From Crocinitomicaceae bacterium (GTDB taxonomy: Bacteria; Bacteroidota; Bacteroidia; Flavobacteriales_D; Crocinitomicaceae), in the NCBI GenBank assembly GCA_020832365.1, contig JAFIEX010000005.1, positions 1 through 47,735 of the forward strand: a stretch of 47,735 bases of DNA, in the 5' to 3' direction. Shown here in pieces: positions 1 to 47,735 of this stretch (position 1 is its first letter; every line of letters starts with the position of its first letter). The notes under the pieces are model-generated. The model made no database searches. It was not told the origin of the DNA and saw nothing but the letters and a program-made list of their open reading frames with translations. The translations under genes were made by a program, and so were the position numbers.

Positions 1-112
1 AAGTTAAAGCAAATAGCACCATAGAAAAAACGGTTTTTGAAATGTGACCTGCTCTTTTTTTTCTTACCAATGGAGGCTTAGGGGGGTAATATGTCTCAAA
101 GTTGTTTTCCAT
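1..112 (-). CDS. Unidentified membrane protein, N-terminal part only
   Basis: An open frame begins with ATG at 112-110 and runs off the left edge without a stop, giving 37 residues that start MENNFETYYPPKPPLVRKK. A short proline- and lysine-rich hydrophilic head is followed by the start of a hydrophobic stretch (VFSMVLFALT), so a cytoplasmic N-terminus followed by a membrane segment is likely. A Bacteroidota -7 box lies six bases upstream of the start codon, which supports this start. A head of this kind followed by a membrane segment occurs in several integral membrane families, including membrane proteases, but too little is visible to assign one. The frame has a run of six C in the proline codons. 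Confidence 0.55.
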   Translation of the reverse strand, partial: MENNFETYYPPKPPLVRKKRAGHISKTVFSMVLFALT

Positions 113-118
113 TACTAA

Positions 119-126
119 CAAATATA
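119..126 (-). promoter_or_regulatory. -7 box of the left-edge gene
   Basis: Read on the minus strand this is TATATTTG, a match to the Bacteroidota -7 consensus TAnnTTTG. It ends six bases before the ATG at 112, so transcription would begin at or almost at the start codon. I see no clear TTTG at the usual -33 distance. Confidence 0.4.
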
Positions 127-264
127 CAACTTAACAAACTTTTAATGATTATTGTTGTAGTGAAAATGCTAAAACACTGACAAAAATCAGTTATTTTTAA
201 ATTTAAATTTTAAAAGTAATATAAAAAGTTTTTAACAATTAAATTTTATGTGCTAAAATATTTT

Positions 265-292
265 TTTGTATAGATAAAATATTTTACATTTG
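265..292 (+). promoter_or_regulatory. Complete Bacteroidota promoter (TTTG-N16-TACATTTG)
   Basis: TTTG at 265-268 is followed after 16 bases by TACATTTG at 285-292, a full match to the primary sigma-factor promoter of Bacteroidota. Transcription would start near 297-300 and run right into the terminator at 392-425. No plus-strand gene follows; the genes beyond are all on the minus strand up to 8545. Confidence 0.65.
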
Positions 293-297
293 CAAAC

Positions 298-425
298 CAG
301 ATAGTATGATTTTTATACCGAATAATAATTATATTATGCGGTTTGAGATATAATCCACTGCTACTGATGATTACTACGAAGATGGATGATTAAGCCCTTG
401 TTTTGAACGAGGGCTTATTTTTTTG
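298..425 (+). ncRNA. Candidate small RNA or orphan attenuator, about 125 nt
   Basis: A full promoter upstream and an intrinsic terminator at the end define a short transcript that crosses no recognisable gene. It holds two tiny open frames: ATG at 306 encoding 15 residues (MIFIPNNNYIMRFEI) and ATG at 367 encoding MITTKMDD. The frame of the second is open from about 310 and reads through ATA/ATT codons and then three leucine codons, which resembles the leader of a branched-chain amino acid attenuator, but it has no ATG ahead of those codons and no biosynthetic gene follows. The RNA would therefore act in trans, or it is the remnant of an attenuator whose operon has moved. Its 3' end converges on the methyltransferase gene that stops at 415. 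I cannot assign it to a named RNA family. Confidence 0.5.
392..425 (+). terminator. Intrinsic terminator of the orphan transcript
   Basis: An 11-bp hairpin pairs 392-402 (starting AAGCCCTTG) with 406-416 (ending GAGGGCTT), with a three-base loop, followed by ATTTTTTTT. The T tract exists only on the plus strand, so it terminates the plus-strand transcript. The stop codon of the converging minus-strand gene lies at 415-417, inside the distal arm. Confidence 0.8.
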
Positions 426-978
426 TGCAAGTAAAAATGAAAGCAGGAGGAATATTCATCGAGGTAAATTTTGTATCTACTATCGGGAAGTAACTGCGAA
501 ACATTTTCTTTGTTTTCAGTGAATACTGGAACTGGATAAATTTACCATTAGTTTTTAAATTGTTTTGAATCATTTTAAGCAATATGTTTAACAACTTGTT
601 ATCAAAGTTAGCCAGCGGCAGCGACGATATGATTACATCAGCCTTTCCGAGTTGCAGTTCTTGTAAGTATTTTTCCAAGCTTTCTGCTGTCTCATTAACT
701 AAAATAACTTGCTCGTTCAATAACAATTCTTTTTTTAATTCTTTGTAAAATGGTAGGTGTAATTCAAAGACTATTAATTTACAAGAAGGGTGCATCTTTG
801 AGATAATCTCTCTTGTTATCACGCCAGTTCCTGGGCCAAGTTCGACTATCAAATCTATATTTTCAAAATCGACATTGGTGAGCATTTTCTTTACCAAGTT
901 TGGGGAACTTGGAATAACAGAACCGATCTTTTTACGATTCCGAATAAATTGCTGTAGAAAGTGCTTTTTTTTATTCAA
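415..978 (-). CDS. SAM-dependent methyltransferase, phospholipid N-methyltransferase/rRNA dimethylase-like
   Basis: This class I methyltransferase (187 aa from the chosen start) has the SAM-binding motif ELGPGTG at residues 46-52, preceded by FLQQFIRNRKKIGSVIPSS, which matches the N-terminal helix of PmtA-like phospholipid N-methyltransferases and KsgA relatives. The motif IV region reads SSLPLANF rather than NLPY, which favours the PmtA-like side over a true KsgA. The frame stays open upstream to an ATG at 1128, but that part overlaps the dihydroorotase-like gene by about 150 bases and adds nothing family-like. The TTG at 978-976, two bases after that gene's stop codon, places the conserved helix at the N-terminus and gives the usual family length. 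The substrate is not determined. It is probably co-translated with the upstream genes. Confidence 0.72.
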   Translation of the reverse strand: MNKKKHFLQQFIRNRKKIGSVIPSSPNLVKKMLTNVDFENIDLIVELGPGTGVITREIISKMHPSCKLIVFELHLPFYKELKKELLLNEQVILVNETAESLEKYLQELQLGKADVIISSLPLANFDNKLLNILLKMIQNNLKTNGKFIQFQYSLKTKKMFRSYFPIVDTKFTSMNIPPAFIFTCTKK

Positions 979-979
979 T

Positions 980-2242
980 TTAGGGAATAATTGAAAAGTG
1001 ACCACGGTTAAATACAGCGTGTATTTTACCAGTGAGTTCTTGATTGATAAAAGGACTATTTCTGCTTTTCGACAAACAGTTTTCGGGACTAAAAAACCAC
1101 TTAGAGTGTGTGTCAAAAACGGTCGCATCTAATGCATTACCAATAGCAATTGGTGCGTAATTTATTCCTGCTATAGCTCGAGTTTTATGAGATAGTATTG
1201 CAATTAATTGAGCAAGTTCAATTCTGCTTTCACTAATTAAAGTGGAGAAAAACGTTTGGAGATGAATATTACCAAATCCGGCATGGTCAAACTCTAATTC
1301 TGTTTCTTCGGTGTCTAAGGGTCGGTGGTTGGAAACAATAGCGTCTATTGTGCCATCATTAAGGCCTTCCCATAAGGCATCTCTATCTTTTTCCGCCCTC
1401 AGCGGTGGTTTGACTTTGTAATTAACGTCAAAGTCGAGGAGGTTTTCTTCTTTGAAAAGTAAGTTGTCAATATGAACATCACAAGTAACGTTGTGGCCCA
1501 TTTGTTTTGCTTTGCGAATTAAATCGACACTTTCAGCGGACGAGATACCTGCAAAATGGAGGGCACTTTCAGTATATGCCAATAAGCTCAGATCTCGTTG
1601 TATTTGGATGGTTTCTGCTATTGAAGGCATTGCTTTTAATCCAGTTCTGGTAGAAGCAAGTCCTTCATTCACCATCCCTTCACCACTAATACTTCTATCA
1701 TTAGGGTAAATAACAATTCGTCCGCCAAAATTTTGAATATATCGCATGGCACGAAGCGCTATTCCTGCGTTTACAGCTTTTTGGTCATCTGAAAAAAGTC
1801 TAACACCACAACTGTACATGTCATATAATTCAGCCAAACTTTCTCCTTTAAGCTCTTTGGTAATAGCTCCAATAGGGTGTAGGTGAACAACATGACTAGC
1901 TGCCTGTTGAAATAAATACTGAATATGGCCTTTATTGTCAACAACTGGAAAGGTAGAAGGAACATTATGCACATGTGTAAATCCACCAGCAGCAGCAGCA
2001 TCTAAACCAGACTGAATATCTTCTTTGTGTTCAAAGCCAGGGTCGCAGAAATCAGCACGTAAATCTACCCATCCAGAAGAAATAAAGAGGGATTCTCCCT
2101 GTATAATATGCGTATCGTCTTCGGCTGAAATTTGGTCTTCGATATGTGTTATTTTTCCGTCTACAACATTAATATCTTTGACTTGACCATAATAATCACT
2201 TATATGGTCCAAAATTTTCACTTGTTTTATTAACACTTTCAT
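980..2242 (-). CDS. Dihydroorotase-like protein lacking the metal-binding residues
   Basis: This amidohydrolase-fold protein (420 aa) aligns over its length with type I dihydroorotases, which close carbamoyl-aspartate to dihydroorotate in pyrimidine synthesis. Landmarks include GWVDLRADFCDPGFEHKED (57-75), HPIGAITKELKGESLAELYD, KPPLRAEKDRDAL and GTIDAIVSNHRPLD. The zinc site is missing: the HxH after the first beta strand is R62-A-D64, the usual HAED reads YPND, and TDHAPH reads SNHRPL, so the catalytic Asp is Asn. The family contains known inactive members that serve as structural partners of aspartate transcarbamoylase, and similar degenerate proteins occur in Bacteroidota. It lies one base after the BatA-like gene. 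Fold confidence is high; activity is doubtful. Confidence 0.85.
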   Translation of the reverse strand: MKVLIKQVKILDHISDYYGQVKDINVVDGKITHIEDQISAEDDTHIIQGESLFISSGWVDLRADFCDPGFEHKEDIQSGLDAAAAGGFTHVHNVPSTFPVVDNKGHIQYLFQQAASHVVHLHPIGAITKELKGESLAELYDMYSCGVRLFSDDQKAVNAGIALRAMRYIQNFGGRIVIYPNDRSISGEGMVNEGLASTRTGLKAMPSIAETIQIQRDLSLLAYTESALHFAGISSAESVDLIRKAKQMGHNVTCDVHIDNLLFKEENLLDFDVNYKVKPPLRAEKDRDALWEGLNDGTIDAIVSNHRPLDTEETELEFDHAGFGNIHLQTFFSTLISESRIELAQLIAILSHKTRAIAGINYAPIAIGNALDATVFDTHSKWFFSPENCLSKSRNSPFINQELTGKIHAVFNRGHFSIIP

Positions 2243-2243
2243 G

Positions 2244-4280
2244 CTATACTTTCCAATATTTGAGGAGTATCATTTCTAATAAGAAAAAACTCAATGCCAA
2301 AATTAATAGAATTCTCCAAAAAGTATCAGGTTGATGAATGGATAATTGAAAAATGTCAATGTCTTTTTCTAATGTTTGAACATTTTTGAAAGACACGTTA
2401 GCGTCCTTAAAAACATTAGTTATCTCATCACTTGTTAGTCTTTGAAAATTAGAGGTTGCCCGGCTGTAATTCATTGCTATTTTTCCATTTAAAACATCAT
2501 TGACATAGATGTTGTACAGTCCTGCTTTAGTCAGTTGATGCTCCAAACTTTTATCTAAAAACATTTCAAATTGAAATCCGCTCTGCTGCAGAGGTGGGCG
2601 AAATCTATTTTCCCCCAGTGCAATTTCTACCTGAGGTTGTTTTCTTTCTTTTGTCGGTATAGGAATTCGAGCTGCCTCTCCCAAGGTATAAGCTAATTTT
2701 GTTGTGGCGTTGCTACTTTCAGCCATTCTCAGCAGAACCGCGGCAAAAAGTGCATTTCTCGTGAAGTCTCCCCAATCTTGAGATAAACTCGTTCCGATAA
2801 AATAGTTCGGAGCAGTTGTATTACTTTTGATTAAGAAAGGCTCGCTATTTTCAAAACTTATTAAGCTTATGCTATTATCTGCGGGCTGAATAGGGTAGTG
2901 ACGAACAATTTTAGGAAGGCGGATATTTTCGGATTGCTCTTCAAAAACATTTTGGAAAAAAGGGTCTTCAAAATTGAGGTTTTTCAGCGCAAATTGCTGC
3001 TCGCGAGCTGCGTTAATAGATCCTAAGCTTAATGCTTTCAACAGTGCGTTGTAGGAATTCGGTTCAATTGCTTCACTTGGAATGATGGCAATGGATTTTC
3101 CCTCCTCAGCTAGCTGGGCAATCGTGTTGATTAATCCAGAAGAAAAGGAAGATATGCCATTCAATACTATGAGGTGTTGATCTGCCAAATCACCTATCTG
3201 TAATTGGCTCTGCGGAAAACGCTGAACTTTAAAAAAATCATCTGTCTGATAGACTAACTCTGGATATTTTTCACCGCGCTCACCCTGTATAATGGTGATG
3301 TTCAAATTGTCCAATACTTCATAGCTGAAATAGTAGGTATCATCAAAATTAATTGCGTCATCGAATACTTCTACATGTCCTCCTTTGAGGCCCGTACTGG
3401 CATCACTGTAATTAATCGTAACTATTTCTGTGCCGTTTGCTGGAATATCTGCAACAAGGTCTCTTTTGTAATCATTTTTCTCAAATTTGAGTCCAATATT
3501 ATTTACAGCTTGATTACTCGTATTTCGAATTCTCACCATCATTGTGTTATTGACTTGAGCCATTCTAAAGGGCGATGAGAACCAAACAGAGTCAATGAAT
3601 ATGTTTGCCGTGTTTTGCGCTGTTAGCTGAATGGGATAGTAAAATCCGAGACTATCAGGTGTTAAGCTATAATCTTCATTTTCACGTTTTAAAAAGTCAC
3701 TGATTACCACATAGTTTCGAAGTCCTTCATAATTGACTTGATCTAGCGCTGCTTTAGCGGTATTCAAGGCTTTTACAAATCCATTTGAAAAAGGATGAAA
3801 ATCAACGTAATCTAAACGATCCAAAAGTTCACTTCTTGAGATGATTCTTTGCTCAGGACCAGATAATGCATTTGTTAAGAGCAGAAAATTTGTTCCCGCA
3901 GGACTTTCGTCCACCATTTTCCTTATCAATTCTTTCGACTGTGATAATAAATTCCCTGTGGTACTTCGAGCAGATAAACCAAAACTATTATCCAAGTAAA
4001 AGATTTGAATTGGTGTTTGTTTTCTAGTTAATTGATCGTTTTTTGGGATGTAAGGCTGTGCAAAAGCGAGAACTAGTGCGCTAAAAGCGAGAAGACGCAA
4101 AGCAAGTAAGAGTAAATGTTTAAGTTTCTGCGTGGACTTGGTTTGTTCATCTACTTTTTTAAGAAATCGTAAACTACTGAAATAGATTACCTTATAACGC
4201 TTGAAATTGAATAAATGAATGATGATTGGCACTGCCAAAAGCAGAAAAGCATACAAAAATTCGGGGTAAACAAATCTCAT
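2244..4280 (-). CDS. BatA-domain membrane protein with vWA-like region
   Basis: This 678-aa protein opens with MRFVYPEFLYAFLLLAVPII and a second hydrophobic segment near 57-76, the double-membrane-spanning N-terminal BatA module typical of Bacteroidota (FLYAFLLLAVPIIIHLFNF, then IYFSSLRFLKK). It continues with a vWA-like strand, IQIFYLDNSFGLSAR at about residues 92-106, where the metal-site DxSxS motif is degenerate (DNSFG), so metal binding is uncertain. A long extracytoplasmic middle follows, and a last membrane helix lies near 655-675. Such proteins are related to the Bat (aerotolerance) proteins but their role is not defined. It begins 131 bases after the protease gene and is followed directly by the dihydroorotase-like gene, so those two are likely co-transcribed. 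No partner MoxR or BatB gene is in the window. Confidence 0.85.
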   Translation of the reverse strand: MRFVYPEFLYAFLLLAVPIIIHLFNFKRYKVIYFSSLRFLKKVDEQTKSTQKLKHLLLLALRLLAFSALVLAFAQPYIPKNDQLTRKQTPIQIFYLDNSFGLSARSTTGNLLSQSKELIRKMVDESPAGTNFLLLTNALSGPEQRIISRSELLDRLDYVDFHPFSNGFVKALNTAKAALDQVNYEGLRNYVVISDFLKRENEDYSLTPDSLGFYYPIQLTAQNTANIFIDSVWFSSPFRMAQVNNTMMVRIRNTSNQAVNNIGLKFEKNDYKRDLVADIPANGTEIVTINYSDASTGLKGGHVEVFDDAINFDDTYYFSYEVLDNLNITIIQGERGEKYPELVYQTDDFFKVQRFPQSQLQIGDLADQHLIVLNGISSFSSGLINTIAQLAEEGKSIAIIPSEAIEPNSYNALLKALSLGSINAAREQQFALKNLNFEDPFFQNVFEEQSENIRLPKIVRHYPIQPADNSISLISFENSEPFLIKSNTTAPNYFIGTSLSQDWGDFTRNALFAAVLLRMAESSNATTKLAYTLGEAARIPIPTKERKQPQVEIALGENRFRPPLQQSGFQFEMFLDKSLEHQLTKAGLYNIYVNDVLNGKIAMNYSRATSNFQRLTSDEITNVFKDANVSFKNVQTLEKDIDIFQLSIHQPDTFWRILLILALSFFLLEMILLKYWKV

Positions 4281-4411
4281 GCTTCAAAGTTAATATTTAA
4301 AGTTTATTCCTGATGAGGCGGGCCTTTATTTTAAAAATTATTTCGAAATGTTTATGAGCAATGCTAAATATAATATAAGGTGTTTTATAATTTTGCACTG
4401 TTACTTTAAAA

Positions 4412-5653
4412 TCACGCCCCATTAGGTTCAAAGATGAGTATGGAACGATTTTCAGGTGCAAGGTATTTTTGTGCGATAGCTTGAATTTCATCAATCGTTA
4501 TTTGATCTATGATGCGATGAATTTCAACTAGCGAGTCAATTTGATTGAAAAAAAGCAGGCTTTTGGCAAAATTCAACATTAAGCCTGAGTTACTATCCAT
4601 ACCTAAGGCAATATGCCCTTTCAACTGTGTTTTGGCTTTACTAAGTTGGTTTTCTGTTAACTCTTTTTCGATAAATCGGTCTAGCTCTTTGTGTATTAAT
4701 TGGATAGTTTTTTTCAAGTACTTGACATCAGTGCCCGCATAAATACTCCAGTATCCAGTTCCTTCCAATGGCGTATAGTTCGCTTCAATGTTGTAAGCAT
4801 AGCCATATTTTTCCCGAATAGAAAGTGTTAACCTAGAATTGAGCGCAGGACCTCCCAACATGTTGATTAATAAGGTCATGACACGTCTTTTATCATCTTC
4901 AATGCCTGGAGCTGCCCCACCCATAACTAAATGCGCTTGGTAATTGGCTTCTTTACGGTGGTGAATAAATCGCTCACCAAAAGAAAAAGGAGTTGCTGTA
5001 GGCGAAATTCCCTCTTTTTGAATGCTCCCAAAGTGTTTTTCTAGTATTTTTTGAACCTGATTTTTGCTCACACCTCCAACAAACGACAGCACCATATTAT
5101 TGGGGTGGAAATACCGGTCTATATAGGATAGCAATTCTTTTCTGCCAAAGCTTCTAACAGATTCAATGGTGCCTAGAATGTTATTCCCTAGACTGTCGTT
5201 GGCAAACAATAAGGCATCAAAATCATCAAATATCCGATCAGATGGTGCGTCCAGGTACGAATTGATTTCATCTAAAACGACTTCTTTCTCTCGCTCAATC
5301 TCTTTTTCAGGAAAGATGGAATGAAAAACAATGTCGTGGAGTAATTCTGTTGCTCTGTTCAGATGATTAGTGGTAAAAGAACCATATACACAGATTTCTT
5401 CCTTCGTTGTGTAAGCATTTAGTTCTCCTCCAACGGAATCTAATCTAGATAAAATGTGAAAAGCTTTTCTTTTTTTTGTTCCCTTGAAAATACAATGTTC
5501 TAAAAAATGGGCTAATCCTTCTTCACCAGGATTTTCATACCTTGAACCAGCACGAATCGTAACCCCTAGATGCGCCACTAGTGCATCATCAAAAAGGTAA
5601 GCGACGCGTAGACCATTGGATAACTTGAATACTTCGGGCTCTTTAACCGTCAT
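4412..5653 (-). CDS. M16 family zinc peptidase (insulinase/processing-peptidase type)
   Basis: This 413-aa protein has the inverted zinc motif H49-F-L-E52-H53 in GLAHFLEHCIFKGTKKR, followed by the conserved EVVLDEINSYLDAPSDRIFDD segment that supplies the third ligand. The C-terminal half carries the second-domain features GGPALNSRLTLSIREKYGYAY. Length fits a single-chain two-domain M16B protein such as bacterial PqqL/YmxG types. No signal peptide is seen, so a cytoplasmic location is likely. The ATG is immediately upstream of residue T2 and abuts the pdxH stop codon (no spacer), so translation is probably coupled. It ends the DUF4494-pdxH-M16 group. The substrate is unknown. Confidence 0.9.
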   Translation of the reverse strand: MTVKEPEVFKLSNGLRVAYLFDDALVAHLGVTIRAGSRYENPGEEGLAHFLEHCIFKGTKKRKAFHILSRLDSVGGELNAYTTKEEICVYGSFTTNHLNRATELLHDIVFHSIFPEKEIEREKEVVLDEINSYLDAPSDRIFDDFDALLFANDSLGNNILGTIESVRSFGRKELLSYIDRYFHPNNMVLSFVGGVSKNQVQKILEKHFGSIQKEGISPTATPFSFGERFIHHRKEANYQAHLVMGGAAPGIEDDKRRVMTLLINMLGGPALNSRLTLSIREKYGYAYNIEANYTPLEGTGYWSIYAGTDVKYLKKTIQLIHKELDRFIEKELTENQLSKAKTQLKGHIALGMDSNSGLMLNFAKSLLFFNQIDSLVEIHRIIDQITIDEIQAIAQKYLAPENRSILIFEPNGA

Positions 5654-6313
5654 TTAAGGATTTTTTCGTGTGACTTGCCAAGTTAATTCTGTTGGATTCG
5701 CCTTTTCAAAACAAATGCGATCGTGCAGTCTTCCTGGTCTTCCTTGCCAAAATTCGAAATAATTCGGCTGAATCAATATTCCTCCCCAATAGGGTGGCCT
5801 TGGAATGTTGCTCCCTTCAAATCGTTTTTCAATAGCTGCATAAGCTTGTTCGAGTTCTTCTCTGCTCTGAATGATTTCACTTTGCCGAGAGGCCCAAGCA
5901 CCAATTTGACTTGCCCTTGGTCGTGATGCAAAATAATCATCCGACATTTCCGCTGGAGCTTCAATTGCAGTACCTTGTATTCTTACTTGTCTTTCCAAGC
6001 AATCCCAATAAAATAAAACCGATACTCTTGGGTTTACTCGAATGTCTTTGACTTTTTTACTTTCGTAATTGGTATAAAATATAAGCCCTTCTTCGACCAA
6101 GTCTTTCATATATACTGTTCGAGAAGAGGGTTGAAGCTGTTTATCAACGGTGCTGATCACCATGGCATGAGGTTCACCACAGTTCTTTTCATAAGCTTCC
6201 TTGTACCATTTTTGAAATAGCTTCAAAGGATCCTCTTTTTTGACTTGATCGTCTAAACTGCCTTGGCTAAAATCGGAATGGTCATCTCTTAGCTTAGCGA
6301 TAAACTCCTCCAT
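5654..6313 (-). CDS. pdxH: Pyridoxamine 5'-phosphate oxidase
   Basis: PdxH oxidises pyridoxine or pyridoxamine 5'-phosphate to pyridoxal 5'-phosphate using FMN, the last step of vitamin B6 synthesis and salvage. The 219 residues carry the family marks in order: AMVISTVDKQLQPSSRTVYMKD (FMN phosphate binding), GLIFYTNYESKK, RVSVLFYWDCLERQVRIQG, SRPRASQIGAWASRQSE, PRPPYWGG and the C-terminal signature EFWQGRPGRLHDR. The length is normal. It starts four bases after the DUF4494 gene and its stop is adjacent to the M16 start, indicating one operon. The link to those two genes has no obvious metabolic meaning. Confidence 0.96.
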   Translation of the reverse strand: MEEFIAKLRDDHSDFSQGSLDDQVKKEDPLKLFQKWYKEAYEKNCGEPHAMVISTVDKQLQPSSRTVYMKDLVEEGLIFYTNYESKKVKDIRVNPRVSVLFYWDCLERQVRIQGTAIEAPAEMSDDYFASRPRASQIGAWASRQSEIIQSREELEQAYAAIEKRFEGSNIPRPPYWGGILIQPNYFEFWQGRPGRLHDRICFEKANPTELTWQVTRKNP

Positions 6314-6317
6314 AAAA

Positions 6318-6926
6318 TTAAGGTTTTTCGTAATCTTGTTCTATGGTAGAGTCAGTAATGTCTTCGTCATCCATATCAAAATCATCCTCTAATGCTGTTA
6401 CAGCATCTTCATCCTCGGCGTCTCTATTCGCTAAATCCATATCTTGCTCACTAGAAAATGCTTTTGGCGCTGCTGCTTGATTTTCAGCTGTATCAAAGTC
6501 TGGGTTGTAAGGTAAAACTTCTACGATTGGCGTCAACATAATCGATGGAATTTCATAAGAAACCAACATTTCAGACATGCTTTCTTGTATTCTTTCGTAG
6601 GCTTCTTTCAAATTATGAGCCGTTACAAGGAAGTTGTTGGAAACTTTCTTTTCCTTTCCAGAATCAGCATCCATAGAGATGTAGGTCAATTTACACTTGT
6701 ACCAATCCTCAGCATCTTCATAATAGAAAATATCAGCAAAATCAGTTTTTGAAATGCCTGTGATGACGAACTCACCTTGTACAGAAGTACCTACCTCTTC
6801 ATAAATTCTAGCCTCTGCATCTGTAAAAGAAACTGCGTCGACAAGATATGGTTCTGTTACCCTTTTCAAGCGACCATCTTCCAATTGTTTTGTATATCTT
6901 ACTTTAACTGTAAACCAACTGTTCAT
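6318..6926 (-). CDS. DUF4494 family protein with acidic tail
   Basis: The first ~140 residues (MNSWFTVKVRYTKQLEDG, then VTEPYLVDAVSFTDAEARIYEE) match DUF4494, a small cytoplasmic family confined to Bacteroidota and of unknown function. The domain looks like two repeats of the same alpha/beta unit, each with a basic strand and a 'A..L.EA..RI' helix (residues ~28-42 and ~107-120). The last ~45 residues are strongly acidic and low in complexity, probably disordered. No signal peptide is present. It heads the group DUF4494-pdxH-M16 and a -7 box is visible upstream. Confidence 0.85.
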   Translation of the reverse strand: MNSWFTVKVRYTKQLEDGRLKRVTEPYLVDAVSFTDAEARIYEEVGTSVQGEFVITGISKTDFADIFYYEDAEDWYKCKLTYISMDADSGKEKKVSNNFLVTAHNLKEAYERIQESMSEMLVSYEIPSIMLTPIVEVLPYNPDFDTAENQAAAPKAFSSEQDMDLANRDAEDEDAVTALEDDFDMDDEDITDSTIEQDYEKP

Positions 6927-6947
6927 AATTTAATTTTTATGTCTAAA

Positions 6948-6955
6948 CAAAGCTA
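6948..6955 (-). promoter_or_regulatory. -7 box upstream of the DUF4494 operon
   Basis: Minus-strand TAGCTTTG fits TAnnTTTG and lies 21 bases before the start codon at 6926. A -33 TTTG at the normal distance is not evident, so only the proximal box supports the call. Confidence 0.35.
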
Positions 6956-7090
6956 ACAAATCTCAACAACTTATTACTATCAATCAATTTTAAAATTGTT
7001 AGAAAATACTGAGTTGATGGGCAATGTTTACGGAAAGTAAACTAGCTCAACAAACAGGTTAAATAAATAAGTTTAATGCTACTCTATTCC

Positions 7091-8149
7091 TTAAAGAATA
7101 AGCATAGCATCACCGTAGGAATAAAACCTATATTTCTCTTTTACCGCCTCTTTATATGCTTTCATCATAAGATCATGCCCCATGAACGCACTAACCAGCA
7201 TTAACAAAGTGGATTGTGGCGTATGAAAATTGGTTACCATCGCATCTGCAATGCTAAATTCATAAGGAGGGAAGATGAATTTATTGGTCCATCCATCAAA
7301 TGGTTTTAGCAATCCATCAGTGGAAACAGAACTTTCAATAGAGCGCATACAAGTTGTACCAATTGCACAAATTTTATTTTTGTTCGACTTTGCTTTATTG
7401 ACAATATTTACAGCTTTTTCAGAAATAACAGTTTGCTCCGAATCCATTTTATGCTTTGTGAGATCCTCCACTTCTACCTGTCTGAAGGTACCTAAGCCAA
7501 CATGAAGCGTAAGCTCAGCGAATTCCACACCTTTAATTTCTAGACGCTTGAGGAGTTCTCTAGAGAAGTGCAGACCAGCGGTAGGCGCAGCAACGGCTCC
7601 TTCTTGCGAAGCATAAATGGTTTGATACCTTTCTTCGTCAGAGTCTTCGACCTCTCGTTTAATGTATTTTGGAAGCGGCGTTTCTCCTAGTTCAGTGATT
7701 TTTGCTTTAAATTCATCGTATGAACCATCAAAAAGAAATCGCAGTGTTCTACCTCTTGACGTGGTATTGTCAATGACTTCTGCAACTAAAGATTCGTCTT
7801 CACCAAAATATAGTTTATTCCCAATTCTAATTTTTCTAGCCGGGTCAACTAATACATCCCAAAGTAAGCTTTCTCTATTTAACTCTCTTAAAAGGAAGAC
7901 TTCAATTTTCGCTCCAGTCTTTTCCTTATTGCCATACATTCTTGCAGGGAAAACTTTGGTGTTGTTACGAATCATAACATCACCCTCATCGAAGTACTCA
8001 ATGATGTCTTTAAAATTTCTGTGTTCAATCTCTCCAGTTTTTCTGTGAATTACCATTAACCGAGATTCATCCCTGTTTTCACTTGGGTACTTCGCAATGA
8101 GTTCTTCAGGTAATTCAAAATCAAACTCAGACAATTTCATTTTATTCAT
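7091..8149 (-). CDS. queA: S-adenosylmethionine:tRNA ribosyltransferase-isomerase
   Basis: QueA transfers and isomerises the ribosyl part of SAM onto 7-aminomethyl-7-deazaguanine in tRNA, making epoxyqueuosine at the wobble position of GUN-anticodon tRNAs. The protein (352 aa) is collinear with the family: [92 protein letters not shown] and [19 protein letters not shown] second ATG nine bases inside (8140) gives the more usual N-terminus MKLSEFDF and could be the real start. No other queuosine gene is in the window. It stands alone, downstream of the cold-shock gene but separated from it by a terminator. Confidence 0.96.
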
Positions 8150-8196
8150 GACGATACGCTTTTAAAACAATGTTTTATTATAAAGAAAAAAGTTTG

Positions 8197-8204
8197 CAAA
8201 ATTA
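8197..8204 (-). promoter_or_regulatory. -7 box upstream of queA
   Basis: Minus-strand TAATTTTG matches TAnnTTTG and lies about 48 bases before the queA start. It lies downstream of the cold-shock terminator, so queA would have its own promoter. No clear -33 element was found. Confidence 0.35.
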
Positions 8205-8296
8205 AAAAATATTTGGATGCTTTTAGTGTTTGTTATGATTTTTTTTAAACAAGAAATTCAGTTTGAATTCTTGAACTAACTTGAGTAAGTTATCAA

Positions 8297-8330
8297 AACA
8301 AAAAGAGGTTGCCCGATGGACAACCTCTTC
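8297..8330 (-). terminator. Intrinsic terminator after the cold-shock gene
   Basis: On the minus strand AAGAGGTTG (8329-8321) pairs with CAACCTCTT (8311-8303), followed by a T-rich tail (TTTGTTTTG). It starts about 20 bases after the cold-shock stop codon and separates that gene from queA. Confidence 0.8.
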
Positions 8331-8350
8331 ATGAACTCAAAAAATATTTA

Positions 8351-8545
8351 TTAGCCGATCACTTTTACGTTCACTGCGTTTAAACCTTTTCTTCCTTGTT
8401 CAACTTCGAATTCTACTTCGTCGTTTTCACGGATTTCATCAATTAATCCATTTGCGTGTACAAAAATGTCACCGCTTTGATCGTTCTGCTTAATAAAGCC
8501 GAATCCTTTGTCGTTGTTAAAAAACTTAACTGTTCCTTGTGGCAT
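8351..8545 (-). CDS. Cold-shock domain protein (CspA family)
   Basis: A 64-residue single cold-shock domain: MPQGTVKFFNNDKGFGFIKQ contains RNP1 (KGFGFI) and DIFVHANGL contains RNP2 (DIFVH). Proteins of this size bind single-stranded nucleic acid and act as RNA chaperones in the cytoplasm. It forms a single-gene unit with its own -7 box and terminator, diverging from the RNA methyltransferase gene. Whether it is cold-induced cannot be told from the sequence; the predicted 5' leader is short (about 20 bases), unlike the long leader of E. coli cspA. Confidence 0.95.
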   Translation of the reverse strand: MPQGTVKFFNNDKGFGFIKQNDQSGDIFVHANGLIDEIRENDEVEFEVEQGRKGLNAVNVKVIG

Positions 8546-8573
8546 GCTTAAAAAATTTAAATAATATATACCA

Positions 8574-8581
8574 CAAATTTA
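8574..8581 (-). promoter_or_regulatory. -7 box of the cold-shock gene
   Basis: Minus-strand TAAATTTG is a full TAnnTTTG match, 28 bases before the start codon, giving a leader of about 20 bases. The -33 region has no exact TTTG. The rest of the divergent spacer 8582-8826 is very AT-rich and holds no further gene that I can see. Confidence 0.45.
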
Positions 8582-8826
8582 CGTCTTACTATTGGTTCCA
8601 CCTAATTTATTATCATTTATTTTTTATTTATTATTGTTTTAAAATTATTTATCTTTTTAATACACTGAAAACCAATTAATTACATTTAATATTTTTTTTG
8701 GGTTAAAATTATATCTCAGAAATTGATAGGTGAACAAAGACCCATTCATTCCTTTTTTCTTAAATTAGAGCCAAAATCCCTAAATGGAAAGGATGAAGAG
8801 GGGTAATCATTAATAAATGAAGATGC

Positions 8827-10275
8827 ATGGCATTTAAAATAACAGTTAAAACATTATTTGGATTTGAGGAAATCCTGCTAGATGAATTAAAAGAATTGGG
8901 GTACACCAATTGTGAAATACAAAATAGGGCGGTTCAATTATCTGGAAACTGGGAGGATGTTTACAGATTAAATTATCGCTGTAGACTAGCTATTTCTGTA
9001 TTGATAGAGATAGATAGCTTTTATATTCATTCGGACAAAGACCTGTATAACAAAGCTAAAAATATCCAATGGTCTAAGTATTTTGATTTAGACAAAACAT
9101 TTGCTGTGAAGGGTGCTGTATTTTCTACTTTATATAATCACACGCAATATCCTTATTTGGTTTTAAAGGATGCCATTGTAGATCATTTTTATGCTCAGCA
9201 GAAAGAGCGACCAAATGTAAACCCTAAAAATCCGCAAGTACTTTTTGACCTATATATTAAGGAGAAACTTGTAGTGATTTCTCTTAATACTAGTGGGCTA
9301 CCATTGTTTCAAAGAGGGTATCGTCAAGAAACAGGGGATGCACCAATTAATGAAGTCTTAGCCGCTGGTTTAATCAGACTGAGTGGTTGGGATCGAAAAT
9401 CTCCTTTTATAGACCCCATGTGTGGCGCTGGAACCATTGCAATTGAAGCAGCATTAATGGCGGCTGATATTCCTGCCATGATTGAAAGGCAACATTATGC
9501 GTTTAAAAACCTTAAGTCTTTTGATGCTGTTTTGTGGGATAAAGTTCAAACAGAAGGAAATAAAAGACCAATAAAGCTAGATTTTCCAATTATAGCGAAT
9601 GACGAGGATGCTGGGATGTTACAAAAGGCCAAACGAAATGCTAAGGTAGCACCAATTGGAAACATGATTCAATTTTCCGTAGGTGATTTCGAGGCGATTG
9701 ATGTCCCCAAACAACCTGGCGTTTTGATTTGTAATCCGCCTTATGGAGAGAGAATAGGAGAGGATATTGAGCAGCTCTATGAGCGATTGGGTTCTTTTTT
9801 CAAACACCAAATGACGGGCTATCAATGTCATGTTATTTCTTCTAATGAAGATGGAATGAAAAGTATTGGATTGAAACCCTCCAAAAAATGGAAGGTATAT
9901 AATGGAAAACTGGAGGCTTTTTACCGTGCCTACCATATTTTCGAAGGAAGTAAGAAAGTCAAAAATTCAAATGATCAAGTGGAAGATGTTCATGAAGATG
10001 CTCATTTAGAGGAAAAGGTAAAAATAGAGGTGACTAAATCAGCAATTAAAACACCAAAGAAAAGATCGTACAAGCTTCAAGACGATGAAGCCAAATCAGA
10101 AGCTGTCGAAACCAAAAAGCAAGAAGAGATAGAAGAGCAAGAAGCGCATGGGGATGTTTCTCAAGTTGGAGCTAGCAGCAAGGAGCAGCCAAAAGAAGCT
10201 ACTAATCAAGAAGTTAAATCTTCTGTTAGAGCCAAGGTTGATGCATTGAAAAAGTACACAAGAAGAACGGATTAG
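8827..10275 (+). CDS. THUMP-domain RNA methyltransferase (RlmL/RlmK N-terminal type)
   Basis: The N-terminal ~150 residues form the ferredoxin-like/THUMP RNA-binding region (KITVKTLFGFEEILLDELKELGY). The Rossmann methyltransferase domain follows with FIDPMCGAGTIAIEAALMA near residue 200 and the catalytic NPPYGER near 303, the N4/N2 signature of the guanine-N2 methyltransferases that act on 23S rRNA (RlmL, G2445) or tRNA. The last ~95 residues are a Lys/Glu-rich low-complexity extension not found in the core family, perhaps an RNA- or ribosome-binding tail. The ATG at 8827 is chosen because upstream ATGs at 8817 and 8823 read into a stop at 8835. The exact RNA target cannot be assigned. Confidence 0.9.
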   Translation: MAFKITVKTLFGFEEILLDELKELGYTNCEIQNRAVQLSGNWEDVYRLNYRCRLAISVLIEIDSFYIHSDKDLYNKAKNIQWSKYFDLDKTFAVKGAVFSTLYNHTQYPYLVLKDAIVDHFYAQQKERPNVNPKNPQVLFDLYIKEKLVVISLNTSGLPLFQRGYRQETGDAPINEVLAAGLIRLSGWDRKSPFIDPMCGAGTIAIEAALMAADIPAMIERQHYAFKNLKSFDAVLWDKVQTEGNKRPIKLDFPIIANDEDAGMLQKAKRNAKVAPIGNMIQFSVGDFEAIDVPKQPGVLICNPPYGERIGEDIEQLYERLGSFFKHQMTGYQCHVISSNEDGMKSIGLKPSKKWKVYNGKLEAFYRAYHIFEGSKKVKNSNDQVEDVHEDAHLEEKVKIEVTKSAIKTPKKRSYKLQDDEAKSEAVETKKQEEIEEQEAHGDVSQVGASSKEQPKEATNQEVKSSVRAKVDALKKYTRRTD

Positions 10276-10332
10276 ATCAAGTTTGCTTTTGGCTGGGAGA
10301 GCTAGAAAACACCCTTAAATGAAAACAATATA

Positions 10333-10956
10333 TTGAATTACATCGGGCACCTATATTTTTCGGGAAATGATAAACTTTTGCAATTGGCAAATTGGTATGC
10401 TGATGAAATAAAAGGAAGTAATTGGTCGCTTTATCCTGCATTTATTGTAAAAGGTGCGCAATTGCATCGAGAAATGGATGATTTTACGGATAACCATGCA
10501 GCGCTTTTGAAATTGAAAAAATCGCTTTATACCGAATTGCCTAAGGTGGCTCCTATCGCTGTTGATTTATACATTGACCATGTTTTAACCAAAAACTGGG
10601 CGCTTTTTCACCCTCAACCCTATAACGATTTTTTGGAACAGTTTTACCAATTTGCCTACCAAGAAATTAAGAGCGTGATACCTATGCCCAATGGAGAATC
10701 ATTCCGCTGGAGTAGCTCCTTTAAAGCGTTTTTGGATATTTTTTATAGTCGAAAATTTATGAATCAATACCCAGAGTTATCGGGTTTAAGAAGGGCTTCT
10801 TTTGGTTTGTCGAGGAGAATTAGTTTTCCAAATAAATTAGCAAATGCAACAGCGGTGTATTTGAAACATCAAGAAAAAGTGGATGAGCAGTGCCTAATTT
10901 TTTTAAAAGACGCGCAAAAATACTTTGGCGTGCAAAAAACAATTTTTATGGACTAA
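10333..10956 (+). CDS. ACP phosphodiesterase-like protein (DUF479/AcpH family)
   Basis: The 207-aa product opens with MNYIGHLYFSGNDKLLQLAN and continues with KGAQLHREMDDFTDNHAAL and DLYIDHVLTKNW, the histidine/aspartate pattern of the AcpH family, which removes 4'-phosphopantetheine from acyl carrier protein. It lies in the cytoplasm with no signal peptide. The start is TTG at 10333: the only nearby ATG (10319) hits a stop five codons later, and TTG puts the family's MNY motif at the N-terminus. It follows the methyltransferase after 57 bases and is probably co-transcribed. Some family members are uncharacterised, so the activity is family-based. Confidence 0.82.
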   Translation: MNYIGHLYFSGNDKLLQLANWYADEIKGSNWSLYPAFIVKGAQLHREMDDFTDNHAALLKLKKSLYTELPKVAPIAVDLYIDHVLTKNWALFHPQPYNDFLEQFYQFAYQEIKSVIPMPNGESFRWSSSFKAFLDIFYSRKFMNQYPELSGLRRASFGLSRRISFPNKLANATAVYLKHQEKVDEQCLIFLKDAQKYFGVQKTIFMD

Positions 10957-11022
10957 GCGCCTGCTTTTTGTAAAAATAATTTAATTCGCGATTATTTTTC
11001 CTTAACTTAGTCATCTATTAAG

Positions 11023-14000
11023 ATGAACATGAGATTAGTCGCTGGTTTATTACTGCTGTGTTTTTGTAGTTGGGGTGTAGCGCAAGATGTACATAATCAT
11101 GACCATTCTATTTACCATGCTTTCATTGAAAACAAAGGTCAATGGAAAGAGGATGTTTACTTCATGACTAAATTTAATGGCGGTAACTTATGGGTTGAAA
11201 AAGGTCGTTTTTTTTACCATTTTCAAGATTTTTCGGAATACCAAGCCAGCCATGCAGCGTTGAATAAAAAAGTAATTCCCGAATCATTAACTTATCAACA
11301 ACATGCACTATATACGGAGTTGATTGGTGTAAACCTGTCTAATGATGTCATCAAAAAAGAACCTACTGCTCATTATTATAACTATTTTATAGGTAATGAC
11401 CAAAGCAAATGGGTGAATGATGTCCGTGGTTATCACTCCATTACTGTTGCTAATATTTATGATCAAATCGACTTGCATTTTATTGAAAAACATGAGGAGT
11501 TAAAATACGAATACATTGTGCATTCAAATGCAGATGCCTCTGTGATTCGATGGAAATACCATCATCATGACAAATTGCAATTGAAAAAAAATGGAGATTT
11601 ATTGATTACTACACCGCTTGGTGCTTTAATAGAGCAAAAACCTTATGCTTATCAAATAATTAATGGTAAAATCATAGAAATTCCTTGTGTTTATTCACTT
11701 GAGGAGGAGTTTGTCACTTTTCAAATAGGGAATTACGATAAAGATTATACCTTGGTGATAGACCCAACCCTGGTGTTCTCTACTTTTTGCGGGGCCATTT
11801 CTGATAATTTTGGAATGACTGCAACCTATGGCTATGATGGTTCTGCCTATAATGCAGGGATGGTTTATGGGAACAATTATCCGATGCCTGACCCAAATGC
11901 ATTTGATGTGTCTTCGAATCTTACCCTTCCTAATGTAGGGGTGGTGACGACAGATGCTTTTATTTCTAAGTATTCCGCGGATGGAACAACGATGTTATGG
12001 TCTACTTTTTTTGGAGGAGGTGACAATACACAAGGTACAGAAGTACCTCACTCATTAATCTGCGATGAAGATGATAACGTTTATGTCTATGGTGTGACCT
12101 CTGCTTTAGACTTTCCTATTGTAAATGGTGTTCAGCCTAATCATGCTGGTGGTACTCCGCTTTCTATCAATTTTAATGGCACTAATTTTGGCAATGTTGG
12201 AACGGATATCTTTGTTGCGAAATTCAGCGCAAATGGGCATAATTTATTAGGCTCCACTTATGTTGGTGGTTCAGGCAATGATGGTGTCAACTACATGATA
12301 AGTGCAGGGAATTACAACAATGTGCAGGCATACGATAGTTTGTCGTTGAATTATGGAGACCAGTTTCGCGGTGAAATTATGCTGGACGCAGCAAGGAATG
12401 TAATTGTGGCATCTTGCACCAGGTCTATAGATTTTCCAACACAGCAACCATTTCAAGCCGCTAATGGTGGCCAGCAAGATGGCGTAGTTTTCAAACTTTC
12501 CTCGGATTTTAGTTCTTATATCTTTTCTTCTTATTATGGCGGAGCAGAGAATGATGCTTGTTACTCTGTGAAATTAGATGAAAATGAAAATGTAATTTTT
12601 GCTGGTGGGACTTGTTCACCGAACCTTCCTGCTGCTGCTGGTGGTTTTTGGGATAGCTATCAAGGCGGTATAGCAGACGGATTTATTGCGAAGGCAGATC
12701 CTTCTGGTCAAAATTTGTTGCAGACTACCTATGTAGGTATGAGCGATTACGATCAAATCTTCTTTGTCGAGGTGGACAGGGAAAACGAAATTTATGTGGT
12801 AGGGCAGAGCAGAGGCGGTAACTTTCCTGTTTCTCCAGGAGCATACAACAATCCGGGTTCTAGTCAGTTTTTGGCACATTTTAGCACGGATTTAACACAA
12901 ATGCTTGGTTCAACGGTTTTTGGTTCTGGAAGTCCTAATATTGATATTTCACCAGCAGCATTTTTAGTTGATATTTGTGGAAACTTATATGTTTCAGGCT
13001 GGGGAGCAAACATTTTGCAAGCTACACCGATTGGCGCAATGCCTGTTACACCCAATGCTTTTCAGTCCACAGCCCCAAATGGATTTGATTTTTACTTAAT
13101 TGTTATTGAAAGAGAATTTGGGGGGCTATTGTACGGTACGTTTATGGGAGGACCTTTGGCAAATGAACATGTAGATGGCGGAACGAGTCGATTTGATAAA
13201 AACGGAGTGGTATATCAAGCTGTTTGCGCAGGCTGTGGAGGTCATTCTGATTTCCCAACTACTCCGGGTGCATGGTCTGCGAATAACTTGGCATCGAATT
13301 GTAATTCTTTAGTTTTTAAGTTTGACTTTAACCTTATTCCAGTTGCTGAGTTTTCGGTAGATAACAATATTGGTTGCGCGCCCTTTGAAGTGACTTTTGA
13401 AAATAATTCTTCGCAATCAGATGGTTATATTTGGGATTTTGGAGATGGAAATTTAGACAGCACTACTTTTGAACCGACCATTATATATACAGTACCTGGA
13501 ATTTATGAGGTGTTTTTGTATGTAACAGATTCTATTTGCTTAATTACAGATACGGCAATGATTACCATTACTGTAACACCGGAATTAATTTTAGATAGTA
13601 TTCCGCCCATTGAACAATGCGAACCAGGCGTCATTTCTTTAGAAGCTAATAGTTTCGGTACAGCGACACAATTTGTGTGGTCTTCCAATGCGCAACTTTC
13701 CGACACTTTGAATACAAGTATCAGTGACTCAACACTAAACCAATTTATAGCTGATGAAGGTTACCTATACATTCAATTAAGTAATCCCGGATGCGAAAAA
13801 CTGGACAGTGTCTGGGTTGGTTTCACAAGTGCGGCATTATCACTTTCTGGAGATAGCACCATTTGTTTGGGAGAGACGGCCACGATTTTAGCTGAATCTG
13901 TTGATGATGGGATTACATTTAGTAATTTTCAATGGTCACCGGCAGGCATCATTCAATCAGGACAAGGAACTGAGGAGGTTACAGTTCTCCCTAATGGCAC

Positions 14001-14610
14001 CCAATTTATTGTTGTAACAGCAGAAGCAAGCAATGGCTGTATTGTCACAGACTCTATCTTAGTTCAAGTTAGTGATATAGATGCAACGCTAGTATCAGCA
14101 ACAGCATCAGAAACAGATGTGCCACAAGGAAGTATAGTGACTTTAACTGCTCAGCCATCGGGATACACTTATACATGGCTTCCAGCTGCCAATTTAACTG
14201 AGCCCAATAGCCAAATCACGGATGCATTGGTGAATGAAACAACCACGTTCATTGTAATCATATCAGATGGCATTTGCGATAGAGCAGCTCAAGTGGAAGT
14301 CAGGTCTTTTGAGTTTATTTGCGACGAGCCATTCATTTTTGTACCTAATGCATTTACGCCTAATGGTGATGGTAACAACGATATTTTATTCGCTAAAACT
14401 ACCTTATTAGACGAAACTCAAGCTTTTATTTTCCGTATTTTCAATCGTTGGGGAGAAAAAGTTTTTGAAACCAATGACATTGGTACTGGATGGGATGGAA
14501 CATGGCGAGGAAAACTTTCTGATCCAGATGTATATGATTATTACTTGGAAGGCTTTTGCATTGATGGTCAAAATTTCTTAATTCAAGGTAATGTCACATT
14601 AATTCGATGA
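11023..14610 (+). CDS. Large secreted beta-propeller/PKD protein with type B T9SS sorting domain
   Basis: This 1195-aa protein begins with a signal peptide (MNMRLVAGLLLLCFCSWGVAQ). Next comes the module starting IENKGQWKEDVYF (about 30-250), often found before SBBP-type propellers, then propeller repeats with recurring 'FSTFFGG / YGGAENDA' strands (about 250-770). A PKD domain at about 775-850 contains YIWDFGDGN, two Ig-like regions follow, and the C-terminal ~90 residues carry FVPNAFTPNGDGNNDILF ... FNRWGEKVFE ... GWDGTWRG. That tail is the gliding-motility-associated type B sorting domain that directs export by T9SS. The PorP/SprF gene starts inside its stop codon (ATGA), as is usual for type B cargo. 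A role in surface adhesion or gliding is likely but not shown. Confidence 0.93.
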   Translation: MNMRLVAGLLLLCFCSWGVAQDVHNHDHSIYHAFIENKGQWKEDVYFMTKFNGGNLWVEKGRFFYHFQDFSEYQASHAALNKKVIPESLTYQQHALYTELIGVNLSNDVIKKEPTAHYYNYFIGNDQSKWVNDVRGYHSITVANIYDQIDLHFIEKHEELKYEYIVHSNADASVIRWKYHHHDKLQLKKNGDLLITTPLGALIEQKPYAYQIINGKIIEIPCVYSLEEEFVTFQIGNYDKDYTLVIDPTLVFSTFCGAISDNFGMTATYGYDGSAYNAGMVYGNNYPMPDPNAFDVSSNLTLPNVGVVTTDAFISKYSADGTTMLWSTFFGGGDNTQGTEVPHSLICDEDDNVYVYGVTSALDFPIVNGVQPNHAGGTPLSINFNGTNFGNVGTDIFVAKFSANGHNLLGSTYVGGSGNDGVNYMISAGNYNNVQAYDSLSLNYGDQFRGEIMLDAARNVIVASCTRSIDFPTQQPFQAANGGQQDGVVFKLSSDFSSYIFSSYYGGAENDACYSVKLDENENVIFAGGTCSPNLPAAAGGFWDSYQGGIADGFIAKADPSGQNLLQTTYVGMSDYDQIFFVEVDRENEIYVVGQSRGGNFPVSPGAYNNPGSSQFLAHFSTDLTQMLGSTVFGSGSPNIDISPAAFLVDICGNLYVSGWGANILQATPIGAMPVTPNAFQSTAPNGFDFYLIVIEREFGGLLYGTFMGGPLANEHVDGGTSRFDKNGVVYQAVCAGCGGHSDFPTTPGAWSANNLASNCNSLVFKFDFNLIPVAEFSVDNNIGCAPFEVTFENNSSQSDGYIWDFGDGNLDSTTFEPTIIYTVPGIYEVFLYVTDSICLITDTAMITITVTPELILDSIPPIEQCEPGVISLEANSFGTATQFVWSSNAQLSDTLNTSISDSTLNQFIADEGYLYIQLSNPGCEKLDSVWVGFTSAALSLSGDSTICLGETATILAESVDDGITFSNFQWSPAGIIQSGQGTEEVTVLPNGTQFIVVTAEASNGCIVTDSILVQVSDIDATLVSATASETDVPQGSIVTLTAQPSGYTYTWLPAANLTEPNSQITDALVNETTTFIVIISDGICDRAAQVEVRSFEFICDEPFIFVPNAFTPNGDGNNDILFAKTTLLDETQAFIFRIFNRWGEKVFETNDIGTGWDGTWRGKLSDPDVYDYYLEGFCIDGQNFLIQGNVTLIR

Positions 14611-15611
14611 AAAAACTACTGACTTATATCGCCTTTTTTATACTGATTAAGTCTTTCTTTGCGCAAGATATTCATTGGTCGCAGTTTGATTTTAACCCTG
14701 TTTTTCAAAATCCAGCAAATGTTGGTCAATTTGACAATGGCGATTGGCGTTTTCATGCTAATTACAGAGATCAGTGGCGAAGTGTTACTGTCCCATTTCA
14801 AACATTTAATTTATCTGCCGATGCTAAAAGCGTATTGCATGAAGACTTGAGTTTAGGTGCTTATTTTTTCCATGATGTGGCAGGGGATGGTAGGTTCCGA
14901 ACAATAGAATTGCAGCCCTCTTTTTCTTGGCTTTGGCGACTTTCTAATGACTCCATGCATGTTTTGAGAACTGGCGCTCAGTTTGGAATCAATTACAGGC
15001 AATTTGACCCTACGCAATTTACTTTCAATAGTCAATGGAATGGTGCTTTTTTTGACCCTAGCTTGCCAACTAATGAAATGTTTTTATCTGAAAACGTTTT
15101 CAATCTGAGTGCTGGTGTTGGGGTCAACTATGAGTATTTTCAATCCAGAAGAGCTCGTTTTACAGTTGGAACTGGACTCTTTAATATCATGCGCCCAAAT
15201 CAAGGTTTTTTTGTAGAAGATATACCGAGGGAGTTGCGATGGAATTTATATGGCAGGGGACAGTATAAAATAGATTTAGATTGGGACATTTTACCGTCTT
15301 TTCAGGTAAATATCCAAGATTCCCACAGAGAGTTTATAGTAGGTTCGCAGGTCAGGTATATTTTGATAGACAGAATGGGAGAGTATCGGGCACTTTTTGG
15401 TGGACTGTACCATAGAGTAGGCGATGCATTTTACGTTATGGGTGGAATGGAGTGGCAAAATTGGTGGGCTGGAATTTCTTACGATGTGAATGTTTCAAGT
15501 TTAGCTGTTGCATCAAGAGGAAGAGGAGGCATAGAATTTAGCTTGCGTTATGTGATTAATCAAATCAAACCAAAAAACACGATTTATAGGGTATGTCCGG
15601 ATTATATATAA
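14607..15611 (+). CDS. PorP/SprF family outer-membrane protein, T9SS partner
   Basis: This 334-aa protein has a signal peptide (MKKLLTYIAFFILIKSFFAQ) directly followed by DIHWSQFDFNPVFQNPANVGQF. The 'hWSQf...p.fqNPAntG' opening is diagnostic of the PorP/SprF family, predicted outer-membrane beta barrels. SprF is needed for secretion and anchoring of the type B cargo SprB in Flavobacterium johnsoniae. Alternating aromatic strands run to the end. It overlaps the upstream cargo gene by four bases (ATGA), so it is probably dedicated to that cargo. The C-terminus NTIYRVCPDYI does not end in the classic barrel Phe, but this is common for the family. Confidence 0.92.
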   Translation: MKKLLTYIAFFILIKSFFAQDIHWSQFDFNPVFQNPANVGQFDNGDWRFHANYRDQWRSVTVPFQTFNLSADAKSVLHEDLSLGAYFFHDVAGDGRFRTIELQPSFSWLWRLSNDSMHVLRTGAQFGINYRQFDPTQFTFNSQWNGAFFDPSLPTNEMFLSENVFNLSAGVGVNYEYFQSRRARFTVGTGLFNIMRPNQGFFVEDIPRELRWNLYGRGQYKIDLDWDILPSFQVNIQDSHREFIVGSQVRYILIDRMGEYRALFGGLYHRVGDAFYVMGGMEWQNWWAGISYDVNVSSLAVASRGRGGIEFSLRYVINQIKPKNTIYRVCPDYI

Positions 15612-15622
15612 GGAAGGTATTA

Positions 15623-17905
15623 ATGAAAACCAGCAAATTAAAGTCAATCATTATGGGTTGTTTACTCGCTTTTTTTGTATTTCAATCCAACTCGATTAAC
15701 GCGCAGGGCGATTTAAAAAAATTCTTGGAAATTGCAGAAGAAAAAAAACAGAAAGGGGACTTTATTCACGCCCTCAATTATTACGACAAGGCCATGCAAA
15801 TTGACTCTAATGCAATACACGTATTGTGGAATTATGCAGAAGTTTTAAGGGCTTACAAAGACTATAGGAAAGCAGAGTATTACTACAAAAAAGTTTTCGA
15901 AAGAGAAGGAGCGGAGTTGTTTCCTGCAAGTTTACTCTATTTAGGATTGATGCAAAAACACAATTCGAAATACGACGATGCCATAGCGACTTTCAAAAAA
16001 GCAAAGAAAGTATATCGTAAAGATCCAAGGGGCTATTTGGCTGAAAAATCAAGGCAAGAATTACAAGCTTGTCTGTGGGCCAAATCACAGTTAATTGATA
16101 CTGCAAATATGGTAATGCACAATTTACCTGAAAGTATTAATTCCAAAGACGCAGAGTTTCCGCATGCTTTGACAAGGGAACGTTTGTATTTTTCATCCAT
16201 GCGTGGTGATTCTATCGGGGGCAGTGAGGAAGTTTACGCTGAAGATTACCAAACAAATATTTTTCATGCATATTTTGACGATGGTGCATGGGGTGAGGTG
16301 GATAGGGTAGCTTCGCTGAATTTTAAATCTTTTTCTACAGGCAATGGAACTTTCAGTTTGGATAATAAACGCTTTTATTTTAGTCGTTGTATCAATCAAA
16401 ACAACCAAACAACTTGTAAAATAATGGTTGCTAAACACGATAATGGTACTTTTTCAAAAGTAGATGAGTTGGGAGAAATAATAAATGAGCCTGGGGCCAA
16501 CACGACAATGCCATTCATCGGGGAATGGGAAGGTCAAGAGGTGTTGTTTTTCGCCTCAGATAGAGCTGGAGGCAAGGGAGGTCTTGATATTTGGTACAGC
16601 TTTATTTCAAATGGAAATCAATTTAAAAAACCACAGAATTTAAAGCGCATCAACACCATTGAAAATGACGTTACCCCTTTTTGGGATAGCGAAAATCAAA
16701 CAGTTTACTTTAGTAGTACTTGGCACTATGGTTTTGGTGGCTATGATATTTTTAAGTCACAATTTGCTAACAACCAATTTGAACCACCTGAAAACTTAGG
16801 GATTCCTTTTAATAGTCCTGCCAATGATACTTATTATTTCCATACTTTATCGCAAGACACTAGTGTTTGGAGCTCAAATAGATTAGGTGTGAATTATAGC
16901 AAAAATCCAACTTGTTGTAATGATATTTTTATGGCCTCTCCACCGCTTCCTCCACCACCACCAACAATTGCAGAATCTTTAGAAGAACTCAACAAAAGAT
17001 TGCCAGTTACGCTTTATTTTCACAATGATATTCCAAATCCGCGCTCAAGAGACACGACTACAAAGGTCAACTACTTAAACAGTTACAAAGAATACATCGC
17101 CATGTTGGATAAATATCAAAAAGAGTATGCTAAAGGTTTAAGAGGTTCAAAAGCTGAGGACGCCAAAGATGACATCGAAGACTTCTTTATTGAGTACGTG
17201 CAACAAGGCGTTGAAAATTTATTCCTTTTTCGAGATTTATTGTTGGATGAATTGCAACGTGGCAGACAAATTGAGCTAACCGTGAAGGGATTTGCAAGTC
17301 CTTTGGCACAATCGGATTACAATGTCAATTTAACGAAACGTCGAATTGCTTCCCTTCGAAATTATTTGATGGAATACAACAATGGTGTTTTTTTGCCTTA
17401 CTTTAAAGGAACTGCGCAAAGTGGCGGTAAGCTTTGGATTCAAGCCGTTCCATTTGGTGAATATACTGCTGATGCATTTGTGAGCGACAATCCGAATGAT
17501 GTGCAAAACTCTATTTACTCCCGTGCTGCGGCAATGGAAAGAAAAATTGAAATTCAAAGCGTCACGATTCATAAACAAGAGGATGCGCAGAAAATCGCCT
17601 TGATGGCTACCCCCCCGATCATCAATATTGGAACTGTAAAAAGGGGAGAGGTCATCACTGGTAAATTTGTTGTTCGGAATACTGGTGACACAGCTTTAGA
17701 TTTGCGAACAGAAATTCCATGCGATTGTAATACCGTTAAGTTGTATAAGTCAAAATTAGCTCCAGATGAAAGCACAGCAGTGGAAGTTACTTTTGATACT
17801 GCTCAATACGAAGGGAAAGAAGTGAAGTCAGTGTATATCCATTTTCACGAAAATCAAGCTCCATTGCGCTTGGTCATTACTACTGAAATTCTTTCTGGAG
17901 AATAA
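15623..17905 (+). CDS. TPR / propeller / OmpA-like protein fused to DUF1573
   Basis: From the ATG at 15623 (chosen because MKTSKLKSIIMGCLLAFFVF is a signal peptide; an ATG at 15593 would overlap the PorP gene) the protein has 760 aa. TPR-like helices occupy 25-155, a PD40/WD40-like propeller 170-445 (NTTMPFIGEWEGQEVLFFAS, DVTPFWDSENQTVYFSST), a proline hinge PPLPPPPPT follows, then an OmpA-like peptidoglycan-binding domain at about 460-650 (KGFASPLAQSDYNVNLTKRR). A C-terminal DUF1573 domain (665-758) contains VRNTGDTALDLRTEIPCDCN. The first three parts match the PorE-like peptidoglycan-linked proteins that accompany PorP/SprF; the DUF1573 end is unusual. The gene follows PorP/SprF by 11 bases. 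A run of seven C at 17610-17616 sits exactly at the OmpA/DUF1573 boundary. Confidence 0.9.
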   Translation: MKTSKLKSIIMGCLLAFFVFQSNSINAQGDLKKFLEIAEEKKQKGDFIHALNYYDKAMQIDSNAIHVLWNYAEVLRAYKDYRKAEYYYKKVFEREGAELFPASLLYLGLMQKHNSKYDDAIATFKKAKKVYRKDPRGYLAEKSRQELQACLWAKSQLIDTANMVMHNLPESINSKDAEFPHALTRERLYFSSMRGDSIGGSEEVYAEDYQTNIFHAYFDDGAWGEVDRVASLNFKSFSTGNGTFSLDNKRFYFSRCINQNNQTTCKIMVAKHDNGTFSKVDELGEIINEPGANTTMPFIGEWEGQEVLFFASDRAGGKGGLDIWYSFISNGNQFKKPQNLKRINTIENDVTPFWDSENQTVYFSSTWHYGFGGYDIFKSQFANNQFEPPENLGIPFNSPANDTYYFHTLSQDTSVWSSNRLGVNYSKNPTCCNDIFMASPPLPPPPPTIAESLEELNKRLPVTLYFHNDIPNPRSRDTTTKVNYLNSYKEYIAMLDKYQKEYAKGLRGSKAEDAKDDIEDFFIEYVQQGVENLFLFRDLLLDELQRGRQIELTVKGFASPLAQSDYNVNLTKRRIASLRNYLMEYNNGVFLPYFKGTAQSGGKLWIQAVPFGEYTADAFVSDNPNDVQNSIYSRAAAMERKIEIQSVTIHKQEDAQKIALMATPPIINIGTVKRGEVITGKFVVRNTGDTALDLRTEIPCDCNTVKLYKSKLAPDESTAVEVTFDTAQYEGKEVKSVYIHFHENQAPLRLVITTEILSGE

Positions 17906-17972
17906 TTAATAGTATTATGAACCAGAAATTGCTATAGGAAAGTGTTTTTAATTCTTCGATTTCTTTGGAATG

Positions 17973-18015
17973 TCGTTTTTGCAGAAAATGCGATAAATCC
18001 TATTTCCAAAAACGA
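17973..18015. repeat. Imperfectly explained inverted repeat in the spacer
   Basis: TCGTTTTTG (17973-17981) and CAAAAACGA (18007-18015) are perfect inverted copies separated by 25 bases. No T tract follows, so it does not look like an intrinsic terminator. It lies 68 bases downstream of the OmpA/DUF1573 gene and 84 bases upstream of the reductase gene. It could be an mRNA end structure or an operator; the 193-base spacer holds no gene. Confidence 0.3.
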
Positions 18016-18055
18016 TTATTTACGCAATGCCATACAATTAATTCCCCGAAGTTTA

Positions 18056-18063
18056 TATTTTTG
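18056..18063 (+). promoter_or_regulatory. -7 box upstream of the ferredoxin-reductase gene
   Basis: TATTTTTG matches TAnnTTTG and lies 35 bases before the ATG at 18099. No exact TTTG is found at the -33 distance, so the call rests on the proximal box and its position. Confidence 0.35.
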
Positions 18064-18098
18064 TGGGCAGCTGTTAAGCTATTCATAAAATTATTAGA

Positions 18099-19175
18099 AT
18101 GAACCCAACATTTCATACTTTAACTGTTTCGGATGTAAGAAGAGAAACAGAAGATTGCGTATCTGTAGCTTTTGAATTACCTGAAAACCTGAAAGCGCAT
18201 TATTATTTTTCTCCAGGACAATACCTTACATTGAAGCAAACCGTTAATGGAGAAGAAATACGTCGCTCGTATTCCATTTGTTCTGGGTTAAACGATGGTG
18301 AGTTACGCGTAGCCATAAAAGCAGTTCCTGAAGGGCGATTTTCCACCTATGCTAATACGACGCTGAAAGTGGGAGATCAATTGGATGTGATGACGCCAAT
18401 GGGAAATTTCACCACGGAAATTAATCCAGATACAAAAAAATCTTTTATTTTTTTCGCAGCAGGGAGCGGTATTACGCCAATTTTATCTTTAACCAAAACT
18501 ATTTTAGAAACTGCCCCGAATAGTTCAGTTACCCTCTTTTATGGAAATAAAGGTTTAGATGCTGTCATTTTTAGAGACATTATAGAAGGTCTTAAAAATA
18601 AATACATGAACAAGTTTCGCGTGATTCATGTGTTTAGTCGTGAGAACATAGGAAATAAACTACAAAAAGGAAGAGTTGATGCAGAGAAAGTGCGCAATTT
18701 ACATCAAGCGTTTTTGCAAAACGACGACATCGATGAGGTTTTTGTTTGTGGTCCAGAACCTATGATTCACGCTGTTTCTGATACTTTCGAATTGCTAGGT
18801 GTACCGAAGGCTAAAATTCATTTTGAATTATTTACCGCACCTTCTGCAAAATTGAACTTAGCGGATGATAAAAAGACTGAGCAGCAAAAGCAAGTGAACG
18901 CTAATGTCACAATTATTATTGATGGGGAAGAAACGAAGTTAGCCCTTGACAGCCATGGTGATAATATTTTGGAGGCAGGACAAAAAGCAGGTGCAGACCT
19001 TCCTTATGCCTGCAAAGGGGGGGTGTGTTGCACCTGTAAAGCAAAAATTTTAGAGGGCACTGCGGTTATGGATGTAAACTACGCATTGGAAAAAGATGAG
19101 GTAGAGGCAGGTTATATTTTAACTTGTCAGGCCCATCCAACAAGCGATCATTTGATTGTAAGTTTTGATGATTAA
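18099..19175 (+). CDS. FAD/NAD(P)-ferredoxin reductase with C-terminal 2Fe-2S domain (PaaE-like)
   Basis: This 358-aa protein has a flavin-binding barrel (YYFSPGQYLTLK, then RRSYSICSG at about 59-67), an NAD(P)-binding domain (FFAAGSGITPILSL near 125, VFVCGPEPM near 215) and a plant-type ferredoxin domain from about 270 on. The cluster cysteines lie in CKGGVCCTC with the fourth in LTCQAHP. This arrangement is that of the PaaE/Hmp-like reductases that pass electrons from NADPH to an oxygenase. No oxygenase gene is near, so the partner is unknown. The cysteine motif is encoded over a seven-G run (19017-19023). The CotH gene overlaps its last codons. Confidence 0.92.
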   Translation: MNPTFHTLTVSDVRRETEDCVSVAFELPENLKAHYYFSPGQYLTLKQTVNGEEIRRSYSICSGLNDGELRVAIKAVPEGRFSTYANTTLKVGDQLDVMTPMGNFTTEINPDTKKSFIFFAAGSGITPILSLTKTILETAPNSSVTLFYGNKGLDAVIFRDIIEGLKNKYMNKFRVIHVFSRENIGNKLQKGRVDAEKVRNLHQAFLQNDDIDEVFVCGPEPMIHAVSDTFELLGVPKAKIHFELFTAPSAKLNLADDKKTEQQKQVNANVTIIIDGEETKLALDSHGDNILEAGQKAGADLPYACKGGVCCTCKAKILEGTAVMDVNYALEKDEVEAGYILTCQAHPTSDHLIVSFDD

Positions 19176-20427
19176 GAAGTCAAAAATATTTACAAAAGCT
19201 TATTGTTTCTATCATTTTTTATTTCCATTCGTTCATAAAACTGAATTGAAAACTAGCGCATTAGTATTTTTGATTTTTATTTTGTGGGGTTTGGTTTCAT
19301 GTAGACCTAATAAAAATACCGCAGCTCTTCCAGTAGTGAAGATTCTTTTTGAAGATAAAATTCGTTGGGACAAGAAATCGACCTGTAGCATTGTATATCA
19401 AACGGAGGACGGTGTGGACACCTTATCTGCGAAAGCTAAATATCGCGGAGGTATTTCAAGTCGATATGATAAACATTCTTACCGATTGGAATTGGAAGTA
19501 CCTTATCCTTTAGGAGATTTACCAATTGAGGATGATTGGATTTTAAACGCCTCTTACATCGATAAAACATTCATACGTCATAAGCTGAATTATGATTTGT
19601 TTCGCTCCATGAACCCTGAAAATGTTGCTGCAAAAAGCACCTTCATTGAGCTTTACAAAAATGAGGACTACAAAGGCTTATATCTTCTCCAACAGAAAAT
19701 TACAGCGAAATTAGTGGGACTTGACAAGCAAGATTCATCGGCAGTGCTTTTTAAAGACCCTCCAATCTTTTATCAAGAAGCTTTTATGGTTGCGGATTCG
19801 CTCAATCCTTATGAACAGAAATTCCCTAAAATCAATAAGAGAAATTTAACCCATCGCATGGAGGAACTCTCTGATTTTTTGAATAATTCCGCAGATAGTA
19901 CATTTTTGACCAATGTTTGGAACTATTTCGATAAAACGAACATTGTTGACTGGCACCTGTTGTTGCTTTTTTCCAATAACGAAGATGGTTTGGTTAAAAA
20001 TTTCTACCTCTACCAGCGTTTAGCGAATGAACCTTATCGCATTGCAATTTGGGACTATGACCATACATTCGGAAGAGATGGTGATAACGAAATGAATTTT
20101 TTTGAACGTTTTATTGATGTGCGAAGGGCGAATTTATTTGATCGGTTAATTGCACTAGATACGACTTATATGACGGCAGTCGCGAATAGATGGCAGGATT
20201 TAAGAACAAGTGGGGTCATATCTTTTGAAAAAATAGATGGGATGATCGAAGGTTATAACAATCAAATAATTAACTATGTCCCTAAAAATCAAGTCATTTG
20301 GCCTATTGATGAAAAGTGGTACTTTGATAGTAATGATTATCAAAAAGAGCTAGAGTTATTGCGCTCTTTTATCGAAATTCAAATCGTTCGATTAGATGAG
20401 TTGTTTGGTTGGAAGCATTATAAATAA
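19168..20427 (+). CDS. CotH-kinase family lipoprotein
   Basis: This 419-aa protein belongs to the CotH family, atypical secreted protein kinases first known from spore coats. The marks are KYRGGISSRYDKHSYRLELE (glycine-rich substrate segment), NASYIDKTFIRHKLNYDLF, STFIELYKNEDYKGLYLLQQK and the metal motif IWDYDHTFGRDGDNE. An N-terminal hydrophobic stretch ends in the lipobox-like GLVSC near residue 46, so outer-membrane or periplasmic anchoring is likely, though the 45-residue leader is long. The ATG at 19168 lies inside the end of the reductase gene (ATGATTAA), so translation is coupled. Substrate and real kinase activity are unknown. Confidence 0.87.
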   Translation: MIKKSKIFTKAYCFYHFLFPFVHKTELKTSALVFLIFILWGLVSCRPNKNTAALPVVKILFEDKIRWDKKSTCSIVYQTEDGVDTLSAKAKYRGGISSRYDKHSYRLELEVPYPLGDLPIEDDWILNASYIDKTFIRHKLNYDLFRSMNPENVAAKSTFIELYKNEDYKGLYLLQQKITAKLVGLDKQDSSAVLFKDPPIFYQEAFMVADSLNPYEQKFPKINKRNLTHRMEELSDFLNNSADSTFLTNVWNYFDKTNIVDWHLLLLFSNNEDGLVKNFYLYQRLANEPYRIAIWDYDHTFGRDGDNEMNFFERFIDVRRANLFDRLIALDTTYMTAVANRWQDLRTSGVISFEKIDGMIEGYNNQIINYVPKNQVIWPIDEKWYFDSNDYQKELELLRSFIEIQIVRLDELFGWKHYK

Positions 20428-20562
20428 ATTGACATGATCCACAGTTTTTTCCCTAAGTTTAAATAATATATCCTTTGTTAAAATTTATTTAAGAAGCCCT
20501 ATTCCATTTTTTAATTCAGATATTTTATGCTATATTCGAATGAAAACTTAACAATACATAGC

Positions 20563-23217
20563 ATGTCTTATTTCAAAATAATGTTCTTTGCCACTTTGTT
20601 AGTCAGTTCTTTAGTTCATGGCTCCTTTGGAAATACACCATACTTTATTGCAAACAATGGACAGCTTTTAGACCAAAATGATAAAAAAAACAAGGCTGTT
20701 TCGCTCTATTTAAATGATGGAATGAATAAAGTGCTGTTTCAAAAAGATAAAATAAGTTACCAATTTGGTAAAGAAATCAATGAAAAAGAAATTGAAGTCA
20801 ATCGGATAGATGTTTTCTTAGAGGGGGCAAATGGAGTTGTGCCAATTGGCGAACAGATTAAAGAGACTTCCTTTAATTTTTACAACGTGGCAGAAAATCC
20901 CATTTTAAGCGTACCGACCTATTCCGCTATTAAATATCCTAATGTATATGATGGAATTGATTTGATTTATTATTTGGATGAGTCAGGGCAGTTGAAATAT
21001 GATTTTCTTGTAGCTCCAAATGCAGATATTTCTCAAATTAAAATGCGTATTGCAGGAGGAACTGTTAGTATTTTGGATAACCAACTAATATTGAAAAGTG
21101 AATTAGGTATTGTAAGAGAATCAGCATTAAAAGTTTTTCAGGAAGATAAAGTAATACCCGCTTATTGGCAAATAGAAGCCGAGCTAATTAGCGTAAATGT
21201 GCCAGATTATGATAGTAATAAATCATTAGTTATTGACCCTCCTGTGCAGCTTTGGGGAACATATTTAGGAGTAGGAGGGATTAATATTGGTCACCAAGGG
21301 GCAGTAGATTCAGAAGGTAATGTACTTGCCTGTGGTGAAACCTCTAATTTTCAATTAATAGCGACATCTGGCGCCCACCAATCCACTTATGGAGGTGGAA
21401 ATTCAGATGCTTTTTTGATAAAGTTTGATGCGACTGGAAATATAATTTGGGGCACCTTTTATGGAGGAGCTGGAACTGATAGAGGATTTTCATGTAATTG
21501 TGATGCCGCTGACAATAGTTATTTAGTTGGTACAACTGGTTCTCCAACGAATATTTCAACGAGTGGTGTACATAGTACTGCAATCAATAGCAGTTTGGAT
21601 GGTTTTCTAGTAAAATTCGATGTGAATGGAATCAGAGAATGGGGGACATATTTTGGTGGAGAATCAGAAGATTGGGTAGATGATGTGCAGATTTCAACTA
21701 GCCAAAAAATAGCAATTTCTGGTAGGACTCAGTCGGCGAACAATATAGCATCAACAGGAGCACACCAGACCACTTATGCTGGTAATAGTGATGGCTTTAT
21801 TGCTGTTTTTAATTCAAATGGCACATTGGATTGGGCTACATATTATGGTGGACCTAGCTATGACCACGTTTGGGGGGTTGGCTTTAATACTGCTGGTGAT
21901 GTGTTTTTTACTGGTCAAACCCAATCTAGTTCGCAAATTGCAACTCCAAATAGCCATAAACCAAATTATACAGGCAATGGAAATGCTTTTTTAGGCAGGA
22001 TGAATGCCAACGGTGTTAGGCAGTGGGCGACTTATTTTGGAGGAAATAACCAAACATTTGGCAAAACGATCAATGTATTGACAAATGGAAATGTTGCTAT
22101 CGCAGGAGAGACTAGCGCAACCAATGGAATAGCTTTTGGCAATGTTTATCAAAATACAAATGCAGGAGCATCTGATGGATATATTGCTTATTTTCAACCT
22201 TCGGGAACCTTGAACTGGGCAACTTATTTTGGAGGTCCTTCCTTGGATATGGTAAACGATATAACAAGTGATACGAATAACTTCATTTACATCGCAGGTG
22301 AAACATGGTCACAGTCTGGGATTGCATCTTTAGGCAGTCATCAGGAAACTTTTGGAGGAGGTGCGGATGATGCATTTATTGCTTCATTTGATCTATCAGG
22401 AAATCGTTTGTGGAGCTCTTACTTTGGTGGCGAAAATCAGGATAAAGGAAGTGGAATTACTGCGAAGGGAAATCAAGACATTTATTTGATTGGTAGAACA
22501 AATTCCATTGCCAATATAGCGACTACTGGCACACAACAATCAACAAATACTAATGGTGTATTGTGTTTATTTGTTGCAAAATTTGACGGGGAACAAAATG
22601 TTTCAGGATGCGATACAACTTTTGCTACGGTCAACTGGGATGTTTGTGATCAAGTAACTTCGCCAAGTGGCGCTCAAACATGGACGCAATCAGGTATTTA
22701 TATGGATACCATTTCGAATGTACAAGGATGTGATTCCATTATAACAGTCAATTTAACAGTAACAAACATCGATTTAGCCATTTCGTTAGTGGATGACACC
22801 ATGTTGGTATTATCCCAAGCTAATGCAAATTACTCATGGATAGATTGTAATGATTGGAGTGTGATACCAAATGAAACAGGAAGTATTTTTACACCGAATT
22901 CAAATGGTGCTTTTGCAGCGATTATTGACTATCAAAATTGTATAGACACTACGCAATGTATTGCAATTCAAGTGCTAAGCAATTCAGATTTCATCTTGGA
23001 TGAATGGCGTGTTTTTCCGAATCCATCTAATGGTGTAATTTGGATAAGCAGCAAGCAAGGTGGTAATTTCAAAGTTTTTGATTCCCTCGGAAAAGAGGTG
23101 GGCACATGGGCGATTAAACCTGGAATTGATGAGTTTATTCTTGAAAATGCTTCAGGTATTTATTTTATTGCTAACCCTGTCGATGGCTCAAGAAAAAAAG
23201 TGATAGTCACAAAATAA
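20563..23217 (+). CDS. Secreted SBBP-type beta-propeller protein with type A T9SS sorting domain
   Basis: From the ATG at 20563 the product has 884 aa and a signal peptide (MSYFKIMFFATLLVSSLVHG); an ATG at 20527 would only add 12 residues before it. The segment FIANNGQLLDQNDKKNKAV (about 25-230) is the same pre-propeller module seen in the protein at 11023. Seven propeller units of 64 residues follow, each with a W[GA]TYFGG strand. The C-terminus, after RVFPNPSNGVIWISS, is a type A T9SS sorting domain (GIYFIANPVDGSRKKVIVTK). It lacks PKD and has no PorP partner. A near-consensus -7 box is not evident upstream. It is probably an extracellular adhesin or surface protein. Confidence 0.92.
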   Translation: MSYFKIMFFATLLVSSLVHGSFGNTPYFIANNGQLLDQNDKKNKAVSLYLNDGMNKVLFQKDKISYQFGKEINEKEIEVNRIDVFLEGANGVVPIGEQIKETSFNFYNVAENPILSVPTYSAIKYPNVYDGIDLIYYLDESGQLKYDFLVAPNADISQIKMRIAGGTVSILDNQLILKSELGIVRESALKVFQEDKVIPAYWQIEAELISVNVPDYDSNKSLVIDPPVQLWGTYLGVGGINIGHQGAVDSEGNVLACGETSNFQLIATSGAHQSTYGGGNSDAFLIKFDATGNIIWGTFYGGAGTDRGFSCNCDAADNSYLVGTTGSPTNISTSGVHSTAINSSLDGFLVKFDVNGIREWGTYFGGESEDWVDDVQISTSQKIAISGRTQSANNIASTGAHQTTYAGNSDGFIAVFNSNGTLDWATYYGGPSYDHVWGVGFNTAGDVFFTGQTQSSSQIATPNSHKPNYTGNGNAFLGRMNANGVRQWATYFGGNNQTFGKTINVLTNGNVAIAGETSATNGIAFGNVYQNTNAGASDGYIAYFQPSGTLNWATYFGGPSLDMVNDITSDTNNFIYIAGETWSQSGIASLGSHQETFGGGADDAFIASFDLSGNRLWSSYFGGENQDKGSGITAKGNQDIYLIGRTNSIANIATTGTQQSTNTNGVLCLFVAKFDGEQNVSGCDTTFATVNWDVCDQVTSPSGAQTWTQSGIYMDTISNVQGCDSIITVNLTVTNIDLAISLVDDTMLVLSQANANYSWIDCNDWSVIPNETGSIFTPNSNGAFAAIIDYQNCIDTTQCIAIQVLSNSDFILDEWRVFPNPSNGVIWISSKQGGNFKVFDSLGKEVGTWAIKPGIDEFILENASGIYFIANPVDGSRKKVIVTK
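21252..22600 (+). repeat. 192-bp tandem coding repeat series in the propeller protein
   Basis: The codon for the Trp of W[GA]TYFGG occurs at 21252, 21448, 21640, 21832, 22024, 22216 and 22411, so the central units are exactly 192 bp (64 codons) apart. Each unit also shares A..G.HQ...GG..DAF..KFD. The copies have diverged in sequence while keeping length, and each is one propeller blade. Confidence 0.85.
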
Positions 23218-23252
23218 AATCCACAAAACGCCAAATATGTAAATAATTAATG

Positions 23253-23278
23253 TAAATTTGCACCTGCGAAACGTCGCA
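23253..23278 (+). promoter_or_regulatory. rpsO -7 box and 5'-end hairpin
   Basis: TAAATTTG at 23253-23260 is a full -7 match. Transcription would begin near 23266, exactly where a small hairpin TGCGA-AACG-TCGCA (23265-23278) starts. The mRNA would therefore carry a five-base-pair stem with a four-base loop at its 5' end, about 30 bases before the start codon. This could protect the mRNA or serve S15 autoregulation; neither is shown. Confidence 0.45.
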
Positions 23279-23306
23279 TACATAAAAATCATTAAACAAT
23301 ATTGGC

Positions 23307-23576
23307 ATGTATTTAAGTACAGAAAAAAAACAAGAGATTTTCAAAAAACACGGAAAATCTGAAAAAGACACAGGATCAGCAGAAGGGCAGATCGCTTTAT
23401 TTACTTACCGTATCAGTCACTTGACAGAGCACTTGAAGAAAAACCGTAAGGATTACGGAACGCAGCGAGCGCTTCAGTTGTTGGTTGGTAAGCGTCGTAG
23501 CTTGTTAGATTATCTTAAGGGTAAGGATATCGAGCGCTACAGAGCAATTGTTAAAGAATTAGGTTTACGTCGTTAA
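23307..23576 (+). CDS. rpsO: 30S ribosomal protein S15
   Basis: S15 binds the central domain of 16S rRNA and starts assembly of the 30S platform. The 89 residues match the family from end to end: [46 protein letters not shown] is followed by a basic [25 protein letters not shown]. Size and sequence are standard. The gene lies directly upstream of pnp, the same order as in many bacteria, and is separated from it by an intrinsic terminator, so pnp is read partly by readthrough or from its own promoter. Confidence 0.98.
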
Positions 23577-23600
23577 GACCAAAACATAAGTTAACGTATT

Positions 23601-23648
23601 AAAAAGGGGGGCAGTCGAAGTGATTCGGAGTCCCCTTTTTATTTTTAT
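23601..23648 (+). terminator. Intrinsic terminator between rpsO and pnp
   Basis: AAAAAGGGG (23601-23609) pairs with CCCCTTTTT (23632-23640), and ATTTTTATT follows. The stem is strong, and no other hairpin competes in this spacer. Confidence 0.85.
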
Positions 23649-23729
23649 TCAGTTTTTTAACTGAGTTTTGATTGATAATGTCGAAGTCAGTGCGGGTAAA
23701 ACTGAAATATAACATGTAAACAATTAAAT

Positions 23730-25862
23730 ATGAATATAGGAACAAAAAAGTCCATCATTACAGGAGGTAAGGAAATTACCATCGAAACGGGTAAGCTGGC
23801 AAAGCAAGCCGACGGAGCTGTAGTGTTACAAATGGGCAAAACTACCTTGTTAGCAACGGTAGTGTCTTCGAAAGAAGCAAAGGATGGTATCGATTTTCTC
23901 CCATTAACGGTGGATTATCGCGAGAAATTTGCAGCATCAGGGAGATTCCCAGGTGGTTTTTTACGTCGTGAAGGACGACCTTCTGATTTAGAAGTACTAA
24001 TCATGCGTTTGGTGGATAGGGCTTTAAGACCACTTTTTCCAGACGATTACCATGCGGACACGCAGGTCATGATTCAATTAATGTCATACGATGGTGAGCA
24101 CTTACCAGATGCATTAGCTGGATTTGCCGCATCAGCTGCTTTAGCAGTATCAGATATTCCGTTTAACGGTCCAATGTCTGAAGTGCGAGTTGGTCGATTG
24201 GATGGTGAGTTTATTATTAACCCAACAAAATCTCAATTAGAAGCTTCTGATATCGATATCATGATTGCAGGTACAATGAAAGATATCGTAATGATAGAAG
24301 GTGAAATGGAAGAAATCCAAGAATCCGAATTAGTTCAGGTAATTAAAATAGCCCATACGGCCATTCAAGAGCAGTGTCAGTTTCAATTGGATTTAGCAGC
24401 GGAAATTCCAACAGCTAATCCAAAGCGTGAATATTCGCATGAAACGAACGATGAAGAGTTAGCAGCTCGTGTGAGAGAATTTGCCTACGAAAAATGTCAA
24501 GCAGTTGCTCGATTAGGCGCTGGAAAAGATGAGAGAAGTAATGCATTTGCTGAAATCAAAGAAGAGTTAAAGGCGAGTTTCTCAGAGGAAGAGCTGGAAG
24601 AAAAAGGCGATTTAGTGAGTAAATACTTTGGAAAAACGAAAAAAGCAGCTGTACGAGATGTAATTTTAAACGAACGTGTCCGTTTGGATGGTCGTAAATT
24701 TGATGAAATCAGAGATATCTGGTGTGAAGTAGATTATTTACCAATGGTTCACGGTTCTGCAGTTTTTACGCGTGGTGAAACACAATCACTCACTACATTG
24801 ACTTTAGGGGGTAAGTTAGACGAGCAAATGATTGATGCAGCTACTTATAGAGGAACTGAGAAATTCTTATTGCATTATAATTTCCCTCCTTTTTCAACTG
24901 GAGAAGCTTACCCAATTCGTGGGGTTTCCCGCCGTGAAATAGGTCATGGTAACCTCGCATTGAGAGCATTGAAGCCGGTTATTCCAGCAGAAAATCCTTA
25001 TACTATTCGTTTGGTTTCTGAAATTTTAGAATCAAATGGTTCTTCTTCCATGGCAACAGTTTGTGCAGGAACACTTGCATTGATGGATGGAGGCGTTCAA
25101 ATTAAGGCACCTGTTTCTGGTATTGCAATGGGATTAATCATGAATGAAGAACGTAAATATGCTATTCTATCTGATATTTTAGGAGATGAAGATCACCTTG
25201 GAGATATGGATTTTAAAGTGACGGGTACTGCAAATGGTATCACAGCTTGTCAGATGGATATCAAGGTGGATGGTCTTCCTTATGAGGTTTTAATTGAAGC
25301 ACTCGATCAGGCGAAAGCTGGTCGTTTACATATTTTAAACGAATTATTAAAGGCTTTACCTGAACCGAGAACTGAATTGAAGGAAACAGCGCCAAGAGTA
25401 GAAGCTTTCCGTGTACCAAATGATTCAATTGGTGCAATCATCGGACCTGGAGGTAAAATTATTCAGCAGATTCAAAAAGATACTGGAGCTACCATTACTA
25501 TTGAGGAAGATCCTTCAAATGGAGAAGGCATTGTTCAAATTTTGGCTGAAGGAAAAGAATCTATGGATGGAGCCGTTAAGGCAGTTCGTCAGATAGCATT
25601 CCCGCCAACTGTTGAGGAAGGAGTAGAATATGAAGGAAAAATCAAATCTGTTCAAGCCTATGGTGTTTTCGTAGAGATTTTACCAGGTACTGATGGGTTG
25701 ATCCACGTTTCTGAATTTGCCCATGAGCGTATTGCAAAGATGGAAGATGTGGCCAAAGAAGGCGATATCGTTACATTCAAAGTGATTGGTCAGGATCCAA
25801 AAACTAAAAAATGGAAACTATCTCGTAAGGTGTTATTGCCAAAGCCAGAAAAAATTGACTAA
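23730..25862 (+). CDS. pnp: Polyribonucleotide nucleotidyltransferase
   Basis: PNPase degrades RNA 3' to 5' by phosphorolysis and can add tails in reverse. The 710 residues show two RNase PH-like domains (first: [26 protein letters not shown]; second: [19 protein letters not shown] and [14 protein letters not shown]), the helical linker, a KH domain ([20 protein letters not shown], near 568-588) and a C-terminal S1 domain ([24 protein letters not shown]). The catalytic Asp is in [16 protein letters not shown]. Length is typical. It is followed by its own terminator. Confidence 0.98.
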
Positions 25863-25883
25863 AAGTTAATTTGCTATATTTTC

Positions 25884-25914
25884 AAAAAGCTATCCATTAG
25901 GGTAGCTTTTTTTT
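25884..25914 (+). terminator. Intrinsic terminator after pnp
   Basis: A twelve-base-pair hairpin, AAAAAGCTATCC (25884-25895) with GGTAGCTTTTT, has a four-base loop and runs into a tract of eight T. It is 22 bases after the pnp stop. Confidence 0.9.
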
Positions 25915-25982
25915 ATCTGAAAAAGCGCAATAGTCAACAGTCAAAATTCACTATATTTAACCATCGAAAATAAACTAATAAA

Positions 25983-28900
25983 ATGATTCTTAATAATAAG
26001 CCGCTAAGTGTTTTAAGTGCGTCTGCAGGAAGTGGAAAAACCTATAACTTGGTTCAACATTATTTATTTCTAACACTTGGTCAAAAATATACGCCTGAGA
26101 ATTTTGGTAAAATCATGGCGATGACTTTTACTAACAAAGCGGCTTGGGAAATGAAAGATAGAATTATAGGGGCATTGGACCTACTATCTAACGGTGAACG
26201 CGTAAATCAAAAAGAGGAGAAAAAACGAAGAGATTTATTAGCGGTTACAGCTAAGAACTTACAGATAAGTGAAACCGAATTAACGCAAAAAGCAAAAGAT
26301 TTATTACAATTAATATTACACGGTTACGAGCGGTTTCAAGTAGCAACAATTGACAAGTTTAACCTACGATTGATTCGTACCTTTGCTAGAGACCTTAACC
26401 TTAACGAAGATTTTGAGGTGGTACTGGATGAAATGCAAATTATTGACCAAGTTGTTGATCAGTTAATTTCAGAAATAGGAGAGGAAGGAAGAGGCAAAGT
26501 TACTGAATTGGCTATTGCCTATGCTAAAACAAATTTGGAAGACGGAGAAAGGTGGGACTTTAAACAAAGTTTGTTGCAGTTTTCAAAGATTTTAAAAGAA
26601 GAGAAAAATCAAGCTTATATTCAAAAAATCATAGCAGACAATTATGAAGCTGCTAATCTAGAAATACTCAATCAACAAGCGAAAGATTTACAATCGCGCT
26701 ATCAAACAGCAAAAACCAATTTGATTTCTGTTTTTCAAAACTTGAATTTAACTCCTAATGATTTGCCTCAAAAAGAACGTGGGTTATTCGGTTATTTATC
26801 TAAAGGAGTTCCCAATGCAGATGCAGGAAATATCGCTAAACCCAATAGTTATGTATTGAAAACAATGAGTGGCGAAATAGTTAAGCCAGATCATCGATTT
26901 CCAGATGAACTTCGTGATGCATTGAATCAATTTTTAAAGGAACAAGACGAAATAGCTAAGCGTTATTTTGTAGTAAACTCCAAACGAAAAAATTTCCATA
27001 ATCTCGCTCTGTTGCAGCACGTTGCAGATGCATTAGAAAAGATTAAGGAGAAAGACAATATTGTTCGCATTTCGGAATTTAATGCCATGATTGCGCGTTT
27101 AATTGCTGCTGAAAACGCACCGTTTATTTATGAGCGTATAGGCACAAGGCTACAGCATTACCTCTTGGATGAATTTCAAGATACCAGTAGATTACAGTGG
27201 AATAATTTAATACCGTTGGTGTATGATGCTATAAGTCAGCAAAAGGAAAACTTGATTGTTGGCGATCCAAAACAAGCCATTTATCGCTTTAGAAATGGTC
27301 TGGTTGAACAATTTGTTGCATTACCTGGTATCTATAATCCTGAAAAGGATAAAAATACGCTTGAACTATCCAATTATTTTGAGTCAATGGGGTATAAAAA
27401 ACCCTTAGATACAAATTTCAGATCTAAAAAAGACATTATTGATTTTAATAATCACTTTTTTGAAGAAGCAGTAGAATTGATGCCTGCTGAATTTAAACAT
27501 TACTATTCGGATGTCAAACAAAATATTAAGAATGATGAGTCCGGTTATGTGCAATTCAAGTTACATGAAAAAAGTTTAAAAAACGATTTCGAATCGCTAT
27601 TGCAGGAATATTTAATAAACACAATAGCTGAATGCGAAAAAGATGGTTATAACAGAGGTGATATTTGCATTCTTGTTCGGGGTAAAAAAACAGGTGGCTT
27701 AGTAGCCAAAGTACTGAATGCTGCCGATGAAAAATTCAAAATTGTAAGTGCAGATAGTTTGACGGTAAGCTCGGATAAAGCTGTTCAACTGATAGTGCAA
27801 TACATGAAATTGCGAAGAAATGCTACCAACACTACTGTTAGATTGCAGTTTGCTGTAACTTATTTACAGTTTTTAGAACAAGATCCGATTGAGATATTAA
27901 ATGATTTTTGGGTGGATTTTGTTGGGAACTTGAACTGGAAAGCTTTTGTCGAAAAGCATTTCAAGGATTTGGAAAAATTATTTTTCACCTATGACAGTTT
28001 ATATGACTTGGGGCAGCAATTTGCGCGTTTAATACATTTATCTGAAATAAATAGCCCGTATGTACATCATTTCATGGAGATGCTTGTAAACTATGACGTG
28101 CAGTTTGGTCCAGATTTAAGAGGTTTTTTGGAAAATTGGGACACAAAGGGAAAACAAGAAACCGTGCAAATTCCCAAGAGTAAAGATGCACTGGAGATAA
28201 TGACGGTGCACAAGTCAAAAGGGCTAGAGTTTCCTGTTGTCATTATGCCAAACTTAGCTGATTTTGATTTTAGTAGAATCAAAGACTCCATGTTCATTGA
28301 ATTGAAAGAACAAGGGATTATTTATACGAATTTGACAAAAGAATCTTCTTTAGAAGAGATTGAGAAAGAGTATCTTCAAGAGCGTAGCCAGCTTTTTTTG
28401 GATGAAATGAATCTACTTTATGTAGCTTTCACTCGACCAGTGGATCGTTTGTATGTACTTGGCTTTGATGATGCTAAAAAGAAGGATGATATTTCAAATA
28501 TTGAGCAATTGATGGCGATTGCTATTCATCAAATGAAAAAGAAGGGAGTTATAAAGCAAAGCAATAATTGTTTTGAGTTTGGAGAAAAATGTAAAAGATC
28601 AAAAGAAATGGATTCTACCGCAATTGAAGCATTTATTCCGACTGATTTAAAAGATTTTTTGTGGTTTCCAGAATTAGCGATTCGTGATGAGGAAGCAATT
28701 AAAAAAGAAAGTTTGGAGGACGAAAGAGTTTATGGTAATATTTTTCATCAAGTTATTGCCTTAATCAATCATATAGACGATTTTGAAAATGTTTTAACCA
28801 CATTGAATAGCACACTAAGTACAAGTTTATATGACAAATACAGTAAAAGATTATTGTCAGACTTAAAAAATATTAAAAATGATCTTAAGATTAAGACATT

Positions 28901-29141
28901 GTATAGCGAAGCGGAAAAAATCATATCGGAAAAAGATATTTTAGTTGGACAGAATAAAGTATTAAGACCTGATAAAATATTTTACTTGAAAGATAGGCTT
29001 GTGGTATTAGATTTTAAAACTGGAAAAGCAAAAACTGAAGACAATCAACAGCTGTCGCATTACATTAATGTCATCTCCGAATTAACAGATAAAGCGGTAG
29101 AGGGGGAACTTTATTATACTGGTCAAAATACACTTTTGTAA
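25983..29141 (+). CDS. UvrD-family helicase fused to PD-(D/E)XK nuclease (RecB/AddA-like)
   Basis: This 1052-aa protein has the superfamily 1 helicase motifs: Walker A in SASAGSGKTYNLVQHYL (13-20 core), motif Ia MAMTFTNKAAWEMK, motif II LLDEFQDTS near 396, motif III NLIVGDPKQAIYRFRNG, motif IV DTNFRSKKDII, motif V EIMTVHKSKGLEFPVVIMP and motif VI LYVAFTRPVDRLYVL. The C-terminal region holds a RecB-like nuclease core, RPDKIFYLKDRLVVLDFKTGK (near 994-1014), with the Asp and the DxK pair. It would act with an AddB-type partner in double-strand-break end resection, as in other Bacteroidota, but no such gene follows. A single near-consensus -7 (TATATTTA) lies upstream. Confidence 0.9.
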   Translation: MILNNKPLSVLSASAGSGKTYNLVQHYLFLTLGQKYTPENFGKIMAMTFTNKAAWEMKDRIIGALDLLSNGERVNQKEEKKRRDLLAVTAKNLQISETELTQKAKDLLQLILHGYERFQVATIDKFNLRLIRTFARDLNLNEDFEVVLDEMQIIDQVVDQLISEIGEEGRGKVTELAIAYAKTNLEDGERWDFKQSLLQFSKILKEEKNQAYIQKIIADNYEAANLEILNQQAKDLQSRYQTAKTNLISVFQNLNLTPNDLPQKERGLFGYLSKGVPNADAGNIAKPNSYVLKTMSGEIVKPDHRFPDELRDALNQFLKEQDEIAKRYFVVNSKRKNFHNLALLQHVADALEKIKEKDNIVRISEFNAMIARLIAAENAPFIYERIGTRLQHYLLDEFQDTSRLQWNNLIPLVYDAISQQKENLIVGDPKQAIYRFRNGLVEQFVALPGIYNPEKDKNTLELSNYFESMGYKKPLDTNFRSKKDIIDFNNHFFEEAVELMPAEFKHYYSDVKQNIKNDESGYVQFKLHEKSLKNDFESLLQEYLINTIAECEKDGYNRGDICILVRGKKTGGLVAKVLNAADEKFKIVSADSLTVSSDKAVQLIVQYMKLRRNATNTTVRLQFAVTYLQFLEQDPIEILNDFWVDFVGNLNWKAFVEKHFKDLEKLFFTYDSLYDLGQQFARLIHLSEINSPYVHHFMEMLVNYDVQFGPDLRGFLENWDTKGKQETVQIPKSKDALEIMTVHKSKGLEFPVVIMPNLADFDFSRIKDSMFIELKEQGIIYTNLTKESSLEEIEKEYLQERSQLFLDEMNLLYVAFTRPVDRLYVLGFDDAKKKDDISNIEQLMAIAIHQMKKKGVIKQSNNCFEFGEKCKRSKEMDSTAIEAFIPTDLKDFLWFPELAIRDEEAIKKESLEDERVYGNIFHQVIALINHIDDFENVLTTLNSTLSTSLYDKYSKRLLSDLKNIKNDLKIKTLYSEAEKIISEKDILVGQNKVLRPDKIFYLKDRLVVLDFKTGKAKTEDNQQLSHYINVISELTDKAVEGELYYTGQNTLL

Positions 29142-29164
29142 TTTATTTAACATTTTTTCTAACA

Positions 29165-29192
29165 TTTGTTTCGATATCATGAATTAAATTTG
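29165..29192 (+). promoter_or_regulatory. Complete Bacteroidota promoter (TTTG-N16-TAAATTTG)
   Basis: TTTG at 29165-29168 and TAAATTTG at 29185-29192 are spaced 16 bases apart, the same spacing as the promoter at 265-292. Transcription would start near 29199, giving a leader of about 53 bases before the ATG at 29252. Confidence 0.7.
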
Positions 29193-29251
29193 TAATTGCT
29201 TAGCTACTGGTCTTATCAGGTTCATCTACCTAGTTTTTACAAACTAAGAAT

Positions 29252-31369
29252 ATGAAAAATCTGATTATTTTATCTTGCCTGTTATTCCCGTTTTTTACTG
29301 AAGCTCAGAATATTGGTGTAAACACCTCGGGCAATCCCGCTCATTCCTCAGCTATCCTAGATGTGTCGGCCTCTGATAAAGGTGTGTTGATCCCTCGCAT
29401 CAGTATTCCTAATTTAAATAATGCTGCTCCTGTTGCACTTCCTGAAACGAGTTTATTGGTTTATAATACCAATACAACAACTGGAGTTGGTTATTATTAT
29501 TGGTCAGGTACCTCTTGGGTAAAATTATTATCCTCATCTAACGCATCCAATAGCGATGCATGGTTGATAGCAGGAAATGCTGGAACTAACGCTGCGAGTA
29601 ACTTTATCGGAACAACTGATAATAATCCATTAGTTGTTAGAACGAACAACACTGAACGAGTTCGAGTGCTAGGCAACGGAAGAGTAGGAATAGCAACTAC
29701 CAACCCTCAAGGGTTTGCGCATATATTACATAGTTCAAGTTCCATACCAACTTTGAGAGTTGAACATAATTCGAACAGTGCTAATGATGTAGCGCTGGAT
29801 ATTCATAGTCAAGGGCAAGTTAGAGCCTCTTTTACGCCTTCTGGTTTAGGTAGATTTGCATTTGGAACTGCAGCGCTACCCGCTGTTTCCTTTCATAATA
29901 ACAACAATACAGGAATGTTTAGGCCTGCTTTAAACAATTTAGCATTTTCTACTAATGGCGTTGAACGAATGAAAATTTGGCAAGATGGAAGAACCATGGT
30001 CAATTTGAACGCTCCTATTGCATTTGATATGTTTTCTTCTGCTATTGATGGAACGGCTTCAGCGATTACTGGATACCATATTGGAACTGGAGAGGCCATA
30101 TTAGGTTTGAATTTAGGAGGTGGCACTGGAGTATGGGGCGAGGCAACCGCAGCCGGTGGTGATGGGGTGGTTGCGTTAGCCGAAAGTTCAACAGGTTTTT
30201 TTGCGCTAAATGCACAGAATTTTGCGCCAAATAGTATTTCGGTTTTGGGAGCGAGTAACCCCTCTAACCCTGCACTATTACCCTTCATACCTATGGATGG
30301 GGCTGGTGGAACTTTTGGAGCTTCTATTTATGGAGTACTTGGTAGATCTACTGCACCTTCATCTTCTAATGGCGTTGGTGTTTTTGGTTCTGCTGGTGGT
30401 GGTACTACGCTAAGTACACTTATTGGTGGTTCTGGAATGGTGGCTCTTGGTGAAAATGGGGCTTCTGGTGTTTTTGCAAGAGCCTTAGGGACTACTGGCT
30501 CTGCTTTAGTAGGAATCAATAATAGTGCAACCAACTCTTCTGCATCGATAAGAAATGAAAATGCTGGTGGAACAGGTTTAGCAGTTGGAGGTAATGGCCA
30601 AATACCTTTTACTTTAGGCGGCGGCTCTGGAATGACCGCTAGAGGGACCAATTATGGTGTAGTCGGTCAATCCAGCTCCTTTGCAGCATCTACTTTAAGA
30701 GCAGGTGGTTTTTTCTATACAGGAGATGGTCTAAACGCAACACCAAGTAATGGTGCCCGTGCTTTGGTAGGTGCACGAACCGCCGCTAACGTTAATAGAA
30801 AAATTGAAGGGACAGGCACAGTTAATACAATTATAAAAGATTTAGATGAAAATGATGTTTTAATGAGTGCACCAGAGGCTCCAGAAAACTTATTTCAAGA
30901 CTATGGCGTTGCTCAACTCAAAAACGGTGTTGCCTACGTTGAATTGGATCCAATATTTTCTAAGAATATTGTGGTTTCTGAAAAGCATCCATTGAGAGTT
31001 TTTATTCAATTAAATGGTGATTGCAACGGTGTTTATGTTACGAATGAATCACAATATGGATTCGAGGTAAAAGAGCTAAAAAATGGTAATGCTAATGTTC
31101 GTTTTACTTACACCGTTGTTGCAAATAGGGCAGATGAAATTAACGAAGATGGCACAATTTCAGCCTATTCTAAAGAACGATTTGCTCCAGCATCGCAACT
31201 TCCCGAATTTATAAAAGCTGAAATTCCGCAAACCATTGAAAAGCAACAGATGCAATTCAATGAAACTGATGGTGAGAACAATCTCTTTAACCATAAGTTG
31301 AAAAATCGAAAAAGAGACCATGAAAAGATCATTAATGCTATAGAAAAATCAATTATAGAAAGGGAATAA
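29252..31369 (+). CDS. Secreted tail-fibre-like repetitive surface protein
   Basis: The 705-aa product starts with a signal peptide (MKNLIILSCLLFPFFTEAQ) and the common Bacteroidota opening NIGVNTSGNPAHSSAILDVS ... GVLIPRIS. It continues with 'GTTDNNPLVVRTNNTERVRV' and 'GRVGIATTNP' segments as in phage-tail-fibre-like head domains. Residues ~270-510 are rich in Gly, Ala, Ser and short GVxGxS/GVVALGE repeats. A C-terminal domain follows (VELDPIFSKNIVVSEKHPLR ... GDCNGVYVTNESQYGFEVKE) that resembles a conserved ending of such fibres. The last ~40 residues are charged and probably helical (FNHKLKNRKRDHEKIINAIE). No T9SS tail is seen, so the export route beyond the inner membrane is not clear. 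Confidence 0.8.
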   Translation: MKNLIILSCLLFPFFTEAQNIGVNTSGNPAHSSAILDVSASDKGVLIPRISIPNLNNAAPVALPETSLLVYNTNTTTGVGYYYWSGTSWVKLLSSSNASNSDAWLIAGNAGTNAASNFIGTTDNNPLVVRTNNTERVRVLGNGRVGIATTNPQGFAHILHSSSSIPTLRVEHNSNSANDVALDIHSQGQVRASFTPSGLGRFAFGTAALPAVSFHNNNNTGMFRPALNNLAFSTNGVERMKIWQDGRTMVNLNAPIAFDMFSSAIDGTASAITGYHIGTGEAILGLNLGGGTGVWGEATAAGGDGVVALAESSTGFFALNAQNFAPNSISVLGASNPSNPALLPFIPMDGAGGTFGASIYGVLGRSTAPSSSNGVGVFGSAGGGTTLSTLIGGSGMVALGENGASGVFARALGTTGSALVGINNSATNSSASIRNENAGGTGLAVGGNGQIPFTLGGGSGMTARGTNYGVVGQSSSFAASTLRAGGFFYTGDGLNATPSNGARALVGARTAANVNRKIEGTGTVNTIIKDLDENDVLMSAPEAPENLFQDYGVAQLKNGVAYVELDPIFSKNIVVSEKHPLRVFIQLNGDCNGVYVTNESQYGFEVKELKNGNANVRFTYTVVANRADEINEDGTISAYSKERFAPASQLPEFIKAEIPQTIEKQQMQFNETDGENNLFNHKLKNRKRDHEKIINAIEKSIIERE

Positions 31370-31485
31370 AAACAGTTCATTTTTATGAATACTTGATTAT
31401 CAATATTCCACTTTTACTGAAATGACTGTTAATAATTAATACAAGAGCTATTCTTTGGCATCCTCTTTGAACTTATTTTCGTATC

Positions 31486-32676
31486 GTGAAAATGGGGTAC
31501 CAAATATTTTTGCTCTGCTTGCTGTCTTTACCTTATTTAAGTAAAGCACAATCGATGCGTGTTGGTGTTTTTACCGCGTATAAATTACAACTCATTGAGG
31601 CGGCTTACCACAATGGAAGTTTTTTGATAGTTGCTGATGGACAAAGCTTTGGGGCAATTTTACCCAATGAGTTTGTCTCCTTACGCAAAACAAGTGATGC
31701 AAAAGTTGAATTAAAACATGGTGTTAAGTTACTTGGAAGGTTCAGAGAGGTACATCTAAAGCCAACAAAAACCAATTTTGCGCTGCGCTGGAGAGCAATG
31801 CAACCAAGTCTAAAAGAGCGCCGTTACCAAGGAGCTTTCAATATTAAAGTGAAAAATGGACATCTTTTGATTATTAATGAGGTAGATATGGATACTTACC
31901 TTATGGGGGTAGTGGAATCAGAAGGTGGAGGAGGAAAACCCCTAGAATATTATAAAGCGCAAGCCGTAATCTCAAGGACTTATGCCATCAAACATCAGAA
32001 TAAACATGCAAAAGAAGGTTATCACTTGTGCGACCAAGTTCACTGTCAAGCCTACCACAACATGTTGCGATTTACAGATGATATCGCAACGGCTGTCAAT
32101 GCAACTTCAGGGTCTTATTTGGTTCAAAAACAAAATGGAGAATTGGTTGACGGCTATTTTCATGCTAACTGCGGCGGACAAACCAGCCAAGTAAGTTATG
32201 TTTGGAACAATGATATCCCTTACTTGATCCCTTTTAAAGACCCTTTTTGCACCCATACTCCACAAGCAACATGGGAAAAACGAATTCCTAAACTGGAGTG
32301 GCAAAAATTCTTGGTGAATAAATACCATTACCCCATCCATGACCCGATTTATGGTTCTGTAATTTTTAATTTTGAACAAAACGAAAGAAAGGCATTTTAT
32401 ATTAGCCCCCATTTAGGTATTCCGCTTAGAGATATTAGAGCACATTTCAATCTGCGGTCAACTTTTTTTTCTTGCTATCCTGATGGTAATGATGTTGTCC
32501 TAAAAGGTCGGGGCTACGGTCATGGAATAGGGATGTGCCAAGAAGGAGCAATGGAAATGGCTAGGCAAGGATTTCACTTCGAACAAATATTGAATTATTA
32601 TTTTCGTGGTGTAAAGGTGGAAAATGATTTGTACCACTTACATTTTAGACACCCCAACCTGCAGCCTTTTGAATGA
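31486..32676 (+). CDS. SpoIID/LytB-domain secreted protein
   Basis: SpoIID proteins are peptidoglycan lytic transglycosylases acting outside the inner membrane. The 396-aa protein has a signal peptide (MKMGYQIFLLCLLSLPYLSKAQ) and then the SpoIID core: DMDTYLMGVVESEGGGGKPL with the catalytic Glu context, YYKAQAVISRTYAIKHQ, a cysteine pair around CDQVHCQAYH, HANCGGQTSQVSYVW and GRGYGHGIGMCQEGAMEMA. The GTG at 31486 gives a Lys-containing n-region, which suits a signal peptide better than the ATG at 31492. It lies three bases before recG, so they form one transcript, though their jobs differ. Its Bacteroidota role is not settled, since these cells do not form spores. Confidence 0.88.
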   Translation: MKMGYQIFLLCLLSLPYLSKAQSMRVGVFTAYKLQLIEAAYHNGSFLIVADGQSFGAILPNEFVSLRKTSDAKVELKHGVKLLGRFREVHLKPTKTNFALRWRAMQPSLKERRYQGAFNIKVKNGHLLIINEVDMDTYLMGVVESEGGGGKPLEYYKAQAVISRTYAIKHQNKHAKEGYHLCDQVHCQAYHNMLRFTDDIATAVNATSGSYLVQKQNGELVDGYFHANCGGQTSQVSYVWNNDIPYLIPFKDPFCTHTPQATWEKRIPKLEWQKFLVNKYHYPIHDPIYGSVIFNFEQNERKAFYISPHLGIPLRDIRAHFNLRSTFFSCYPDGNDVVLKGRGYGHGIGMCQEGAMEMARQGFHFEQILNYYFRGVKVENDLYHLHFRHPNLQPFE

Positions 32677-32679
32677 TAA

Positions 32680-34776
32680 ATGGAAGTTTTACAAACAAAT
32701 ATCACTTATTTAAAAGGTGTTGGACCAGAAAGAGCCAAGCTTTTAGAAGAGGAGTTAGGCATAAAAACTTTTAATGACCTTCTGCATCATTTTCCCTTTC
32801 GATATATCGATCGTACGCAATTTAATACTATTGCAGAACTCCCTGAAATCTATCAACAGCCAGTTCAATTGAAAGGAGTAATTACTGGACTAAATGTTTC
32901 TGGAAATGGAAGGAAAAAAGCACTAAAGGCAGTTTTTAAAGATGCAACAGGAAGTATAGAGTTAGTCTGGTTCAAAGGAATAAAATGGATCATGGATAGC
33001 CTTAAAACGAATCAAGTTTATGAGATTTATGGCAAAGTTCAACGGTATGGAGGTGTCTGGAATATGGCACATCCTGAAATGGAAAAAGCTGAAGCAAGGA
33101 AAATTACCAGACAGTTTCAGCCCGTTTATCACAGTACAGAAAAATTAACCAAAAAAGGGCTTCATTCCAAGGGGATAGAGAAGTTATTACAACAGTTACT
33201 AATTGATGTGATTGGTAAAATACCAGAATCATTATCGCAAGAAATACTTGCAACTAACAAATTGTTGGGTATTAATCAAGCAATGAAGCAAATTCATTTA
33301 CCTGAGCATTTAGAAGAAGCAAAAAGAGCTAGATTTCGATTGAAGTTTGAAGAGTTATTCTTTTTACAATTGGAATTACTGATCAGAAAAAATCTTCGCA
33401 CAAAACCAGAACAGGGCTTACCAATGCCAAAAGTGGGTGAAGTATTCAATACATTTTATGAATATCACCTTCCTTTTGAGCTTACGAATGCCCAAAAAAG
33501 AGTGGTAAAAGAAGTGTTTCAAGATATGAAGCGTGGCATTCATATGAACCGTTTGATTCAAGGGGATGTGGGTAGCGGTAAAACGTTGGTGGCTTTGTTA
33601 AATATGCTGATTGCTGTGGGAAACGGTTATCAGACGGCACTTCTTGCTCCAACAGAAATATTAGCGCAACAGCACTTTGAGACTATAAATGCCATGCTTG
33701 AACCATTGAATTTAAAGGTTGCATTGCTCACGGGATCTGTGAAAGGCAAGGTGCGAAGGTTACTCTTCGAAGCATTACAAAATGGAGAAGTTCATATCCT
33801 TATTGGCACACATGCCATTATTGAACCAAAAGTGATGTTTCAAAATCTGGGCTTGGCAGTGATTGACGAACAACATCGCTTTGGGGTAGCACAAAGAGCA
33901 AGCTTATGGAAAAAAAATAGTCGACCTCCCCATGTTTTGGTAATGACTGCAACACCTATTCCTAGAACGCTTGCCATGAGTTTTTATGGTGATTTGGATG
34001 TATCTGTTATTGATGAATTACCTCCTGGAAGAAAGCCAATCAATACCGTGCACTATTTCGAAAAATCGCGAATTAAGGTGTTTGCATTTATGAAAGAACA
34101 AATTGCGCTTGGGAGGCAGGTATATGTGGTATATCCTTTAATTGAAGAATCATCGGTTTTGGATTATCAGAATTTAATGTCTGGCTTTGAGGCGATTCAG
34201 CGGGCATTTCCACCCCCACAATTTCATGTGAGTATTGTTCATGGTAAAATGAAAGCAGAAGACAAAGATTTTGAAATGCAGCGTTTTGTGAAGGGTGAAA
34301 CGCATATCATGGTAGCAACAACGGTGATTGAAGTAGGGGTGAATGTTCCCAACGCTTCTGTGATGGTAATTGAAAGTGCAGAGAAATTTGGACTGTCTCA
34401 GTTGCATCAGTTAAGAGGCAGGGTAGGTCGTGGCGCTGAACAATCGTACTGTATTTTGATGACAGGAGATAAAATTTCCAAAGAAGGAAAGCGAAGATTG
34501 CAAACAATGGTACAAACGAATGATGGATTCAAAATTGCAGAAGTGGATTTGGAAATTCGCGGACCTGGGGATATCATGGGGACACAGCAAAGTGGTCTGT
34601 TACAACTATCGATAGCCAATTTGGCAACGGACGGACCAATTATCAGCTTAGCTAGGGATGCGGCACGAAAGTTGCTCGAGATAGATGAGCGATTGACGGA
34701 AAATAAACACTTCCCGTTAAAGCATAAGTTGCAATCTATTATAAAAAACAAACCGAATTGGAGTAAAATATCTTAA
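32680..34776 (+). CDS. recG: ATP-dependent DNA helicase RecG
   Basis: RecG remodels stalled replication forks and branched DNA. The 698 aa show the N-terminal wedge/OB domain (YLKGVGPERAKLLEEELGI, then LHHFPFRYIDR), and the superfamily 2 helicase motifs: RLIQGDVGSGKTLVALL (Walker A), LAPTEILAQQHFE, AVIDEQHRFGVAQR (DEQH box), VMTATPIPRTLAM, VVYPLIEES, ATTVIEVGVNVPNASVM and LHQLRGRVGRGAEQSYC. The end RGPGDIMGTQQSG is typical. Length is standard. It starts three bases after the SpoIID-like stop codon. Confidence 0.97.
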   Translation: MEVLQTNITYLKGVGPERAKLLEEELGIKTFNDLLHHFPFRYIDRTQFNTIAELPEIYQQPVQLKGVITGLNVSGNGRKKALKAVFKDATGSIELVWFKGIKWIMDSLKTNQVYEIYGKVQRYGGVWNMAHPEMEKAEARKITRQFQPVYHSTEKLTKKGLHSKGIEKLLQQLLIDVIGKIPESLSQEILATNKLLGINQAMKQIHLPEHLEEAKRARFRLKFEELFFLQLELLIRKNLRTKPEQGLPMPKVGEVFNTFYEYHLPFELTNAQKRVVKEVFQDMKRGIHMNRLIQGDVGSGKTLVALLNMLIAVGNGYQTALLAPTEILAQQHFETINAMLEPLNLKVALLTGSVKGKVRRLLFEALQNGEVHILIGTHAIIEPKVMFQNLGLAVIDEQHRFGVAQRASLWKKNSRPPHVLVMTATPIPRTLAMSFYGDLDVSVIDELPPGRKPINTVHYFEKSRIKVFAFMKEQIALGRQVYVVYPLIEESSVLDYQNLMSGFEAIQRAFPPPQFHVSIVHGKMKAEDKDFEMQRFVKGETHIMVATTVIEVGVNVPNASVMVIESAEKFGLSQLHQLRGRVGRGAEQSYCILMTGDKISKEGKRRLQTMVQTNDGFKIAEVDLEIRGPGDIMGTQQSGLLQLSIANLATDGPIISLARDAARKLLEIDERLTENKHFPLKHKLQSIIKNKPNWSKIS

Positions 34777-34786
34777 ATTTAGCGTT

Positions 34787-35134
34787 ATGAATACAAAACA
34801 AATCTACTTATTGCCAATCTGTTTATTGTGCTTGTCTAATGTTTTTGGACAAATCAAAGGAACTATAGCAGAAGAGGGGAGAGCCCTCTTAACAAAAACA
34901 ACTTTCATTATTGAAGGAAAAGAAAATGCTAAATTCACCTTTGATATAGCTGTAGAAAGAAATGGAACGGTTTCTGGAATAAAACTTAATGCAGCAAATT
35001 CTACTTCTAATAGTACTCCACTTATGATGGAGGCTAGAAAAGTAGTGTCTGGTTTGCGTTTTGAAGAAGGCACCCATTTCCCAAAGTTTCATCATGGTTC
35101 AGTTATAATTACGATGGTTAAACCTGCTGAGTGA
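34787..35134 (+). CDS. Small secreted hypothetical protein
   Basis: This 115-aa protein has a signal peptide (MNTKQIYLLPICLLCLSNVFG) followed by one ~90-residue domain with NTTFIIEGKENAKFTFDIAVE-like strands and a C-terminal HHGSVIITMVKPAE. I do not recognise its family; it may be a TonB C-terminal-like or beta-sandwich fold, but no motif proves it. A -7-like box TAAATTTA lies at 34774-34781, five bases before the ATG. It overlaps the next gene (TGATG), so the two envelope proteins are probably made together. Confidence 0.75.
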   Translation: MNTKQIYLLPICLLCLSNVFGQIKGTIAEEGRALLTKTTFIIEGKENAKFTFDIAVERNGTVSGIKLNAANSTSNSTPLMMEARKVVSGLRFEEGTHFPKFHHGSVIITMVKPAE

Positions 35135-35817
35135 TGAAGCTTTTCTCATCCATATTTTATTTGGGCGTTACTTTAATTTTGCTCTCATCTTGTGTGCCTA
35201 CACAACAAATTGTAGGGGTGAACAGTACAGTCGTTCCCATGAATGAGCGCCAAATGTTTGAATATGCCAACAACGATTTAGTCATTCAATACTTTCTTAG
35301 CGGCTATCAAATGCCGATTAGTTTACGCATTGAAAATAAACGTAACGAACCGATTGTCATTGACTTGTCGAATTCTTTTTTAATTGTTCAAAATAGAAGT
35401 TTGCCTTGGTCTTCGACACCAGAACAGCGATTGGTAATTCCTCCTAGGTCTTTTGATGAGATGCAAGGATTTCGGCTTGTAACCCAAAGGCTGGAGTATT
35501 TGAGTTTTGAAAATATTAGCCACGGAAGTTTTCCAAACCATGCAAAATACAGTCAGATTTACTTCAATCCATTTAATTCGCCATACGAATTTAGAAATTA
35601 TTTAACCTATGGTATAGGATTACAACCGTCGGATTGGAAAAACCTAGATCATCCCTTTTATGTAAGCGAAATATTGGAGGTAAAAGGAGAGGTTAACGCT
35701 GTAGATTTGCCAACACCTAATTATGGAGTTTCGGATCATAAGCAATCGTCTGGCGCTGGAACAGGTGTTTTAGCTATTTTACTTTTAACGGGGTTATTTA
35801 TACTTCTCGTCAGTTGA
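35134..35817 (+). CDS. Hypothetical lipoprotein with C-terminal membrane segment
   Basis: This 227-aa product starts at the ATG that overlaps the upstream stop (TGATG); a GTG three bases earlier is also possible. It opens with MKLFSSIFYLGVTLILLSSC, a lipoprotein signal with a lipobox at LSSC. The middle is a beta-rich domain with SLRIENKRNEPIVIDLSNS, and the end has a second hydrophobic stretch (GTGVLAILLLTGLFILLVS) preceded by a Gly/Ser-rich linker. A lipoprotein that also ends in a membrane-length segment is unusual. I do not recognise the family. Confidence 0.75.
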   Translation: MKLFSSIFYLGVTLILLSSCVPTQQIVGVNSTVVPMNERQMFEYANNDLVIQYFLSGYQMPISLRIENKRNEPIVIDLSNSFLIVQNRSLPWSSTPEQRLVIPPRSFDEMQGFRLVTQRLEYLSFENISHGSFPNHAKYSQIYFNPFNSPYEFRNYLTYGIGLQPSDWKNLDHPFYVSEILEVKGEVNAVDLPTPNYGVSDHKQSSGAGTGVLAILLLTGLFILLVS

Positions 35818-35858
35818 GTTAGTGTTGCCCTTCAATAAAACCAGCTTATCTTTCATAT

Positions 35859-36407
35859 CTAATTTTGATATTCCTCAGGCATTTTGATATTCAATGCGCT
35901 AGGCTGAAATCTTGTTTTTTTTCCAAGAAAAAAAACAAAATGATAAAATCCAGTTAACGATTGGCTGATTTTTACTTGTTCTTTTTCGGTTTTGAGTTTT
36001 AAATAACCCGTCATTGGACTGAAATCAGCGTCTTTAATAGCATCCCACTCAATTGTTCTTGATTTTCCTTTAAGATTGGTAACAGTTATTTCCTTTTGAT
36101 TAAAAGAGACTTTATGGTTCAAGCCTGATAGCAACAACCAAAGACTAGGAATAGCAAAAAGGACGGTAAGAAAACTAGTTTGCAATAATGTTTCCCAAAA
36201 AGAAAGCTCAGAAGTGGTTACGAGAAAAATACATCCAATAACGGTCATAAAAATTCCTACTAGACCTAAAAAGAAAATGAGTTTTGGTACACGCATGGCA
36301 TAACTTCCTTTATTGGGGGCAATTTTTTTTCGCGCATTTTTCAACTGAAAGAATAAAAAAGCCAATACAACGACAATTACCACAATGATAAATCTCCAGT
36401 TTTCCAT
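35859..36407 (-). CDS. Small membrane protein with PH-like C-terminal domain
   Basis: The 182-aa protein has three hydrophobic segments near residues 4-22 (FIIVVIVVVLAFLFF), 43-64 (LIFFLGLVGIFMTVIGCIF) and 72-93. A cytoplasmic part of about 80 residues follows, NQKEITVTNLKGKSRTIEW ... LKLKTEKEQVKISQSLTGF, with the strand pattern of bacterial PH-like (YdbT/DUF304-type) domains. The start is two bases after the bioD stop, so both are on one transcript. Function is unknown; the PH-like assignment is inferred from the pattern only. Confidence 0.72.
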   Translation of the reverse strand: MENWRFIIVVIVVVLAFLFFQLKNARKKIAPNKGSYAMRVPKLIFFLGLVGIFMTVIGCIFLVTTSELSFWETLLQTSFLTVLFAIPSLWLLLSGLNHKVSFNQKEITVTNLKGKSRTIEWDAIKDADFSPMTGYLKLKTEKEQVKISQSLTGFYHFVFFLGKKTRFQPSALNIKMPEEYQN

Positions 36408-36409
36408 GG

Positions 36410-37036
36410 TTACAGTTCAAAGTTTAATTGACTAAATCTTCGAGCTTCCGATCGAATAAAATCGGCATCAATATGCTCAGGAAGTAGGACATTACCTAAC
36501 TTTTTAATTTTAGTGAATTTTTCGATTATTTTTTCCGTATGCGCGGATGGCTCATCGGTATAAATAATTCCAGCAATGGGTATGTTTCTTTGCTGAATAG
36601 CAGCAACTGTTAGTAAGGTGTGATTAATACTGCCTAAGTAATTTCTTGAAACCAGTATAATGGGTAAAGCACTTGCAGCGTAGAGGTCTAAAATTGTCTC
36701 TCCTTTTTCGTTTAGCGGAACTAAAATGCCACCAGCTCCTTCTAAAACAAGGGGTTTCACTATGTTTTTTGGAAATTGAATATCTTCCAAGCAAATAACT
36801 ATATTTTCTAGATTTGATGCTTCATGCGGTGCCATGGCTGCTTTTAAGGCAAAAGTATTGGGTAATGCATCAACTTTATCTGAGCACCATTCTATTACTT
36901 TATGTCGGTCAGAGCGCTCCAAATCTCCGGCTTGAATAGGTTTAAAATAAGTGGCGCCTATGGCCTCTGAAACGATTGCACTAATAATTGTTTTTCCAAC
37001 ATCCGTTCCAATTCCTGCTATGGCAAATCCCTTCAT
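36410..37036 (-). CDS. bioD: ATP-dependent dethiobiotin synthetase
   Basis: BioD closes the ureido ring of dethiobiotin from diaminopelargonic acid, CO2 and ATP. The 208-aa product has the P-loop GIGTDVGKTI (residues 7-16), the KPIQAGD segment (31-37), the AMAPHEAS motif and the VLEGAGGILVPLNEKG segment typical of the family. It is on the minus strand as the first gene of a pair; the rest of the biotin pathway is not in the window. A -7 box is found 26 bases upstream of the ATG. Confidence 0.95.
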   Translation of the reverse strand: MKGFAIAGIGTDVGKTIISAIVSEAIGATYFKPIQAGDLERSDRHKVIEWCSDKVDALPNTFALKAAMAPHEASNLENIVICLEDIQFPKNIVKPLVLEGAGGILVPLNEKGETILDLYAASALPIILVSRNYLGSINHTLLTVAAIQQRNIPIAGIIYTDEPSAHTEKIIEKFTKIKKLGNVLLPEHIDADFIRSEARRFSQLNFEL

Positions 37037-37061
37037 GTTCGATTATTTATCGTATAAGCGC

Positions 37062-37069
37062 CAAAAATA
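37062..37069 (-). promoter_or_regulatory. -7 box upstream of bioD
   Basis: Minus-strand TATTTTTG matches TAnnTTTG, 26 bases before the start codon at 37036. A -33 element at standard distance is lacking. I see no biotin-repressor-like operator in the spacer 37037-37103. Confidence 0.35.
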
Positions 37070-37103
37070 AGGTAAAGTTTTTTTAATCATAGCCAATAAA
37101 ATC

Positions 37104-37132
37104 AAAAAAAGGAAGCCATCAATGACTTCCTT
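37104..37132 (-). terminator. Intrinsic terminator of the receptor operon
   Basis: On the minus strand AAGGAAGTCA and TGGCTTCCTT form a ten-base-pair hairpin with a TTGA loop, followed by a run of T. It lies about 25 bases after the stop codon of the last operon gene (37157) and separates it from bioD. Confidence 0.85.
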
Positions 37133-37156
37133 AGTGCAATTTATTTGAGTATTTAT

Positions 37157-39067
37157 TTAGTAAACAACTAATTTTTCTGTTCTTCCTGATTGGTCTGATA
37201 AGAAGTAAACACCTTTTTGCCAGTCCGAAACATCAAAAGTAAATCCATTAAAATCACTAGACTTTACTTCAATTGGTCTCAATTTTCCAAGCGCATCAAT
37301 TACTGTCAAGCTTTGTAAATTCATCCCTTCAATATGCACTAAACTATTTGCAGGGTTTGGATAAACTTTAGTGCTGTTAAGGGCAGATTCAGAAAGAGAT
37401 AATTGGACTTTAATATCACTGGCAAATCTTGGTGAAAGTCGGAAGTTACCAAATGCAAAATTCACTACACCAATAACTTCATAACGTTGTCCTAAAATGG
37501 CTTGATAAACATGCATTTTATCATCAACTCGCAGAGCGCCTGAACCATCATTCACTTGCCACATGCTGAACCCCAAATTGTCGTTTGTGCATATCGCATC
37601 TTCAACTCTTATAAATACACCTTCCCATTGTTCTTGAGCTACACTACCAGTATTTAATAAACTGGGTAATGGTAAATCCAAGTTACTAGCAATCACCTCA
37701 AAACTTGTTACGTTGGCAATTTGTGTTACCCCATTAAATTCAACCACTCTTCCAGCTACAACAACTGAATCACCAACTGAAGGTTGGTTTGTGCTATTGA
37801 ATACCTCAATACCAGTCCATGGTCCAACGCCATCTTGAATAAAATAGAAAGAAGAACCAGTAGCAGTTACGATACCTGTTGTGGTTACATTTTCATCTTT
37901 TAATGGAGAGTCTCCACTTGGATCAGTGGTAAATTGAATATCAAAAATACTTGTTATTCCTGAAGGAATATTTTCTCCAACAAAAACATTATCAATGCGA
38001 TAAGTAGATCCATCTGTGTTGCTGCCAACATACTTATAGGCAATGTAAACAGCGTTGTTGCCGCTATAATTGGACAGGTTAATATTGCCAGATGAGACTA
38101 GAGTCCAAACACTAATATCTTGATCCATATTAGCAAGGTTCGTAATATTATCCCAAGTAAAACTGTTGGTAGGGTTACTGGTTCCATCATAATCTGTAGA
38201 AACCAGTATTTCCAAATTGTCACCGGCAAATCTCTTAGTATGATCAAAACTAAAGATGACGTTGGTAACACTGCTAAAATCAATAGCAGGTGTAATTAAC
38301 CAGGTCTCTACTTCTTGGTTATTTCCTGAAACAAAATTCCCCATACTGGCAAATTTGTTTCCACTAAAGCTTCCCTGAGTCCAATTCAAATTCCCTGAAG
38401 AGGGCACAACAGTAAAGGTCGTCCATGGATTATTGGCAGTTAAGTTTGCACCTTCAAAATCATCACAAAATAAGCCGGTTGCACAACCACCAACAGTTGT
38501 TCCATCTTCTTCTAATAAAATGTTATCTATCCTGTAAGTGGAACCATCAGTTGTGCTTCCAACATATTGAAACGCAACATAAATGGTCTCGTTATTGTAA
38601 GTTGATAAATCAATTTCTCCAGAGCTAATCAATGTCCAAACTGAAATATCTGTATCAAAGTTAGCTAAGTTCGTAATGTTACTCCAAGAGAAACCATTTG
38701 TTGGATTGCTCGTCCCATCGTAGTCTGTAGAAATTAAAAGCTGAATATCATCTCCTGCGAATCGTTTAGTGTTATCAAAAGATAACACAGGATTTTGAGA
38801 ATTAACTAAAGCAATACTCGGAGAAATCAACCATGTCTCTAATGCTTCGTTGGTGTTATTGGTGAAATTGGTCACTTGAGCAAAACTATTTCCACTAAAT
38901 GTATGGTAAAACCATGTTTGGTTACTTGCAGATGGCGCAACATCATAAACATTCCATGCATTGTCTGCAGTTAACGATCCTCCATTGAAGTTTTCTTGAA
39001 AGTAAACTTGTGACTTCCCCATGAAGGAAATACAAATAACTCCTAAAAAAGTAAATAAATTTTTCAT
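37157..39067 (-). CDS. Secreted choice-of-anchor-J / OB-fold protein with type A T9SS tail
   Basis: The 636-aa protein has a signal peptide (MKNLFTFLGVICISFMGKSQ), then two tandem choice-of-anchor-J (cleaved-adhesin-like) domains, at about 21-190 and 198-370. Both repeat ETWLI[ST]PAI, KRFAGD, STDYDGTSNPTN and GSTYRIDN. An OB-fold-like region follows at about 372-555 (VTTTGIVTATGSSFYFIQDG, GDSVVVAGRVVEFNG), of the type seen ahead of extracellular nuclease domains. The C-terminal 75 residues (KVYPNPANSLVHIEG ... GVYFLSDQSGRTEKLVVY) are a type A T9SS sorting domain. It ends the operon behind the receptor and lipoprotein. It has no recognisable catalytic site and may bind substrate. Confidence 0.9.
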   Translation of the reverse strand: MKNLFTFLGVICISFMGKSQVYFQENFNGGSLTADNAWNVYDVAPSASNQTWFYHTFSGNSFAQVTNFTNNTNEALETWLISPSIALVNSQNPVLSFDNTKRFAGDDIQLLISTDYDGTSNPTNGFSWSNITNLANFDTDISVWTLISSGEIDLSTYNNETIYVAFQYVGSTTDGSTYRIDNILLEEDGTTVGGCATGLFCDDFEGANLTANNPWTTFTVVPSSGNLNWTQGSFSGNKFASMGNFVSGNNQEVETWLITPAIDFSSVTNVIFSFDHTKRFAGDNLEILVSTDYDGTSNPTNSFTWDNITNLANMDQDISVWTLVSSGNINLSNYSGNNAVYIAYKYVGSNTDGSTYRIDNVFVGENIPSGITSIFDIQFTTDPSGDSPLKDENVTTTGIVTATGSSFYFIQDGVGPWTGIEVFNSTNQPSVGDSVVVAGRVVEFNGVTQIANVTSFEVIASNLDLPLPSLLNTGSVAQEQWEGVFIRVEDAICTNDNLGFSMWQVNDGSGALRVDDKMHVYQAILGQRYEVIGVVNFAFGNFRLSPRFASDIKVQLSLSESALNSTKVYPNPANSLVHIEGMNLQSLTVIDALGKLRPIEVKSSDFNGFTFDVSDWQKGVYFLSDQSGRTEKLVVY

Positions 39068-39078
39068 TGTGGTAAAGA

Positions 39079-40347
39079 TTAGTTTTCTTGTATAATTATA
39101 TCATCAACCTGCCAAGTAGCAGCACTTTGACCATTGCCACTTTGATATTTGAACGCGACTGTTACATTGTCTGTCAAGAATTGAATCATAGGAATAATTC
39201 CAGAGTTTGTCCATAGAAAATCACCAGGCGACCAATTGGCAAATGAGGTGTAATTGACCCATGTTCCTTGTTGTGCAGGATTGCTTACTCCGTCATAATC
39301 TGTTGAAACCATTAGTTGTAAGGCCGGTCCGTTGAATCTCGTAGAACTTCTAAAAGTTAATTGTGGAGCTGTTGCATTGGACAAATCTACTAGAGGAGAT
39401 ATTAACCAGATTTCAGTATCATCGGCACTACTACCATTCCAACCAGTAGCCACCGCATAATAATTACCGGGCGAACCTTGGCTTGAAGTTGTCCACGTGT
39501 GATTACCTGGCGTGCTCTGAACAACATAACTTTGCCAACCACCTGAACTTATACTTTGGTCATTAAAATCTTTACTCAAATAAAAGCTTGTGGGGTCACC
39601 GCCACATCTTTGGCCATTCATTTTCACCTCTTCAATGCTTCTAATTAATAGCTGTTTAACCCCATTAAATTCATTCGCAATGGCGACCATGCTACCATTT
39701 CCTTGAGCCACGGTTTGTCCAGCAAAATCGGCAAAGCCGCTTGTTCTTACAATTATTTCATTACCATTACAATCTGTAAGCGTTCTATTCAGTGATTGCT
39801 GTGTTGCAGCATTGGCATAAGTGCCGCTCAAATCGTTAGAAACAAACTCAACGTTTTCTAAACGAACCAATCTTGACTGGAAATCACTATTGATCAGGTC
39901 AGCAATGGTAACCACGGTAGGAGCGAAAGTTCTTTGCGTGGCTTGCTTAATAATGTTTCTATCGACATCCACTGAGTCCAATTGAAGTAGACCGTTAAAG
40001 GAGGTCAAAGTTGTACCTTTTAAAGCAATTCTAACAGAATCACCAACGAATAAACCTCCTGGAAACCTCGTTCTAAGAAGAATGGCGTTCGTTTCATCCT
40101 CTGCATAAGCGTTTCTGAAAATATTACCATTTCTATCATCCATGGTTATAGTTGCGAAAACAGAAAAATCATCTTCAAATCGAATAGACTCACCTTGAAA
40201 AAGATCTCGTAGCTCCTGAATGGTTAAAATGTTTCCAACAGGAATTTCCTTTATGGGTGGTTCATCAAATTCTCTTTTACGACAGCTACTTATGATAAGC
40301 ACTGCAAGAATTATAATTAAGGCGCTATATTCTTTACTTTTCATCAT
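39079..40347 (-). CDS. DUF5689 / choice-of-anchor-J lipoprotein, receptor partner
   Basis: This 422-aa lipoprotein starts with MMKSKEYSALIIILAVLIISSC, the lipobox cysteine being residue 22. Residues ~35-245 fit DUF5689 (TIQELRDLFQGESIRFEDDF, FVGDSVRIALKGTTLTSFNG), an OB-fold-like domain of Bacteroidota lipoproteins encoded beside TonB receptors. Residues ~260-422 are a choice-of-anchor-J domain (ETWLISP-like EIWLISPLVDL, STDYDGVSNPAQ) homologous to the two copies in the next gene. It lies one base after the receptor gene and 11 bases before the secreted protein. A surface-exposed substrate-binding role, like that of SusD, is inferred from position only. Confidence 0.86.
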   Translation of the reverse strand: MMKSKEYSALIIILAVLIISSCRKREFDEPPIKEIPVGNILTIQELRDLFQGESIRFEDDFSVFATITMDDRNGNIFRNAYAEDETNAILLRTRFPGGLFVGDSVRIALKGTTLTSFNGLLQLDSVDVDRNIIKQATQRTFAPTVVTIADLINSDFQSRLVRLENVEFVSNDLSGTYANAATQQSLNRTLTDCNGNEIIVRTSGFADFAGQTVAQGNGSMVAIANEFNGVKQLLIRSIEEVKMNGQRCGGDPTSFYLSKDFNDQSISSGGWQSYVVQSTPGNHTWTTSSQGSPGNYYAVATGWNGSSADDTEIWLISPLVDLSNATAPQLTFRSSTRFNGPALQLMVSTDYDGVSNPAQQGTWVNYTSFANWSPGDFLWTNSGIIPMIQFLTDNVTVAFKYQSGNGQSAATWQVDDIIIQEN

Positions 40348-40348
40348 C

Positions 40349-42889
40349 TTATAAACTTAAACTTAACATGGCGAAAGCCGTAAAACCAAATAAATAAGAA
40401 TACATTGGCGGAAAACGATTAATGTCCGCTGGTGTATATCTCAATTGTTCGAATCCACCAATTCTGAAATCTTGGTTGTTCAATAGGTTACTTATACTGA
40501 CATTTAGATTCAAAAATCGTTTTTTAATTTTCCAAGATTTCCCACCATATAAATCAATGGTAAAGTTGGCGTCTAATCTTTCTTGCGCAACGATGTCTCG
40601 CCATTGAGGGTCAGATGCAACAAATCCTGAGATGGCTTCTTCTGTTCTTCTATCTGGGTTGGGGTCAAGGTAAATATGGTCAAAGAAATTAATAGATGCT
40701 CCAACAAACCAATATTTTGGAGAATTGTATCTGAAACCAAATGATGCAGCTGTTTGTGGCATTCCACCAACTCTGTAGTTTTGCAAATAAACAGTTCTGT
40801 TCTCATCGATTAATTCTGCATTATTGTCTCTTGAAATAGTTGCTGATGGACGCGAATTATAAACGCCTAAACCATGCGCTACAACAAAGTGGGTAGAAAT
40901 AGTAGAAGTCACATTCCAGTCTGCCCCAAATTCTAAACCTGTAAATAAATTATCCACACCTGTCATTGCATAGTTGACTAAATTTCTGAACTCATCATGA
41001 AAAAAGCTACGGTTCCAAACTTGATTTTGAATTTCTGTATAATAAAGTGTTGCACGCATCTTTATTTTTGGATAACGTAAAAAGTAATTGATATCGCCAC
41101 TAAATAGTACTTCACTTTCTAAACCTGGAACCAAATCATGTCTTGTTCTGGGTGATAAATAGGCATTGCGCATAAATGGAGCTCTGGTCATTGCAAGCGC
41201 ATTAGCAGTAAAATATTGTCTTCCAGAAATTTTATAAACAGCACCTGCTTTAAGTCCGCCATTGTGAAAATTTTGTTTCTCGCTATCTCCATAGGAATTA
41301 TCCAAAAACCTTGCATTACGCATATTCCCAGTGCGCCAAAAAGAGGTATAAGTATAATTAACGCCACCAAATATTTCCAATTTACCAAAATCATGCTCGA
41401 TTTGAGCAAATAACGATTGTCTATTGATATTGTTGGTATAATCAAAACCGAAGCGATCTCCCTCTAAAATCAAACCATTTGGGTTGTCTACGTTGTTGAT
41501 GGCTAATTCTGGATCTATCAAATCTCTTTCAGCGAATTGGTCAATGTCTATCCAAAACTCTCCACCCAGTAAATCTTTAACTTGTCGGTAATTATAACTT
41601 TTATAAACGGAGAAATTGTAGCCAGCATTTAAAACAGTTTTTGGGGTAAATCGTTTTTCTAAAACCACATTCCCACCAGTTTGAATATGATCTTGCCTCT
41701 GTTCTTCTAACATGAATTTTGAACGCATTCCAGTAATGTCATTTCCGGGAATTCCACCAGCATTTTCGACTGTAAAAAGATTCTTTCTGTTGGCGTGAAA
41801 AAAATCATCCCATCTAATTTGTCTTTGGTTAACATCCGTTTGCCAAGCCTGAATCAGCGCTAATTGCTCAGCTGAGCCATCTTCTTGCCATGAAGGTAGG
41901 TAGCGATAAAATGTGGGTCTAGGATCTGCCGCTTCATACCAGTTTAATCGTGATACTCCTCCACGCCCTCCTTGTGCGTAAATACCAGTAATTAAATCTG
42001 TTGAAGGGTTTATTTTAAAGTAGTGGTTCACAACAGCAGTTGGTTTGTGGAAATTACTTACTCTGCTATTTCGTTTTACACCATTTTGAAAGCCCCAATC
42101 TGGATTGTAGAAATTTGTTCCTGCCAAATCCATAGCTTCCTGCACTGCCATTCCTTGTCTTCCTTGAACGATTGGCGCTCCAAAAATAATTGCACTGATT
42201 GAATGATTTTTATTGATTTCTTTTTCAGCTGCTAAATAATATGCCCAAGCATCAAAAAATGTTCCTTCTACATAACCCTCTTCGGCATACCTTCTAGACG
42301 CAGAGGCTGCAAAAGACCATCCATCTTCTCTTTTTCCAGTGGCGTGAGTTACCATGAATCTGTGGCGATAGGCCCGATTGGTTCCAGCATAAGAGACCTT
42401 TGTCCCTGCTCTTATATTGGAAGCTCTTGCATTGATGCTAGAATACCCTAAAAGTCCAGTAAATGCCTCTCTAGAAGGAACTATGCCTGTTTGAACATCC
42501 ATAAATCTTGTGATGTCATTGAGGCCACTCCATGTCGCCCAAATAGCTCTTCCGGTTTCCATGTCGTTTAAGGGGATGCCATTAATGAAAACAACCTTGT
42601 TTTCTGTCCCTAAGCCTCTGATTCTAAATCTCGCTTGACCAAATCCAAAACCTGCTGTGGCTGTGAATATATCTCTCGAAGATTGCAATAAACCTGCGAT
42701 ATCTTGCGAACCAAAATCACTGTCTGAATCAGCATCCATATTGAATACTGGTATTTTATTATTCCTAAAAATAGCAGAGGTATCTTTTGGAGATTTTTGA
42801 CTCCTTAATGTATCAATTATCTCTTGACCAAACGAAAATTGCGACAATGAACAGGCAAAAAAGGAGCAATATAATATGGTTCTTAACAT
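40349..42889 (-). CDS. TonB-dependent outer-membrane receptor
   Basis: This 846-aa protein has a signal peptide (MLRTILYCSFFACSLSQFSFG), a plug domain at about 45-160 (QARFRIRGLGTENKVVFINGIPLNDM) and a 22-strand-type barrel. It lacks the N-terminal carboxypeptidase-regulatory-like domain common in SusC proteins, so it is an ordinary-type receptor, not a SusC. Sequence is rich in aromatic strands up to the last residues FGFTAFAMLSLSL. The ligand cannot be read off. It is the first gene of a three-gene operon with the DUF5689 lipoprotein and a secreted OB-fold protein, opposite a nuclease/phosphatase operon, which hints at nucleic-acid or phosphate products as cargo. Confidence 0.93.
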   Translation of the reverse strand: MLRTILYCSFFACSLSQFSFGQEIIDTLRSQKSPKDTSAIFRNNKIPVFNMDADSDSDFGSQDIAGLLQSSRDIFTATAGFGFGQARFRIRGLGTENKVVFINGIPLNDMETGRAIWATWSGLNDITRFMDVQTGIVPSREAFTGLLGYSSINARASNIRAGTKVSYAGTNRAYRHRFMVTHATGKREDGWSFAASASRRYAEEGYVEGTFFDAWAYYLAAEKEINKNHSISAIIFGAPIVQGRQGMAVQEAMDLAGTNFYNPDWGFQNGVKRNSRVSNFHKPTAVVNHYFKINPSTDLITGIYAQGGRGGVSRLNWYEAADPRPTFYRYLPSWQEDGSAEQLALIQAWQTDVNQRQIRWDDFFHANRKNLFTVENAGGIPGNDITGMRSKFMLEEQRQDHIQTGGNVVLEKRFTPKTVLNAGYNFSVYKSYNYRQVKDLLGGEFWIDIDQFAERDLIDPELAINNVDNPNGLILEGDRFGFDYTNNINRQSLFAQIEHDFGKLEIFGGVNYTYTSFWRTGNMRNARFLDNSYGDSEKQNFHNGGLKAGAVYKISGRQYFTANALAMTRAPFMRNAYLSPRTRHDLVPGLESEVLFSGDINYFLRYPKIKMRATLYYTEIQNQVWNRSFFHDEFRNLVNYAMTGVDNLFTGLEFGADWNVTSTISTHFVVAHGLGVYNSRPSATISRDNNAELIDENRTVYLQNYRVGGMPQTAASFGFRYNSPKYWFVGASINFFDHIYLDPNPDRRTEEAISGFVASDPQWRDIVAQERLDANFTIDLYGGKSWKIKKRFLNLNVSISNLLNNQDFRIGGFEQLRYTPADINRFPPMYSYLFGFTAFAMLSLSL

Positions 42890-42893
42890 GCGG

Positions 42894-42901
42894 CAAATTT
42901 A
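42894..42901 (-). promoter_or_regulatory. -7 box directly before the receptor start codon
   Basis: Minus-strand TAAATTTG ends four bases before the ATG at 42889. If used, transcription starts at or within a base or two of the start codon and the operon mRNA is leaderless. No TTTG is present at the -33 distance. Confidence 0.4.
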
Positions 42902-42976
42902 GTTCAAAGCATTCTAAAAAAATACAGTGTAGAAAAGAATTAATGTAATGTTAATAACTTGGTAAAAGTTAATCCT

Positions 42977-42984
42977 TAATTTCG
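42977..42984 (+). promoter_or_regulatory. Variant -7 box (TAATTTCG) of the nuclease operon
   Basis: TAATTTCG differs from TAnnTTTG at one position and lies 65 bases before the ATG at 43049. It is the best plus-strand candidate in the 159-base hub between the two divergent operons. Confidence 0.3.
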
Positions 42985-43048
42985 TAAAGCATTTTTGGAA
43001 TAATCATTGCAACTCCATGGTGTATTTGGTAATTATTTTAATTGTTTT

Positions 43049-44131
43049 ATGATTAACGGTATTTATTTCTCAAGACTTAATAGGGGATTGCTAACGCTTA
43101 CATTATTAGCAGTTCATTTTGTAGCCTGTACACAATCAAAAGATAAAGATTATGAAATTGCTGCTATAGGTTTCTATAATGTTGAAAATTTATTTGACAC
43201 CATTGACACACCTGGTGTAAGGGATAGAGAATATACGCCAACAGGAGCCAATCAGTGGGGGACAGAGCGCTATTATGAAAAATTAGATAGACTATCAGAG
43301 GTACTTGCTTTAATGGCTAAAGAAACAACACCAGACGGCCTTGCGGTTGTGGGCTTAGCTGAAATAGAAAATGAAGAAGTGATTCGAGATTTAATTAATA
43401 CGGAAAGATTAAAAGATAGGGGGTATGAAATTGTCCACTATGACTCTCCAGATAAGCGCGGTGTAGATGTCGGATTGATTTACCAACCAAAATACTATCA
43501 AGTTACTTCGAGCAAATCTTATACCCTGAAAATTGACGGGATGGAAAATTTCTTCACTAGGGATCAGTTGTTAGTGTCGGGGAATTTTCTTGGTGAAAGA
43601 ATGCACTTCATTGTTGCGCATTGGCCTAGCAGAAGGGGAGGGGAGAAAAGAAGTTCTCCATTGCGAGAGGCTGCCGCTGATTTAGCCAGATCCATTATTG
43701 ACTCCATTCAAACTGCTGAAAATGGAAATGCAAAAATCATGTTTATGGGCGACCTGAATGACGATCCAACCAATGTGAGTGTTAGAAAAAATATGAGGTC
43801 TGTTGGGAAAATTGAAAAAGTGCGACCTGGAGAAATGTTTAATCCATTTGAGTACTTCTTTAAGAAAGGTATTGGAACTTTGGCATGGCGAGACTCATGG
43901 AATTTATTTGATCAAATTATTCTGACAGAAGCATTAATTGACCAAAGTGATTTTACCAATTGGACCTATTACAAAGCGGTTGTTTTCAATAAACCTTTTC
44001 TAATGCAGCAAGGAGGCAGATTTGAGGGATATCCCTATCGCAGTTTTGCTGGAGGTCAATACATTGGCGGATATAGCGATCACTTTCCAGTATATCTCTA
44101 TATTTTGAGAGAAATTTCTTCTCAGAAATAG
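43049..44131 (+). CDS. Endonuclease/exonuclease/phosphatase family lipoprotein
   Basis: From the ATG at 43049 the protein has 360 aa and a lipoprotein signal ending in VHFVAC; the frame is also open from an ATG at 43007, which would place 14 non-signal residues ahead of it. The DNase-I-like fold is shown by NVENLFD (near 44), the metal-binding GLAEIENEE (near 103), VDVGLIY, IVAHWPSRRGG (catalytic His near 189), FMGDLNDDPTN (near 233) and the C-terminal GGYSDHFPVYL. All hallmark residues of the EEP superfamily are present, so it is probably active, cutting phosphodiesters in DNA, RNA or phospholipid head groups. It begins the plus-strand operon. Confidence 0.92.
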   Translation: MINGIYFSRLNRGLLTLTLLAVHFVACTQSKDKDYEIAAIGFYNVENLFDTIDTPGVRDREYTPTGANQWGTERYYEKLDRLSEVLALMAKETTPDGLAVVGLAEIENEEVIRDLINTERLKDRGYEIVHYDSPDKRGVDVGLIYQPKYYQVTSSKSYTLKIDGMENFFTRDQLLVSGNFLGERMHFIVAHWPSRRGGEKRSSPLREAAADLARSIIDSIQTAENGNAKIMFMGDLNDDPTNVSVRKNMRSVGKIEKVRPGEMFNPFEYFFKKGIGTLAWRDSWNLFDQIILTEALIDQSDFTNWTYYKAVVFNKPFLMQQGGRFEGYPYRSFAGGQYIGGYSDHFPVYLYILREISSQK

Positions 44132-44175
44132 TTGAATTTTGTTAAGTGTCTGATAAAAATATCTCAAGTTTTAAT

Positions 44176-44183
44176 TATCTTCG
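44176..44183 (+). promoter_or_regulatory. Variant -7 box (TATCTTCG) before the PLD gene
   Basis: TATCTTCG differs from TAnnTTTG at one position and lies 15 bases before the ATG at 44199, predicting a leader of about 10 bases. The PLD gene may thus have its own promoter as well as the upstream one. Confidence 0.25.
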
Positions 44184-44198
44184 AAAAAAATATCATAG

Positions 44199-46127
44199 AT
44201 GCAAAGAATTTACCTACTTACTTTAGTAATGCTGCAGAGTTTTTTTTGTTTCAATTACTTAAATAGTCAATTAATAGCTTCACCGATACAAGTTTCGGAT
44301 ATCACAACTACAGGGTTTAAGTTATCATGGGAAAATACCAGTGTGGCTAATTCCTTTATTCGACATGGTCATACACCAAACTTAGAATTAGGAATTTTAA
44401 ATGCCGGACCAACAACGAATCCAGTAATTGAAATAACCAATGCGCAGCCATCGCAATTGTATTATGTGCAAGCGGTGGCCCAGTTTGGTGGAGATTTAGA
44501 CCAAACAGATACGCTAGTTTTTATTACCCAATCCAATTCTACTGGTAAGATAAATACTTATTTTAATCAAAGTGTCGATCAAACTGTTGCCCTGCCTGGG
44601 AATGAAGCGGTTCATACACCAAATTCGATTGATGATACATTGGTGAAATATATTTTAATGGCACAAGAATCTATTGATGTGGCTGTTTATAATACGACCA
44701 GTTCCTCGGCAGTTGCTGATATTGCAGGAGCCCTGAATACAGCACATGCAAATGGTGTTCAAGTAAGGGTGATTTACAATGAAAATACCGGTAACACTGC
44801 AATCCCTTTGCTTTCACCTGGTATTCCTCGATTGGAAAGTCCACCAGCTGATTTTAACAATAATATAGGCATTATGCACCACAAATTCTTCGTTTTTGAT
44901 GCCAATGCTAACAATCCTAATTTACCGAGGGTTTGGACTGGCTCGACTAATCTAACTACGCAGCAAGTGAATACAGACGCCAATCATGCTGTGCTTATAC
45001 AAGATCAATCATTAGCAATTGCCTATTGGCTCGAGTTTAATGAAATGTGGGGGTCAGATGGTTTTCAACCGAATCCTCAAAACGCCAAGTTTGGCATTCA
45101 AAAAAAAGACAATACTCCTCATGTGTTTAATGTAAATGGTATAAAAGTCGAATCTTATTTTAGTCCGTCAGATAACACGAATCAAAGAATTGTTGAAGCA
45201 ATATATGAGGCGAATACGGAATTATTAGTGAACACCATGTTAATTACAATGAACAGTCTCGCGGATGCCATCATTTTTCAGCATTTTAATGGTGTAAACA
45301 CCGCTGTGCTTGTCAATACTGAATCACAAAGTTCTACATTCGGTCAGTTAAGAAATACTTTAAAAGGGCGATTGGCAGAATATTCTGGAATTACAGGTAT
45401 TTTACACCATAAAACTATGATGACAGACGTCCTTTCGAATCAAAATCCATTAGTATTGACTGGTTCGCATAATTGGAGCGCCAGCGCTGATAATATCAAT
45501 GATGAAAATACCATCATTATTTATGACGAAATGGTTGTAAACCAATTTTTTCAGGAATTTATGGCACGCTTTGAACCAATGGCATCCCAAGTTGAAGCAA
45601 TTGATGACCAAAAAACAGTTTATGGTGAAACGATTCATATTTTAGATGTTTCTGAAAATGATAATTTATACTTCACGATTGTTCCCACAACATCAATTGT
45701 TCATCCTCCTGCAAATGGCATCGCAAATGGTTCTAATTTAGGTGTAATTTCTTATCTTCCAAATACAGGATATTTGGGTATTGATTCCTTAATGTATCGA
45801 ACTTGTAATCATACCATTAAATCTTATTGTGATTCGGCTTGGGTTTACATTCAAGTTGAAAAAGAGCTTTCAACTGTTGATGTGAACGTGACTCATAATC
45901 TAAATATTTTCCCCAATCCAGCGAAAGATAAGGTAGAATTGCAATCTGATTTAGAACCAATCGAAAAAGTTATAGTTCGAGATGTTACTGGTAAAGTTAT
46001 TGGGCAAGATCAACCTAATTCTTACACTATGGAATTTGATGTAAGCACTTGGAATAATGGTGTTTATTTTATTTCCGTTACAATAGGGGATAAAACTGCT
46101 AATCGTAAAATAGTTGTAGCGCATTAA
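44199..46127 (+). CDS. Secreted phospholipase-D-superfamily protein with T9SS tail
   Basis: This 642-aa protein has a signal peptide (MQRIYLLTLVMLQSFFCFNYL) and a fibronectin-III-like region to about 110 (SDITTTGFKLSWENTSV). It then carries two PLD catalytic HxKxxxxD motifs: HHKFFVFD near 227-234 with GSTNLT behind it, and HHKTMMTD near 402-410 with GSHNWS. Both halves of the active site are complete, as in Nuc-type nucleases and cardiolipin synthases. A linker with VSENDNLYF precedes a type A T9SS sorting domain (NIFPNPAKDKVELQS, GVYFISVTIGDKTANRKIVV). It is probably a surface or released phosphodiesterase. The stop overlaps the next gene by one base (TAATG). Confidence 0.92.
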   Translation: MQRIYLLTLVMLQSFFCFNYLNSQLIASPIQVSDITTTGFKLSWENTSVANSFIRHGHTPNLELGILNAGPTTNPVIEITNAQPSQLYYVQAVAQFGGDLDQTDTLVFITQSNSTGKINTYFNQSVDQTVALPGNEAVHTPNSIDDTLVKYILMAQESIDVAVYNTTSSSAVADIAGALNTAHANGVQVRVIYNENTGNTAIPLLSPGIPRLESPPADFNNNIGIMHHKFFVFDANANNPNLPRVWTGSTNLTTQQVNTDANHAVLIQDQSLAIAYWLEFNEMWGSDGFQPNPQNAKFGIQKKDNTPHVFNVNGIKVESYFSPSDNTNQRIVEAIYEANTELLVNTMLITMNSLADAIIFQHFNGVNTAVLVNTESQSSTFGQLRNTLKGRLAEYSGITGILHHKTMMTDVLSNQNPLVLTGSHNWSASADNINDENTIIIYDEMVVNQFFQEFMARFEPMASQVEAIDDQKTVYGETIHILDVSENDNLYFTIVPTTSIVHPPANGIANGSNLGVISYLPNTGYLGIDSLMYRTCNHTIKSYCDSAWVYIQVEKELSTVDVNVTHNLNIFPNPAKDKVELQSDLEPIEKVIVRDVTGKVIGQDQPNSYTMEFDVSTWNNGVYFISVTIGDKTANRKIVVAH

Positions 46128-46861
46128 TGAGATTCTTTGTGAAAAATACCTTTATTGTTCTAGCGATAATCGCAGTATTCTCCTGCCAAAAATCTAGGGT
46201 GGTTGTAATGCAATCAAGGACTGTCTCTGTGAACGCATCAATTCAAGAAAATCAACAATTGCAACTTTTTTTAATACCATTTCAAGATAGTTTAAAGCAA
46301 AGCATGAACCAAGTTTTAAGTTACAGTTTGGAAAACTTAGAACGACAACAACCAGAAGGTAAGCTAGGTAATTTTACAGTTGATTTATTGCGCAATGCAA
46401 TCATAGAAAGAGGTGTTTTCGATGCGGGTAAATTTCCTGTTCTTGCCATTTTGAATAATGGAGGTCTAAGAAGTCCAATTCTAGCAGGAGATGTTACAGT
46501 AGGAAGTGTATTCAAACTCATGCCGTTTGATAATGAAGTTGTGTTTATGAGGTTACCATTCACTGTTTTACCGGCGCTACATGAGGTATTAATCAGCAAA
46601 GGAGGAGAACCAATATCTGGAGGAAGCGTAAATCATGAAAGTATTCAGTTGTCAGATACAGCCGCGATGCGACAAGATTCTATTTGGTTAATCACCTCAG
46701 ATTATTTAGCGCAAGGAAATGATGGATTTGAAGCCCTGCGAAAATTTGAGTATCAATCTGCTCAAATATTACTGCGTGAATTGCTGTTAGAAGAAATAGC
46801 AAAAAAAGATACTATTCGAACAACGATTGATGGCAGATGGAATCTAAATAAAGCGGAATGA
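46127..46861 (+). CDS. 5'-nucleotidase C-terminal-domain lipoprotein
   Basis: The 244-aa product opens with MRFFVKNTFIVLAIIAVFSC, a lipoprotein signal with a lipobox at FSC. The rest is the substrate-binding C-terminal half of 5'-nucleotidases: LGNFTVDLLRNAI, ILNNGGLRSPILAGDVTVGSVF near 108-130, MPFDNEVVFMRL and YLAQGNDGFEALRKFE near 190-205. Here it is encoded alone; the metallophosphatase half is the next gene. It starts with an ATG overlapping the previous stop (TAATG) and its stop overlaps the next start (ATGA), so the three are translationally coupled. Confidence 0.88.
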   Translation: MRFFVKNTFIVLAIIAVFSCQKSRVVVMQSRTVSVNASIQENQQLQLFLIPFQDSLKQSMNQVLSYSLENLERQQPEGKLGNFTVDLLRNAIIERGVFDAGKFPVLAILNNGGLRSPILAGDVTVGSVFKLMPFDNEVVFMRLPFTVLPALHEVLISKGGEPISGGSVNHESIQLSDTAAMRQDSIWLITSDYLAQGNDGFEALRKFEYQSAQILLRELLLEEIAKKDTIRTTIDGRWNLNKAE

Positions 46862-47735
46862 AAAGAAGGATTTTTGTTCAAAGCAGCGTTTTGACTGGAT
46901 CAGGTTTGATACTTGCACCAAATCAAATTTTATGCGCTCAACCCCAGAGTAGTGCTTTGAATAATTTTGAACGTTTAACAATATTGCATACAAACGACAC
47001 GCATTCACATATCGAACCACTTTCTGAAAAAGACAAAAAATTTCCAAACCAAGGAGGAGTAGCAAGAAGGATGACATTAATAAATAACATCAGGTCTGAA
47101 GTCGAAAATGTCTTGCTTTTTGATGCTGGTGATATTTTTCAAGGAACACCATACTTTAATATGTTTCATGGTAAGTTAGAACTGGAACTCATGTCAAAAA
47201 TGGGCTACGATTGCGCAACTATGGGGAATCATGATTTTGATGGTGGAATGGATGGTTTTAAAAATGCACTCGAATTTGCCAATTTTCCTTTCGTTTGCAG
47301 TAATTATGATTTTTCCAATACGATTTTAAATGGACTCACAAAACCTTTTTCAATTTTTGAAAAGGGCAGCTTGAAAATCGGTGTTTTTGGTATTGGAGTG
47401 CCTTTAAATGGCTTAGTACCCAAACATTTGTATGGTGAAACTATTTATTTAGATGCCATTCAAAAAGCCCAAGAAATGGCCGATTTTTTAAAAAATGAAT
47501 CACTTTGTGACTGGGTTGTTTGCCTTAGTCACCTCGGTCATTTTCCTCGTCAATTTGAAATATGTGATCCTATTTTAGCGAAGGAGACTCATGGAATTGA
47601 TTTAATAATTGGAGGGCATACTCATACCCTTTTAGAACGTCCTGAGGTGCACAAAAATTCAAAAGGGGAGAAGGTGCTGATCAACCAAGTTGGATGTTAT
47701 GGTGCTGTTTTAGGAAGAATAGATTTGTATTTTGG
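46858..47735 (+). CDS. 5'-nucleotidase/metallophosphatase, N-terminal part (cut by window end)
   Basis: The frame starts with ATG at 46858 inside the previous stop codon and is still open at the right edge (292 residues visible). It begins MKRRIFVQSSVLTGSGLIL, a twin-arginine-like signal, then shows the calcineurin-like metal motifs in order: HTNDTHSHIEP, FDAGDIFQGTPYFN, TMGNHDFDGGM and GGHTHTLLERP. Such proteins remove phosphate from nucleotides (UshA-type). The substrate-binding C-terminal domain is the previous gene, so the two halves should work as one enzyme. Only the metallophosphatase domain is visible; whether a second C-terminal domain follows is unknown. Confidence 0.9.
   Translation, partial: MKRRIFVQSSVLTGSGLILAPNQILCAQPQSSALNNFERLTILHTNDTHSHIEPLSEKDKKFPNQGGVARRMTLINNIRSEVENVLLFDAGDIFQGTPYFNMFHGKLELELMSKMGYDCATMGNHDFDGGMDGFKNALEFANFPFVCSNYDFSNTILNGLTKPFSIFEKGSLKIGVFGIGVPLNGLVPKHLYGETIYLDAIQKAQEMADFLKNESLCDWVVCLSHLGHFPRQFEICDPILAKETHGIDLIIGGHTHTLLERPEVHKNSKGEKVLINQVGCYGAVLGRIDLYF

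Follow-up and report, generated by a model that had tools for sequence, protein, structure and literature searches.

A locus of seven neighbouring genes (A to G) in a Crocinitomicaceae bacterium is probably, as we hold with moderate confidence, a nucleic-acid scavenging locus centred on an import pair of the outer membrane, of the type on which natural transformation depends in Riemerella. It lies at one end of contig JAFIEX010000005.1 (assembly GCA_020832365.1), the entire 47,735 nt of which form the window analysed here, and consists of two operons diverging from a short intergenic hub, with C, B and A on the minus strand and D, E, F and G on the plus strand, running to the contig end (Table 1). 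The sole genetic lead that we found to the passage of DNA over the outer membrane of Bacteroidia comes from one duck bacterium. The present locus gives this lead a wide distribution, puts D forward as the possible missing nuclease, ties the lead to the breakdown of nucleotides and brings in a second type of receptor, which takes the place of the first at one and the same site. Whether the locus serves feeding or transformation thereby becomes a question that can be tested in common Flavobacteriia from sea and soil.

Table 1. Position and predicted nature of the features of the locus in the window
Feature	Position	Strand	Description
A	37157..39067	-	secreted T9SS protein, two choice-of-anchor-J domains and an OB/ExeM-like segment
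B	39079..40347	-	DUF5689 and choice-of-anchor-J lipoprotein
C	40349..42889	-	type I TonB-dependent receptor
hub	42890..43048	.	159-bp divergent intergenic hub
D	43049..44131	+	EEP-family (Exo_endo_phos_3) exported enzyme
E	44199..46127	+	T9SS-exported PLD-superfamily enzyme
F	46127..46861	+	5'-nucleotidase C-terminal domain, separate lipoprotein
G	46858..47735	+	5'-nucleotidase catalytic (Metallophos) domain, cut by the contig end

All the genes are located where the initial annotation had put them, and the domain matches agree with the TonB receptor, the DUF5689 lipoprotein and the secreted OB-fold/anchor-J protein that it had proposed for one operon. Its account of the other operon as an EEP lipoprotein, a T9SS-exported PLD enzyme and a split 5'-nucleotidase stands as regards gene content, but a lipobox occurs in only 5 of 142 homologues of D, so that lipoprotein status is local to the window's lineage. 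The absence of SusD that it had noted also holds, domain-profile searches having given no match to the SusD family in any of the seven proteins.

Receptor C carries a TonB Plug domain, its AlphaFold model (pLDDT 77.5) has TonB-dependent receptors as best PDB matches (E 1e-25), and its orthologues across Bacteroidia are 29–61% identical; we propose that it is an outer-membrane importer. We likewise propose B as a cap or partner of this receptor, belonging to the family of R. anatipestifer RS04920 and M949_1556. It combines DUF5689 (PF18942, E 7e-45) with an anchor-J domain, and its lipobox cysteine (Cys22) is invariant in 19 homologues. On NF052645, the model of the M949_1556 subfamily, it scores 147 bits, below the cut-off of 475, which five of seven B proteins from the same locus in Weeksellaceae-type genomes exceed with 564–749 bits. 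Protein A, probably a surface substrate-binding partner, shows a choice_anch_J match of 118 bits (NCBIfam), a TIGR04183 T9SS sorting tail and, at residues 418–499, a partial match to NF033681 (OB/ExeM-like, E 3e-7); homologues of A are found downstream of B in 13 families. Proteins A and B have median pI values of 4.1 and 4.6. Such strong acidity leaves no basic charge that would point to DNA binding and is unusual for DNA-holding proteins, unless metal ions bridge. A weak SSB sequence match of B (E 0.59) does not count as evidence.

On the enzyme side, D matches Exo_endo_phos_3 (PF19580, E 3e-123). Its mechanically called open reading frame begins at a TTG (43007), and the ATG at 43049 yields a signal peptide and the 159-base gap. 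Its homologues keep the catalytic GDxN motif in 140 and SDH in 131 of 142 cases, and D is, judging from sequence, probably a periplasmic or outer-membrane nuclease. E has two PLDc_2 domains, two HxKxxxxD (HKD) motifs and a T9SS tail; its NucT-like matches in NCBIfam fall below the NucT equivalog cut-off, and it is therefore assigned at the level of the PLD superfamily only. It is 54% identical to its counterpart in locus L160, where the order is E-D|C-B-A, and is probably a secreted nuclease occupying a variable nuclease slot. F is a lipoprotein with the substrate-binding domain 5_nucleotid_C (PF02872, E 9e-13). G carries Metallophos (PF00149, E 1e-17), matches 5'-nucleotidase structures (E 1e-36) and retains all metal-site motifs (NDTH, GD, GNHDF, SHLG and GGHTH); it misses about ten last residues because the window is a whole contig. 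A Tat-like RRx[FLVI] signal is found in 22 of 24 homologues of G. The order D-E-F-G was seen only in the window and F-G adjacency in one family only; E stands beside D in one related genome as well.

The core of D divergent from C-B is conserved class-wide. Our survey covered 22 families and 168 loci with a type I receptor, the type I profile splitting cleanly from other receptors (E below 1e-150 versus above 1e-95 for full-length frames) and taking in both the window's C and the Weeksellaceae-type receptors. B adjoins the receptor in 164 of the 168 loci, a count inflated by the fact that these were partly found via DUF5689. D lies within 7 kb of the receptor in 132 of them, is nearby in 21 families and is divergent from it in 126 of 127 close pairs; one Flavobacterium clade keeps C-B without D. 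The corresponding 126 homologous hubs have a median length of 137 bp. An assignment of family f50 to Weeksellaceae proved wrong: its loci hold large SusC-like receptors and a DUF5689-related protein. Joint conservation of the two operons, which the initial annotation had offered as a check of its reading that they could bind and cut nucleic acids outside the cell, release phosphate and import the products, is borne out. This reading is supported in part, by such co-conservation and by the swapping of nucleases described below, but not by the hub, where a footprint search for a promoter motif gave no 8-mer common to 41 hubs above shuffled controls.

The slot after D is filled by different nucleases: a PLD enzyme in the window and L160, a T9SS-tailed EEP enzyme in L061, L069, L138, L151, L162, L164 and L165, and Endonuclease I in L150; it is empty in other loci. 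A second receptor (type II) adjoins a T9SS-tailed Endonuclease I or PLD enzyme, often together with the same F-G pair, which is thus found next to both receptor types, and its nuclease often has a fused DUF5689 (14 PLD and 7 Endonuclease I proteins). The two receptor types take each other's place in several genomes, at a shared chromosomal position bordered by citrate synthase and/or a DPP-IV peptidase. That nucleases of unrelated folds stand in for one another while receptor and 5'-nucleotidase stay the same speaks for nucleic acid as the substrate. EEP, PLD and UshA-like folds all include non-nucleic members, the first two also cutting non-nucleic phosphodiesters, and among PDB sequences E is matched best by mitochondrial cardiolipin hydrolase (2e-6), which belongs to an HKD family to which nuclease as well as lipase activity has been ascribed. 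Such enzymes could instead serve to obtain phosphate from a different phosphodiester, for instance phospholipid head groups, teichoic-acid-like polymers or nucleotide sugars. We nevertheless regard this as quite improbable: Endonuclease I, a family known to us only as nucleases, fills the same slot by the receptor and is often fused to DUF5689, E has the NucT nuclease as its NCBIfam match, and R. anatipestifer genetics ties the receptor pair to DNA uptake.

C-B corresponds to RS04915 (receptor) and RS04920 (DUF5689 plus DUF5017) of R. anatipestifer, a pair known here from its published description, in its architecture, in its gene order and in the ranges of sequence identity. Markerless deletions of these genes bring transformation below the detection limit (PMC8459023), and tonB mutants show reduced transformation (PMC8383284). 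The Weeksellaceae-type loci agree with it in architecture, in their ranges of identity and in the score on NF052645, and Flavobacterium covae presents the order receptor-DUF5017-DUF5689 that PMC8459023 gives for F. columnare. The locus might accordingly be primarily natural-transformation machinery, in which C-B would bring double-stranded DNA through the outer membrane and D, as the missing periplasmic nuclease, would make single strands for ComEC, the nutritional genes being passengers. The orthologous pair is essential for transformation in R. anatipestifer, where what carries out the nuclease step is described as unknown (PMC8459023), the divergent position of D relative to the receptor holds throughout the class, and the window's genome has ComEC (E 8e-55), a secretin of the pilus-mediated DNA-uptake type not having been found. 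We consider this alternative unlikely, however. ComEC is nearly universal (225 of 245 in the order), is kept even where neither receptor type was found and occurs in the receptor neighbourhood at one of many loci (L139), so that its co-occurrence is uninformative. F. johnsoniae has homologues, yet it was not transformable under the conditions tried (PMC8459023); the EEP gene is not among the reported hits of the R. anatipestifer screen, which, with 3,000 mutants, was not saturating; and secreted nucleases would destroy transforming DNA. Finally, DprA was not found in the window's draft genome (325 contigs, 98% complete), and for this reason nutrition looks likelier than transformation in this organism, though ComEC is present.

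Our confidence in nucleic-acid scavenging is limited by the acidity of A and B and by the different phenotype reported for the family of B, as M949_1556, the namesake of its subfamily, has a reported effect, in R. anatipestifer, on LPS synthesis, antigenicity and virulence. The Flavobacterium clade with C-B but no D and the restriction of F-G adjacency to one family also speak against it. The acidity and the reported phenotype, together with the fold search of B, dominated by a carbohydrate-binding-like beta-sandwich domain (CBM, MAM, cleaved adhesin), would suit a general outer-membrane or surface-assembly role of C-B, for instance in LPS or surface antigens, with an indirect loss of transformation and with the nucleases as unrelated neighbours. 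This is very unlikely in view of the co-conserved, almost invariably divergent position of D, of nuclease partners that are exchanged and not lost, and of the fusion of DUF5689 to nucleases in type II loci.

For nucleic-acid scavenging, we infer the substrate, the direction of transport, the order of steps and the pairing of F with G as follows. E, secreted through the T9SS, would trim extracellular DNA or RNA, and A and B would hold the fragments at the surface above C, which, powered by TonB, would take polymer or oligonucleotides into the periplasm. There, D would cut them to nucleotides, from which F and G, acting as one 5'-nucleotidase, would release phosphate and nucleosides. In other lineages, the C-B(-D) core may also supply DNA to ComEC for transformation. 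More tentatively, Bacteroidia might own a TonB-driven, pilus-independent DNA importer composed of C, B and D, used for feeding and, in some lineages, for transformation, with a surface nuclease interchangeable among three unrelated folds.

In the open-access literature, we found no account of a locus in this group that combines a TonB receptor with nucleic-acid utilisation, and the locus resembles several known systems in part. Like SusC/SusD polysaccharide utilisation loci, it sets a surface lipoprotein beside a TonB receptor and adds secreted hydrolases, but it has neither SusD nor a carbohydrate-active enzyme, its hydrolases being of phosphodiester-cutting families. The ExeM/NucH model (NF033681) is matched in one part by the OB-like segment of A and in another by the EEP domain of D, although at 29.5 and 28 bits against a cut-off of 300, and in separate proteins. 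Both domains of UshA/CD73-type 5'-nucleotidases are present, metal-site motifs included, but in two genes of reversed domain order, one encoding a lipoprotein and the other bearing a Tat-like signal. EndA1/EndA2 of Flavobacterium, secreted Endonuclease I proteins with LTD/fn3 domains, have a domain content related to that of the nuclease found with type II receptors, but their genes are described as orphans, with neither a receptor nor a DUF5689 protein as partner (PMC8115612); in F. johnsoniae, depletion of phosphate induces secreted Endonuclease I proteins (PMC8115612). With RA0C_RS04915/RA0C_RS04920 of Riemerella, the window shares a TonB-receptor-like outer-membrane protein beside a lipoprotein with DUF5689 and choice-of-anchor-J/DUF5017 domains. 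It differs in that C lacks an N-terminal CarboxypepD_reg domain (present in some type I relatives, e.g., L148) and shows about 31% identity with the Weeksellaceae-type branch (L219), and in its additional genes for a secreted PLD enzyme, for protein A, likewise secreted, and for a split 5'-nucleotidase.

Seven genes in two divergent sets occupy the final 10.6 kb of the window, just as the initial annotation had read them, with 159 bases separating the receptor gene C from the ATG of D; a conserved motif was looked for in this intergenic hub and none was found. The catalytic motifs of D, E and G are all intact in sequence. Structure models identify general folds only: C is modelled as a TonB-dependent receptor, and the anchor-J portion of B resembles beta-sandwich domains of carbohydrate-binding or cleaved-adhesin type. 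The host genome is a 3.13 Mb draft, 98% complete, of which the window forms an entire contig (C169).

Genes of the locus and other located features (window positions unless a locus or contig is named)
Feature	Position	Strand	Set	Description
A	37157-39067	-	leftward	two anchor-J domains, OB/ExeM-like stretch, T9SS tail
B	39079-40347	-	leftward	DUF5689 + choice-of-anchor-J lipoprotein
C	40349-42889	-	leftward	TonB receptor
D	43049-44131	+	rightward	EEP enzyme
E	44199-46127	+	rightward	double PLD domain, T9SS tail
F	46127-46861	+	rightward	5'-nucleotidase C-terminal domain, lipoprotein
G	46858-47735	+	rightward	5'-nucleotidase catalytic domain, Tat-like signal, truncated by contig end
bioD-like protein	36410-37036		outside locus	ATPase domain; next gene past A
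Large secreted proteins	11023-14610; 20527-23217			two; putatively SBBP-repeat/T9SS-type
Second PLD protein	L057:7142-9124 (host contig C154)			~35% identical to E, away from locus
Flavobacterium covae locus	L283:6771-10809			receptor and EEP frames interrupted; decay or sequencing error
ComEC	L139:1327-3462			in locus neighbourhood, one genome of family f44

The co-conservation of both operons, which had been set as a check on the original reading, is strong. Receptor, DUF5689, EEP and PLD queries were first run against 39 relatives; with later sampling across the order and the class and one scan of named genomes, this yielded about 200 loci in total, in which ORFs were called and labelled with profiles built on the window genes and their relatives. 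Among 168 pooled loci with a type I receptor (the family of C), representing 22 families, B lies nearby in 164, a count inflated by a set partly gathered via DUF5689. D occurs within 7 kb of the receptor in 132 of them and, when within 1.2 kb, is divergent from it in 126 of 127 cases (median spacing, 137 bp); loci gathered via the receptor alone show the same pattern. Many Flavobacterium species keep C and B with the EEP gene absent at the locus (L237, L241-L243, L245-L249, L253-L262, L264, L265, L270, L284). Two Myroides loci (L275, L297) hold two type I receptors at most ~6 kb apart. In another family (L300-L304), a DUF5689-related protein follows a SusC-sized receptor (~1080-1190 aa) and a SusD-sized lipoprotein (~500 aa), with a Tat-like-signal protein (MNRRSFIQ...) next in four of the five loci; here DUF5689 is used differently, possibly to scavenge phosphate.

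The nuclease genes are exchanged around the receptor. A PLD enzyme fills the slot after D both in the window and in L160 (the two share 54% identity), a T9SS-tailed EEP protein does so in at least seven loci and Endonuclease I in L150; in others the slot is empty. A second receptor, type II, ~22% identical to type I and endowed with a CarboxypepD_reg domain, has on one side a secreted protein with an LTD domain and on the other a nuclease with a T9SS tail, either Endonuclease I or PLD depending on the family; 21 of these partner nucleases carry DUF5689 fused at their front. Within the family to which the window belongs, F and G stand after receptors of both types, and 24 sampled genomes contain type I in eight, type II in ten and both in none (chance 0.004, ancestry ignored). 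In five genomes type I occupies the chromosomal site, beside citrate synthase, a DPP-IV peptidase or both, that type II holds elsewhere; the two types sometimes stand side by side instead in Flavobacteriaceae. Since a 5'-nucleotidase and nucleases of three unrelated folds accompany the receptor, the simplest reading is that nucleic acid is its common substrate. The interpretation initially proposed, a nucleic-acid locus, is partly supported and extended: the substrate class is well supported by gene exchange, short of proof. The acidic nature of both A and B, the lack of a conserved hub motif and the merely general folds given by the models of B and C count against it.

In R. anatipestifer, markerless deletion of either RS04915 (receptor-like, with CarboxypepD_reg) or RS04920 (DUF5689 and DUF5017) abolishes transformation, and the pair was proposed to move double-stranded DNA through the outer membrane, with a nuclease acting afterwards (PMC8459023). 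TonB mutants of this species also show lowered transformation, partly via iron starvation (PMC8383284). Four indirect tests agree in assigning the pair to type I. The domain architecture is shared; Flavobacterium covae, near F. columnare, has an extra gene between the receptor and DUF5689 genes, as does F. columnare (PMC8459023); Weeksellaceae-type and Polaribacter-like proteins share 34-38% (receptor) and 25-34% (B) identity, the published values for such genera being 32-36% and, for the DUF5689 protein, 29-36% (PMC8459023); and five of seven B proteins from Weeksellaceae-type loci with D divergent from C and B, scoring 564-749 bits, exceed the 475-bit cut-off of the NCBIfam subfamily that takes its name from R. 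anatipestifer M949_1556. The Weeksellaceae label is itself putative, drawn from Flavobacterium-order membership and family scores. As the EEP gene is divergent from the receptor in all Weeksellaceae-type loci examined, it becomes a candidate for the nuclease missing from the R. anatipestifer transformation model. A further point against the nucleic-acid reading is that M949_1556 reportedly influences LPS, antigenicity and virulence in R. anatipestifer, which would be consistent with a wider role at the cell surface.

The window's genome contains ComEC; neither a pilus-type secretin nor DprA was found in it, single-gene misses being possible in this 325-contig draft. In three genomes of genus g2 (G001, G023, G060) with neither a type I receptor nor a clear one of type II, ComEC is shortened (584-589 aa vs ~650-700). 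The secreted PLD enzyme and the 5'-nucleotidase fit feeding better than transformation, and secreted Endonuclease I proteins of F. johnsoniae increase on phosphate depletion (PMC8115612). On these grounds, together with the DprA result, we favour the scavenging of extracellular nucleic acid, with an outer-membrane step common to transformation in some lineages. A search of the open-access library turned up no account of the locus as a whole; the receptor pair was already known, from one species. As for the suggested likeness to a polysaccharide-utilisation locus, the nearest experimental precedent lies in the uptake of DNA, not in polysaccharide-like import.
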